64,000 nt of DNA from Heliocidaris erythrogramma (Eukaryota; Echinodermata; Echinoidea; Camarodonta; Echinometridae): positions 28,905,410 through 28,969,409 of the forward strand of contig CM046873.1 in the NCBI GenBank assembly GCA_025617745.1. The letters run 5' to 3'. Within the stretch, counting starts at the first letter, position 1. Each line of letters begins with the position of its first letter. The position numbers and the translations under genes were made by a program. Shown one piece after another: positions 1-64,000 of this stretch. The notes under the pieces were generated by a model that was not told where the DNA came from, ran no database searches, and worked only from the letters and a program-made list of their open reading frames with translations.

Positions 1-529
1 ATGAAATATGACATGTTTCTGTAAAAATTCGGGCCTGAAATAGTGCCCAGGAATTACTCCTTATTTTGTTACAATTTAGAATTGATTTTGCATCACAAAG
101 TTCGCTTTTGGTTCCTGACCGTCCTCAGAAACCATGGCATTTTGCAACAGCTTGTTTAGCTCGATAAGAATAGGACTGTTCAATATGTATGAAAATCTTC
201 GTGACGCAAGATCTTTTTCATTATCAATTTCACGATGAAAGTTGCGTGTTGGGCAGTGAACCGCTGTGGGTGCCGACGTTACTTTTTTTTGGCTTTGTAG
301 GCCCACCAGTGTATATTTGTGTATGATGGGGAGCCCCATGTCTGCGCATCTAAGGTTTTGATCTGAAAATGAACGAATTTCTTTAATATTCCTCTAAAGC
401 TTAATTTTATATTATTCATGATATTCTAAAGAGTAGGTCTGCAAAAAATCTCATCAAATTTAGAGCAAGAACAATGCCATTTTCACAAGAAACGGTGGTC
501 GTGTCATTTCAACATTGAAAAAAACAATG
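1..529. other. Gene-free stretch, no supported feature
   Basis: I see no coding region here. The minus-strand open frame at 76-339 has no recognisable domain. A 20-base phrase, TTGGTTCCTGACCGTCCTCA, occurs near 109 and again near 6400, so this stretch shares a dispersed repeat with the 6.3-6.5 kb area. A single copy of CCCATGTCTGCGCA near 335 matches the ends of the neighbouring inverted-repeat element. Confidence 0.4.
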
Positions 530-766
530 GTGCCCATGTCTGCGCACTCATTCATTTTACACGCAGTTCGGGAGTTTTGACGTAAAAGACAACATTTTAA
601 GGCTTGTGAATAAAATGTCTGAAATAAGACCGTTTTTCATTATTTTGACTCGTTTTTGCATGAATACCTATCACTATGAAGTATGATAAAGATGAAAAGT
701 TTGTGTTCGTTGCGTGTTTTGTTTTATTAGAATCACGCAGTTACGCGTGTGCGCAGACATGGGCAC
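530..766. mobile_element. Small inverted-repeat (MITE-like) element
   Basis: The sequence GTGCCCATGTCTGCGCAC at 530-547 is repeated in exact reverse complement at 749-766, enclosing about 200 bp with no coding capacity. A third partial copy of the same motif lies near 335. Size and terminal symmetry fit a miniature inverted-repeat element, but I could not find a clear target-site duplication, so a fold-back repeat of another origin is possible. Confidence 0.5.
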
Positions 767-1340
767 TCTAGCCATACTGTAAACGCATGGCAAGCTGCAC
801 TTAACTCAGCACAACAAGTTCAACATGTTCATTATGATTAACTTCATGAACTTAGTCTGATGACTCTAAGTCTAAGTCTAAGTTAAGTCTAGGCCTAACT
901 AGACCAGCAGTAGACTGTCTAGCTTATTTATATTATTAGACTTCTGCCCTTTATGATAGGCCTATATGGAAGATACCATTTCTTTTTGCTTTTAATATGG
1001 TGTAGCACATCAGCAAGCAATGGTCATATTGACCATTAGGATCATATACATGTGTGTATACTGGGTATTGGGGATACAGATGTAATTTTGTTTGAAATGG
1101 AAGTTTTTGTGGGCAAACTGATACTTAAGTATCACTCTTTAGAGTTTACGTTATAAGTTCGTTAAGATACAAAATGTAGAAAGTTATAAAAACTTACATT
1201 TACAGCCTTGTTTTTCGTACTTGTTACCCACACCTCCATACGGATGACGACTGCTCTCAATATGTTGCGCACTAGTGAGGCCGCTCTACATGGTTACGCA
1301 CCATAGATACGTACGCAGAATGTTACGCACACAAGCTATT

Positions 1341-1478
1341 CTACGAAGACCTGGAAGGGCCAAACTGACGACGTAAAAAAATTAAAAATATTACGTACGT
1401 ACGTAGTAATTATTACGTACGTACGTAATATTTTTTATTTTTTTACGTCGTCAGTTTGGCCCTTCCAGGTCTTCGTAG
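1341..1478. repeat. Near-perfect 138-bp palindrome
   Basis: The left arm begins CTACGAAGACCTGGAAGGGC at 1341 and its reverse complement ends at 1478. The arms are over 60 bp, differ by only one or two bases, and meet at a centre made of ACGTACGTACGT blocks around TAATTATT. There is almost no loop, so the DNA could extrude a cruciform and any transcript would form a long hairpin. No flanking duplication was seen. Confidence 0.85.
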
Positions 1479-2339
1479 GAGATCGACGAACCGATCGCGC
1501 CGGTACCACTACGAGCGCTGAGGGCTCCCTTCATCATAATCGTGAAAAATACCAAATGGATGCTGACGGGACAGTCTCGATAGGAGTTATCGACAAAAAG
1601 TACCCAAAATTTCAGGAAACCCTCTTCAAAGGTCACAAAACAAACTGGTAAGTTTTAATCATCTATTATTCAACATAAGTATTTAGATTTAAGTAAACTG
1701 CAGTATATGAGTTTCACTTAAATATAGCCAAAAATGCACAGTGATGCAGTTTAGGTATGGGATGTGTGTTGGCTGCATTCCTACACAGTCGGCAATGGCG
1801 TGTACCTATGAGTGTGATGTAGGACATGTATGATGGGGGTTGCATTTTCGGACACTTGTTTAGTCATGTTAGTTATTGTTAGTTGTTGACGTGGTTAAAC
1901 AAAAATTAGTCTGTCAATTTTGCCATCTGATTTTACGAAAAAACGTGCATCAAGTAACACTAATACATGAAAAGTAAAAGTAAAACTTAAAAGTAAATCC
2001 ACTGAATATTTGCAATGTACATGATTTTCAACCTATCCTGTGAAAGATTTGTGACAATTTGCATGAAAAACAGTTCGATTTACTGTTTAAAAAATAACCT
2101 GTCCAGATAAACTACCTGTCCGGACATGCAATTACAACAACGTCTGGGTATATTATATGAATGATGGTATACTCTGAATATTACTTTTGCACTCAAGTTG
2201 TTTCTAATTCTAGTGGGCAATGTGTTGAGTGAATGACAAAACCTGAGAGAAATGTTTGAAATGAATCGAAACTAAATGAATATGATTTTGCTGCTGACTG
2301 GTCAAAATATCCCGCCAATAATTTATTCCCAGTTATAAG
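1479..2339. other. Gene-free stretch, no supported feature
   Basis: No domain-bearing frame. A splice-donor-like CTG|GTAAGT occurs near 1650, which alone cannot define an exon. Confidence 0.35.
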
Positions 2340-2476
2340 GCAGTGGCTATTCTTACGACGAGTCGTAAGAATAATTTTCCGGCTATTCTTACGACATGCG
2401 AATACGCTCCATTTTCCTAACCCTAACCCTATGCGACGTAAGAATAGCTGAAAAACTATTCTTACGACGCCACTGC
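2340..2476. mobile_element. Short MITE-like hairpin cluster
   Basis: The unit starts GCAGTGGC and ends GCCACTGC. Between them the motif ATTCTTACGAC or its reverse complement occurs about five times, so several alternative hairpins can form (for example TTCTTACGAC/GTCGTAAGAA at 2350-2371). The middle contains CCTAACCCTAACCCT, which resembles telomere repeat but is only two and a half units. No clear target duplication. Confidence 0.5.
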
Positions 2477-2702
2477 ATGCGTATAATGAAATTAATAAAA
2501 TAAGCAAATAATCATGGACTGTCAAACAACATAGACCTGGTTGTGTTAACTCATAGTAGGCCTAGTACAAAGAAACTTTTGCATTATCTTTTGAATCAGA
2601 ATGCCAGAAATTACACATATGTGAGCAGAAAGAGAGTCCATTTTTAATGCAATACGTTTAAATTTTGGTTGGCATAAATATCTTGTCTTTGTTTTATTTG
2701 TA

Positions 2703-3067
2703 GGTCCACCTATATGTGCAGCAAGTATCGTGTATTTCTGGACTCCCGGAGACATCAGTGCACAGCTCTCAATCTGACGTGCTGAATGAACACCTCTCGA
2801 GTGTCAATGAATATTTACCCACCCATCCGTCCACCCATCGATCCATGTATTCATCCATCTGCTTCAGCTCCTGGCAGCATGCCACTCCCCTCCAGCCATT
2901 GGGATGGCATCTACCAACCGACTCGTTCACCCGATGCATCTCCTCACTCCTCTCCACCTACATGTGAAGCCAGTCTTGCCAGCGTGCCACTATACCCTCC
3001 AGCCATTGGGATGGCATCTACTTACCGACTCGTCCACCAGACTATGCACCTCATCAACCAAGTGCAA
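2703..3067 (+). pseudogene. Possible proline-rich exon with internal duplication
   Basis: An acceptor-like TTTTATTTGTAG precedes 2703 and a donor-like CAA|GTAAAT follows 3067. The frame beginning at 2786 is rich in Pro, Ser and His and contains two copies of a unit carrying CCAGCCATTGGGATGGCATC, about 117 bp apart, so part of it arose by local duplication. No family is recognised. It lies just upstream of two further coding-like fragments and could belong to the same gene, but the splice phase to the next fragment does not match simply. It may be chance open frame in a repeat. Confidence 0.25.
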
Positions 3068-3161
3068 GTAAATTTGGAACCCATAACAGTTCTTGTTCTT
3101 TTGTTGAATTACCTGTACATGTAAGCACTATACCCAGGCACATTTGAAACAAATCAAACAG

Positions 3162-3477
3162 GATCATTGTTGGGGTAGAACCAACGAGGACCTCACGCAA
3201 TAAACGTGCATATGACACTACTTGTGAGGTAAAGGAACGTCAGAGTACCCCATGCAACAAACGTGTATCTGGTCCTTGTCAACTTTGTAGTCGAACGTCT
3301 AATAGATATCACCATATTTCAACCTCCTCAAATACCAGATTAAATGCTTATATTTTGGAAAACTGCTCTGCCATAAATGAAAATGATAGTATATGTAATG
3401 CCTGTCGGCAGAAATATATGAAAAGTCAGTTGATCAAAAAGCACCTGAAATCTACACACCTGAAAAAAGCAGAATGA
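3162..3477 (+). pseudogene. Unrecognised coding fragment with paired CxxC motifs
   Basis: A frame open from an acceptor-like AACAG at 3157-3161 to TGA at 3475-3477 encodes about 104 residues. It contains CQLC, about 45 residues later CNAC, and then a lysine-rich end with KKHLKSTHLKK. The spacing of two cysteine pairs suggests a metal-binding module, as in many transposon-encoded or DNA-binding proteins, but I cannot assign a family. The start is not an ATG, so it would be an internal exon or a remnant. The next fragment, 120 bp downstream, is in the same frame after a stop. Confidence 0.35.
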
Positions 3478-3567
3478 AAGAACGTTTGCCATGCTTTTAA
3501 AGTCATCTTATGTGTGATAGGTTATCTGAGTGTGATACTTATTGCACAAGCGGGGATTTTAATTTGA

Positions 3568-3837
3568 CGTTTTTCCTTAACTGTACATCAGTTCCAGAGT
3601 CAATTCATCCGAAATCCATCTTCTGTAATTGATTTTAATTTTCGTGATTTAACCTCGTATTTCGATCCATTAGTTTGGAATGCCATTTGCCTTCTTACTG
3701 CCACAAGAGAGGAATATAATCACTTTACAAATTTGTCAATATTTGTAGAGAGAAAATGCATTCAGTTTCCAACAGATGCAACAAGAAAAAGATTAAGATT
3801 TATCCCAGTTGAGTGCGAAAAGAAAGAGGTGGAGTGA
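3568..3837 (+). pseudogene. Unrecognised coding fragment (second part)
   Basis: Frame 1 is open from 3568 to the TGA at 3835-3837. The stretch after TTCCAG (3592-3597) reads as ordinary protein, including SYFDPLVWNAICLLTATRE and FPTDATRKRLRFIPVECEKK. It shares the reading frame of the cysteine-containing fragment upstream and is probably the next exon or the same gene broken by stops. Family unknown. There is no start codon in a plausible position. It could be part of a dead DNA transposon or a host gene remnant. Confidence 0.35.
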
Positions 3838-3839
3838 GA

Positions 3840-4160
3840 CTAAGGGATCCGTAGCGCTGTCCGTTGTCGATCTGTGATGCTTATAAAACTTGAATAACTT
3901 TGCGACCATTTGCCCGTTTGTAGCCATACTTGGATGGTGGATGCTATGGGGACCTCACTGTTATTTCGGGTCAAAGGTCATGTATGTAGGTCAAAGGTCA
4001 AATGAGGTCAAATGAGGTCAAATGTTACAATTTACCTCCAGGTTTCTTCTGGGTAACTTTACAACCATAAGCCCATTTGTAACCTAACCTAGGTTACAGG
4101 TACCTCAGTGTTATTTGGGGGTCAAAGGTCAAATGTCAAATGAGGTCAAATGTTACAATT
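3840..4160. repeat. Degenerate tandem repeat with AGGTCA direct repeats
   Basis: Two diverged units of roughly 150 bp share a TCA(C/G)TGTTATTT...GGTCAAAGGTCA core. AGGTCAAAGGTCA is present at 3988-4000, GGTCAAAGGTCA at 3969-3980 and 4120-4131, and further AGGTCA half-sites at 4005 and 4015. The same phrase recurs in the monomers near 37.0-37.2 kb and 40.4-40.5 kb, so this is one dispersed tandem-repeat family. Confidence 0.5.
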
Positions 4161-4374
4161 CACCTGCAAAAATGATTACATACGAACATGGTGAGACACA
4201 TTTTTGCCTTGTTCTTTGAAGGCTTTGCCATGCAAATCATTACTTCCTGTATATTTGTGTTACGCATCGTATAACATAATAGAAAATTAATAAACTTTTT
4301 GTGTGTGCAAGAATTACCATGTAAATGCACATGTTTTGTAGTAATATCTTTCCCTGTTGTTGGTAAGATTTTTA

Positions 4375-5028
4375 TTAAAGGACAAGTAACCCCACGTGAT
4401 ATTCTAGATGCACCTATTGTCTGCTACGTCTTTCCATGGAGGCTGCCATTTTGTGCATGACACGGATCATTAGGTACCATATGCATTGATAATAGCCTAC
4501 CTTTACAACAGATACGTCGCTTTGTTCTGATTGTATTACGATTGTTATTGGCCATGGGCCTAGATAATTGACGACCCATGAGTTCTAATAGCCATCCTGT
4601 AAAGCAGATTCCTCGCTTTGTTTTGGTATTGTTACGATTGTCTCCGTCCTTGACGTCAATTCTCCGTCCTTGACGTATATTTTTTATGAAGTATATTTTT
4701 TATGAACAAATTAAGACCTTTTAAAAAATATATAAAACTAAACTTACATTTCAGAATATGTGACTTTATCTAATATATATTTGTCCTCTAAAAATCAATT
4801 ACAAGTTAACGATGAAGGAAATTTTACTTGGGATGAAAAATATGTTCGTGTACACATAAAGTAATGGCAGCCCCCTTATTATTGCTAGCAGACGATAACT
4901 TGGCTGGAAAATAGTGATTTATATCTATATCCTGTGTTTTTACATGAAATTGCATGTATCAAATAAGAGGCATATACTACACCATTCAAAATAAGCTAAT
5001 TCATACGCTGAGGTTACTTTCCCTTTAA
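4375..5028 (+). mobile_element. TTAA-flanked non-autonomous element, copy 1
   Basis: The element 4379-5024 (646 bp) is bounded on both sides by TTAA (4375-4378 and 5025-5028). Its ends are inverted: AGGACAAGTAACC on the left against GGTTACTTTCCCT on the right. An inverted second copy lies at 35910-36553, also flanked by TTAA. The TTAA target recalls piggyBac, but the terminal bases are not the usual CCC, so the superfamily is uncertain. There is no coding capacity. Inside, a short duplication of TCTCCGTCCTTGACGT is specific to this copy. Confidence 0.75.
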
Positions 5029-5560
5029 GCTCAGTCATAGTTCATTGTGTACCATTTATGCTTCAATGGTTCTTATGCTGGGTAATTTATTTTTTGTTTT
5101 GTTTTTGTTTAATGCTACATTGATGGCTTTCTCGTTGGTGCATGGATGTTTTGGGGGGTGCATTTATCAGTGCCAGTCTTTCCAGCATCCATTATGATCT
5201 TATGGATGATTATCTACCTTCTATAGTGCAATCATTGTAAAGTTATAGGTGCTTTATTTATATTACCAGATATATTGCATGCCCTCTATTTATGACATGT
5301 TAAAAAAGAAATATTTTGCAAGATCATCAGTTTTGCCTTTTGTACTATATTGACTCTATTTATTTATGTCTAATATTTAAAAATAGGACTACTTGTACTG
5401 TAGACATACATAGTCTGAATTGAATGAATGAAAGATAACTGCAGAAGAAAAAGCAAATACAAATGACAGAAAGTGTGGGCAGTGAATTAAAGACAAGAAG
5501 GAAACGGAGCCAAGATCAGATGCAGTTAAGGCAATGCTACACGAACTTTGCATGTCAAAT
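5029..5560. other. Gene-free stretch, no supported feature
   Basis: AT-rich DNA with no domain-bearing frame on either strand. Confidence 0.35.
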
Positions 5561-5825
5561 CTGCCGTACACAGCAGGGGGGGGGCAGTTCCCCCCCCCCC
5601 TCCGAAATTTTCAAATCCCCCTTTTTTCTTTTTTTAAGACTAATTTTAGATTTTCAGATAATTCCACTCAAAGTGTGCACCAGATCGTTCACTTTCAATT
5701 CTAAAAATGCAAAAGCTCCCTCGTGTGGGAGCAGGATATAACCACCTTCCCTTACTTGCGTGTTCCCTCGAATATTGAACACATTCTACCCCCCCCCCCC
5801 CCAGGAAAAAACTCCTGCGTTATAC
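5561..5825. repeat. Poly-G/poly-C dispersed repeat
   Basis: Runs of G (5575-5583), C (5589-5600) and C (about 5789-5803) punctuate a segment resembling the family seen at 17.9, 32.0, 39.0 and 39.5 kb, which has poly-C blocks around a CTTGTCAGAGAATT-type core. This copy is diverged and lacks a clear core. It explains the short frames here, which I treat as non-coding. Confidence 0.4.
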
Positions 5826-8500
5826 GGCCTTGCATGAAAATGTGCAGAGTATTTTTGTTGTAGGAAATTTGGGACACATGAATCTCATCTTTAACTAATG
5901 GTTACCATAAAAAATTAGTTTGAATAACTCGAAGAATTAACATTTTCACCTCTAAATCTGGGACTAACAACAAATGCCAAACTTTAGTTAACAGGGGCAG
6001 TAAAGCCGACGCAGAAAAACACATATGGGACACGAGAATATACACGTATCCACACTTACCTGGAAGACTATATTTAATGGCGTTAATGAGGTAAAGAGGG
6101 TGGTTTATTAATTTTTTTAGAAATATTATGAAGAACTGCAGCTACTGCTTTAATTATTAGCTATTTCACGTGACTCCATTCATTATAAATATACGAATAC
6201 TTGGTTACTGCGACTAAAGTAGACGACGCTAAACCCTGACATGTAGGTGGTTGTTTCCAAGCCGTTGGAGTTCGTTGACCCTGATCACAAAGCGCAGCGG
6301 GGCTAGGACGCGTTGACCAATCAGACCGCGGCATTGTTGCCAATGCAAGAAACTCGCTCTTCGTTGGACGAAGAGGATGACAAGGTGGTGGACTTTTTTG
6401 GTTCCTGACCGTCCTCAAAAAGAATACATACTGATTTATTCTCATTTTGAAGAGAAATAGTGTAGCAACACACCTATTACAAAAGTGTAATGACGCAAGA
6501 AATGTAAGGTGTGTTTACGCGTCTCCTAAGACGCACGAATGAAAATCATTTTGAAGGCAATATGTAAGCCTGATTTTCAATGTTATGATATAGGAATATG
6601 GTTCTGAATTTCAGATATATAGAATCTTGGAATATTCCTTTTACATACATCCTAAATTTATGGATGAAACCTAAGAAGAAATGTTAAGAACGTCGAATAA
6701 TCAAACCCTTGCGCTACTCATGAATATTCATAAACTCGGAAGATTCATGAATACGAGCTGAATAAATACGGGTGAATTATCACGCGTGGCGCTCTGACTG
6801 CATTTGATAGCATTTCATTTTCCCGAAGCCCCCGATACCAAGAAAATATCGAAAAGTATCGAAAAACACCTTATGCATTATTCATTGTTTTGCATACTCC
6901 GATTTATCAAACTTTGATTGGACCGGACCTTATGAATATGAATGTGATTGAAAAGGGACGATTTGACCTCTTTTCGTCACTTCCGCTGTGAATTTGACGT
7001 CACCCGCACAGAGTAAAAAAAGTTGTGGAAAGTTTAGAGGTGAGTACACCTGAATTTATGCTTAATTTTCGAAAATTAGAACATATTTATGACGAGTTCT
7101 GCCATTGTGAGTAATCTGTTTCAATTTCTCTACATTTTGAAATGATTCTACATAGCTGTATGTCATAAACCAATGTGTAATCTACTCTCGAACTTTCAAT
7201 TCAATTTTCATCGTCATGAGCTAATGTTACTGCGGCAGCCCGAACACGCTGCGATCAGCAGTCCTTTGATTGCTTGGATGTCTCTTAAAGTAGAACGTTA
7301 ATGATTTTAAATATTGGCTTAATACTTATTATTGCATAGATGGCATCAATTAAACAAGGTTATCCAAATTCAACGCTTGGAAACATTTGAAGTAATGATT
7401 ATTATCAATTATAAAACGGTAAAATACAGCCCCCGATATAGCAGCTGAAGAGCTCCTCGAACGCTGCTGAGATATGTGACGACACACCATGGACCAGTCC
7501 TGTCTAAGCAGACGATGTCCCATAACATCTTACACATTTTTCAGAGCCTATTTTGTCATCTCATCTTCACTTATTTCTCTTCCTTCACTAGCGTCAGTCT
7601 TAATGTTAGTCTGTTGCCTCACTCTTAACTTCGTGTATGGTATTATTTTGATGAAAAATGCAGCGTTAAAAAAATAAAGGAATCAGTCACTTGTAAACAA
7701 AATAAGACGCCATTGTATTTTCAGCTGCTTGCACCGGGGCATGTTCGGCGTTTCAAGAGGGAACGAATACCATCCTGCTATTATTCGGAGGGCTTTTCAA
7801 TTTGAAAGTGGGGTTTATTTCATTGATCATTGACCCTTCTCCTGTGTATTTACAATCAAACGGTTTTAGCTATCAGAATCAGTTTCACTTTCCCTTTGTA
7901 ATGGTGTGAAATAAGGTCATTTTTAAATACACCAAACTCTTTATAATTTGATAAATAATTGCATTGCAATTACGTTCATTCATTATAGGACGTCGTCTGC
8001 TTAAGCAGGATCGATCCCGAGTGTGACGACATTAAAAACATCGCTATATTTCTGGCGAATCCTCGGATATTCCAGATGCTGAGAAGAGCTTTTATTTGTG
8101 TTGTTTTTATAATCATCAGATACGCAGTTGACATAAAACTTATACGATTGCCATCAGTAAGCTTCCCAGTTTCTAGTGATACATTAATTGCCATATTTGT
8201 GATTTTCTTTGAATATCTACTTTAATTACAAGGTCGTTTGTCAAAATGATAGACATGAAACATGACATTATTTGATTTTAGGCTACTTTAGGTACTTACA
8301 ATACTTTACGATTGACTGTCGTCTTTCTTTTCAATGAGGATGATACAAAAAGGCCTATTTATCTCCAAAAGCCTGTACTAAAAACTTCCGTAGGTCGGTG
8401 GTTCAGACAAGAAGGGAGCATTATGAATATTCATTAAGACGAATGGCAGGCAGGAGCTCGAGTGAATAGAGATCGCCGGATCACAGTGGATATATGAATA
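5826..8500. other. Long gene-free stretch
   Basis: No frame with a recognisable domain. TGAATATTCAT palindromes recur (near 6720 and again just downstream). TTACTGCGGCAGCCYGAA occurs near 7231 and again near 9802. A donor-like GAG|GTGAGT near 7040 and the NRF1-like promoter further right hint at unrecognised transcribed DNA, but no exon can be supported. Confidence 0.3.
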
Positions 8501-8548
8501 TTCATTATTCCTGTGACGAAAACTATGCCGTCGTTGTAAAAATATTCA

Positions 8549-8693
8549 TAGGCGCATGCGCAAGTGCCTATTTTCGCTTCTGCTTCAACAACATGGCGAA
8601 TGGGACTGGTTTCGAAAATTGAGAGTAAAAAGTGACATTCATCGATTCTACACATTTTTTAGGAAAAGCTGATTTGCGGAAGGTCTGTTTAGG
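8549..8693 (+). promoter_or_regulatory. Candidate promoter and first exon
   Basis: GGCGCATGCGCAA at 8551-8563 is a consensus NRF1 site (family knowledge: usually within about 100 bp of animal transcription starts). It is followed by CAACATGGCGAATGG, a common initiator context, and by a donor TTTAG|GTAAGT at about 8693. The ATG in that context opens only nine codons before a stop, so the exon would be untranslated or carry a uORF. No matching coding exon was found downstream, so the gene is unidentified. Confidence 0.35.
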
Positions 8694-8779
8694 TAAGTGG
8701 CATCGTATATATGATACTTTAATTTCAAAAAATAACTTATATGGCTATATTTTCAATGGTCATTTGAACATTGGTAAAT

Positions 8780-8945
8780 TGTAAGACCCACGGAATCGTA
8801 CTGGTTTCACTCAGGACGCTGTCACTTCGTGGCAGCGTCCCGTGGCTAGAGCTAATGTTGCAGCTCGATTCCCCTTACCACCCTGTCACTCGTGACGGCC
8901 TACCCGGACTTTCGGGCGGGACTATCTCGATACGTTTCGATCTAT
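8780..8945. other. GC-rich cluster of small hairpins
   Basis: Three hairpins follow each other: GGACGCTGTCACTTCG paired with its partner ending GGCAGCGTCC (about 8812-8840), CTGTCACTCGTGACGG (about 8882-8897), and CCCGGACTTTCGGGCGG (about 8904-8920). Fragments of the first (TTCGTGGCAGC) recur near 9830. The block is unlike the surrounding AT-rich DNA. It matches no RNA family I can name. Confidence 0.3.
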
Positions 8946-10883
8946 GATCTATTGATCTATTGATTGATGTCAATGCCAATGGCTGATAGATTTCGTAAAC
9001 CTCGAAATAGATCGAACTTATTCTGTATTTCGATGATTTGGTTATCTAAGTTAGATGTAGACGCATAGACCCTGTTATATTCTGAAAGACAAAGGGCCCA
9101 GGTGAGACCCTTTCTAATTAATTGATTCTGTAGCGTAGGTTGTTCTTGTCAGGATTTTTTTGAGAATGAGGAGGGAGTTTCATGTTGATACTAGTATTTT
9201 CCAGAGACCAGTCCAGGTCAAGGTTTACTTTGTGTACATGTTACACAGTTTGCTAATGCAGGGTTGTAATTTTAACGTAGTGGTTCTTAGTAAGTTAATT
9301 TGCTTAGGTGTACTAATGTTAGATGAGCTTTGGCCCACTTTTTTCTTCTGAAGTTGAGCCAAGGCTAGCTAGGCAAGCATCTAATGATCTAGACCGAACG
9401 AGAGACAGAAATTTCGGTCTAGGCTAGCATCATGATGAGGTTTTTATATTTTTTACATTTCAAGAGAGAGAGAGAGAGAAAGAGTGGGTGGGGGGGGGGG
9501 GTACATAAATTAGTGTTGATTCTAGACCAGAATCAAAGGCCTTTTTAAAGAGGTAATAAATCTCCCCTGAGTAATAGCTGGATGGCCTTTGTTTCAGTAT
9601 TGCATTCATTAGTCTCATCATGTTGACTTTGATTTCCATCAGATAAACATGGCAAGGAACTAACCTGTGGCTGATCTACTTGAAGATCTACTAGGTCTCC
9701 TTACATAACTTAACAACTGTTGGAGGTGCCGGATGAAGTGGAAAGTCCTACTATTAAAGACTTTGATGAGACATGAGAAATAAACAGGTAAGTCTAGACC
9801 TTACTGCGGCAGCCTGAACGCATAGCGTTCGTGGCAGCATCCCTGGGCTAGGGACTAGACCTAACTAGTTAGACCTATACCTATTACAGCTAAAAATTAT
9901 AGACTAGGTCTGGTGGTGGTAGTGGATCCAGGATCAGTTAACTGGGGAGGGAGGGGGGGTTGATGATGTGTTCACAAGAGTGGCATTTTTAGTTAACATT
10001 GTCCAACCAAAACAACAACAAATTATTTTTTTTCAGAGGAATGGACAATTCATTTGTCATTTTTCCTTTATCCACAACTGAGATCTGTTTTCAGTGCAAT
10101 ATGAAATTAGCTGTTTAGTGTCTTTAAATATCAATTATGATATATTTAAGGGATGTTCAGTGGGATGTCATAAATACAAATTTTAGTCCCCTTAATTACT
10201 AAATTTACTATTTCGCTAATTCCTTCAGACAGAAACGAAACAAAATAAGATGGGTGAATGTATGTTATTGATGATATTATTTTCATTATTGTTACTGCAG
10301 CGAGCCTGCCTGTCGCCGATAGAGGGCGACAAACATTTATTATTGAACTTTTAGCTTTTCATAACAAATATTTAATTTATATTACTTTTGTCAATGATGA
10401 TGCCGATTGATGAAGACTCGCTATTAAAGTTATAGACATAGATTCGTTGTAATCAAAGTATATTGAAATTGGTGATTGGGTGTAAAAGGTAATGGAGTTA
10501 CAAAGACAAAGAAAAACACAGGTTTTGGATAAAGATTTAGGTTTGAACTCAAAAACAAAAACTCATCTTTTATTCAACATTTTGCATCATTCACAAATCT
10601 CGCCACTGTTAAAATCAATAAAGTTCTTATTATAATTACTACATAACAATTCCCAGTATTTATTACAAGTGTTTTAATGCTTTTATAAATACCAATTTAT
10701 TTCCAAAGGGAATTATGTTCTTCAATTAAGTTTCTAATGGGTCTTATATTATATAAAAAACTTTGATCTATTACAAGGCTATACCGATTATCAATACATG
10801 TAGTTAATTTAGTTTAGTTTGCCAATTCTTCTAAGTTCTTACCAATTTGCGTAATAAGTTCTATACTGAGAGTAAATTAAGGA
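8946..10883. other. Gene-free stretch with simple repeats
   Basis: Contains a short GA run with poly-G near 9465-9500 and an exon-like block ending AACAG|GTAAGT near 9787. No protein domain is visible in any frame. Confidence 0.3.
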
Positions 10884-11160
10884 TAAAGGCGGATTCACAC
10901 CAAACACGACAAACGACAAACGACACGACAGCACGACATGAACGACTTTCTGAAAAATCGCTCTAATGCAAACCCTATGACACCGTGCACACTGCCACGA
11001 CATTTTCCGAAACGTCGTGCACGACGTTTTTAGGGGTTTTTAGTCGTTTCAGAAAATCGCTCAGCGAGCGATTTTCCCAGCACGACAAAACGACATTTTG
11101 GCCACCAACCAATTAGCGTGGAGGATTTGCAGTGACGTCATATTTATCCAAGGCTGCTAA

Positions 11161-11375
11161 TTGATGGCAGAAACTTTTCATTTCTCCAGCTCATATCTCT
11201 ATGGGATTTTACGTGTAAATTATTTTATCGCACCGCACAAAATGTACCATAGAGCTATACACAAAAACACAGCACTGGTTATGTTTCGTCGAGTCCAACC
11301 AAAACGAGATTTCCATGTTATACATACTTGTCTGATTGATCCTTTGGTTGAAAGGTTGCTGAAAATTTATCTTCG
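11161..11375 (+). other. Exon-like open block with strong splice donor
   Basis: An open frame from 11161 runs into CTTCG|GTAAGTAAAA at 11375. If spliced to the block at 13507, the frame continues for about 23 codons before a stop. The predicted peptide matches no family I recognise. It lies inside the TIR element, so it may be a captured host exon or part of a decayed transposon gene. Confidence 0.3.
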
Positions 11376-12906
11376 GTAAGTAAAACTAAGCCTAATTTGA
11401 TGAGAGGTCTATATATTAAATGTTTGACCAACTTATCAAAGGCCAATGTTTGACCAACTTTACAAAGACCAAAACCAACAACAAACAATACAGTAGGCCT
11501 ATAGATCTAACTAAGACTGCAGACTGAATAAATGGTGGCTAAACCAAACTTTACTTTAATAGCCCTAGCCTAGGCTAGGTTATGAGCAAATTCAATGAGT
11601 AGATCTAGATCTAGATCCCTGGCTCCAGATCTAACTTAGAATAGATCCAGCTGTCTACTCTAGATATAAAATTCCTAACATTAACATATAAAAACTAAAC
11701 TAAACTAAACTAGATCTAGGCCTAAAGCTTAACTCAAGCCCGGTCCCAAGACCATTTCCAGGTCCAGGAGTCCAGGCAGTGTATCTGGCCTGACAAGCGG
11801 AGGGGGCATATATGGCCATCAATCCGTTTAAAGTCAGACCTAACTATGGTCTGGATATGACTATCATGGTCTAGGCCTAGTGCCTGTAAAATCTACAGAG
11901 AGAGTGATAGAGAGAGACCCCCTCCCCCAAAACAAACAAACAAAAAACAACCCAAAACCCCAAAACAAACGTAACAAAACAAAACAAAACAAAACAAAAA
12001 CACTGCAAATTTCGAACCTGTCACTGAATTTTAACGTAGACCATCAAATTGACATAGGCCTAGGCCTAGTCACATTGACATAGTCACACTATTGTTAGTT
12101 CTTAATTTGTTATGAAGAGCCTAGGCTATGCCTTCTTTGGCCTCGGGGAGGGGGGTTGGGGACGGGGGCTTGTTCTTTATTAGGTCCACATCTAGAGCCT
12201 AGGCCAAATAATATTGGTCTAGATTCTAAGTAAGGCTAGACAGCTGAAAACCGTCTGTTCGGAGGAGTCTTTAAGTACATTTTTTTAATGTTTTACCTTC
12301 TCCTATAGTGAAGCAAGACGTAGTCCAGCGGAACACCCGACGAACAGAGACTGAAGCTTTCGGTCTATTAAAAGTTAGGCAAGCGTCTAGTCTCTATAGG
12401 CCTACTCTGAATTAAAAATATTTCTATCTATATATAGGCCTAGGCCTATTATCAATTTACATGTCCCTAACTAGGTAACATATCTAATTAGAGCTAGACT
12501 ATGTTGATTTAACTTAGATCTAAGTCAGAGACCCTTTTTCTTACTTGTAGGTCTAGATATATCTATATAGGCCTAGGCCTAGTGTTTCTTTTTCTTTGTC
12601 ATTGTTTAGTATAAAAAAGAATGATGTGTATAGTGTAGAGTCTAGAGTTTGACTAACTGTTAGACTCCTCCATATTTTTTGTTTTGTTATTTGTTTGTTT
12701 TAGGTAGTTTTGTTTCTTTTTGTTTTAATCAAAGCATTTTCAGTAGATCTAGAAGCAGTCTAAGTTACAGGACAATAACAATAAAAAAGGAGGAAGAAAA
12801 TAATCATTAGGCCTAGATCAATTTTACATCAGGCAATAAAACTAAAATTTTCAGAGAGATTTTTTTTTTCAGTAGGGCTACAAATCTGCAATAGGGATGT
12901 CAAAGA

Positions 12907-13085
12907 TCTAGCAGTGGCAGATTTAGGGAGGCATGCCCTTTTTGATTGTCAGAGAATTTGAAGGGAAACTGGATAAAAAAAAATCTGATAACTTTTTTTT
13001 TCTTCTTTGCTTGTCAGAAAGTTTTCTGAGATATCCCCCCCCCCCCCTTGACAAAATCCTGATTCCTGGATCCACCCCTTGATCT
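12907..13085. repeat. Poly-C family dispersed repeat
   Basis: Begins GCAGTGGCAGATTTAGGG and ends with the inverted-looking CCTGGATCCACCCC. The interior carries TTTGATTGTCAGAGAATTTG and TTTGCTTGTCAGAAAGTTTT, the family core, and a run of 14 C at about 13034-13047. Inverted ends of the GTGGCGGATCCAGG type recur in at least six other copies in this window. Confidence 0.5.
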
Positions 13086-13506
13086 AGAGTTGATGTAGAT
13101 CTACAATGTATATGTATTATGTACATTCTACTTGCTGTTCATAAACCCGTAAGTCTACATTAAGAAAAAGGTACGAATCCCATCACTTGTTGGGAGCATA
13201 GCAAGTTATGAATCAAATATTATATATCACTAGTGTCTTTATTATGATTTATCTTTTGCCATATCACTAAATAAACTTTTGATAGATTGAAATAGGTCAA
13301 ATTTTATGTTTCACTTTTTTTTTCAAGTTGAATAATTATATAAATTTACATCACAAGACCACCCATTCTATATGAGACTACATGTGGATTTCTAAGATGA
13401 AATAAAAGTCCATTCCATGAAGAAACATTAAAGAACTTTACATATTTATGAACCCGTTTATTTGTAGCCTTATTTTTTGTTATTTTCTTCCTCTATTTTT
13501 TTGCAG

Positions 13507-13624
13507 CATAAAAGAATGGGCCATGATGAACTTCTGGAAACCCAGGCAAATCGCTGTACAAAGACGAGGATATTAAAGGCGAGACACTTTTGCTGAAAGA
13601 TTGCCAGCAAGCTTGAAAGATCTG
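13507..13624 (+). other. Exon-like block
   Basis: Preceded by TTTTTTGCAG and followed by CTG|GTAATT. It stays in frame for about 23 codons when joined to 11161-11375. No domain. Together with 13946-14144 and 14572 onward it suggests a spliced transcript from inside the TIR element. Confidence 0.25.
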
Positions 13625-13945
13625 GTAATTATTTTGTTTCATTCAACTCTAAAATGAAGTTAAAGATTCGTTTGGAGATGGAAACTACTAAGTCGTTTTT
13701 ATATCTAGATACTTTACATACAGTACATCCCCCATCAATTATGTTATTATAATTAAAACATAAAGCACGTCGGAATTCACCTGGTCAAATGATTTCTTTA
13801 CTGTTTTAATTTTTTAAATCATTATTATTGTCAGCATTGTTATTTTGTCTTTTAAAGAAAATTATTATTTTCATTTTGCTTTGTTATTTCTTATCCTGGT
13901 AAAAATACAATAATGATCTAATTTCCTTTCTCACTAAATTTACAG

Positions 13946-14144
13946 GAGAAAGTGCTGAATGTCGTTTGGTCAACATACATGTATAGGCTTGTTTCATGCA
14001 GTCCAAGAACATGAGGAAGAACAAGGGAAGAGAAGTGGAACTGGTGCATCATCATTTCAGGTCATCACACTCCCGATTCCCGTCATCAAGGGAAAACACT
14101 TACTAACGTACTAGTATTGTTGATTTCACATCCTTACCTAGAGA
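13946..14144 (+). other. Exon-like block
   Basis: Acceptor AAATTTACAG precedes it and donor AGA|GTAAGT follows. No frame is open along its full length with a recognisable product, so if transcribed it may be non-coding. Confidence 0.25.
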
Positions 14145-14542
14145 GTAAGTACAATTTTATTTATAGTACAATACATGTAACAATCCAATTGTTTCCCAGT
14201 GCATGAATTCATGGAAATTGGGGATGGGTGTTCATTCAAAGTCGTGTCAAATAGCTGATCTGCTTCGTATTAATAGGGAAATAATTTATACCCTGATCTT
14301 CTATTTACTAACATAAGCTTTGTCATGGTCCTACACAACCATAACATTTAATACATAAACACTGATCATGCATACTTGTGTTATAGTCCCTTGCTATGTT
14401 CAGTGCTGTTTTCTCATCTTATTATAGTTCTTTTCATTCAAGTAAATGTTTAGTTACTTTGATGCATGTGTTTTGTGAAAAAAAATGTTATACAATTGTA
14501 CTAGTCACTTTGTAGCTATGATGTAATGATGTTAGGAAGGCT

Positions 14543-14749
14543 ATATCATTGTTTAATTTTTCATTTTGTAGGGAACACATCTACCTGAGATTGTACCTGG
14601 TAGCTGAAAGGATGCTCCCAAGGACAAGAGAGGTCGAAGCGAATGAACTTTAAGCCATTCATCATTCTCAAATAGCAGTGTCTCCCCCAGTCCATCGGCT
14701 GCTAATATCAATACTCCCTGTGTCACCACACCCATCCTAGGACCCCAGT

Positions 14750-14783
<34 letters not shown>

Positions 14784-16203
14784 ACCCCAGCCCACAAATG
14801 ATCTCACAATGGAGTGTGCAAGGACACACCAAAGGCATAACAAAATGAAGTTGACGGAATCCATTCATTTCAGTTTTCTGAATAACAGTCTTTTTATAGC
14901 CCCTACAACTACATGTACGTTACTTCTCTTCCTTAATTTGCTACATGTTATGCATTACCACCGGTTAGATTGTTATTAGTCTGCAATAAGTAATTTCTTT
15001 AGTGGGGACATTTAAACTTTTGCCAAATCTCTATTTCAAAATCTAACTGTGGTTAATGTCGTTGAATATCAAGTTACGTCCGCCCCTCTCCCCCCCCCCC
15101 CCTTACATATAATCATTAGGCCATTGCAGCTTTAATATCGGGATTGAGGTGCATTTTACAGCATGTCCCAAGTATTTTAGAGGGGAGTGGGTGTCGGAGC
15201 AAATTGTATTTGCTTACTACATCATACATTCTTGGGGGATGAATTTAATTTGCACTCTAATGGAGCTTGAACTTTATTTACATACCTTACAATACCATAA
15301 TTTATAAGATATTTAGTTTATTTGGTTTCATATTTGCATGATTTTTTTAATGTACTATTTTAAGGGAAATCCATATTGGTCTATTTGTTAAAGGTGCTTG
15401 TAGTAATTTATCCCATTAAAGATTTGAATTACAGTATTAAATCCCCTTTTTTAGTCTTTTAAATATTTTTGGTTTTTGTATTGTTTGTATCGTCCAATTA
15501 CAGTTTTTTCAGCTCTCAAACAGAATACAATAGGCACTGAACTTGTTACAAATTTTGAAAGAGAGAGGGGCAGGGACATGGAGAGAGAGAGAGAGGGGGG
15601 GGGGTGGGGTAGAGAGAAAGAGAGAGAGAGAAGAAATGGGGAATTACATTTAAAAGTATGTTGTGCTTTTTTTTAATGAAACTCTGAAAATAGGTTCTTT
15701 TGAGTCATTTTAAGATGTACCGTAATATGGGGTAAAACTTTTGCTTTGTTGAGAAAATAGCAGATTTTTCTAAAAATTTTATTTATTTATTTATTGCAAC
15801 CACGTAAAAAGTTTAACACAGTTGGATTTTTACAATAAAGAGTTGTTCCGTCATACACTGAAATATTTAAAATATAAACACATAGGAAGCGACCATGAGT
15901 TTGAGATAACTTATAATTATAGAAAAAGAAAACAAAAATTTCCGTTAGTCCACCAAGAAATTCAAGTACTTTCCTAATGTTTGGAGGTACCCAAAATCCA
16001 TATAAAATATATAAGCCTGCACAACTATTTTCAGTTCAGAAAATATATTTTTCTGGTCATTTTGTGCATAAAATATGGTAAAGAGTGAGTGTATAAGACA
16101 AAACTGCCCCCTCCCCATATAATGTGCGATGGTTGTGTGCCGCGGAGAATACCACCATTTTCACACCAAATTTATGTTTCAAAGCAGTGGCGGATTCAGG
16201 GGG
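14543..16203 (+). repeat. Tandem duplication, copy 1 (1,661 bp)
   Basis: This unit is repeated immediately downstream with very high identity. It starts ATATCATTGTTTAATTTTTC and ends GCAGTGGCGGATTCAGGGGG. It includes an acceptor-like TTTTGTAG at 14571, a short frame ending VAERMLPRTREVEANEL with its stop codon, a run of 33 C (14751-14783), GA-rich microsatellite near 15560-15630, and AT-rich spacer. The junction between copies is clean. Confidence 0.95.
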
Positions 16204-16410
16204 ATATCATTGTTTAATTTTTCATTTTGTAGGGAACACATCTACCTGAGATTGTACCTGGTAGCTGAAAGGATGCTCCCAAGGACAAGAGAGGTCGAAG
16301 CGAATGAACTTTAAGCCATTCATCATTCTCAAATAGCAGTGTCTCCCCCAGTCCATCGGCTGCTAATATCAATACTCCCTGTGTCACCACACCCATCCTA
16401 GGACCCCAGT

Positions 16411-16447
<37 letters not shown>

Positions 16448-17859
16448 CACAGTCCACAAATGATCTCACAATGGAGTGTGCAAGGACACACCAAAGGCAT
16501 AACAAAATGAAGTTGACGGAATCCATTCATTTCAGTTTTCTGAATAACAGTCTTTTTATAGCCCTTCAACTACATGTACGTTACTTCTCTTCCTTAATTT
16601 GCTACATGTTATGCATTACCACCGGTTAGATTGTTATTAGTCTGCAATAAGTAATTTCTTTAGTGGGGACATTTAAACTTTTGCCAAATCTCTATTTCAA
16701 AATCTAACTGTGGTTAATTTCGTTGAATATCAAGTTACGTCCGCCCCTCTCCCCCCCCCCCTTACATATAATCATTAGGCCATTGCAGCTTTAATATCGG
16801 GATTGAGGTGCATTTTACAGCATGTCCCAAGTATTTTAGAGGGGAGTGGGTGTCGGAGCAAATTGTATTTGCTTACTACATCATACATTCTTGGGGGATG
16901 AATTTAATTTGCACTCTAATGGAGCTTGAACTTTATTTACATACCTTACAATACCATAATTTATAAGATATTTAGTTTATTTGGTTTCATATTTGCATGA
17001 TTTTTTTAATGTACTATTTTAAGGGAAATCCATATTGGTCTATTTGTTAAAGGTGCTTGTAGTAATTTATCCCATTAAAGATTTGAATTACAGTATTAAA
17101 TCCCCTTTTTTAGTCTTTTAAATATTTTTGGTTTTTGTATTGTTTGTATCGTCCAATTACAGTTTTTTCAGCTCTCAAACAGAATACAATAGGCACTGAA
17201 CTTGTTACAAATTTTGAAAGAGAGAGGGGCAGGGACATGGAGAGAGAGAGAGAGGGGGGTGGGGTAGAGAGAAAGAGAGAGAGAGAAGAAATGGGGAATT
17301 ACATTTAAAAGTATGTTGTGTTTTTTTTTAATGAAACTCTGAAAATAGGTTCTTTTGAGTCATTTTAAGATGTACCGTAATATGGGGTAAAGCTTTTGCT
17401 TTGTTGAGAAAATATCAGCAGATTTTTTTAAAATTTATTTATTTATTTATTGCAACCACGTAAAAAGTTTAACACAGTTGGATTTTTACAATAAAGAGTT
17501 GTTCCGTCATACACTGAAATATTTAAAATATAAACACATAGGAAGCGACCATGAGTTTGAGATAACTTATAATTATAGAAAAAGAAAACAAAAATTTCCG
17601 TTAGTCCACCAAGAAATTCAAGTACTTTCCTAATGTTTGGAGGTACCCAAAATCCATATAAAATATATAAGCCTGCACAACTATTTTCAGTTAAGAAAAT
17701 ATATTTTTCTGGTCATTTTGTGCATAAAATATGGTAAAGAGTGAGTGTATAAGACAAAACTGCCCCTCCCCATATAATGTGCGATGGTTGTGTGCCGCGG
17801 AGAATACCACCATTTTCACACCAAATTTATGTTCCAAAGCAGTGGCGGATTCAGGGGGA
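16204..17859 (+). repeat. Tandem duplication, copy 2
   Basis: Near-identical copy of 14543-16203. Differences are mainly homopolymer lengths (34 C at 16412-16445 against 33; shorter C and G runs elsewhere) and a few substitutions such as AATTTCG for AATGTCG near 16719. The unit runs straight into the poly-C family repeat whose first bases also form the duplication breakpoint. Confidence 0.95.
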
Positions 17860-18066
17860 GGGGTACATTCGGCCCGTGCCCCCTCTTTTGGAAGAAAAAT
17901 ATGCATTGTGCCCCCCCCCCCCCCCATTTTAGAACGAAAACCCTTTTTTTTTTGCTTGTCAGAGAATTATGGAGGGGAACTGGACCCCCCTTCCCCGCCC
18001 CCACTGAGCGAATTTTGGAGGTATGGCAAAAAAAATAATTGTTTTTTAGTTCCACCCCCCCCCCCC
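17839..18066 (+). repeat. Poly-C family dispersed repeat
   Basis: Starts AGTGGCGGATTCAGGGGG, then poly-C, then TTTTGCTTGTCAGAGAATTA followed by TGGAGGGGAACTGGACCCCC and GCGAATTTTGGAGGTATGGC. The same order of blocks is found at 38950-39170 (plus) and 31860-32160 (minus), so this is a defined repeat family and not random low-complexity DNA. Confidence 0.7.
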
Positions 18067-18505
18067 CGGAAAATTGCTTGAATTATTCCGAATAGACAAC
18101 AAAGATCATCAATTTTATGTAGGCCTATAATAATGAAGAAAGAAAACCTAGCTGTGATTATTCCGAATAAACAACAGCAAATATCACTTTTGTAATTCTT
18201 CAACATAGTCACATGACCAATTTAACAACTTTTAGAGCATCCAAATAAAGAATAAATGATTTCAAGATTTAAAAATATAAAACTTCCGTCTTATCTGTAA
18301 AATTATTTTGATGACTATAATGATGAATTTGAAATGAATTCTATCACGACATTCTCATCATCAAAGACGACATCACCCTCTCTCCAGCACGACTTTTTAG
18401 CGAATGTCGTGAGCGGTGTGCACTGTTTTTTTGCCGTTTATCGTGTAGCATGTCGTGCTGTCGTGTCGTTTGTCGTGTGTCGTGTTTGGTGTGAATCCGC
18501 CTTAA

Positions 18506-19324
18506 GAAGGGAGAGTTCTGTAGGTATAGGAGGGAAGTTCTGTGGAGAGGGAAGTTCTATTTGGCCCGGAGGTTCTGTGGGCCTGGGGAATGAGCCAGCC
18601 GAACTCGTGAAAACTACTTATATTTATGCTCTCTATACGTACGTGGGAGAAAACCTGTCTTGGCCGCACGATCTGATTGGCCAACGCATAATCTACATTA
18701 CTTACAGCGCACGACGCGCCTTTTTCTACACGTCGCGAAAACCTATCTTAACGATAAATTGTTAAGAAAATGCTTATTTATTCTTCTTTCAATACATCAT
18801 ATAACAAATGAAATATCTTATACCAAAGACAAATCTATATTACAATGTTTTATATAATTATTAGATTATAACTTATAACAATTAATTCATAATAAGTGAT
18901 TTAGTTTGTAATTCATGCTTTTGTTGGATCGAAAATTATCATAGCTAAACAATACGTCATAGTACACGAATGCGCGTACGACGGACTTGCTTTGTATCAA
19001 ACAACGCAATAATTTCCAATATTTTCTCGACACATATCAAGAAAAACATTCAGACATGTAATCTATTTTGTGAATAATTGCCGAGTCCACGGAATTCTTC
19101 AGTCTATTCGTGATCACTGATTTCATAAAAGCTATATTTGGATGTAAAGTTTGAACAACTGAAATGTCGGAGCTAGCTAATTTCGTTACTATATACATAG
19201 ACCTACCTTCCAGTGCGAACTGCAGTGTATGATACACGTACAAGGTAAGCTACACGTTATCATCGCGTAAATAATAAAGAGACGGGGTGGCTCGTTACAT
19301 TATCATTATGATCATTATTATTGT

Positions 19325-19362
<38 letters not shown>

Positions 19363-20979
19363 ATAGTAGTAGAAGTAATATTAGGGCCAAATATGACACT
19401 ACTGATTAGAGTGCATAAATCTATTGTAGGCCTAGTTAGTCTCCTCTTTGAAAAGATGAAGAGGGTGAGGATGAGTGTTTGTGTGATTTTTTTTCTTAAT
19501 ACAGGATAATGCTTCTCTACCTCGTCTATTCTACAACAGATGATTATGATGATGATGAAGAGGAATGCTTACCTATGAGAATGAAGACAAATTCTGAGAG
19601 GAACAATTACTACTTAGCTACTTCAGTTTTGCATGGTAGGCATATGATTTATGAGTAAGATTGCTATCAGCCTTCAGGGGCATCAATGTGTTTTTTCGGA
19701 GGGGGGGGGAGGGGCAAAACAGCCTAATAGCACCCTTCATGATTTTTTTTCAACGCCTCTTAATTACCAGCTTCTCCAAGGTAACATGAGTCAGGGAAAT
19801 ATAATTTTTTTTTATTTATTTATTTATTTATTTTTTTGGGGGGGGGAACAAAACTATATTATTTGCCCTCCTACTGCCCACCTACCACCCCATAATCAAC
19901 GCCCCTGGTTGCTATTAGTACCTCAAGGTACACATCTTTTTTTTTGGTTTAAGAAGCCATTTTCTTGTGACTTTACTAATTTAGTTTCTTTTGGATAGCC
20001 TTGAAAATTTTATCTGTCCAACTGGACAAACGTCTTTCCTCTTTAAATACTTTTGAGAATTCCCACTTATTGTTCTATTAATTTCATTGAAGGTTCATTG
20101 TTAACTATAATTAGGAAACTCTTTCAAATTCTAATTGTTGCTTGTTAAATTATAAATACACATTGGCCATAGAAAACCACTTTTTATGTACACAAGGGCC
20201 CATTCTAGATGATTTTCCCACTTTTTTTTATCAATTCTAATTGGCATCCCTGTTATTTAAAACTATAGAATTAGATCTGTGTGTTTGTCCTCCCCCCCCC
20301 CCCCCCCCCCCCCCCATTTTTCTTTAGTTAGACTTTTAATACTAGTATGCAATATATATGTACCAACTAAAAGGAAGATGAATCATTTAATTAATATTTC
20401 TTAGAACTGTCAACAAGACTCAACATTATCTTTGTTTTTCAAGAGTATTACATGGTGTGTGTCTTAAACAAAACTATAGATGGTCAATTATTTATTTTAA
20501 TTATTATATCTTCTTTTGTGGGGTATAGTGGGTAAATAAATTAATATATCTATTTCTCCAGTGAAAATTCTAATATTTTACCTCTTGACTAGGGATTGAA
20601 ATTAGTAATGTATGATTCATTTAGATTGAAATTCATATTTTTTTTAATGCATGTACATATTTGTTCTACTGTCAAGATGAGAATGATATTATATATGACC
20701 TTGACAAGTCAGCTGTAATATAACTCTTGAAAGAGTAAGGAAAAGAATTGAACGTATATTTAAGAAGTAACACAATGTCTAAACATCTCTATGACTGTTC
20801 TCATTTCTGCATGTAGGAAAATATTCATTAAAATGTGAGAAAATCTAACTGTATTTCTGAATCCACGTGTGCAAATAATTGCACCTTAAATCTTGATTGT
20901 AAGAAAGATATAATGTAATTAAAAATTGTGAACATGATAAAGGTCATCTCGCGTTATATCAATGACAACCATACGGGTG
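18506..20979. other. Gene-free stretch with simple repeats
   Basis: Contains an inverted CCAAT-type GATTGGCCAACGC near 18675 and a donor-like AAG|GTAAGC near 19242, but no exon with a domain. Also present are a TTTATTTATTTATTTA run near 19810 and 24 consecutive C at 20292-20315. Confidence 0.3.
19326..19380. repeat. (TAG)n microsatellite
   Basis: About fifteen TAG units, interrupted by TAA near the 3' end. The open frame across it is an artefact of the repeat. Confidence 0.9.
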
Positions 20980-21490
20980 ACTGGGGGGGGGGGGGTAAAA
21001 TAAACCAGGACATGTGATGGAGGTGTGTGTATGAGAGAGAGAGAGAGAGGAAGAAAGGAAGAAAAAAAGATGAGAAAAGGTGAAAGAGAAGATTTGATGA
21101 ATATGGGGGGGGGGGGGGGAGTTAGCCAGCCTCCAAGATTTTTTTTTCCTCCAAAATAAACCAGGACGTGTGTATGAGAGAGAGAGAGAGAGAGAGAGAA
21201 AAAAAAAAGAGAGGGAAGAAAAAAAAGATGAGAAAAGGTAAAAGACAAGATTTGATGAAAATTGAGGGGGGGGATTGATTATTTTTTTCTTAGCTAGCCC
21301 TCAGAGAATTGTTTTTTTCGCCTCCAAAATTCGCTCGTGGGGGGGGGGGGGGGCGGAGTTTTGTTTTCCTCCATAATTCTCTGACAAGCAAAAAAGAATT
21401 TAAAAAAAAGGTTATAAAAAGTTCTAAAAGAAAGCGGTTGCACACTTTAGGCCTATAATTTTTTTTTAATTTTTTTTTTTTTTGGGGGGG
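20980..21490. repeat. Poly-G and GA-repeat block, two related copies
   Basis: Poly-G runs at about 20983-20994, 21105-21119, 21340-21352 and 21484-21493 alternate with (GA)n and with AAATAAACCAGGACRTGTG, which occurs twice. The right part carries CCATAATTCTCTGACAAGCAAAAAA, the minus-strand core of the poly-C family. No coding content. Confidence 0.6.
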
Positions 21491-22249
21491 GGGGTCAAAA
21501 GCTGTTAGGGGGCAGTCTGTCCCTTGGTTGAGAACTAAAATGGCCGGGTTTTCAAGGTTCATATTTCTCTTTTAAATAAAGGTACATGTATGTTCACAAT
21601 TATGAGAATTAACAAACTTGGCATCAGTGCGAAAGTTGCCCCTCAAGAAAATCTAAGGATACCTCTTCCTCTACACCTGATATTTTATTCCTACCTTTGC
21701 CTTCAATAAACTTTATCCTACTGGTCAAAGATAGTAAATTTATTAATTTCTTTGAAAAATTACTTGTTATAAATGTAAAAGTTTTTGTCTTAATTCGTGA
21801 GATGTGATAAATGTGAACAACATGTATTTATCTTAATAACTAAGATATACAACTCGTTGAACTCGACCAAGTAATGTTATTTAAGTGGAACGAGTGATAA
21901 CCCTTTTCTGCTGACAATCCTGTCAATTTGCAATTAATCACATGCCATGCATGCTGGGACCTAATTATAAAGATTTATTGACACCATATGAATGACGCCC
22001 ATTCGTCAATTATCGATGCGCCGTTATTAGCCAAGTGCTGAATACATTAGCATACATGAATAGATTAAGCGGATTTGACCTTTCTTAATGCGCATGCGTG
22101 ACACTGGTCCACATTTATATTTTACTTGCTTGTAAAGCTTACACACGTTAGGGGAGCATCGTACAAAATGGATAATGCATAGGGGCTTCGGGCGCGTTCA
22201 AATCGTGCCCAAATGTTACAGCGTAATGGCGGCCGCTTTAGGGGCTTGA

Positions 22250-22293
22250 GAAAAACCGAGGCGCTTGCGCCGAGGGCCTCTTGACACCCGACC
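22250..22293. repeat. 44-bp inverted repeat, left arm
   Basis: ACCGAGGCGCTTGCGCCGAG and the following bases to about 22303 are matched in reverse complement at about 23134-23178. The arms enclose the RecQ-like exon. The sequence is itself GC-palindromic (GGCGCTTGCGCC). It may be the ends of a transposable unit or a duplicated gene flank. Confidence 0.5.
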
Positions 22294-22775
22294 TGAATTA
22301 TATATTCATGAGGCACGATTTCCTACTGAATTATGCATGAGACGTGAATAGTTAGATAACCGCGGCGATTGCCCAGCAAATTGGCCAATGAAATCTCAAG
22401 GATTTCTTACTTAAGTTCTGGACTAGTCTATTATTATTATTATTATTTTTTTTTTTTTTGGGGGGGGGGGGGGGATTGCGTAAATCTCTTGCTCAAAATA
22501 CATTCACAGACAAGCACATTATAAGAATTCGATCTCTAGCTTACAAACCATGGTAATTTGAAATAAGACAAATGTACATATTCCTCAAGAGATCATCATA
22601 TATTTACAAATAATGAAGAATGGGCAATAAAAGTCACCGTTCAACAATAGATGCATCTCCATCAATTCTGATGTAACCAAGGAGTTACCAGCAACTTCAC
22701 TGCCCGGCAAGGCCCCGGGCCGGGGATCCGCCAGGCCCTCGCGAATCACTCTCCATCCCTGGCCCACGGAGGTAA

Positions 22776-22982
22776 TCAGCACAGAGCGGTTAGCGCGTGA
22801 AAAATAACACTTTTTCCATAGCCACTAGGCAGATTCACAAAAACATCTTGTCCTTTAAGTGCAGATTTGATTGCATCAACTTGCAAATCTTTGAATCTGT
22901 CAATCTTCAACATTCTAGCGGCATATTCTAAGCTCTTACAAATATCGTCATCACTCGTCGTGGAAGAAACGTTGAACGCCAT
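22776..22982 (-). CDS. First exon of a RecQ-like DNA helicase (fragment)
   Basis: The 68-residue frame starts with ATG at 22982. After a short acidic lead it reads like the N-terminal helicase region of the RecQ family: FKDLQVDAIKSALKGQDVF, then LPSGYGKSVIF, which holds the Walker A lysine (GYGKS). Family members bind and hydrolyse ATP to unwind DNA. The frame ends 13 residues after this motif, far short of a full helicase of several hundred residues, and I find no later helicase motif (DEAH, QxxGRAGR) on this strand to the left. It is therefore a 5' exon whose partners are missing, or a duplicated fragment. The 44-bp inverted repeat on either side supports a mobile or duplicated origin. Confidence 0.6.
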   Translation of the reverse strand: MAFNVSSTTSDDDICKSLEYAARMLKIDRFKDLQVDAIKSALKGQDVFVNLPSGYGKSVIFHALTALC

Positions 22983-23133
22983 TTTGGGCTGCGATTAATT
23001 AATATGTAAGAAATAGCGTGCAGTCGAGTCATGAATATTTAACATTACGTCATGGTAGCTCGCGCTTATTGGATGATTTTCACCGACCAAAATTTGGTCG
23101 GAATATTCGTCAAAACAATGAAATACAAAAGAA

Positions 23134-23178
23134 ATTCAGATCAGGTGTCAAGAGGCCCTCGGCGCAAGCGCCTCGGTC
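23134..23178. repeat. 44-bp inverted repeat, right arm
   Basis: Reverse complement of the 22.25-kb arm, beginning ATTCAGATCAGGTGTCAAGA and running through GGCGCAAGCGCC. It lies about 150 bp upstream of the minus-strand RecQ-like start codon, where its own promoter would be. Confidence 0.5.
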
Positions 23179-23483
23179 TTTCTGGCTTGCTTCGCTCGCC
23201 AGAAATTTTGCCCCCATATCGCCAAGGATTTCAGCAGTGCCATGGGCCTCGACAAGAGGCTATGCTAATGGGGGCTTCAGGAGATATGAAATGTCTCTCG
23301 GGGGGGGGGGGGGGCGGGGCGGAGCCTAAATACGCTTAAATACGCTTAGATTGAATGGTGACGCTGTAGCTTATATGCAATGAGGCAAATCCGCGGGTGC
23401 TACCTTTTCGTCTATACTATTTAATTTGTCTATGAGCACAACTAGCACATTGCGCGTTCGTTGTGTATTCACATTTTAACATC

Positions 23484-23820
23484 ATGGCGCAAAATAAACC
23501 GAAACCGAAACTCAGCTAAACATAGCAATGATGCTACACAGAAAGCCAAAGACCAAAATTATGAAAGTATAAGACAAGAAGTGAATGTTGTAGGAGTAAA
23601 CGAACGGAGCCTACAAACTATAAAGGACAAATGGCAGGCACTTAAGAAGACTGTCAAGGAGAAAGTCGCTAACAGTGCACGCTTGCAGAGAAAGGAACGT
23701 GGAAAAACTGGCGAAGGAGAAAATCCTACACTCGATGATCCCGATGTGCTAGATGGCTTGAATGAAGATGAAAAGGAAACACTTGAAGTTATACCCCCTG
23801 AACGAATAATAGGTAGGTCT
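23484..23820 (+). pseudogene. Myb/SANT-like DNA-binding protein remnant
   Basis: ATG at 23484 opens MAQNKPKPKLS and then a stop. The reading then continues one frame over as a lysine-rich helical segment, including RQEVNVVGVNERSLQTIKDK and WQALKKTVKEKVAN, to a donor-like ATAG|GTAGGT near 23814. Order and composition resemble the third helix and tail of Myb/SANT-like proteins such as those encoded beside PIF/Harbinger transposases (NAIF1 type). The first helices are missing or lost to a deletion with frameshift. No transposase frame lies nearby. The function of an intact relative would be DNA binding; this copy looks dead. Assignment rests on pattern only. Confidence 0.4.
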
Positions 23821-24269
23821 AAGTTTTATTTGATTTCCAAATGATGTCCCTATCGACAGTGCTAATTAGTCCCTAAATCAGACTAAGAGTAGCCTACTAT
23901 AAACATAGTACAGCCTAGTTACCCATACAAATTCCTCTAGAAGGGTAGCCTAGACCTTTGTACTACATTTGGAACTGTCGGATTAAAGATTTAACGCTTG
24001 GAGTTTTGGATATAAAGTAGAATTTAGAAATAGGTATTATGTATAGTAAACGAAGAAGCTTGACTGGGGAGGAATTTTTAATTTGTAAACAAATCTTTCG
24101 GCATATGTACTATGATAACGGGGTCATTTCATTGCTTTTTTTTAAGCACTTGGTATTAAAAGGAGAGACAAGTTATAGCGCACGCAAGAAATTATTCACT
24201 AACATTGTCACTATTGGTGCCCCTGGCACTGTTAGTGAGTTGTTAAAACATTACTACTCCCTTACGAAA

Positions 24270-24660
24270 ATAATACCATGGTAAACGTTGACCTACTTTG
24301 CTGGTACCATGGTATTACCATAGATACCATTGTAGTGTACCATGTGTTTATGGTTCTACCATGGTATTACCATATTATCAGCGATTTTACAATGGTACTG
24401 CCATGGTTTGCATGGTCCTCCTATGGTAATACCATAGTATGTGAGGTTTTACCATGGTACTAACATGGTATGCATGGTACTCCCATTATGATGCCATAGT
24501 TTGTGTACAATTGTGTACAATTGTCTGCATGGTTTTATCGTGGTAATTATGGATATCATATGCGACTACCATGTTTCCATGGTACAACCATAGTATTACC
24601 ATAGTATCTGTTACAACCACATGCATCTTTCAACATTATCCATGGTTATACCATGGTACA
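24270..24660. repeat. Palindromic ACCATGGTA array, cluster 1
   Basis: About twenty copies of ACCATGGTA, TACCATAGTA and close variants are spaced irregularly over 390 bp, most of them self-complementary decamers. A second, denser cluster lies at 29041-29555. Irregular spacing and no unique spacers exclude a CRISPR array. Short open frames over it are by-products of the repeat. Confidence 0.8.
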
Positions 24661-24971
24661 ATTGTATAAAATAGATAATGGATGGTATCAATGCTACTGC
24701 AGTAGCATCATATTATGGGAATACATGCATAAATTGCACTGTACTAGCGGTCATATACACGCTTTCTACGCCTCATCCCATGGTGGTGTAGTTTCTTTGT
24801 TATTTCATACTAGCGCAACCCGTGGAAATTCCACGGGTTTTTGAAAGAAATTTTAGGATGGGCATTGTGATGGGTAGGTTGTTGTATGTTTTCCTTTTTT
24901 CTTTTCTTTTTTTTGTTGCAAATTTTGCTGCAGCATGCATGCCTGTATATGTTTTTACATATATACGTATC

Positions 24972-25330
24972 AAGTGGCGGACGCAGGGGGGCCTCGGCCA
25001 TACCCCCTCCCCCCTGGTGGGAATTTCTGAAAAAGTCACAGAAAAATTTGTACAAAAATTGTGTTGGAGTGATGGCTTTTGTTTTTTGTTTGTAACTTTT
25101 CACATATTTTGTTGATGGGAAAGTCGGAAATGGTGGTGACTTTTGACCTTTTTTTTTTCTTTTTCTTTTTTACTTATTTTTACTTGACTGTCAAAAAAAA
25201 TTTCGACGGGAAAATTGGGAATGGTGGTGACCTTTTACCTTTTTTTTTGGTGGGGGGGGATTTTGAAGAAAAAGTGGGTCTTTTTTGGGGCCCCACTTTC
25301 TTGGAAAATCCTGCATCTGCCACTGTCATA
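24972..25330. repeat. Poly-C family repeat with inverted ends
   Basis: Begins AGTGGCGGACGCAGGGGG and ends CCTGCATCTGCCACT, so the termini are inverted. Two internal segments beginning TGGGAAAGTCGGAAATGGTGG and CGGGAAAATTGGGAATGGTG are tandem relatives about 95 bp apart. No coding potential. Confidence 0.55.
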
Positions 25331-25419
25331 TCATCTTTAAGAAAAGAAAGTTTTATTTTGAGGTTGTTTTTCCCGTTTTTCATGTTTAGTTAAAAAGTTT
25401 AAAGATAGTAGGGGGATAT

Positions 25420-25880
25420 TGAAAAGTAGATTTTAAAAAGACAGAGGGAGAAATACACATGAAAAATGACTGGTAGACGAAATTGAAATAAAAGAAAGAG
25501 AGAGATGAAGATTTAGTATATGGTTGGGATATTATGTAAAAGTTGAGAGACAGATAGAAAAATAATTAGGGAAAATAGGGAGAGGGAGAAAATCAAAGAA
25601 AAGGAGAGGAGATAAAGAGAGGGAGGAAGGGTGAGGCAATGGGATGAGAGAGAGAAAGGAAGGAAGATAGTGGCGGTTGATGCAATAGAAGGTATAGTTT
25701 TAGTTTCATTTAGAATAGTATTAAAGGAAGGAAGGGTAGGGAGTTTAGAGGTAGAAGCATAAGAGAGAGAGAGAGGAGACAGACAGAGAGAGTGAGAGAG
25801 AGAGAGAATGATAGATGGTAGTGGTTTGGAAAGAAGATTGAGGTAAACATGGAATTGTCAAGAAATAGAGTTGGTTTGGG
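25420..25880. repeat. Purine-rich (GA/GGA) low-complexity tract
   Basis: Over 450 bp the plus strand is almost all A and G, with AGAGAGAGAG and GGAAGGAAG runs, ending in about 14 G near 25878-25891. Such tracts can form triplex DNA. No gene. Confidence 0.7.
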
Positions 25881-25891
25881 GGGGGGGGGGG

Positions 25892-26530
25892 TGGGGAGGG
25901 TAATTGTTGCAAAAAAAGAGTGATTATTTAGAAGAAAAAAATTAATTATCTATATTTTTTATTTATAAGAAGGGAAATATTTTGTTGACATCATTTTATC
26001 AAATATCTCATAGATTTTCTATTCCTTTTTTTATAGGAATGTTGCACGCACATGAAACATTTGGTTTTTAATGAAAACATTTTCAACACATTGCATTTTT
26101 TTAAAGATAGTTTATTAAATAACGTTCTCTTTTTTGTATTTTGTAGTTGAAGATACATTTATAATATACATAAATGAACACCTTATTTTTGTAAGCAAGA
26201 AAATGGTTTATAGAATGTTGTTTTATGTAGAATGAAATACATGTACATGATTAAAAGTATTATTTTACATAACATATTTTGAATAGTAAGAAATAGGTTT
26301 CTTTTTATTATTATATGATCAAAATTAATTTTATCAATGATGGCAGTACATTGTAGTGGAGAAATGGTATGGAGTTATAAGGATAAACGAACTTAGAAAC
26401 TTAGAAAAAAAAATATGTGTTTAATCACCTGTCACACGTGAGATGCAAAAATTCGTGTATTTCTGTTTATTCTTCTTTTGATCTTAATTAAGTCAATTAC
26501 AATGACTATGACTTACAAAATCAAACTCAA
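25892..26530. other. AT-rich gene-free stretch
   Basis: No frame, repeat or motif of note. Confidence 0.35.
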
Positions 26531-26555
26531 GAAGAAAAAGAAAAAAAAAAGATTT

Positions 26556-26634
26556 ATATTGATCTTGGATTCGAACTCACGACATTCCATGTGTGAGGCA
26601 ATGCACTACCGCTTGAGCTATTGCGAATTACCTG
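26556..26634 (-). ncRNA. tRNA-like Pol III sequence (SINE or tRNA pseudogene)
   Basis: On the minus strand TAGCTCAAGCGGTAGTGCA resembles the Pol III A box and GAGTTCGAATCC the B box, about 35 bp apart, as in tRNA genes. A run of ten T follows on that strand (26531-26550 region), a Pol III terminator. The T-arm stem pairs poorly and the anticodon stem does not close, so a functional tRNA is unlikely. A tRNA-derived SINE head or tRNA pseudogene fits best. Confidence 0.55.
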
Positions 26635-26659
26635 TTGTGCAGAGTGTATTTGGTAATGA

Positions 26660-28000
26660 TATATAAACGTCCGTATCCACCAGATTTTGCGCCACCAAAA
26701 TCACCATCTCACTGAATTTAAGAACGGTCAGAAGCACCCAAACTGTCCTTTATCATTAACAGATAATGAGAAAAATGATAAAAATATGGAATAAAGACGT
26801 GTACGGATCAAGGATCAAGGATTTCGCAGTCATTTTCCAAATTACGCTCGTGTTCGTCATTGACGGACTCGCACGACGTCTGCGATAGTTCGAATCGTCT
26901 CAAACCACGCATGTAAAAAACCGTGATTTTGAAGCAAACGGGACAAATACAGGCCAAACGAATACCGTTCCGCACATCCAAGCAGAGAGCCGGACACGAT
27001 GCAACGGAAGACGACCTCTGGGGCGAAGCGGGAAAAAAGCCTTTCTTCGACATAGAATCCCCTTTTTTCAGGTACGAATCCCGTTGACTTACGTACGGTA
27101 CCCCCCTCGACGCCTTACACTATTATTATGATTGACTCTCTACAGAAATGTTGTTTCCACATTTTTAAAATCAGAATCGATCAGAAGTGCACCGGATTTA
27201 GCAACATTTCACGACAGAATAAATAATGCAGTCTAACCAGTGTCCAAAATATTGTAATTCCTGCAGGATTTATGAAATTGTCAATAACACCTCTAAACTC
27301 GTCAGTGTCGGGTTTAAATCTCATTCTGATCAATAAGTCTAATAAAGTTGTCTGCTCTCAACAACATGCTATTTTCCGTGTACCGTTTGAAATATTAAAA
27401 CTTATCTGGATACGTTTTAATATTTTTAACTTTAATGGTCGATAATTCCCTTAAAATGCACTTTTCTGCTTTCGTACTTTGTGGGAGGTAGAGAATTACA
27501 TAAATGTTATCATTAAAAGTGATTTTAGATCATTGCCCTTTTGACGACGTGCATACCAAGAACACAGTCTTTAAGTATTTAAACATGTATACAATATATG
27601 TGCAACATAAAGTTCAGATTGTGTTGCACATATAATGTGAATAATATAGCTTTATCTCCACATTACAACCATTATCTCATTTTGAATTAAATAAGTGATG
27701 AAAAAATATGGGGAATTTATACATGTAAATATCAGACATCTGAAATATTCCAGGTTATGGTGAATATGTGTGTATGTCATAAAATCTGCAACGCACGATA
27801 TAGTACTAACTTGCTGCTAAGGGGGAATTTTTGTTTCCTCTGTTTTTCGTAGGGACAAAGTACCACTAACATACTTGAATTGCTATGAAGTTATTAACCA
27901 TACATGGAATTCTCTTTCATAAAGTATGATGTTGAAAACGGTGTATATCTCGTCCCTTAACTTTACCTAAATGTCTAATTATAGGCCTATACTACAAGTA
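26660..28000. other. Gene-free stretch
   Basis: An 81-codon minus-strand frame (26808-27053) has several Cys residues but no recognisable domain and no partner exon. The rest is AT-rich without repeats I can define. Confidence 0.3.
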
Positions 28001-28002
28001 TT

Positions 28003-28190
28003 TTTGCCATCTGTATTCACAACTCAAGATATTCACAGGATGCTCTTTGCACTGTACACTAGTAAAATGCATCATCCTATACTGCTGCTTTCAAAATTTG
28101 TATATTTGGAATGAGAGTTAACTGTCTAAAAATAAGCTGCCACCAAAGAAGAAATTGTTCAACTAGTGTTAATTCTGTTATGTGCCATTT
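28003..28190 (+). repeat. Diverged direct repeat, copy 1
   Basis: Shares AAGATATTCACAGGATGCTC, TTTGCACTGT and GCTGCCACCAAAGAA in the same order with 28391-28585. Identity is moderate, so it is an old local duplication. Confidence 0.7.
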
Positions 28191-28390
28191 GTTTAAAAAA
28201 AAAAAAATTTTTTCAACGACGCACTCCTTGCATGATTATTCTTTGTACATGCATTGTTTATTTAGTTACTGTAGTTTTTATTTTTGCAATATTTTATCGA
28301 CATAGTATTGTTCAGTTATTTGTAGTATTGTAACATTGAGAAACATTGAGTATTATTTTAAGAGTGTGTACAACGTATTTATGATATTTT

Positions 28391-28585
28391 TGTGCCTTCT
28401 GTATTCAATCCTCAAGATATTCACAGGATGCTCTTTGCACTGTGCAGTAGTAAAAGGCATCATCCTTGGAATAGTGCTATTTTTAGTGCTGTCTTTTGAG
28501 TAAGAGTTACAAGTCTAAAGATATGCTGCCACCAAAGAAAAAATAAAAACTGTTGAAGGATTGTTAATTCTATATGTTACATGCA
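28391..28585 (+). repeat. Diverged direct repeat, copy 2
   Basis: Second copy of the 28003-28190 unit, about 390 bp downstream, with small insertions. No coding content. Confidence 0.7.
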
Positions 28586-28649
28586 TTTGTTTCCTTGCAG
28601 TGTCAAGTGCCGATGAAATTGTTCATTTACACCGAATAACAACTTAATT

Positions 28650-29040
28650 CTCGCTACCCCAAATACGCAATTTCGCCAACAGATGGCGTTTGTCATGCAA
28701 ACCACGCATGCGCGTTGCTGACAATATCCCGATTGGGTCGACAAGTGTTTGATTTTTTGCATTAAAAATGTACACAGGTATTACAAAAATCCTCGAGTTT
28801 GAGTTTAACCGACATGTTTGAAAAGATACCATCATGATTTATTGAGACAATCGGTTGCATTTTCAAAATTTGAGTGGTTTATAATATCATGCGATCCAAA
28901 AATTAAGCATTTTAGCACTCATTTTATTCATAAGCCGTAGTATTTCAATACGGACTGGAAGTGAAGTTAACGAAGATGCGGACCATTTCCATGCATAATA
29001 TTGCCCTCTACGTCGAAAATTGCATATTTGAGGTAGCGAG
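28650..29040. mobile_element. MITE-like element with about 37-bp TIRs
   Basis: CTCGCTACCCCAAATACGCA at the left is matched by the reverse complement of the right end (TGCATATTTGAGGTAGCGAG) with few mismatches, and the similarity extends into AATTTCG/CGAAAAT. The interior is non-coding. The right end abuts the ACCATGGTA array. The target duplication is unclear (possibly AT or AAT). Confidence 0.6.
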
Positions 29041-29555
29041 AATATGTACGATACCACGGTAATACCATGATATTGTACCGTGGTGTTACCGTGGTACTGT
29101 AGAGTGGAATTACCATTGTACAATGTTGGGGTTATATCATGGTATTACCATGGTATTACTGTGGTACCATATCATGGTATTTCCATGGTACAATACAATG
29201 GTATTGTCATGGTACCATACCATGATACGGTATTACCATGGTATTAGCATGGTACCATACCATGGTGTATTACCATGGTACAGTACCATGATACGGTATT
29301 ACCATGGTATTACCACGGTATTACCACCGTTCCATACCATGATACGGTACAACCATGGTACAGTACCATGCCATGGTATGTTACTACCACGGTATTTCTG
29401 TGGTCCAGTACCATGGGTATTACCTTGGAACCATGGTAATACCTTTGTATTGTACCATGGTAATACCATAACCAATTTACCATGTACCATGTTCCATTAC
29501 CATACCATTGTAATATCGTGGTACTACCATGGTATAACCATGGTACTTTTTTATA
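29041..29555. repeat. Palindromic ACCATGGTA array, cluster 2
   Basis: More than thirty near-palindromic units of ACCATGGTAT, CCATGATACGGT and TACCGTGGTA type cover about 500 bp, with longer repeats such as CCATACCATGATACGGTA present three times. Because each unit is self-complementary, single strands fold into many alternative hairpins. The 157-codon open frame through it is a repeat artefact. Confidence 0.85.
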
Positions 29556-30060
29556 AGGGCTGTTATGTTAGCTTCTGTGCGGCCTTGAAATGTTAGGCTA
29601 ACAGCGCTGTTAGTGAATTTGACTATTACTCTTCTGTTCTGCCAAATCATCGCTATCGGTACTGTTAGTGCGCTGTTAGCGTTAACAACGTTTCTGTGCG
29701 ACCGGTGTATACACTTATGTTTTGAGGTTTACTAATATGAGATACATGTATTGCATGTACATGTACATGTACTATGTTGCTATAATATATTGACAAGAAA
29801 CATGTCAAAGCAAGTGAATTAAAACTCTGTATGTGTGTACATAGCATCCTTGATTTTTAGTGCACATTGATTGTCGCTTTAGAATGTGTATGAGTATGTG
29901 ACTTCTACTTGCATAATGCTGTACATGTACATGTATGTACAGTGTACAAACCATGCAACTTTTCCAAGGTAATTGGATATTGAAAGTATATTGATCTTCT
30001 CATTTCAATGTTGTTTGTGATATTGAGTATCCTTGAAAGGGTAGCTGGATTTTTTAATTG
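29556..30060. other. Gene-free stretch
   Basis: Contains GCTGTTAGTG three times near 29600-29690 and ACATGTACATGTAC runs. No gene. Confidence 0.35.
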
Positions 30061-30124
30061 TAGTCCAGTAGAAGTTATTCATACCTGGAAAAGTTGTTAA
30101 GTGCAAGGTTTTTTGGTTGATTCG

Positions 30125-30209
30125 TGTTCTAGATGGGTATTGAGGTAAATTCAGCTTGGTTGCCAAGGTGGCAACCAAGCTGAATTTACCTCAATACCCA
30201 TCTAGAACA
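30125..30209. repeat. Perfect 85-bp palindrome
   Basis: Arms of 41 bp, starting TGTTCTAGATGGGTATTGAG, meet at a 3-base loop (AGG) within TTGCCAAGGTGGCAA. No mismatch was found. Half of it recurs near 36640-36690 without the mirror image, so the palindrome was formed here by inversion-duplication. Confidence 0.9.
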
Positions 30210-30339
30210 ATTGTTTAATTAGCCTAATTAGCATAATTATCTAATTAGCATATATGCTATATATAATATGTTGCTAATCTTAACCCAGAAAGCCTGAAAA
30301 CATAAATAATGCAACTTTTCTAGGGTTTTCTGCACTCTT

Positions 30340-30910
30340 AAAAGAATTGGAGGAAAAATGCCCAACTTTTAACCAACAATGGGCAACATACTGTCCACAC
30401 AACTATTGTTTAAACATTGCACAACTGATGTTGGGCAATCCATTTACTATGTTGTTGGGCAAATTAAATTCCCCATCAGTTGGTGACCCATCAGACTCTA
30501 CAATTGCCCAACTGTTGGTTATATTCTCAGTTGGGTAATATTTGCCCAACAGGATTGCCCAACCCTCTTTTGTCCAGCTGTTGGGCAATAAATATTATGT
30601 GGTTTGGCGAATTCAGTTGCCTAATTGTTTCCTTTTTTCCTCCAGCCTAGGTTTAAAATAAATGAAATGTTCTAGTTATGTCTTTCTGGGTTTTAACTTA
30701 AACAATCCTAACCTATCCTTCCTACTTAAGCTATCCTATCCTATCCAGTTGGTACAAGTTAGTCAAGCTCTTATGTACCCCTTATAATTTTTGATGCATT
30801 TGGTGACAGTTAGTAAATCGGGCTACGCTACTAAAAAATCATTAATATTCATAAAAGTGTTTTCCCAAATACTGGGTAAAAAATATTTACCACACGTTGG
30901 GCAAAAGCGT
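30340..30910. repeat. Cluster of TTGGGCAA / TTGCCCAA motifs
   Basis: The octamer or its complement occurs about a dozen times, densest at 30360-30600, spaced 20-60 bp apart in both orientations without a fixed period. It may be a decayed tandem or hairpin repeat. Confidence 0.6.
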
Positions 30911-30999
30911 GTTCAGTAGCAAACAGTTTGAACAAAATTTGCCAAACATTGACCCAATTTCAATTTACCCAAGTCAAATATGCCGCCATTACATAAATA

Positions 31000-31660
31000 T
31001 CGCATTAAATCTTGACATATCTATCAAAGAGATGCAATTTCGATGTCTATACCTAGGTTTTGGGGGTCAAAAATCCATTCAGACCACTACTGACAGTTAT
31101 CAATGGTGGTCAGGTAGATTAACCTGGAAATCCAATATGGCGGTCAAAATGGCCGCCGATTCCCCCACAATGACCGGAAGTGGGCTATTATTAACCGTAA
31201 TGATCCAATTATTAATTTTAAAAGTTAATTTTAGGGGTCAAGGATATTCATTGCTAAACAGAATATATTAATGAGTATTATTCTAGCATTCATGCAAAAT
31301 GATAGCTACGATGTCCGACATTTTGCCTTCCAAGATGGCCGATGGCCGTCGGCACCTAAAAATAGCTATAAATCATTAGATACACATCCTAGAGATGTAA
31401 TTTTGACATCTATAGCTAGGCTTTGGTAGTCCAGAAATTTATTTAGACCACTTAATATGTGTTACTGGCGTGAGCAAACCTAGAATTCCAAATAGATGGT
31501 GTCCAAAATGCCTGTCAATATTGCCTGGTATGACCGGAAGTAGGTTCCTCTTTACAGTACAGATGTACAAACGATAGGTCAAAATGTATATTTCAATGGT
31601 CAGGATATTCAATGATACACACAATAGTATCACTGAATCATGTTGAGTGCAACAAGACAA
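31000..31660. repeat. Two diverged about 360-bp units, left arm
   Basis: Both units carry TCTATA(C/G)CTAGG(T/C)TTTGG, then ATGGCGGTC or a related phrase, then GACCGGAAGT. Counterparts in opposite orientation are at about 34640-35230. Confidence 0.55.
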
Positions 31661-31859
31661 CGTGACACCGCGTCAATAAAAGTAAAAAGTGTCATTAAAT
31701 TTGATATGATAGCCTTAGCTGCAAAACGGTTTGCAAGATTGCCTGCAGCATTTGAAAGTAGTCATAAATCATTAATTAATCACCTGCCTTACTAAAATTG
31801 TTTTATACATCTCCTGTTTAGGGGGACGGAGGGATAGCAAATGCAACTAGACCAGTTTA

Positions 31860-31982
31860 ATTGTCATCAATTGGCACACACACAAAAAAAAATCGCCAGA
31901 CCTCCAAAATTTGCTGAGTGGGGGGGGGGGGGGTATGGGGGTCCAGTAATACCTCCATAATTTTCTGACAAGCAAAACAACA

Positions 31983-32035
<53 letters not shown>

Positions 32036-32160
32036 TCATCATTCTAAGGGGGGGGGGCACAATCGAGAAAATGCCGGATCGTCTATGGTCAAAATGCATA
32101 CTTTTCTTCCAAAAGGGGGGCACGGGCCGGAAGTGCCCCCCTCCCCCTGGATCCGCCTAT
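31860..32160 (-). repeat. Poly-C family dispersed repeat, reverse orientation
   Basis: Reads in reverse: CTGGATCCGCC end at 32145-32155, GGGGCACGGGCC, then about 28 A next to about 21 C (near 31985-32033), then CATAATTTTCTGACAAGCAA and GACCTCCAAAATTTGCTGAG. Block order matches the copies at 17.84 and 38.95 kb. Confidence 0.65.
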
Positions 32161-32169
32161 TCCTAACTC

Positions 32170-32835
32170 TTCTTCCAAAGATAATTGAAACAGAAACATA
32201 TGGAAGACCGGAGGACAGGACAGTGGACAGAGCAGCTGTAGGCAGGTAGGACTTACAATTGACCGGCAGCATTAAGACCTGTCCTTGAATAGGATGGCAT
32301 AAAAGGTGAATAAGAAATTCTACTAGGTCGTACTTTAACTCTAATCTGTAGCTCTATTTATATCGCAGGAGAGTGTTTATAACAATTTGACAATGAGTGA
32401 AAAACCTTTCCATGGAAAACACATCCACTATCCTGTAGGGCTGATGTACTTCCTCCAACATTAATTATGCAGACCCAGGAAGAGAAACTAAAACCTAATA
32501 ACATGTACACTTTAGTTGCCAGGGATCTCTCAGATTACAGGATGTTGCCTTGAATATGCTGGCAGGCAAATATAGCCATGTGATTGTATATCGTTGCAGA
32601 TGAAAGAACTTTGCTTGAGATATTATATATGATACTGTTGACTCTAGCTACAATCAAACCGGGATATCCACATTAAAGGGGAAAAAAGTTTAATAAATTG
32701 AAATCATGTGATCTAATACTGTGCAAGTATGAATATGTATCATTTATAATTTAGATAACGCTGATGTAACTACTGCTAAAATTTGGTAATGGTATCTTTT
32801 GAATCATAATGGTACTTTATTAATCCTAAAGTAGA
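32170..32835. other. Gene-free stretch
   Basis: Unique-looking AT-rich DNA in the centre of the fold-back, no domain-bearing frame. Confidence 0.35.
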
Positions 32836-32869
32836 GTGATAACATTTTGTGATGTGGGCTGTACACAGG

Positions 32870-33050
32870 GGCCTGGTAACGATTTTGTTACTGGGGTGCT
32901 GTGTCTCTTTTTAAGCTCAAAAATCTCTGACAAGCAAAAAAAAAAAAAAAAAAGATCCTCAGCATTTCAGTGTCTCTTTTTAAGTCCAAAAAGGTCCTCA
33001 GCGTGTTTGCAGGGGGTGCTGCAGCACCCCCCGCGCCCCCGGCTCCCAGC
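32870..33050 (-). repeat. Short poly-C family fragment with duplication
   Basis: GTGTCTCTTTTTAAG occurs twice about 70 bp apart around AATCTCTGACAAGCAAAAA, then a GGGGGTGCTGCAGCACCCCC palindrome near 33013-33032. A diverged copy of the family. Confidence 0.45.
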
Positions 33051-33094
33051 CCCATGGCTGTACAAGTACTGCATTATTACTACATGTATTATTC

Positions 33095-34412
33095 TATCCC
33101 CCGAGTTCGGGAATACTATGGATTTGGCATCGTCGCGCCGCTTTCGCAGAGATTTTCTTGTGAGCGCTCTACTGGCTGCAGTTGGATCACCTTCAAATTT
33201 CGCATGGAGGTGCATTATGGTAAGATGAAGACGCCTATTGTTTTTGGTGTGGGCGGAGTCGACAGTGTTGCCATGGTAACCATATTTTTTAAAGAAATGG
33301 TAAAGATTTTCTTGTAAGCGCTCTACCGGCTGCAGTTTTTGTCGGATCATCTTCATATTTTGCATGGAGGTGCATTATGGTAAGATGAAGACGCCTATTG
33401 TTTTTGGTGTGGTGGAGTCGACAGTGTTGCCATGGTTACCATATTTTTTAAAGAAATGGTAAAGATTTTCTTGTGAGCGCTCTACCGGCTGCAGTTCTTG
33501 TCGGATCACCTTCAAATTTCGCATGGAGGTGCATTATGATAAGATGAAGGCGCCCATTGTGTTTGGTGTGGACGGAGTCGACATTGTTGCCATGGTAACC
33601 ATATTTTTTAAAGACCTCAGCCTGACCCAAAACAACCATATATTGACGTAAAGCTTAGTAAACAAAGAATATAATTACCCTGGGTATTCATAAATTTTCG
33701 TCTCCGTTTATCCATAAAAAATAAAAAAGATAATTTTTTTTGGTCCGCCCCCTCCCTATTGCGTAACAAGAGAGGAAACTGCAGGGGGTCGCTAGACGTG
33801 TGACGACATGTCATGTATACAGCTCCGAGTGCGTCTACACGATATGTCGTCATCAAATTTTCACCCCCGCAAAGTAGCGTTCCTCAGAGACGGGGCCCTC
33901 GTCAGAAAAACCACCGGGGCTCAACATTAGGGACGCTGTTACTCATTCCACAGGAAACGGAATCTCATGAAGTTGGTTTCAATTTGTTCAGAAAATATAT
34001 AGCTCCCCGTGGATGAATAAAGTGTATAAATTCGGTCAGGCTGAGGTCTTTAAAGAAATGTTAAAGATTTTCTTGTGAGCGCTCTACCGGCTGCAGTTTT
34101 TGTCGGATCATCTTCATATTTTGCATGGAGGTGCATTATGGTAAGATGAAGACGCCTATTGTTTTTGGTGTGGTGGAGTCATCGTTGCCATGGTAACCAT
34201 ATTTTTTAAAGAAATAGTAAAGACTTTCTTGTGAGCGCTCTACCGGCTGCAGTTTTTGTCGGATCACCTTCAATTTCAAAACAGCTAAAAAATGAAAACA
34301 ACAAAAAGGTCAAATTTGTCAGGAGTGATACCCGAGGTCCCAAATTGCCATTTTATCCATTTCAGTCACAACATTGATTCAAATGGGGGATGGGTGACGG
34401 GTTCGGGGGATA
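33095..34412. mobile_element. 160-bp tandem monomers inside inverted TATCCCCCGA ends
   Basis: TATCCCCCGA at 33095-33104 is inverted at 34403-34412. Between them a monomer with GCGCTCTACCGGCTGCAGTT and GCATGGAGGTGCATTATGG repeats at intervals of 160 and 159 bp (33202, 33362, 33521), resumes at 34123 after an insertion, and ends near 34290. The same arrangement, array within TATCCCCCG ends, is found at 36762-40824. This suggests a non-autonomous element whose interior is a variable-number tandem repeat. Open frames here run through the monomers and are not treated as genes. Confidence 0.65.
33613..34048. mobile_element. 436-bp MITE inserted in the 160-bp array
   Basis: GACCTCAGCCTGACC at the left end is exactly inverted at the right end. 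TTTAAA flanks both sides (33607-33612, 34049-34054). Monomer markers across the insertion are 602 bp apart; subtracting 436 plus 6 leaves 160, exactly one period. This proves the boundaries and a 6-bp duplication (or a TTAA target within it). The interior has poly-A/T and GACGACATGTCATG...ATATGTCGTC, no gene. Confidence 0.9.
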
Positions 34413-34639
34413 CATGTACTCGGACTGGTCCCCCCTCCGAGTGCTCTAGTTATTGTTACTATTATTATCATTACTATTATTATCATCGTTATTACGTACT
34501 TTCAAAATCACCTTGGATACTGGCTTGTATAAAGGGCCACAATAATAGGCTACTCAAGGACACTTTTTTCATGTATCAATGAATATCTTTAACCCTTAAA
34601 CATACTTTTACATTTAACCTCTTAAATGGTAAATAATAG
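34413..34639. other. Short gene-free stretch with (TTATTA)-type run
   Basis: Contains TTACTATTATTATCATTACT near 34456-34475. No gene. Confidence 0.4.
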
Positions 34640-35230
34640 CTCAAATCAGTTTACGTGAGGAAATTTGCGGCCATTTTGCATGCCATCTTGGATTTCCAGG
34701 TTTTCTAGTCTATATATGGATATCTGGACCCCCAAACCTAGGTGGAGACACCAAAGTTACACCTCTGGGATTGATATTTCTTGATTATGGCTATTTTTAG
34801 GCACTGGCGGACATTTTGGATGGATAATGGCGGTCATATCTTAGATACCGTCTTGAATATAAAGCTACTGTATACTTTATAAAATAATTTCGCATTTGTC
34901 ACTGAACATCCTGTCCTGATCTTAATTATTTCATCTCCACTGTAAAAAATATTCTACTTCCGATCGATTTTAGAAAAATTGAGGCCATTTTAGACGCTTT
35001 CTTGCATTGCCAGGTTTCATGACCGCCATAACACATTATAAGTGGTCTGAATAAATTTCTCGACCCCTCAAACCTAGGTATAGACATTAAAATTACGTCT
35101 ATAGGACAGATATGTCATGATCTAAGGCCATTTTTAGGTACCAGCAATCATCTTGGACGCCATTTTGAAAATAACCACTTTCCGGAGGTCTGATATTCTT
35201 AGATTTTCAGTGTGTTGTTCCTGAAGTCAA
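34640..35230. repeat. Two diverged units, right arm of fold-back
   Basis: CCCCCAAACCTAGGTGGAGAC near 34728 and CCCCTCAAACCTAGGTATAGAC near 35063 mark two units about 335 bp apart, inverted relative to 31000-31660. Confidence 0.55.
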
Positions 35231-35301
35231 ACACTATTGAAAACCGTTAAAAACCTTCTTGTTGCAATTCTTTGGAGTTTGGGGTACTTTTATTTACACT
35301 A

Positions 35302-36630
35302 ATTGCATTACTTAAAAATGAAAACTGGTGTCATAAATTAATTCCTCGTCAAGAAAACCCAAGAAAAAAATTGTATTACTTATGTTTTCAGGTTTTTGCG
35401 ATAAACAATGACAACGAAATCCATATATTGCACATATATGCTAATTAGCTCACTATGCTAATTATGCTATTTACTCTAATTGCATTACTTAAAAAAGAAA
35501 ACTGGTGTCATAATGAATTCCTCATCATGGAGAACCCAAGAAAAGTTATGTTTTCAGGCTTTCTGGATAAACAATGACAAAGAAGTCCATAGGTCATATG
35601 CTAATTACCTAATTATGCTAATTATGCTATTTACGACAATTGCATTACTTATAATTAAAAATTGGTGTCATAAATAAATTCCTCATCATGGAAAACCCTT
35701 GAAAAGTTGTATTATTTAAGATTTCAGGCTTTCTGGATAAACAATGACAAATAATTAAATATATTGTCATATGCTAATTAACTTATTATGCTAATTATGC
35801 TATTTACGACAATTGCATAACTTAAAATGGAAAATTGGTGTCATAAATGAATTCCTCGTCATAGAAACCCTAGAAGAGTTGTATTATTTATGTTTTCAGA
35901 CTTTCTTGCTTAAAGGGAAATTAACCTCAGCGTATGAATTAGCTTATTTTGAATGGTGTAGTATATGCCTCTTATTTGATACATGCAATTTCATGTAAAA
36001 ACACAGGATATAGATATAAATCACTATTTTCCAGCCAAGTTATTGTCTGCTAGCAATAATAAGGGGGCTGCCATTACTTTATGTGTACACGAAAATATTT
36101 TTCATCCCAAGTAATATTTCCTTCATCGTTAACTTGTAATTGATTTTTAGAGGACAAATATATATTAGATATAGTCACATATTCTGAAATGTAAGTTTAG
36201 TTTTATATATTTTTTAAAAGGTCTTAATTTGTTCATAAAAATATACTTTCTGTACGTGGAGACGGAGAATTGACGTCAAGGACGGAGACAATCGTAACAA
36301 TACCAAAACAAAGCGAGGAATCTGCATTACAGGATGGCTATTAGAACTCATGGGTCGTCAATTATCTAGGCCCATGGCCAATAACAATCGTAATAAAATC
36401 AGAACAAAGCGACGTATCTGTTGTAAAGGTAGGCTATTATCAATGCATATGGTACCTAATGATCCGTGTCATGCACAAAATGGCAGCCTCCATGGAAAGA
36501 CGTAGCAGACAATACCGCATCTAGAATATCATGTGGGGTTAATTGTCCTTTAAGATTAGCAACATATTAAATATTGCACGTATGCTAATTAGATGGTTAT
36601 GCTAATTAGGCTAAATTTTTAAAAATGCTC
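35302..36630. repeat. About 170-bp tandem repeat, interrupted by a TTAA element
   Basis: ATTGCATTACTT-type markers occur at 35302, 35479, 35639 and 35812. Each unit carries AAACTGGTGTCATAA, a TTTTCAGGCTTTCTGG phrase and GCTAATTA repeats. Removing the TTAA element (636 bp plus 4 bp) puts the next unit at the expected distance near 36612. Confidence 0.75.
35910..36553 (-). mobile_element. TTAA-flanked non-autonomous element, copy 2
   Basis: Inverted copy of the element at 4375-5028. TTAA lies at 35910-35913 and 36550-36553; the body is 636 bp. Matching landmarks include TTAACCTCAGCGTATGAATT, GGGGGCTGCCATTACTTTAT and GTTATTGGCCATGGGCC read in the opposite sense. Non-coding. Confidence 0.8.
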
Positions 36631-37499
36631 AAGGTTGCCAAGGTGGCAACCAAGTTGAATTTACTTCAATACCCATCTAGAACACAAATCAACAACAAAA
36701 CCTTGTACTTGACAACTTTTACGGTCATGTACATGATATATGGTACCGTCTACTGGACTATTGTATCCCCCGGCAGTATGCAGTCATATTTCTCGACGGT
36801 TTTCTTTCAAACTTTGTATGGAGGTGCATCTTGGTAAAATCTGGACACCTATAATTTGTGGTGATGCTGCCCCCAGTGTTTCGTCTTTTATAGGGTAAAA
36901 GGCCATATTTTGGGGGATAGTTTGTGTGCGCTCTAGCGGACACATTTCTCAACGGAGTTTGTTCAAATTTTGCATGAAGGTGTCTCTTGGTATAATCTAG
37001 AAACCTATAGATCTTGGTGATGCTGCATCCAGTGTTCCGTCTTTTATAGGGTCAAAGGTCATATTTTGATAGATGTCTTGTGTGGACTCTTGTGTGCGCT
37101 CTGTCGGTCACATTTCTCAACGGATTTCGTTCAAATTTTGCATGAAGGTGTCTCTTGGTGTAATCTAAAAACCTATAATTTTGCGTGATGCTGCCACCAG
37201 TGTCCCGTCTTTTATAGGGTCAAAGGTCATACTTCAGGGCATGGCGTGAGTGCACTCCACAGAACTCCAAAAGACGTAGAAGGCTCATACCCATTCACAA
37301 CGCACAGATCGCCGTATCGCCGTAATACCCGGTGTAGGATTCGCTCGAGTGCACACGCCGCCATGTTGCTTAGTCCTCGATCTTTTCAACTAACCCACCA
37401 GACCGTGTGCTTCTCAATGCTTATTTATATTATATCGGATCTTCTTTATCGAAATAAAGGGCCTTGCGCCTTTATCACTTGAAATTTTGAAGTTGGCTT

Positions 37500-38940
37500 T
37501 TCCACTGAAGTTCAGCTGCTCTTTCATACATAAGTAACGTCAACTAATATAATGTAGGCCTACATTTTAGGGGGAAGGGGTCTCTTTCGGACAAAAAGAC
37601 GGTTAAAATTGTATATTCTCTCAAATTCAACTAATATCAAACAGTTGTTTTTTTTATCACTATTATCATTTTAGTTCCCTTTCAAGAAAGCAGTCCGAGT
37701 TCGTTTGTTCACCTTCAAAGGCCATATATATAAAGGCCAACAACTTTGTTGTTTTTTCGCACTGTTTTATTTCTGCATTTTTCATAAGTACAAAGTAAAG
37801 TATATTCAGAATCATAATAACATAATATACATAATCTACGTAATAAACATAATATAATTACTTTTGACAAACAGATAAAAATTTACTTGATCGTTTAACA
37901 AAATAAAATTTTATGCTAAGGAGAGTGAAATGATGCAGGAGACCGACATCGTAAGCATAAGCTCGAGATGATGACGGCCTCGGGATAGGAAATGAAAGAA
38001 GAAAAATAAAAGAAAGAGAAGAGAAAGAAGGATGAATATGATTTGAAGGGTAATGTGCAGGTGGCCGTGCAATATGTGAAATGAGTGATTGCACAAAGCC
38101 TCTGCTTAATTTGAAATTTAATTTGATGCCTCAATAAATGGTTAATTTTTGTCTAACAATATTAAATAGTAACTTTAATTGCTGTATTAATTAATTTTTG
38201 TAATGGCTTTAAAAGAAAAAAGTGAAGCCCGTAACTTAAGCGAATCAGGTATAGGAGTTCCATATGTCGGGGCCGTGATGCCTCTTTGATTTTTTGAATT
38301 AAGGATGTGTTCAACATACTCTGCCATGTATATTTTTATCTTTGATGATAATCCTTATATAAGTCAGGACTTTATCGATGAATTGTGGATTAATCAGATT
38401 GGCAGGGGAACGGGGAGGGGGTAAGTCTGGAGCCCTCCTCCCACTTTCTGAGTAGACGCATTGCTTAGCCGCCGCTTGAATCAATTTTTATTCAACTGGT
38501 TTTTTTCTAACTTTGAAGGAACGTTTGTATTTTTACAAGCCAGGCTCAAGATTCTCCTTTCATTGTATTTCTTTTTTTTATTAATCATGCCCCTTCACTA
38601 TATGAGTGTCAAGATAAAATCCAGCAGATTTTGAGTGTGTCTAATAGATATTAAGAAACAGATGAATACGATGATGTGCTTATTGTTTACAGTCAGAATT
38701 CACTGCTCCCGGATCATCTCAATTAAAGTTGGTCCTTACCATCCATGGAATATCATTTGACAATGTTTGTAATTTCTATAATTTAGTAACCTACATGGGG
38801 AAAAAAATCATTAATATCCATGACTATGCTGTTTGTTTTACATGTATAATAATCAAAGATAGATGTATCTGCAACTGTGCAAATAACTTTGGCATAAAAC
38901 TGGACATTGGCACATGCAGCAAAGGCATCAAAAGCATAAT
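37500..38940. other. Interior of the 3-kb element, no gene
   Basis: AT-rich DNA. The minus-strand frames at 37858-38134 are low-complexity Ser/Phe/Leu-rich strings over a GA-rich stretch, not genes. Confidence 0.35.
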
Positions 38941-38949
38941 CATCATAGC

Positions 38950-39170
38950 ATTGGCGGATCCGTGCCCCCCCCCCCCTCCCTTTGGAAGAAAAGTATGCAT
39001 TTTGACCACAGAGGATCCCTTTTGTGGATTGTGCCCCCCCCCCCCCTTTTAGAATGAAAACTTTTTTTTTTTTTTTTTTTGCTTGTCAGAGAATTATGGA
39101 GGGAAACTGGACCCCTATACACCCCCCCCCCCCTAACTTGGGCGAATTTTGGAGGTCTGGCGATTTTTTT
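38950..39170 (+). repeat. Poly-C family dispersed repeat
   Basis: Has the full set of family blocks: TTGGCGGATCCGTG, poly-C, TTTGGAAGAAAAGTATGCAT, poly-C, TTTTGCTTGTCAGAGAATTA, GGAAACTGGACCCC, poly-C, GCGAATTTTGGAGGTCTGGC. It is the best copy for defining a consensus. Confidence 0.7.
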
Positions 39171-39429
39171 TTTTTGTCGAATTAGAATTGTAATGACTTT
39201 ATTTTTGTAAAATTTGAATTTTAATGATTAATGATTAAGTGGTAGTCCTCTCCGAAAGCTACCTTTTGTTTCCAATTTGGCAGTCGTGACTTGTGACACT
39301 TCGTTGGACTTGATGTATTTTTAATGTTCTTATTTAGAGTGACAACCTTCAACAAAACACAGATGCCTGGATCATAACAGTGATCTGTAAAGTCAAGACA
39401 AAGAATTTTCTTGAGGGCTATATATTGCA

Positions 39430-39705
39430 ACAGTGGCGCATCCAGGGGGTGGCGCAACAGGCGCCCCCCCCCCCCCATTGGCCGTCGTAAAAAAAAAATA
39501 GCCCCCAAAAAAATTTGTTCATTAAATAGGCTTCAAAATTGGTCACATATAGGATTATTTTGCATCTCAACCCTTCTTCAGAAGCAAAAATTTTCCAAAG
39601 GGGTCACCCCCTCCCATTAGACCCCTCCCCCAGGACGGCGATCAATAATGCCTGGCGCCCCCCCCCCCCCCCCCTATTGGCAAATCCTGGATACGCCCCT
39701 GTTGC
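39430..39705. repeat. Poly-C repeat with inverted ends
   Basis: CAGTGGCGCATCCAGGG at the left and CCTGGATACGCCCCTG at the right are imperfect inverted repeats. Two runs of 14-17 C lie just inside. Non-coding. Confidence 0.55.
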
Positions 39706-40824
39706 AACGTACTGAAATGAGCATACCTCATATCGAACTCTTACAAGCATGAAGTCTTGCATCAGGATATGAATACAATAACATAAATTTCCACTTTCAT
39801 TTGCCAGAACCATGAGAATCATTTCAGTGATCAAAGTTGTTTGAAATGGTAAGTAAATGTAGTGCAGTAAAATTTTCAAAATGAGCAACAAGAGTGGATG
39901 ATGACTGTATTTCTATAATAACAAATAAGCATGAAAATGCCCAAAACAACATTTTATAACACTGGCAATTTCATGTATTTCGAGAGAAACTTCCCTCTCT
40001 TTTTGTCTTGGTTCATTTGGATAATAGCATTAACAAAATCTAGCAATTTCAGTAAGATTTCATTTAACCCTAGTGTTGATCAAACAATTTGTACTGAATG
40101 AATGCCGTTGACGCGACGAGCTTCATGAATCCGGGCCGGAGCTGGAGAGCGAAGGACTAACCAACATGGCGGATATCACGTGATCACGTACGAACAATGC
40201 CTACAATTTCGCACCCGCACGAGCCTTCTACGTCTTTAGGAGTTCTGTGGTGCACTCTGTAGGCCACATTTCTGGATGAATTTCTTTCAAATTTTGTATG
40301 GAGATGTATCTTGATATAATCTACACGTCTTTACTTTTTGGTGATGCTGCCCTCATTGTTCCGTCCTTTATAGGGTCAAAGGTCATTTGTCCATTTCGTG
40401 CACTCTTCTGCATTTCTTGACTGATTTTGTTCAAATTTTGCATGAAGGTGTCTCTTGGTGTAATCTAAACACCTATCATGAGTTTTTGGTCATGCTGCCC
40501 TCATTGTTCCGTCCTTTATAGGGTCAAAGGTCATTTGTCCATTTCTTGCACTCTTCTGCATTTCTTGACAGATTAATTTTGTATGGAAGTGTATCTTGGT
40601 AATATCTACGCACCTACAGTTTTTGGTGATGCTGCCCCCAGTGTTCCGTCTTTCATAGGGTCAAAAGTCATAATATTTTAGTGGATATCTTGTGTGCGCT
40701 TGCTCCTAGTGTTGACAATAGTCTGGGCAACTGGCGGCAATCTCTACACCATCCTTTTGTTTGAGGGAGGGGAGGGGAGGTTCTTTGTCCCTCCTTCGAA
40801 TCGCTGCCAGTGCCGGGGGATACA

Positions 40825-41640
40825 TTCGCATTGCGCGGCAATGGACATTTCTAGTTGTTTATAATTCAGGTAAATAAGGTGTAGTTTCATGATAATGTAT
40901 TAAGCCTTCATATAGAAACATGTTGTATTATATTTTATCATTCTCTTATGTTCTGGCTCAGGAGCTACTGGTCTGTACTACACAGTTGCTTTATCTTGAT
41001 ATCATATTTGTTTTTGTACACAGATAGATAAACTTATTCTCTGTTTTTCTCACAATGCTTGAGAACTATGTATATATATATATATACGTGTACTCCTGTT
41101 TGGTTATGCTAATACCAGTCAATGTATTTTCTCAGAGTTATGTAGTGTTCTATACACTGTACACATATCAGTATTCATATGTTTTAAAAAAACAAGATGG
41201 AAGAAAGAAAAACAATCACGCCATTATTTGTGTATTATAGTTAGGCATATATGTGTAGCACAGTGAGGCGCCCTTTGTAGCATGAGTTATCTTCATGTTG
41301 TTGGTCGGCTATGTTCAGCCTAGGTTTCTAATAAAGATAAAACGTTCATATTGTAACTCAAATCTGATGCGTTAAAATTCCTCTTTGTTGGCGTAGGCTA
41401 AATATGTATTTGAACAATGTCAATGTCAATATACGCACGAACTTTGATGGAGACGGACGTATTGCTGTAACTCTCTTGCTATATTGGCCGCCGCCCTACC
41501 ATTCTTCCCGGTTTTCTGACTTTATTTCCATACTTTCGCCTAATTTCATATGCATTGACATCACCCAGTGGTTTTAGCTATTATAATCACGGATTTTGAT
41601 GTTTTTTACCCCGACATCGCGTTGATTTTGTTCGTATTGC
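40825..41640. other. Gene-free stretch
   Basis: A (TA)n run near 41071-41086 and no coding frame. The last 200 bp may be the 5' untranslated part of the LINE remnant that follows. Confidence 0.3.
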
Positions 41641-41655
41641 GATTGTGGAGTAAGC

Positions 41656-42523
41656 ATGGCAAACCGCACGACTAGGCAAGCCACAAAGGACCGGACCGCT
41701 ATCACCCATCACGCCCTATCCGCTCGCTCGGATACCAGTCCGAGGTCTGATGCCAGACCTGCCGATCTTACTTTATCAGATATTCAGCAGAGTATTATCA
41801 ACTCTTCAGCTACCCTAAATGCCAAGCTTGATTCACTTACAAGAGAGTTTGCAGTCATCACAAACAAAGTTACAGATTTAGAGAATTCTGTTTCAATGAA
41901 TTCTGACAAGTTAGTCGAAATAGAGCACCGAAAGCTTCCCGACATAGAAAGCAAGATGGCCGACGAAATCTCCAAACTTCAAGACAAAGCTGACTCTTAT
42001 GGAAATTCATGGTCGTCGCACAAATCTTCTTTTCTACGGAGTGATGGAACCTCAAAATGAAGTCATCATGCACACGCTTCGCGACACGTTCACCTACCTT
42101 GGCATCGACGCTGACGACGCCGCTAATATCGCCATAGTGAACGCCCATCGCCTTCCCCGTCGCGACAACCTAGCACCAGATCAGGCCAGCGGACCACCGG
42201 CCCCGCGTGCCATCATCGCGAAATTTGTCTACATGCATGACAGAAATAGAGTTCTCGCCGCATTCGATGAGCGTCAACGCCAGCGCCAACCGCAAACATC
42301 CAACGCTGCCGACGGGCCTGCTCCGGACCAGCAAACCCGAAGGATCACAGTCCGCACCGACCTTCCACCGGCTCTGAAAGCCACAAGAAGCACTCTCGCC
42401 AAAATTGCCTACACTGTACGAAAAGAAAAAAACGTGTCCACAAAAATATCTGTAAATGGAACCAAAGTGTTACTTCACTGGAAAGAAAAGGGTACCACAA
42501 ACTGGAATCTTCACCGAGATTAG
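41656..42523 (+). pseudogene. LINE ORF1-type protein remnant (coiled coil plus RRM-like), frameshifted
   Basis: ATG at 41656 opens a basic N-terminus, then a heptad-rich segment (LNAKLDSLTREFAVITNK, VTDLENSVSMNSDKLVEIE), a coiled coil as in L1/Tx1-type ORF1 proteins. Near 42000 the frame changes; in the new frame GRRTNLLFYGV resembles the start of the RRM-like domain, followed by IVNAHRLPRR and a basic C-terminal domain with APRAIIAKFVYMHDRNRVL. Stop at 42521-42523. Intact relatives are RNA-binding chaperones that coat LINE RNA. No endonuclease or reverse transcriptase follows, and a repeat starts 70 bp downstream, so this is a broken, truncated copy. Confidence 0.6.
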
Positions 42524-42591
42524 ATTTTGGTCTGCATAACCTTATGATGAGATGATGGTTCTCTGGACACAGATGGTAAGCGTCTATAGTT

Positions 42592-42882
42592 TTAAAGGAG
42601 AATTATGCTCAAAAATAAAGACGATAGTGTTCAAAGGTGTATGGCTTCGCGTCAAAATATACGAGATCGATACAAATCAAATTTTTCTGAGCAAAATTTA
42701 CCATCTGCTAGCAATATGTATCGTCTGCTAGCAGCACATGGGGGCTGCCATTTTGTTTATGTGTACAAGAAAAATTTCTTAATCCTAATGCTCAATTGCC
42801 TTTTTCAAAATTAAAAACCCATTTGAGATTAAAAATATAGAATAGATATGTCAATTTATTTTTAAACTGAAGATTTCCTTAG
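42592..42882 (+). repeat. Dispersed repeat fragment, target of the DIRS insertion
   Basis: TTTAAAGGAGAATTA at the start and GGGGGCTGCCATTTTG near 42743 are shared with 59737 onward and, more distantly, with the TTAA-flanked elements. The fragment is cut at 42882 by the DIRS element. What followed it probably continues at 48693. Confidence 0.4.
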
Positions 42883-42898
42883 ATATCTACTTCCTTTC

Positions 42899-43063
42899 GC
42901 TTCACTTACCTATCCAATAACAAGTGCCATTATTCTTTGCCAGAAGAATTCCCTCGGCTATTAAAAAATTGACCTTTTGACCCTGGCAGCCCTGCTAGCC
43001 ACCTGGGAAACCCCGCACACTCGCGCTATAAGAATCCCCACATGTTATAAAACATCCTCTTTC
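42899..43063 (+). repeat. DIRS left inverted terminal repeat (165 bp)
   Basis: Runs from GCTTCACTTACCTATCCAAT to AACATCCTCTTTC and equals the reverse complement of 48489-48653 with no difference seen. The outermost 16 bp of the element (42883-42898) are unique to this side and reappear in the internal complementary region. Confidence 0.95.
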
Positions 43064-43227
43064 TTTGCCGACGTGCCTTCACGTTCATTACAGTGATTCC
43101 CTCGCGAGTTTTTTCTGGAATTTATTGGACTGTTACAAGGATTATTTACACTACCTTTGCAAGAAATCCTTCGTAATTTCAGCTAAGTAGACCTTTCTTG
43201 TTTCTAGTTTTCTTCTTAGTCGTAATT

Positions 43228-45258
43228 ATGACGAAAGAAAACCTAACTTTAGCCGAGGCGCTCGATCAAGCCTCCTCTTCTTCCCGTTCGGCGCCGCGGT
43301 CGAACAGCAGCAGTGGAGGGAGAAAGCGGCCGTCCCAGCCCGGCGCTAACCCTCCGAAGGTTCCCCCTCCGAAAAAGACTAAAACGGGGGCTAAACCCAA
43401 AAACAAAAGCGAGGTCGATGGTAAACTGTCTACCACCTCCAAACATAAGTCCGATAGCCTGCTCGAGGTTGATGGTTCTAAAAAAATAACCACCTCCATA
43501 GCTAAGGCTAGTGTTCAGCAGTCCGAGGTCGTGGGTGATAACAACACCCCCTCCGGCTCTGAGGCTCAGTCCCGAGTTACGGGACGTCAATCGTTAGAAC
43601 CCGAGCTCCCATCGGGAGCTCCGCAACGTGTAGTACCGGGCGTGGGTCCCGCTCTCGGGGCCCCGAGCTCGTCTCTTCCTGATTCCGCGGAGGCCTGCAA
43701 CTTCTTTTTTCAGGCCATGTCAGCTTTCGCTCAACAATTCTCCGGAACCCTCCCTGCTCGGGCAGGGGATACGACAGGTTCGGGGAACTCTTATGTTTTT
43801 TCAGCTACGCAGACCCTACCCGCAATCGCGGGTGATTCGACAGGTCCCCGTAGCTCTTCAGCACCGCATACCGTCTCGCGCCCCCCGCCAGACTCGCCGG
43901 AACGGGAGGACCTCCCCGCTCGGCAGGGGACGGTTCCCGCTGGTGGTAGGGAAGACTCCCTCCCCGCCAGGAAATCTCGGGATTGCTCTCGTCGTACCGA
44001 TAAGCCCCGTTACCGTGAATCGGCTGATCTTGGGGGTCGGTCACATCCTGCTCCCGCTTCTATTCATTTAACCGAAGTGTCTGATGAGGAGCTTGGTTAT
44101 CATCAGCCCCAATTGGCATCACGTGCGAATAAATGGGGCGATGAGGGGGAAAGCTTTTCCCTGTATTCTGTGTCCGCTAGATCGGAGAATTTTGGGAGTG
44201 TTAGAAGTTCTCAGTCACAAGAATCCACCCCAACCGAATACGAGCAGCGGACTCCCAACAAAGAGATTTTATCAGCGGCCGACTTGGTAATAAAATACTG
44301 CCCTCAACTAAAGTCTCAGTCGACCTCTCGTGGTGAGGATAACGAAACACAGCCTATATTTTGCATAGACTCAGAGTTGAAGTCTCCTGCTCAGAAGGGA
44401 AGTGCGGTGAAACTGGATGCCCCCTTCTCATCATGTTATAATAACTTAGCTGGCCGTTCTTACCATCTCCGTCCGTACCGCAAGGAGGTGCAAGCGGGCT
44501 ATAGATTCGACAGCGGAGATTATGAAAAAATTTTTAGCACTCCGCGTATACCCGAGTCTGCTTTTCGCGTGGTAGACGCCCGCTCTCGGAAGAGCAAATT
44601 CAATCCAATGAGGAATCGCTCGTTCAAAAAGTCAGAAGATCGTCTGACATTCATTGATAGGGCAGCTCGCTCTTCTATGCGTCTGGCTGCGTACCAGAGT
44701 TATTTGATTACGGCTCTGCGCGAATCAGACCGCCTAGCTATTTCGGCAGAAGACCGAAAGAAGATCTCAGATTTGCTGCTTCGCACTTCTGATATGCAGT
44801 TTGAACAGGCTTCTCGTACGGCCCTACTTTGCACTAACCATCGCCGAGATAGAGTGTTAGAACATCTTAAGCTTGAGAAAGAAGCGGATAAGGCTCTAAG
44901 AGAGCTTCCCCTTTCTGGACCGGATATTTTCTCGGGCAGACTCCAGGCCGTCCTGGACGAAAACATTTCGGCCTCGAGCACAGCCGCCAAAACGGTGTAT
45001 AAACTCACCAAAGATGACCGTCATTCCCGCCAGTCGCCTCGGGACAAACAATTTCAGTCGGGTCCCTTTCGAGATGATAGAAAGTCTAGGGACTTCTCGA
45101 GACCTCCCCCACCCGATCAAGTGTTCGGTCGCTCTTACGAGGCCCCCAGAGGGGGAAAAAGGGGATTTGCCAGAAGGCAGACCGATAAATCCCGGGGCCA
45201 AAACTTGGGCCCCACCAACAAGAACCAGGTCCCGCGGGACTACCCCTATCATTCCTGA
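43228..45258 (+). CDS. DIRS gag-like protein
   Basis: The first ATG of the frame is at 43228 (676 residues); a longer version would need a TTG start. The N-terminal half is Ser/Pro/Lys-rich and low in complexity. From about residue 410 the sequence is more ordered and resembles the conserved part of DIRS gag proteins, including RPYRKEVQAGYRFDSGDY, RNRSFKKSEDRLTFIDRAAR and a helical LERLKLEKEADKAL-like stretch (HLKLEKEADKALREL). No zinc knuckle is seen, as usual for DIRS gag. It should package element RNA. It overlaps the RT frame by 245 nt in another phase. Confidence 0.8.
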   Translation: MTKENLTLAEALDQASSSSRSAPRSNSSSGGRKRPSQPGANPPKVPPPKKTKTGAKPKNKSEVDGKLSTTSKHKSDSLLEVDGSKKITTSIAKASVQQSEVVGDNNTPSGSEAQSRVTGRQSLEPELPSGAPQRVVPGVGPALGAPSSSLPDSAEACNFFFQAMSAFAQQFSGTLPARAGDTTGSGNSYVFSATQTLPAIAGDSTGPRSSSAPHTVSRPPPDSPEREDLPARQGTVPAGGREDSLPARKSRDCSRRTDKPRYRESADLGGRSHPAPASIHLTEVSDEELGYHQPQLASRANKWGDEGESFSLYSVSARSENFGSVRSSQSQESTPTEYEQRTPNKEILSAADLVIKYCPQLKSQSTSRGEDNETQPIFCIDSELKSPAQKGSAVKLDAPFSSCYNNLAGRSYHLRPYRKEVQAGYRFDSGDYEKIFSTPRIPESAFRVVDARSRKSKFNPMRNRSFKKSEDRLTFIDRAARSSMRLAAYQSYLITALRESDRLAISAEDRKKISDLLLRTSDMQFEQASRTALLCTNHRRDRVLEHLKLEKEADKALRELPLSGPDIFSGRLQAVLDENISASSTAAKTVYKLTKDDRHSRQSPRDKQFQSGPFRDDRKSRDFSRPPPPDQVFGRSYEAPRGGKRGFARRQTDKSRGQNLGPTNKNQVPRDYPYHS

Positions 45259-47311
45259 CTATCAATACCCCAAAACAGGGCATCCCCCAGTCGGGGGCAG
45301 ACTGCAAAAATTTGCCCACCAATGGACACAAGTCACATCAGACAAAATGATTCTATCAATAATTCAGAAAGGCTATGTTCCCCTCGTAAGGTTAAAATTT
45401 CTACCAAAATTGCACAACAGAACAAAATTACCTCTTCATCCTCAAAAGAGAAAGGCCTTGCTAGAGGAAATAAATGCACTACTATGCAAGAAGGCCATAG
45501 TACGAGTTCCCGAAGGGAGAAATGTGATTCTCTCGCCAGTGTTCCTAACCCCCAAAAGGACTGGAGGTTTCCGCATGGTTCTAAATCTCAAAAGACTAAA
45601 CCAGTACATAGCAAACTCTACCTTCAAAATGGAAAACCTAGCCACCATTCTTCCCCTCCTCAAACCAAACGAATGGGCTGCTACATTGGACTTAAAGGAC
45701 GCTTACTTGCACGTCCCTATTGCTCACTCGGCTCAACACCTGTTCGGGTTTGCCGTAGGAAACGAAGTGTATCAATACCGGGCTCTACCATTCGGACTAA
45801 ACTCGGCCCCACGCATTTTCACGCGTATCGTGCAGGTCATCGCCTCACACTTACGAGAAAGAGGCATCAAAATATTTGTTTATCTGGACGACTGGCTATT
45901 AGTGGCGGACTCCGAACACAACCTACGTCGTCACATAGACATGACAATAGAACTGGTCACAAGGTTGGGGTTTATAATAAATTTCGAGAAGTCTCATCTA
46001 ACCCCTTCCCAACATCCAGAATTTCTAGGCGCAAAGCTGGATCTCCGGTACCAGCTTGCTCGTCCCCTCGCCCACAGGGTGGACAGGATAAAGCAGGTAG
46101 GACTGTCCATTCTCGACAGACCAAGGTCGACAGCCCTTATTTGGCTTCAGTTCCTAGGGTATCTAGCGAGTCTTTTAGACACAGTTCCCAATTGCCAACG
46201 GAAGATGAGAATGATACAATTGGGGCTCCTCAGTCAATATCGTCCCCACAGGGATCCTGTACACAAACTCATCTTTCTGACAGATTCGATGGCGGAAGCT
46301 CTCCGAGTTTGGCTCAATCCCCATCATTTTCAGGTAGGAAAACAGTTTGTCAATCCAACTCCTTCTCTGGTTATTTACACAGACGCATCGAACCAGGGTT
46401 GGGGTGCAGTGTTGGGTACAGAGATGATTCAAGGTTGTTGGAAGGGAGAGGAAAAGTCCTTCCACATCAATATTCTGGAAATGCTGGCAGTTCGTTATGC
46501 CCTGCTCGGGTTCAAGGACAAGATTCAGGGTCAGGTGGTGTTGATAAGATCGGACAATCTTACGGTGGTCTCTTATCTAAACAGGCAAGGGGGAACAAGG
46601 TCAAGAAGTTTGTGCATTTTGACCTTAGAGATCCTGGAGTGGTGCGATTCCATCCAAACCAGATTAATTGCGTCTCACATCCCCGGGAAGGACAACTACA
46701 TTGCGGATTTCCTCTCCAGGGGGAGTTGCCTACCATCGGAATGGCAACTGGACCCAGTGGTCGCGAACCTCATATTCAGCAGGTACGGTCCCCCACAGGT
46801 CGACTTGTTTGCGTCGGCCCTGAATACACAACTACCGGTTTATTGCACGAACCACAAAGATCCGGCAGCCCTGGCCATGGATGCTCTTTCGATATCATGG
46901 AGAAACATCCTCGGCTATGCTTTCCCCCCCTTTGTAATGATTCCCAAGGTGCTTCAGAAAGTGATGAGGGACGAAGCGAACCTCTTGCTGGTGGCCCCTT
47001 GGTGGCCCAAACGCCCTTGGTTCCCGACTCTGACGAGTCTCCTGATTCATCCCCCGGTAGTTCTCCCGGACGAAGCAGATCTTCTGCGGCAACCGGGGAC
47101 GACGATCTACCATCCAAATCTTCCCAGCCTAAAATTGACGTTATGGATCATTTCAGGTCAATGGCGACTCAGGCAGGCCTTTCTAGCAGAGCTGCCGATC
47201 TCTCAGCGAAATTCCTCAGACAATCAACGAGGAATACTTATGACTCTAGACTACAATACTACGTCAGATGGTGCAACGACCACCAAGTTGATCCGACCTC
47301 TGCTCCTCTAG
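45014..47311 (+). CDS. DIRS reverse transcriptase / RNase H / adenine methyltransferase-like protein
   Basis: 765 codons from the ATG at 45014, inside the end of gag; conserved sequence begins only near residue 96, so the true start may be later. Reverse transcriptase: GGFRMVLNLKRLN (about 184-196), ATLDLKDAYLHVP (about 223-235), LPFGLNSAP (about 258) and the catalytic FVYLDDWLLVA (about 288-298). RNase H: YTDASNQGWGA (about 455), LEMLAVRYAL (about 488), RSDNLTVVSYLNRQ (about 512), DNYIADFLSR (about 560). The C-terminal part (about 595-680), with VDLFASALNTQLPVYCTN, YAFPPFVMIPKVL and LLLVAPWWPKRPWF, matches the Dam/phage N6-adenine methyltransferase-like domain of DIRS elements. AFPP stands where active enzymes have NPPY or DPPY, so catalysis is doubtful. 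It overlaps the recombinase frame by 169 nt. Confidence 0.9.
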   Translation: MTVIPASRLGTNNFSRVPFEMIESLGTSRDLPHPIKCSVALTRPPEGEKGDLPEGRPINPGAKTWAPPTRTRSRGTTPIIPDYQYPKTGHPPVGGRLQKFAHQWTQVTSDKMILSIIQKGYVPLVRLKFLPKLHNRTKLPLHPQKRKALLEEINALLCKKAIVRVPEGRNVILSPVFLTPKRTGGFRMVLNLKRLNQYIANSTFKMENLATILPLLKPNEWAATLDLKDAYLHVPIAHSAQHLFGFAVGNEVYQYRALPFGLNSAPRIFTRIVQVIASHLRERGIKIFVYLDDWLLVADSEHNLRRHIDMTIELVTRLGFIINFEKSHLTPSQHPEFLGAKLDLRYQLARPLAHRVDRIKQVGLSILDRPRSTALIWLQFLGYLASLLDTVPNCQRKMRMIQLGLLSQYRPHRDPVHKLIFLTDSMAEALRVWLNPHHFQVGKQFVNPTPSLVIYTDASNQGWGAVLGTEMIQGCWKGEEKSFHINILEMLAVRYALLGFKDKIQGQVVLIRSDNLTVVSYLNRQGGTRSRSLCILTLEILEWCDSIQTRLIASHIPGKDNYIADFLSRGSCLPSEWQLDPVVANLIFSRYGPPQVDLFASALNTQLPVYCTNHKDPAALAMDALSISWRNILGYAFPPFVMIPKVLQKVMRDEANLLLVAPWWPKRPWFPTLTSLLIHPPVVLPDEADLLRQPGTTIYHPNLPSLKLTLWIISGQWRLRQAFLAELPISQRNSSDNQRGILMTLDYNTTSDGATTTKLIRPLLL

Positions 47312-48174
47312 GGGAGATAGCAGACTTTTTGATTCATCTGTTTGATAAGAACCTAGCCATATCTACGATTCGAGGCTACAGGTCCGCTATTTCAGCCATC
47401 CATGAAGGTAAATTTCAGGATGGAGAAACGCTGAGCTCTTCCAAGTACCTCTCTAGGCTCGTAAAATCTTTGTTCCTTTCTAAACCCCCTCAGGCTAGGT
47501 TGAGCCCGTCTTGGGGTTTGTCACGGGTGTTGCGTGCTTTAGCTAAAGCTCCCTTTGAACCGATGGACGCTAGTTCTCTGATGAACCTAACAGTGAAGAC
47601 TGTATTTCTGTTGGCAGTAGCTTCTGGAAGGAGGCGTAGTTTCCTCCATGCATTGACAGTAAGTCCTGGCCATATCCGTTGGGAAAAACATGGTGTTAGA
47701 CTTATCCCTCACGCTAAGTTTGTGGCTAAAAATCAAACTATGACTTCGTCCCCTGGTGAAGTGTTCATTCCTTCGCTCAAGTCTTTCTCATCGATTGAGC
47801 AAGACAAGTTGTGGTGCCCTGTAAGGGCGTTGAAGTGGTATATTCATAGAACCCAGGCAATTCGTAGATCGGAGCAACTCTTTGTCAGCATTCCTGCTCC
47901 TCATGGAGCTGTTTCACCAGACACCATTTCTCGCTGGATTGTTCAAGCGATTAGGTCTGGGGGAGATTCCACCCTTCTCTCTCAGGTTCGTGCCCATGAT
48001 ACGAGAGGGGTGGCTTCCTCTTGGGCCCTGTTCCAGGGGGTTCCCCTCGAGGATATTTTGAAAGCGGCCTATTGGCATAACCCCAATACTTTCACTTCCT
48101 TTTACCTATCTGATGTTATGTCTAAGGAAGCTGCTTTTGCATCAGCTGTCCTTTCCTGCCCTAATAGAAAGTGA
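47143..48174 (+). CDS. DIRS tyrosine recombinase
   Basis: The frame is open from far upstream, but recombinase-like sequence begins at the in-frame ATG at 47143, giving 343 residues. An N-terminal core-binding domain (RNTYDSRLQYYVRWC, then ISTIRGYRSAISAIHEG) precedes the catalytic domain. The usual R-H-R-Y set is present: Arg in VASGRRRSFLHAL (about 163-165), HDTR (His 285, Arg 288), WH at 311-312 and the nucleophile Tyr 321 in TFTSFYLSDV. The length is normal for the family. It would integrate the circular DNA copy of the element by site-specific crossover at the ATAT core. Translation probably relies on frameshifting or reinitiation from the RT frame. Confidence 0.9.
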   Translation: MDHFRSMATQAGLSSRAADLSAKFLRQSTRNTYDSRLQYYVRWCNDHQVDPTSAPLGEIADFLIHLFDKNLAISTIRGYRSAISAIHEGKFQDGETLSSSKYLSRLVKSLFLSKPPQARLSPSWGLSRVLRALAKAPFEPMDASSLMNLTVKTVFLLAVASGRRRSFLHALTVSPGHIRWEKHGVRLIPHAKFVAKNQTMTSSPGEVFIPSLKSFSSIEQDKLWCPVRALKWYIHRTQAIRRSEQLFVSIPAPHGAVSPDTISRWIVQAIRSGGDSTLLSQVRAHDTRGVASSWALFQGVPLEDILKAAYWHNPNTFTSFYLSDVMSKEAAFASAVLSCPNRK

Positions 48175-48337
48175 CTGGTGCTTTGACTTCTCCGCTGCCC
48201 TGGTAGCCCCCTTTTTTTTTTCGTACGTTTTGTTGGTTCGGTAGAGACCTTCTTGTGGTTCATGGGTCTGTCTTCCGTCCTGAAGTTGAGTACGTATGTT
48301 GTGCCGCAGTCCCTCCGCCATATTGTCTGTTGGAATC

Positions 48338-48434
48338 TGGCACTTGTTATTGGATAGGTAAGTGAAGCGAAAGGAAGTAGATATGTATGTTCAGTAGTGA
48401 ACATTTTATCTACGAGTGAGCTTCACTTACCTAT
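48338..48434 (+). repeat. DIRS internal complementary region
   Basis: The first part (48338-48384) is the reverse complement of the element's left extremity, including 16 bp beyond the inverted repeat. The second part (48381-48434) is the reverse complement of its right extremity, including 39 bp beyond the repeat. They meet at ATAT (48381-48384). In DIRS replication this region templates the joining of both cDNA ends into a circle (family knowledge). Confidence 0.93.
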
Positions 48435-48488
48435 GGGACCCCTCCCTCCTTCCCCACTCTGCGGCATTTTATCTGCTATGCCGGCTCC

Positions 48489-48653
48489 GAAAGAGGATGT
48501 TTTATAACATGTGGGGATTCTTATAGCGCGAGTGTGCGGGGTTTCCCAGGTGGCTAGCAGGGCTGCCAGGGTCAAAAGGTCAATTTTTTAATAGCCGAGG
48601 GAATTCTTCTGGCAAAGAATAATGGCACTTGTTATTGGATAGGTAAGTGAAGC
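48489..48653 (+). repeat. DIRS right inverted terminal repeat (165 bp)
   Basis: Reverse complement of 42899-43063, identical as read. The element continues for 39 bp to ATAT at 48692. Confidence 0.95.
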
Positions 48654-48668
48654 TCACTCGTAGATAAA

Positions 48669-48686
48669 ATGTTCACTACTGAACAT
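48669..48686. promoter_or_regulatory. Possible recombinase-binding inverted repeat
   Basis: ATGTTCACTACTGAACAT consists of two 7-bp inverted arms around CTAC, two bases from the ATAT crossover core. The same motif is repeated in the internal complementary region at 48387-48404. Placement next to the junction suggests a half-site for the tyrosine recombinase (inference). Confidence 0.4.
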
Positions 48687-48950
48687 ACATATTTCTGTTG
48701 AAAATCGATATTCGCTTAATAAAAATCTATTTTCTCGATACTGTGACGTATGGGACGGAGCAAATTCATTCAAATTTCATGGATGCTTCTTCCCTGAGCA
48801 TCTATAGCGGCAAACTATGCATTCACCTGCTTTCGGATAATGGACCTGAAAAGTCAGAATGCATGCTGCATATATTATGTTCTGCTCTGTTTGGCAAACC
48901 CAAGAAAATAAATTTTTGTTAAGCAAAACCAGACAATTTAAAAGTATCAT

Positions 48951-49118
48951 TATAAAGATTTAATTTTTATAATACATGTAAACACCCACTTTATATTTTC
49001 CGTCACATATGGGATTTTAGGTAATGAAGAAAATCAATTTAGGATTTGGATTCAAAATATCTTCCTGACTGGAACATTTCTCAGTGGTTCATGTACAACT
49101 CCAAATCAGCAAGAAAAT
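48951..49118. repeat. Inverted copy of the 59.9-60.08 kb repeat
   Basis: TATAAAGATTTA through CAGCAAGAAAATG is the reverse complement of 59917-60083 with few differences (for example CACTTTATATTTTCCGTCAC, GATTTTAGGTAATGAAGAAA). The match stops abruptly at 49118, where the poly-G part of the other copy would begin. Confidence 0.8.
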
Positions 49119-49626
49119 GCCAATAGGCAGATTAAGAGTTTGCAAATTACTTTGTTCATCGTATTCGCAAAGTGTGCGACAATTCTTTGTTCGATCTTAA
49201 ATATTTTCCTTGGCATGCCGTGGTCAAAAGCATTGATCAAGGGGTTCTTTTATTCCTTTTGTCTTTTTATAGTTACAAGTACAACATTCACAGATCTGAA
49301 ATGGTGTGTACAATTTGTGTTTCAACGTGCCAAATGTGCACTCTTTATTGTTGTAGTCACCATCACCATGTCCATAATAAGCCAAATTCTTGATTTTTTA
49401 AGGTTAAAAAGTAATAATTGCTCAGCTGGTATTTTTGTTAAACGAACTAGATACATGTATATGTACTTTTATACGTGTAGTCTCTTGTATGACATTTTTT
49501 TCCGGAGAAGTCAGAATCACTTCTGCACGTATTCTTTGGTCATGTATTTGCATATCACCTGCTTGTCGATTTCTTATTCAGCGTTCTTTTTATTCAATGC
49601 CTACAGTAAATCTCCTTGCCGGAATG
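49119..49626. other. No supported gene; possibly LINE 5' region
   Basis: Open frames here have no domain and a Phe/Cys/Ile-rich composition typical of AT-rich non-coding DNA. It may belong to the 5' end of the LINE that follows. Confidence 0.3.
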
Positions 49627-52600
49627 TCTCTGTTCTCTATGATGAATAATGTATTTAACATGAATGATATTCGTGATACCGCAACAAATTTTAACTTTAC
49701 GAATGGAGAAGAAGGTGACAACTCAGACATAACTACATTCCTTAATTCAACAACTCCTCAACTACAGCTTGAATTCGATTCTAATGAGGTTCTTCCTCAG
49801 CAATTGTTTACTAATTATCGTTTGGAAAAAGAGATTACGTCATTATCCCATTCAAATCCAAACCTACTCTTTGCATCACATTATAATATTAGGAGTCTCA
49901 GCAAAAATTTTGATCAGTTCCAGTTATTCATTAACGATTTAAAATTTAGTCACGGAGTCATTGGTATTTGTGAAACCTGGCTCAATGAAACGTCACCTTC
50001 TTCTCTATTTGATATTCATGGTTACAGACTTATAACACTTATAACTAGTAACAGGTGAAATAAAAGGGGAGGTGGGGTTGGTTTTTATGTCACCAAAAAT
50101 TTGAATTGTGAGGTGTTAGTTGAATTTAACCTATGTCTGAAGTTATTGAAAATATTTTTATTGAAATCAAAGTTCCAAACAAAGGTAATTTAATCGTTGG
50201 TGAAGTATATAGACCACCCAAATCGAACCCTACTGAGTTTATTGAATCACTCCATACCCTTTTATCAGAGAAATATTTTGAAAATAAGATGTGTATTATA
50301 ATGGGCGACTTTAATCTTAATATTTTAAAATGTCTAGATAACCATAACTGCCGTGATTTCCTCAATCTGATGTTGTCTAAATCTTATGTTCCTCTTATCA
50401 GGAAACCTACACGTTTATCTGATGTTACAAGTACACTTATTGACAATATTTTTGTAAATAATATATCTTCTCTAGTCACTTCTGGTATAATGGTGTCTGA
50501 TGTTTCTGACCATTATCCCATTTATGCTCTCATATCTTCATTAACGATAAATAATTGTGATCGTTCGCATACTTCTAGTATTCGTGTCATGTCGGAAACA
50601 AACCTCAATAAACTTAGGGAGAGATTAAGATATGTTGATTGGTCACCTGTTTACAGTCAAACTGATGTAAATATCTCCTATGAAAATTTTATTCATTTAT
50701 TAACATCTAGTTTCAATTCAACCATACCTCTTCAGAAATCAACATTTTCCAACCACAAAAAGATTCCCCAAAATCCTTGGATCACGAAATCTCTCCTTAG
50801 GTCTATTAATAGAAAAAATAAACTCTTCTATAAACATAGGAAAAATCCGAATGCTCGAAACAGGGCTCAATATGTTCGTTACCGAAATGTTCTGACATCG
50901 TCTTTACGTTTAGCTAAACAATTGTATTTCTCACGCCAGTTTGAAAAATACAAATTCGATATAAAGAGTACGTGGAAGGTGATAAACGAAGCTTTGAAAT
51001 AAAAAAATGATACCGATCCTCCCAAGTATATTCTTAAAAATAATCGCAAATATGATGATCCCTCAGACTTGGCTGAGGTATTCAATGACTTTTTTGTAAA
51101 TATAGGACCAAATCTTGCCAGTAATATCCCAAAGTCAAATTTAGAGTTTCACAACTTTCTAAAAGCTCCTAACCCCCAGTCTCTTTTTTTCACACCAGTA
51201 GTAGAGGATGAAATCAAAGATATTATAACCAATCTCAATACGAGGAAGGGTTCAGGATATGATGGAATTACAAACTTCCTTCTTAAAAATATTATTGAGG
51301 AAATAACTTCCCCTCTTACATTTATTTTGAATTTGTCTTTGACCACGGGTGCAGTCCCACAAAATATGAAGATAGCTAGAGTCGTCCCTATTTTCAAAAA
51401 AGGACAAAAAGAATCCCTGAATAATTACCGTCCGATTTCTCTTTTAACATCCATTTCAAAAATCCTCGAAAGGTTAGTATACTCCCGAACACTCAATTTC
51501 TTTGTTAATAGCAAAATTCTATGTGACTCTCAGTTTGGTTTTCGAAAGAATCACAGTACTTCTCATGCTTTATTGGCTTTCATAAACAAAATAGCCCACG
51601 CAATTGATAACGTTTCGCACACTATTGGGGTTTTTCTAGATTTTTCAAAGGCCTTTGACACGATTAACCACGATATTTTAATTTACAAGTTGCGTCACTA
51701 TGGTGTACGTGGATTGCCTCTAGATTGGTTCATAGACTATCTAACTAATAGAAAACAGTTTGTCAGTGTCAACGGCCATGATTCTCACTTGAAATTGGTT
51801 ACATGTGGCGTCCTGCAAGGTTCCCTACTGGGCCCGCTATTGTTTATTTTATATATTAATGATCTCAAAAATTGTTCCCAGCTACTTTCATTCATTTGTT
51901 TTGCGGATGATACTAATATATTCTTTACACATCGAGACACTCAAACTCTTGTGGACACTGTAAATAAAGAACTTGCGTCTGTTCAGTCCTGGATTTATGC
52001 AAACAAGTTATCCCTAAATATAGATAAAACTCTCTATATGCTATTTAGTAATACATTAAAAACACTTCCTAATCATGTCAATTTTAATAATACTGCACTA
52101 AAACAAGTTGACTGCACTAAATTTCTGGGACTTTATATTGATAGTGATCTATCCTGGAAATCCCATATTACTTATCTGAGTAAAGTCCTCTCGAGAAATA
52201 CCGGTATAGTTAACAGACTTAAACACTTCTTTCCCAGTAAAATTTTATTATCAGTTTATTCTACTTTAATGACTCCATACCTCAGCTATGCAATTCTCGC
52301 CTGGGGCAACGCTTGTGGATATTTGCTAAATATACTTGCTCACATTCAAAAACGTGCTATTAGAAATATTAATCATGTTGGATACCTGTCTCACACTAAC
52401 TACCTGTTCCATACAAACAAAATCCTAAAAGTATCAGACCTATTCTATTACAATGTGAGTATTTTTATGCATAATCTATCTGCTAATAACCTACCTGAAT
52501 ATATTTTTACAAATGTTTAAGAAAAACAGATCCCTACATGCTTATCCTACGCGACAGAGCAACGCATATCACCTTCCACGTACCAGAACTATTTTTGCCC

Positions 52601-52737
52601 AGAAAACCATTATGTTTACAGGACCCAGTTACTGGAATGCCCTCCCGTTAGAGTTAATCGAAAGTCCTTCATTATATTCATTCAAACGTAAACTGAAGGA
52701 ACTGTTGTTTAAACCATATCTTGTTGTCAATGAATGA
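49627..52737 (+). pseudogene. CR1/L2-like LINE ORF2: endonuclease plus reverse transcriptase, broken
   Basis: An APE-type endonuclease starts near 49870 (SHYNIRSLSKN, then GICETWLNE) and continues as RPPKSNP, IIMGDFNLNIL and VSDVSDHYPIYA. Reverse transcriptase follows with NNYRPISLLTSISKILE, VFLDFSKAFDTINHDIL, VLQGSLLGPLLFILYIND and the catalytic FADDTNIFF. The C-terminal part has HAYPTRQSNAYHLPRTRT and GPSYWNALPLELIESPS, typical of CR1/L2-group LINEs. At least four lesions break it: TGA at 50056, a frameshift near 50130, TAA at 51000 and a frameshift near 52515. An intact protein nicks target DNA and copies LINE RNA into it; this copy cannot be made whole. Its 5' extent is unknown. Confidence 0.88.
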
Positions 52738-53506
52738 CTTGTATCTGCAAGCATATTGCGTGTGGCTGTAGTGCTCTCGGAAATAGTCTAAAGAAAATTC
52801 CTTACAGGGCTGTATATTTTATTAGACCAAGCTTCTGTAATAAAGGTACCATAATATGCATACAAAATTATAAAAATGATTTGTCTTTGTATTTCATTGA
52901 ATGATAAATTCTAGCAATTATACCTTGCTTTTATGTAATTGTACTCTTTCTTACCACAAAAGTAACACTATCAGTAACCCTGCTTGGTCTGATGTTGTTT
53001 TCTCCATGGCTGTATTTATAAATCGTCCTTACTTTTTTTTTATATCCGAGAGTGCTACGGCTGACACTATTCGCTTGAGTTCATTTTGTTATTTAAATTT
53101 ACATTTGTATATATGTATGTATGTACAGATGAAGTCATTTTTGATAATCTGTAATGTTCATTTACTAGCTGAGCACCCATAATTGCAGAATAATTTAAGT
53201 ACATTTGTCTGCATTGTAAGAAAGGGAAAGAAAATACAACACCACTGCATGTTATTTATTTTTTTTTCTTTGATTGGTCATATTCATTCATAACCGTCCT
53301 CCATTCATTACCACAAATTATTTCACCGGGGCCTACAGCTTTACAAGCTTGCTTTCATGTAGGTCCCATCATATTTCTCTCAGTAAAATGACTACATTAT
53401 ATTGACCATTTACCTATATGTTATTTATGTATATCTATTTTGAAATGTAAATGTATGTTCATGAGAAATATGAAAATAAATTAAATGAAAAAATGAAATG
53501 AAAATG
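52738..53506 (+). other. LINE 3' untranslated region and tail
   Basis: No frame. The segment ends in AAATAAATTAAATGAAAAAATG and similar A-rich repeats near 53472-53506, which probably mark the 3' end of the LINE. Confidence 0.5.
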
Positions 53507-53732
53507 TCGTACAAAGAAATTTGGAGTACAAAGAAATCTTTCGTTTTTAGATTAAAGTTGGACAAAGGAGGCTACATGAATTTTCATACGACAAGTCCCG
53601 AAATTCGTACTTTACGATGAGATAAACCAAGAAAGCCTACGTGAGACAGCGACAGGCTACGACTAGTTTCGTAAACCAAATACCTCAGTCACACCATTGG
53701 GACCCACACCAGAGAGACAACAGACCGAACAA

Positions 53733-53930
53733 AATATAAACAGTGTGTCAAAGGGTATGTGACCATATCGCACGACATCGTCGAACATGAACGGATATTA
53801 CAGGAGGATGGGGCCGGTTAAACAAAACATTCTCTTCCAAATATTGCTCCGCGTTTAATTTCCTACCTTAATCGAGTCCCTAACTTCAGCCCTGGACACT
53901 ATACCACACCATTACTCCAGCCCTAAACCT
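53733..53930 (+). repeat. Paralogous empty site for the Mutator-like element
   Basis: The first part (CAGTGTGTCAAAGG... to AGGAGGATGGGGC) recurs at about 54155-54235, and the second (GGCCGGTTAAACAAAACATT... to CCCTAAACCTG) at about 57318-57435. Here they are contiguous, so this copy shows the sequence before the 3.1-kb element inserted in the other copy. Confidence 0.85.
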
Positions 53931-54154
53931 GTTTTATCTAAAACCCACTGTCGACCCTAATCCTATATTTTAAGAAGTAAAGTTTGGAGCAATTGTTCCT
54001 TAATATCTGACCACTTCTCGCTGAAAATATTTCACTTGTGATGTATTTGGATGGCTTTGGATTAGCCTGAGATTCATGTATGCAAGACACTTCGTTTAAA
54101 GGAAAGGAATGATTACAAAATATTTTTGTATATTTTATATATTTATGGCCATAC
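53931..54154. other. Short gene-free stretch
   Basis: No domain or repeat identified. Confidence 0.35.
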
Positions 54155-54235
54155 GACATAAACAGTGTGTCAAAGGATATGTTACCATATCGCACGACAT
54201 CATCGAATACAACGGATATTACAGGAGGACGGGGC

Positions 54236-54461
54236 GCGTCTTTTTTTTTTGTAACCAAGCCTAGGCAGATTTCGCATTTTTTCATGAATATTCATGACGC
54301 AGGGTCGGGAAACGGTTCCGATTGGTCTTCATGAAAGTACGGTCGGTGGGGGAAAAAAAAGTCCCTGGCCTGCACGTACGTACCTATGGTACGTACGCAT
54401 ATTACGTGCAGCGCTATATTTCGATCGTGTGTGTTCAACGTGTAGGCGCCTAGCCTACGTT
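54236..54461 (+). repeat. Mutator-like element, left TIR
   Basis: Includes TTTCATGAATATTCATGACG, CCGATTGGTCTTCATGAAAG and GTGTAGGCGCCTAGCCTACG, each matched in inverse order in the right TIR. Small differences (an ACGTACGTACC insertion) show the arms have begun to diverge. An inverted CCAAT box (GATTGG) lies in each arm. Confidence 0.88.
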
Positions 54462-55956
54462 CATGTATGTATTGTTTAATTCTCAACATATTCACATATT
54501 CACATGTTCACCCCCCCCCCCCCCCCTATGCAATGTGAAACGTAAAAAAATGGATTGAGCAGTCAATTTCAAAATCAAGTTTTGCATTAATTTATTGCAT
54601 GTGCGTAGATCTAATTTAGTAATTAGCTCTTTTGAGGACACCCTCCTTTTCCGACCAAAATTGACACTGCCACTGGCATTACTCTGAAAATAGGTCTAGG
54701 CCTAGGCTATGCGTATATTGACAATTGCCCATCGTAATGTTCTCCACAAATGAACTTTACAACAATATGCAGAATCAAGACACAGACTCTAGGCTAGGTC
54801 TAACAACGTTAGAGTCTTACTGTTCACGTTAGAAATTAAATTTCCCATATGAATTTGTCATGTTCACTTCACGCGAACCGGTCGTGATCCCCGATCTTTC
54901 GACAGAAATTTGGCGAAAACACGTCCTTTTCGGCACACTTTAATTCATATCTCGAGAACCGCGCAAGATTTTTCATGGGGGCAAACGGTTTATAAAACTT
55001 TGATTAATTCTACATCTCATGATATCAGTTATTTTTTAATTGAATGAAAAAAACCGCCGTCTATTTTCGACTGAAAATGCATGGTTTCATGCTTTTTGTG
55101 TGAGGAGAAGCACTTTTTTGCACTCATTGCTCTCGTATTCCTCCTATAGCTTCTGACTTACGTGTCAAAATGTTTGGGGGCAAAGACTAGCAAATAGCCA
55201 AGATGTTACTCTTTCTTGTGATATCAGGTTCGTCCTGATTGGTCGAAAAAAACCGCCGTCTATTTTGCATAATTAAAAAGAAACATAGCAAAAAAGATGT
55301 CATGTATATAAAACACGTACAGTATGTAATGCTGCGTATATAGGCTCGATTTGGACTGTGCCATTGTAAAACGGGGTGCATCAATCCAATGAGTGTGTTG
55401 AACGACCGCGAATTGAGCAGTCGTTACAGCTGTGGAGTGATATGTTGCATACCGTGGATGAAATGGATGAATCATGTCGAATGAGAAAGTGTAAAATTCT
55501 TCCTTCCCGCGTACGCACTGTTGTGTACTCGGAGTGAGATTCGTAAATAGCAGCTCTTCTGTCCCTCCCTTCTCCGTTGCCCCCCATTGCTATAATAGAA
55601 CAGCCGCGAACAAAACACCAATGACCTGGACCACCCAGCTGATCGAGCGCGTACTCGAGTCGCGTTTGTATGTGCGCACAGCTGACTAAAGCAGAATTAA
55701 ACCTTCAAATTATGTGAACAAATCAGGGGGTGAGAAATTCATATGTGCATGCACACTGTAATTAGCACTTGCACCCTGCTCCTGTAACGCACATTGCCCT
55801 GAGTTAGAAGAACTGCAAGAGTCTTCAGGGCTAAAAGAAGCAGACTACTACTAACGTTCCAATAGTATAACGTTAGTACCAAGAAAACAAATTATTTTGG
55901 TGACCTTTTAGCTGATGAAAACAAAGTGCGTAACTAGTTATTGTAGGTAGATAGAT
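54462..55956. other. Interior of Mutator-like element, no gene
   Basis: A run of 18 C near 54510-54527 and AT-rich DNA. AAAAAAACCGCCGTCTATTTT occurs twice (near 55048 and 55246), about 198 bp apart, marking a diverged direct duplication. No transposase motif in any frame. Confidence 0.4.
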
Positions 55957-56752
55957 GGGTCTGTTCACAAAGTTGGGGCACCAAAACGTGACATTTTATC
56001 GTAAAAACATTGTAGTTTTAACACTATGACTTACACCATTAAGTTGTTTTATATGAATGTACTTGGTGCCTCCAGGAAGCTTTTGAAGAACACAGGACAA
56101 ATTGTTTTGAGAGGCATTTTCAAAATATTGACAAAAACATACTGGTGTCCCATGTTACATCCACAACCACCTTTTTTTAGATTAAACAGCATATCTACAT
56201 GCATGATACCTTACAGCTAAATCCTAAATGGGTACAATGTGTTATGGTGCTGACTTAATGAAGCAAAACTTTTAACAAAAGAATAACTATCTTCCCTGAG
56301 TTTATCATGAATGTTGTGGGTGTAACGGTTTCCAATCAAATGTCACAAATTGTGGATGAACGGGACACCAAAGAATATCTGCAACTTTCATCAATAACTC
56401 TTGAAGTCAGTATACTCTCATTGCAGTTGTTGTTGCATTGAATTAAATAGAGAGCCTAAAGTAACCAGGCAAATACTTATCATCAAGAGCATTATGGATG
56501 TGCCGTTATGTCTCAAAATGAGACTTTGCGGATGTAACACGGACACAATGTCCGGTTACATCCACACGCTGGTTTTTCATAATTATTTCCAAAATACATT
56601 GTGGGACAACATGTTTATGATTCTCAGATGCTTTTTATTTTCACCAGAGATAGAATGGCCAAGTAAGAAAATTCTAACTAGACTTTTTCATCGAATTACA
56701 GGGGATTAAAGAAAAAATGCCTCAAAAGGTGCCCAACTTTGTGAACAGACCC
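55957..56752. mobile_element. 796-bp TIR element nested in the Mutator-like element
   Basis: GGGTCTGTTCACAAAGTTGG at 55957 is inverted at the right end (CCAACTTTGTGAACAGACCC to 56752). AGAT lies outside both ends (55953-55956, 56753-56756), suggesting a 4-bp duplication. The plus-strand frames at 56026-56220 and 56401-56709 have no known domain. A hairpin, GGATGTAACACGGACA with its partner to 56563, lies in the interior. Confidence 0.75.
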
Positions 56753-57113
56753 AGATCTAAAATCATCTAGATGTAGATCTACCCCCATCATCAATCATTT
56801 ACTAGTACTGATTAGATCTAGGTCTAACTCATCATGCTCACTGACCTTAAAATAACATTCACTTAATCTAAACTTAACTGAAATTGAAAATTGTAACAAA
56901 ATTGGTCTAGTTAGAGTAGATCTAGAGTAGTTAGAGTCTTGGCTAGACATATCTGCAAATTTGATGATATCACATGCACCAATTCCGATTCCATTTTGAA
57001 GTTGGGTCTACCACACGTCTATTATTAGGCCAGCATTTTGAGGGATACGTGGAGGCAATTCTAACTCTTATATTAAGATCTAACTTAGATCGATAATAGA
57101 TTCAGTGCAAAAA

Positions 57114-57317
57114 CGTAGGCTAGGCGCCTACACGTTGAACACATACGATCATAATATGTGTACGTGCGTGCAGGCCAGGGACTTTTTTCCCCCACCGTGC
57201 GTACCGGCGACCGTGCTTTCATGAAGACCAATCGGAACCATTCCCCGACCCTGCGTCATGAATATTCATGAAAAAATGCGAAATCTGCCTAGGCTTGGTT
57301 ACAAAAAAAAAAGACGC
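57114..57317 (-). repeat. Mutator-like element, right TIR
   Basis: Reverse complement of the left TIR. Contains CGTAGGCTAGGCGCCTACAC, CATGAAGACCAATCGGAACC and CATGAATATTCATG, and ends AAAAAAAAAAGACGC. Confidence 0.88.
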
Positions 57318-57439
57318 GGACGGGGCCGGTTATACAAAACATTCTCTTCCAAATATTGCTCCGCGTTTAATTTCCTACCTTATATTTCAGCCCTGGACAC
57401 TATACCACACCATTACCCCAGCCCTAAACCTGTATCCGT

Positions 57440-58570
57440 TCTCCGATGCACGTCAGGCATGTTTTTTCAATCCATCATTTTCAGTTTTAAATCATTTCCA
57501 CCAAATACTAAAAGACATACAATACCCCACTCAATTTTTGTCACTAAATGGTTCGCTGATCATGCTGCTCGCTACAATTGTATTTTGGGTTCATTTTTGG
57601 AGTGTCAGACCAGAAAGTGGTGACAGACTCCGTCAAAAAAAAAAGATATACATGTAGCTGTCTCACAACATCAATGCCGATCAAAGGATTCGCAGTGGAC
57701 TGAGTTATCATTCCAGTAAATACCCTAGTGTCTCACCTCGCCTCAGAAAACAGCATTCGATCTGATCAAACTAACCACCTTTGACCACCCACAATCCACA
57801 GAAATCTTAAGGTGTTTCACCCGCATCAGAAGCAAAGGATTCGCAATGAACCGAGTAATGAATATTGGAACATGTTCTTTCATATATATCTAGAAAACCA
57901 TCATCACATCCAGATTCTGTTACGTGACCAGTCAGAGGATCACAATTATATTAGAATACTGTTCACAAATAGAAGGTATAGCTGAGGATTCAAGGACTAC
58001 TGAACCGATCACTAGATTGGGTAAGTCTATATTTCGTCCATATACATGTAATAGTGAATATTCGTTGTTTTGAGAATGTTCCATTAAAAAAAAAGTTATG
58101 TTTTTGTACCTAAAGCAGATCAAACATATTTCAGAACATTATATTACTTTTAAGTAACTTATAATGCTGCACATCACTGGTGCAAATTACTTTTTTAATG
58201 GTGTCACGTGGCACACTTGCAGTTTTCATCGTTAGGATCGTTTTGTCTTGAAACTCTGCCATTAACAAAATATATTTTTATAAAAGGAAGGAAAGACGGG
58301 GGAGATAGAGGAATAAAGAGAATGATCGGTGATAGAATTATAGAGAGGGGAAAGGAAATGATAAAATTGACCAGAGTAGCATGCAAAGCATCATTAAACC
58401 TCTGTTTTGTAGAATTCCGTGATTAATATTTATCTTTTTTCTCTTTTTATTTTTTTTTCTTTATTGGCTTAGCAGATTTTATCACTACGTTTTTAAGTTT
58501 GCCTAGCGACGTCCTTGTTCATTCTTACTGGAACAACAGATATTAGCTTGCTCATGTTGAATGAAAAATG
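57440..58570. other. Gene-free stretch
   Basis: No domain-bearing frame and no defined repeat. AAAGGATTCGCARTGRAC occurs twice (near 57680 and 57834). Confidence 0.35.
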
Positions 58571-58576
58571 ATTACA

Positions 58577-58702
58577 GGCTGTCATCAGGGGTGGATCCAG
58601 GCTTTTGTAAAAAGGGTATGGGGCACAGAAATGCAGGGCTGTCATCAGGGGCGGATCCAGGATTTTGTGAAAGGGGGGCACAGAAATGCAGGGCTGTCAT
58701 CA
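58577..58702 (+). repeat. Tandem repeat of 55-60 bp, 2.2 units
   Basis: GGCTGTCATCAGGGGYGGAT starts at 58577 and 58637, and a partial unit (GGCTGTCATCA) at 58692. Each full unit contains GGATCCAGG and GGCACAGAAATGCAG, related to the end of the poly-C family. Confidence 0.85.
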
Positions 58703-59560
58703 AGAATTAAATATTATATAACGAAGCATCTGTGTACACTTTGTACTTTGAAATACATAGCTTGTTGGTTACATTTTGGATCTTGGACACTTGGAGTTAA
58801 TACTAGTATACTTTATTGTCATATTAACCTCATATTGTGAGGTTATTTACATGAAAATAATTAGTATTAGTAGAAGCTTCTTTACATTCAGATAATCTTA
58901 CTGTTCGATATAGTTTGCAAACATCAATCAAGGTCCTATTTCTCTTTGTCAACCTCTAAATCTGACAAGATGATTTTGTGGTCTACAATGGGGAAAATAT
59001 CCAAAGGATTCAAATTTTCCCATATCATTTTAATGAAATGAGGGTTCTGTAACATTTTTCTTAAATATTACGCTCAGGCACATTACTAAAATAAGGCGCT
59101 TTTAGCACGTTAATTTGTTTGTTCAATACCTGAATGTGTAACATTCTATGTCATCTTAAATCACGACGATAGATAACATCCGGTACATAACATCACATTA
59201 ATTTCATGTTAAGTTATCAAATACTGGTCTTTTTGTATAGTTTTATCTCATGTTCACAAGTTAATTAGGTTTTTGCTTTTTATACAAAATGAAAGTTTGT
59301 GAAGCCAAGCAGAAAGTTTGACACAGTCAGTATACCTCTTTCAATATCTGTGTAAAATACATTCAGAGAAATTATCATTACGCTCATGGAAATATGCATC
59401 TCAGAATGTTTCATTCAACTTAAACAAGGTTCTTATAGTTGGAAAGAATGGAAACATAGTTTTGTGACATAATCGGCTAAACAAAATGATAAATGATCAT
59501 GCTCACTGTTATCTGGGTGTATTACATGTGGATTTACAAAAATAATATAACCTTTTTCAC
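58703..59560. other. Gene-free stretch
   Basis: AT-rich, no defined feature. Confidence 0.35.
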
Positions 59561-59563
59561 TTT

Positions 59564-59637
59564 CGAAATTATGAACCTTCGGAATTACGAACCGTCGGAG
59601 TAACGAACCTTCGGAATAATGAACCTTCGGAAAAACG
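59564..59637. repeat. 16-bp tandem repeat, about 4.5 units
   Basis: Consensus GAATAACGAACCTTCG, with substitutions in each unit. TTCGAA-type half palindromes make it self-complementary in part. Confidence 0.85.
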
Positions 59638-59736
59638 ACATGTAACCAATGAAACATGGTACTTGTTAACGAAGGTCAATATTACCAACTTACTGAAATA
59701 GCACACAATGATCCTAACTGAAATTGTCTCTATTTA

Positions 59737-60083
59737 AAGGAGAATTAACCCCTAATTACAAATTTACTTATATTGGAAGGTGTAATATATTCCTACCTAT
59801 TGGCCTAAATCATTTTCTAATAAGATATCAGAAAAGGGTATAAATCAAGATATTCCAACACCCGGTATCGTCTCCTACTCATTTACATGGGGGGGGGGGG
59901 GGGGGCTGCCATTTTCTTGCTGATTTGGAGTTGTACATGAACCATTGAGAAATGTTCCAGTCAGGAAGATATTTTGAATCCAAGACCTAAATTGATTTTC
60001 TTTATTACCTAAAATCCCATATGTGACGAAAAATATAAAGTGGGTGTTTACATGTATTATAAAAAATAAATCTTTATAAAGCT
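59737..60083. repeat. Dispersed repeat with poly-G and inverted partner at 49 kb
   Basis: Starts TTTAAAGGAGAATTAACCCC, like the fragment at 42592, and has 17 G at about 59889-59905 before GCTGCCATTTTCTTGCTGAT. The part from 59917 is the inverse of 48951-49118. Confidence 0.7.
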
Positions 60084-60604
60084 CTCTTTCCTAGGCATAG
60101 TACAAGGCGAAAGTAGACGTGGATCTATGTGCATTATAATAATATTTAAGTACTAAATTTGGCCTAATCATTATTTCATTAGTATCCTCACACTTTTTTA
60201 ATATGACCATTTTAAGACTTATTTCAGCTTGTTAATGACATTATTCTTTTAGTTTCTTATTTCGTCGTGTGTGTTTTTTTTTTTTTGTGTGTGTTTGTTT
60301 TTTGACAGGCCACAGGTCAAACAATTCATCCGGCAGTCATCATATCAGCTAAAAAACGCTATATGACGGTTTTCGAATCGTACTGTCGGTGATCGGGAAT
60401 CGTGTCGTTTATGTGGTTTGAAATCAGTACAGGATTTTGAGATTTTCCAGACAACTTCAGAGAACTTAACGATAATTTATTATATCAGGAGTTAGAAAAA
60501 CATGAGCAACTTTAATATCACGGTACCCGAATGTACAAAGCCTTAGAATTGATGGGAGAGAGAAAGGACCAATCATCTGAATACCATAAAACGGAGTCAA
60601 CATT
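60084..60604 (+). promoter_or_regulatory. Upstream region of the ankyrin-repeat gene
   Basis: Contains a poly-T/TG run near 60270-60300 and an acceptor-like GATTTTCCAG near 60450, so the start codon exon may be preceded by a 5' exon. No TATA box stands in a convincing position. The sequence before the ATG (AACATT) has A at -3. Confidence 0.3.
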
Positions 60605-63600
60605 ATGAGGAATAAGAAGATAAACACCCATGTCGACGATGGTCGGTCTGAACTACATAAAGCTGCACAAGCAGGTAGTCTTAATGTTGTAATAGATTTA
60701 ATAAATCGAGGAGCTGACGTCAACAAGACTGATAAAGTTGGTTGGACTGCATTAGATCTAGCTGCAGAGAAAGGTCATCTTGATATCACCAAATATCTGA
60801 TCAGTCAAGGAGCTGAGGTGAATAAGGATGAAAATCGCTGTTGGACTGCTTTACACGTGGCTGCCCAGAATGGTCATTATGATGTCACCAAATATTTGAT
60901 CAATAAAGGAGCTGAGGTGAATAAGGAGGGAAATGACGGTTGGACTGCATTACATTTGGCTGCACAGAATGGTCACTGTGATGTCACCAAATATCTGATC
61001 AGTCAAGGAGCTGAGGTGAATACAGAGGGAAATCGCTGTTGGCCTGCATTACACGTGGCTGCATGTAACGGTCATCTTGATGTCACCAAATATCTGATCA
61101 GTCAAGGAGCTGAGGTGAATAAGGAGGGAAATCGCTGTTGGACTGCATTACATTTCGCTGCACAGAATGGTCACTGTGATGTCACCAAATATCTGATCAG
61201 TAAAGGAGCTGAGGTGAATAAGGAGGCAAATCGCGATTTGACTGCATTACACTTGGCTGCAAATAATGGTCATTGTGATGTCACCAAATATCTGATTAAT
61301 GAAGGAGGTGAGGTGAATAAGGAGAAATATGGCGGTTGGACTGCATTACACTTGGCTGCCCAGAATGGTCATGTGGATATCACCAAATGTCTGATCAGCG
61401 AAGGAGCTGAGGTAAATAAAGCTACTTATAAAGGGTGGACTGCATTAGATCTTGCATTGGCTGAAGGCCGTGTCGAAATCTCAAAATGTCTAATTATGTC
61501 TGAAGCTGAAGTGCGTAACGCCGATGCGATCCATTGGCCTGAATTACTTGTAGCTGCTGAGACAGGTGACCTACATGTCATGAATGATCTGGTAAGTCAA
61601 GGAGCTGAAATAGATGAAGTCGGTACTTTCGGCTGGACAGCCTTACACATCGCTGCAAGTAATGGACACCTCAATATCATACAATATTTACTCAGTCATG
61701 GGGCAGATGTCAATTCAAGCGATGCTTTCGGTGTGACTGCTTTACAGAAAGCTGCAAAATATGGACACATGGAAATCTTAAAATATCTGATATGTAACGG
61801 TGCCGAGGTGAATAAAAAAAATGATGAAGGGTGCAGTGCATTAAAATTTGCTGCAGGGAGGGGTCATTTAGATATCGTACAATATCTGGTTATTCAAGGA
61901 AGTGAGGTAGACAACGGTAATGCAGATGGGATCACGGCCTTACATTATGCTGTAGATGGAGGCAGTTTTGACATCACGGAGTATCTGCTTGGTCAGGGAG
62001 CTGAGCTCGGTCGGAGGGATGAAAGCAAATACGTCGTCTTTAATTTTAATGTGCAGTATGGTCACTATGATGTTTCGACATGTATCCGCAGTGAAGGAGG
62101 TCAGTTTTTTCGTGGACCCACTGATGCATTCGTTTTATTAAACGGTGCAACAGAAATTGCCCATCAGGATGAAAGTACATATCTACTTAAACAAGGTGCT
62201 TATGAGGATAAGAACACTGTTCTAGGAGGAATGATAATGATATATAAGCCATATACAACGTGTAATCTTGATGTGAAAGATTATCTTCGAAGTGTACGTG
62301 AAGTGAGTAGAACTGGTGGACACTCGTCATTACATTGTGCTGTTATAAATGGTGATCTTGGTATGGCCCGTTTCTTGCTCGGTCGAGGTGCTGATGTGAA
62401 TGAGGGCAACACTCTGGGTTGGACCCCTCTTCATTTTGCTACACAAATGGGCCATCTTAATGTTGTAGAATATCTGATCAGTCAAGGAGCTGAAGTGAAT
62501 AAGGGGAATGTTGATGGCATCACAAGTTTACATGTTGCTGCATTCTCCGGTCATTTTGGTATCACCAATCTTCTCCTAAGTCGAGGAGCAGAGGTCAGTG
62601 GGGTAACCAATGAAAAAGGTTCGACAGCCCTACATGTTGGAGTTCAGAATGGTCATCTCGATATCATTAAGAGTATGCTCAACCAGGGAGCTGACGTCAA
62701 TGGGACAGATAACTACGGATGGACTGCTTTGCATATTGCCGCTCAAAATGGTCATATAGATGTTACAAAATGTCTACTTCGGCAATATGCGAATATGAGT
62801 AAGGTCACCAGTAAAGGATCCACTGCTCTGCATTTGTCCGCTGCAAATGGAAATTTTGATGTCACAATAGCTTTAGTGGAGCACGGAGCCGAAGTGAATA
62901 CCGCAAGGTCAGATGGTTGGACTGCCTTACAACTAGCTGCAGAGCATGGTCATCTCGACGTCACAGGTTATCTGCTAACACAGGGAGCAGAAGTGAACAA
63001 AGGCGACAGGAATTATTGCAGTGCCTTACACATTGCAGCAGTGAAAGGCAATCTCGCTGTCATGGGGCATCTGGTCAAAGGAGGAGCAGACGTTAATAAA
63101 GTCACAGCTAATCGCTACACATGCTTACATCTCGCTGCCCTTCATGGTCATGACGATGTGGCAGCATATCTTCTCAGTAATGGAGCTGACGTGAACAAAG
63201 CTGACAAAGATGGCAAGACTGCCCTACATTTTGCGTTTCAGAATGGAAATCATGATATCATAACATTGCTTATCAGTAAAGGGGCTGACAGTAAATGTGC
63301 CAATGCACAAGGACTCACACTGTTACACGTTGCATCAGCTGCGGGTTATGTAGACGATGTAAAGCTTTTAATCACAAATGGCGCTTCGGTCAATAAAGGT
63401 TCTGATACTGGTCTAACAGCTCTCCATTTCGCAGCAAAAGAAGGCCACCTAGATATGGTCAAGACATTGCTCCACGAAGGGGCCATCTTGGATGCAAGAG
63501 ATGGAGGTAAATCCACACCACTTCATCACGCCACAGTCAACGGTAATCTCGAGGTTGTGAAGGTCTTATGTGAAGAAGGAGCAATGGTTGATCTGAGGAG

Positions 63601-63721
63601 TGCCAAAGGACAGACCCCTATTTACTTATCATCCAAGAATGGTCATCAAAATATCACCGAGGTCTTCGCCGAACGTACAAAGGTATTTAGTTCATGTAAA
63701 GGCGTTCTTGAGTTCAGATAA
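60605..63721 (+). CDS. Large ankyrin-repeat protein (single long exon)
   Basis: The 1,038-codon frame starts at the ATG at 60605 (A at -3). From about residue 13 it is an unbroken series of about 31 ankyrin repeats of 33 residues, most with the consensus GWTALHLAAQNGHLDVTKYL and ISQGAEVNKEGN. Ankyrin repeats form a solenoid for protein binding; no enzyme domain, signal peptide or membrane segment is visible. Units 2-8 are nearly alike at DNA level, a sign of recent duplication, whereas residues about 475-573 (62027-62323) are three decayed units that have lost the TALH and GH motifs. The ORF ends TAA at 63719-63721, but AAAG|GTATTT near 63680 could be a donor, and no AATAAA follows, so further exons beyond the window are likely. 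The partner and pathway are unknown. Confidence 0.9.
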   Translation: MRNKKINTHVDDGRSELHKAAQAGSLNVVIDLINRGADVNKTDKVGWTALDLAAEKGHLDITKYLISQGAEVNKDENRCWTALHVAAQNGHYDVTKYLINKGAEVNKEGNDGWTALHLAAQNGHCDVTKYLISQGAEVNTEGNRCWPALHVAACNGHLDVTKYLISQGAEVNKEGNRCWTALHFAAQNGHCDVTKYLISKGAEVNKEANRDLTALHLAANNGHCDVTKYLINEGGEVNKEKYGGWTALHLAAQNGHVDITKCLISEGAEVNKATYKGWTALDLALAEGRVEISKCLIMSEAEVRNADAIHWPELLVAAETGDLHVMNDLVSQGAEIDEVGTFGWTALHIAASNGHLNIIQYLLSHGADVNSSDAFGVTALQKAAKYGHMEILKYLICNGAEVNKKNDEGCSALKFAAGRGHLDIVQYLVIQGSEVDNGNADGITALHYAVDGGSFDITEYLLGQGAELGRRDESKYVVFNFNVQYGHYDVSTCIRSEGGQFFRGPTDAFVLLNGATEIAHQDESTYLLKQGAYEDKNTVLGGMIMIYKPYTTCNLDVKDYLRSVREVSRTGGHSSLHCAVINGDLGMARFLLGRGADVNEGNTLGWTPLHFATQMGHLNVVEYLISQGAEVNKGNVDGITSLHVAAFSGHFGITNLLLSRGAEVSGVTNEKGSTALHVGVQNGHLDIIKSMLNQGADVNGTDNYGWTALHIAAQNGHIDVTKCLLRQYANMSKVTSKGSTALHLSAANGNFDVTIALVEHGAEVNTARSDGWTALQLAAEHGHLDVTGYLLTQGAEVNKGDRNYCSALHIAAVKGNLAVMGHLVKGGADVNKVTANRYTCLHLAALHGHDDVAAYLLSNGADVNKADKDGKTALHFAFQNGNHDIITLLISKGADSKCANAQGLTLLHVASAAGYVDDVKLLITNGASVNKGSDTGLTALHFAAKEGHLDMVKTLLHEGAILDARDGGKSTPLHHATVNGNLEVVKVLCEEGAMVDLRSAKGQTPIYLSSKNGHQNITEVFAERTKVFSSCKGVLEFR

Positions 63722-64000
63722 TGGAATAGACTTTCCAGATAATTCTAAAATTCTGAATTGCTTATCATGACTACCAACATTTCCGAGAACGTGCTGAAAA
63801 CTGCATACAGCGATAAGAGTACGTATGCTATTCGTTGGAGAAAGGGAGAAGCAGTACTTTTTGATCATTATTTGTCATTTTTATTACTCGGCTTTTTGAA
63901 ATGTCATACAAATTTGTTTAGCATGTAATTTTCACTTGTTTTTTACATGGGTCACACGATTTTTTTTTCGTCATTACAACTTACATTCTTATTTGCAAAG
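63722..64000. other. Downstream of the ankyrin frame, no gene
   Basis: No polyadenylation signal of the AATAAA type and no further ankyrin units. It could be intron. Confidence 0.35.

Follow-up and report, generated by a model that had tools for sequence, protein, structure and literature searches.

DIRS1-like retrotransposons (DIRS-1, SkoDIRS, AcaDIRS, XtDIRS and others) are the closest described relatives of the element reported here. As set out in PMC3266345, they share overlapping gag-like, reverse transcriptase/RNase H and tyrosine recombinase frames, together with inverted terminal repeats, an internal complementary region (ICR), a right extension and insertion without target duplication. 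For almost all of the DIRS1-like elements that it describes, the same source reports a 3-bp circular junction that is identical in the target, and its Table 3 lists right extensions of 26 to 50 nt for the 20 animal elements for which one is given. The right extension is already published, though unexplained. Ngaro, PAT and Crypton elements are, like DIRS, mobile elements with a tyrosine recombinase; Cryptons are not known to carry a reverse transcriptase. Ngaro elements differ in having split direct repeats (PMC9210276), and PAT elements in having repeats unlike those of DIRS1-like elements (PMC3266345). Mechanistic proposals for DIRS date from 1985 and 2005, and as late as 2017 the mechanism was termed not fully proven (PMC5633606).

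The second system of relevance is the attC site of integrons. Whereas recombinase sites typically have a 6- to 8-bp spacer (PMC4792948), attC recombines as one folded strand in its R box, and replication resolves the product; both the folded strand and its double-stranded partner are exchanged in the R box, at one exchange point, and the terminal part may measure as little as 3 nt (PMC2727003, PMC4792948). Integrons differ from the locus described below, which has no IntI, attI or cassettes and belongs to a eukaryotic retroelement.

In the current study, we analyzed a 64,000-nucleotide stretch of Heliocidaris erythrogramma DNA (the window). Positions 42885 to 48690 are almost certainly, judging by sequence features, a DIRS1-like tyrosine recombinase retrotransposon, and one that jumped recently, into a repeated element. 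As a DIRS1-like element it is ordinary for its kind; we did not take the 3-bp identity as defining for membership. It differs from the described elements in that its family (family A) lacks a strict 3-bp identity between junction and target, and in the foldable junction and half-site target described here. The parts of the locus are as follows.

42810 to 42884, plus strand: left half of the empty site, within a repeated element that is young and, judged by eye, probably a LINE; from joined-flank matches.
42885 to 43063, plus strand: left terminus, comprising the left end ATCTAC (42885 to 42890; outer right arm of the folded junction) and the left inverted repeat (42899 to 43063).
43228 to 45258, plus strand: ORF1, gag-like, 676 aa from the ATG at 43228; an open frame, called gag by position alone.
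45014 to 47311, plus strand: ORF2, 765 aa, with reverse transcriptase and RNase H (RVT_1, RT_RNaseH) and a methyltransferase (MT)-like tail assigned by position and motif.
47143 to 48174, plus strand: ORF3, tyrosine recombinase, 343 aa from the ATG at 47143 (frame open from 45259 to 48174); Pfam under cut-off, PHROGs integrase.
48338 to 48434, no strand assigned: ICR, encoding the circle junction, from the inverted repeats and 77 genomic matches to the junction sequence.
48377 to 48413, minus strand: 37-nt foldable circle junction, with a predicted outer 6-bp stem, 3/4-nt internal loop, inner 7-bp stem and 4-nt loop, from DNA folding and covariation with two other families.
48489 to 48653, plus strand: right inverted repeat, 165 bp, identical to the left one.
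48654 to 48690, plus strand: right extension, with outer left arm GTAGAT (48660 to 48665), inner stem (48669 to 48675 and 48680 to 48686), loop (48676 to 48679) and spacer ACAT (48687 to 48690).
48691 to 48696, plus strand: target half-site, ATTTCT in the window; family A preference W-T-Y-t-A-c, from 64 distinct insertions.

The original prediction had placed a young, apparently intact DIRS element at 42883 to 48692. The element itself is real, but each end was drawn 2 nt too wide; the outer 2 nt vary between copies and belong to target DNA, so that the true ends are 42885 and 48690. Its description of the two 165-bp inverted repeats as identical agrees with our alignment (0 mismatches), and all three frames are open, as it had said. 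The ICR was absent from that account. Positions 48338 to 48382 of this region are complementary to the left end and 48383 to 48434 to the right end, and the right extension is complementary solely to the ICR.

Pfam recognized RVT_1 (E value of 5.1e-25) and RT_RNaseH (1.8e-6) in ORF2, both above cut-off, and returned no match for ORF1 and none above cut-off for the three short flanking frames. In ORF3, Phage_int_SAM_4 (1.5e-5; 25.8 bits) and Phage_integrase (0.002; 18.4 bits) fell under their cut-offs of 27 and 27.1, respectively. The Phage_int_SAM_4 cut-off is passed by five other copies of family A, and a PHROGs search of ORF3 gave an integrase at 1.6e-10. The tyrosine recombinase frame that characterizes DIRS1-like elements is thus recognized through PHROGs, with the window's own Pfam scores lying under the curated cut-offs. 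The motifs YLDD (45881), YTDAS (46376), RSDN (46547) and HDTRG (47995) and the C-terminal Y of ORF3, within YWHNPNTFTSFY at 48070, are all present, and among these we presume the catalytic residues of the reverse transcriptase, RNase H and recombinase to lie. Where a methyltransferase-like domain is expected after RNase H, the tail of ORF2 has VDLFAS, PPF and PWWPKRPWF and no Pfam match. A recombinase structure predicted from sequence alone reached a pLDDT of 38, which was too poor, and was set aside; a phmmer search for solved relatives of the recombinase gave none at E values up to 1.

A 58-base left-end pattern and a 67-base right-end pattern were found at 82 and 80 places in the genome, respectively, and the reversed controls at 0, which excludes chance. 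Setting aside 6 left ends and 4 right ends that were unpaired, family A has 76 copies with both ends, 26 of which measure 5,800 to 5,806 bp. In the genome search for near-identical full-length copies that had been suggested as a check, twelve (the window's own copy included) were compared and showed substitution differences of 0.05 to 2.0%; the copy nearest to that of the window differs by 0.05%. Scored by 8-mer coverage, the window's copy and 2 of 20 others keep each of the three frames open; for three of these 20, the stretch fetched or aligned lacks the right end. Together with the 98 to 99% identity of uninterrupted copies of the host repeat to the sequence around the insertion (see below), these values bear out the view of the element as young and apparently intact. 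The accompanying claim that such a copy is uncommon found no support in this genome. Pattern counts gave 331 right ends and 303 left ends for family E, and the DIRS RNase H/MT-like domain, searched with a protein piece of a second family, had 6,444 first-look candidates in the genome, the best 150 of which were scored and all matched (44 to 100% identity, with many groups of near-identical copies). Given these counts, a full-length, apparently intact DIRS copy is not rare here. Family E is the most numerous of the three families counted by pattern.

When the flanks of the window element were joined (42810 to 42884 plus 48691 to 48767; 152 nt), all 40 places scored, of 677 candidates, matched at 98 to 99% over 149 to 151 bases, 37 of them with equal length and 3 one base shorter. 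The window element therefore lies in young repeated sequence, and no bases were duplicated or lost at its target. The host repeat is probably a LINE, since frames with an endonuclease-like and a reverse transcriptase-like reading lie to the right of the element at 49408 to 52520; this assignment was made by eye from the frames, without a family match. Elsewhere, empty sites likewise abut at the junction for L049/L050, L101/L102, L113/L114, L115/L116 and L119/L120; the empty site of L020 is a weaker, gapped match (72%). A target site duplication was considered and rejected, as equal flanks of 1 to 8 bases are not in excess among 64 insertions and the empty sites abut.

These 64 insertions are what remained after the flanks of 68 of the 76 two-ended family A copies had been read and 4 dropped as duplicated loci. 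At the left end, the base at +1 (the position of 42885) is A in all 82 family A left ends, and the preceding base varies; at the right end, the final T of ACAT is present in 79 of 80. On insertion, target DNA abuts the left base A and the right ACAT at a single defined point, and no bases are duplicated or deleted. In the target itself, +1 is A in 31 insertions, T in 28, G in 4 and C in 1. For family E, +1 was A in 98, T in 1 and G in 1 of 100 left ends listed out of 303, a list that favors T at −1, and a left-end pattern carrying T at −1 as well as at +1 had no perfect match; the target base at +1 was A in 5, T in 5 and C in 3 of the 13 flanks read (those of L145 and of 12 fetched copies, out of 331 right ends).

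In family A, T is found at +2 in 60 of the 64 right flanks, C or T at +3 in 60 and A at +5 in 34, and the left flank shows a sole preference, for T at −1 (40 of 64); binomial tests were applied to +2, to C at +3, to +5 and to −1. The resulting right-flank preference, W-T-Y-t-A-c, resembles the family's own left end, ATCTAC. Over +1 to +6, mean matches to the own left end were 3.38 for family A (n = 64), 3.62 for family E (n = 13) and 4.00 for family C (n = 9; 8 fetched, plus L143, of 10), compared with 1.66 to 2.12 for control stretches. The own left end scores highest in each of the three families, with family C flanks scoring nearly as well against the E left end (3.67). The preference also differs among families A, E and C, in each case toward the family's own left end: the C:T ratio at +3 is 39:21 in family A versus 2:19 in E plus C (Fisher's exact test, 9e-6). 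We regard an exact exchange at one point, with a half-site as target, as highly probable.

The ICR spells the joined ends of the element, with the right end, terminating in ACAT, followed directly by the left end, ATCTAC. As a single strand, this sequence is predicted to fold with GTAGAT as the outer left arm, AAA as a spacer, ATGTTCA and TGAACAT as an inner stem closed over the loop CTAC, and then ACAT and, immediately across the junction, ATCTAC as the outer right arm. Nine DIRS families were folded (A, B, C, D, E, L146, L148, L149 and L150), and they fall into two layouts. Families A, D and E (layout 1) have the same 37-nt arrangement in different letters, whereas the remaining six (layout 2) have a longer loop. 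In layout 1, 4 of 13 pairs are changed on both sides and 97.4% of cells are paired, versus 23 to 44% when slid; in layout 2, the corresponding values are 6 of 17 pairs and 92.1%, versus 35 to 47%. Most of these changes fall in the inner stem (3 of 7 pairs in layout 1 and 6 of 10 in layout 2). In the outer stem, two-sided change is seen at one pair in layout 1 and at no pair in layout 2, yet the two layouts spell this stem differently and its letters pair in each. Further pair types were no more numerous than in shuffles, 64 and 236 of 500 shuffles reaching the count. The joined ends can thus, by prediction, fold into a nested hairpin whose paired changes between families lie chiefly in the inner stem.

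The z scores of the window junction DNA were −6.6 (47 nt), −5.5 (37 nt) and −5.3 (fixed 62-nt window). Absolute fold energy is unremarkable; several GC-rich coding 62-mers of the element fold more strongly, and for this reason the fold was judged by shuffles and covariation only. In eight of the nine families, the real junction outdoes at least 96% of its shuffles. The exception is L148, for which 348 of 1,000 shuffles were as good (64 of 300 in the fixed window). Fixed windows, which were not trimmed to the arms, gave similar but weaker results, with L149 being weak there (26 of 300 shuffles as good). The outer stem of family E contains a C/A mismatch and is missing from the family's lowest-energy fold. 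The structures were drawn from the very sequences that were also tested and counted, and all evidence comes from one assembly, several families being known from one short stretch. Among seven stretches examined by eye, no junction was seen in L147 or L151; in the same set, L152 repeats family C. The hairpin, and the inner stem above all, has very probably been conserved by selection, and we think it somewhat more likely than not that it is the recombination site. In layout 1, the exchange point is found at the base of the outer right arm, and in layout 2 it falls at that arm or inside it. In a duplex junction the outer arms are at least 25 nt apart; in the predicted fold, the outer and inner stems of layout 1 adjoin across a 3/4-nt unpaired spacer. 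An attC-like folded-strand layout (R box, unpaired spacer, L box and terminal part) is found as a prediction, weakly for L148 and for the outer stem of family E, and on paper it is like attC itself, in which two short stems, an unpaired spacer and a terminal part make up the fold (PMC2727003). We found no published description of a DIRS junction hairpin in a literature search that covered few subscription journals.

How might such a site be used? In the published model, the circle recombines where its 3-bp junction is identical to 3 bp of the target, by ordinary two-strand exchange on double-stranded DNA. PMC3266345 states the model for DIRS1-like elements, PMC5633606 describes a circular DIRS-1 intermediate as experimentally verified, and the layout 2 families are consistent with the model: of the right flanks read, 8 of 9 in family C and 3 of 3 in family B keep ATT at +1 to +3, the exchange point in layout 2 being ambiguous within ATT. 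However, a plain 3-bp identity rule fails for family A, because the junction triplet TAT (−1 to +2) is present in just 19 of 64 targets and missing in 45, and in 14 of 64 none of the bases next to the exchange point is shared. Bases shared at the exchange point are commoner in family A targets than in displaced control flanks, an excess that the half-site preference itself predicts. A staggered exchange should furthermore leave mixed bases at one end, whereas there were none at +1 among 82 left ends and one possible case, L036, among 80 right ends. Unequal start and end triplets are also listed for several elements in Table 3 of PMC3266345 (CTT/CAT, TTT/TGT, GTT/GAT and TTT/TAT), as would be expected, in our own reading, if one base there came from the target. 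Taken as a whole, we consider the published model rather unlikely.

An alternative that we consider unlikely is that the junction hairpin serves replication, by cDNA priming or by bridging the ends on the ICR, and that the target half-site is a separate preference of the recombinase. Hairpins are, in general, able to prime DNA synthesis. The ICR, moreover, is thought to template missing ends (PMC5633606). Against this, the outer right arm is where both the exchange point and the target-like sequence are found, and fold-back copying should erase the unequal internal loop, which is kept in the three layout 1 families. Alternatively, it may be that the hairpin is simply a by-product of inverted terminal repeats meeting at the circle junction. 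The junction does lie between inverted repeats, a long stem arises from the repeats alone (85-nt fold), and there is little covariation in the outer stem. Nevertheless, the inner stem and its loop belong to the right extension rather than to the repeats, and the inner stem has pairs changed on both sides. We consider a by-product very unlikely.

The attC-like layout, the unmixed ends and single-stranded DIRS-1 cDNA, which Malicki is said to have reported in 2020, lead us to propose integration through a folded strand. A folded single strand is a known type of recombinase substrate; the attP(+) hairpin of CTX phage is used in this way by XerC/XerD, although CTX phage, unlike DIRS, uses host recombinases and dif. 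We tentatively suggest that DIRS may integrate like integron cassettes, through a folded single-stranded cDNA whose hairpin consists of the right extension and the left end, with one strand exchanged. The recombinase would bind the two stems of the folded cDNA as if they were two half-sites, with the right extension forming the apical part (tip) of the site, and would cut at the base of the outer right arm. The cut arm would then be joined to one strand of the target at a half-site resembling that arm, and the second strand would be finished by replication or repair, as in integron attC insertion. Exchange of one strand would explain why the ends carry no mixed bases (with L036 as a possible exception), and we put this particular step at a little short of an even chance. 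As an explanation of the whole locus, we think that a recent DIRS1-like insertion, made by half-site exchange and folded-strand recombination as in integron attC, is the best available, and about as apt to be right as wrong.

If folded-strand integration is true, there are eukaryotic retroelements with single-strand tyrosine recombinase integration, the right extension gains a function, and the recombination route of bacterial integrons also operates in an animal retroelement. The 64 mapped insertions, the empty sites and the covarying hairpin together make for a specific, testable site and exchange point, and this one genome offers hundreds of natural DIRS insertions for testing. At L115/L116, as judged by eye, a family A insertion sits within sequence related to the D/E ends, where the matching arm has its edge.

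The DIRS insertion, a member of the DIRS1-like family A, apparently interrupts the LINE-like frames, judged by eye to encode an endonuclease and a reverse transcriptase, that occupy window positions 41656 to 42523 and 49408 to 52520. Genome copies of the insertion site that lack the element are 98 to 99% identical (40 scored of 677 candidates). To the left of the element, the window also carries four tandem arrays (33150 to 40671; unit length, 148 to 173 bp), and a repeat of the same kind is the insertion site of another family A copy (L049/L050).

Among the 80 right ends of family A, which otherwise read ACAT, a single one (L036; C3:11006565-11006654) lacks the final T and reads ACAA; on its left side, the target base at position -1 is likewise A. 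This exception could have arisen by mutation, or it could be an instance of the mixed base that would be expected from a staggered exchange.

Eight family A copies, with lengths of 9,252 to 12,070 bp, span several kilobases beyond 5.8 kb and therefore contain extra internal sequence. Two of these, both on contig C4, have flanks in common, and they probably represent a single duplicated locus.

In the right part of the window, a 1,043-amino-acid open frame (60590 to 63721) is built from ankyrin-like repeats, a gene style that, together with the 21 large contigs of the assembly, points to a sea urchin as host, and includes a 99-bp tandem array (60740 to 61419).
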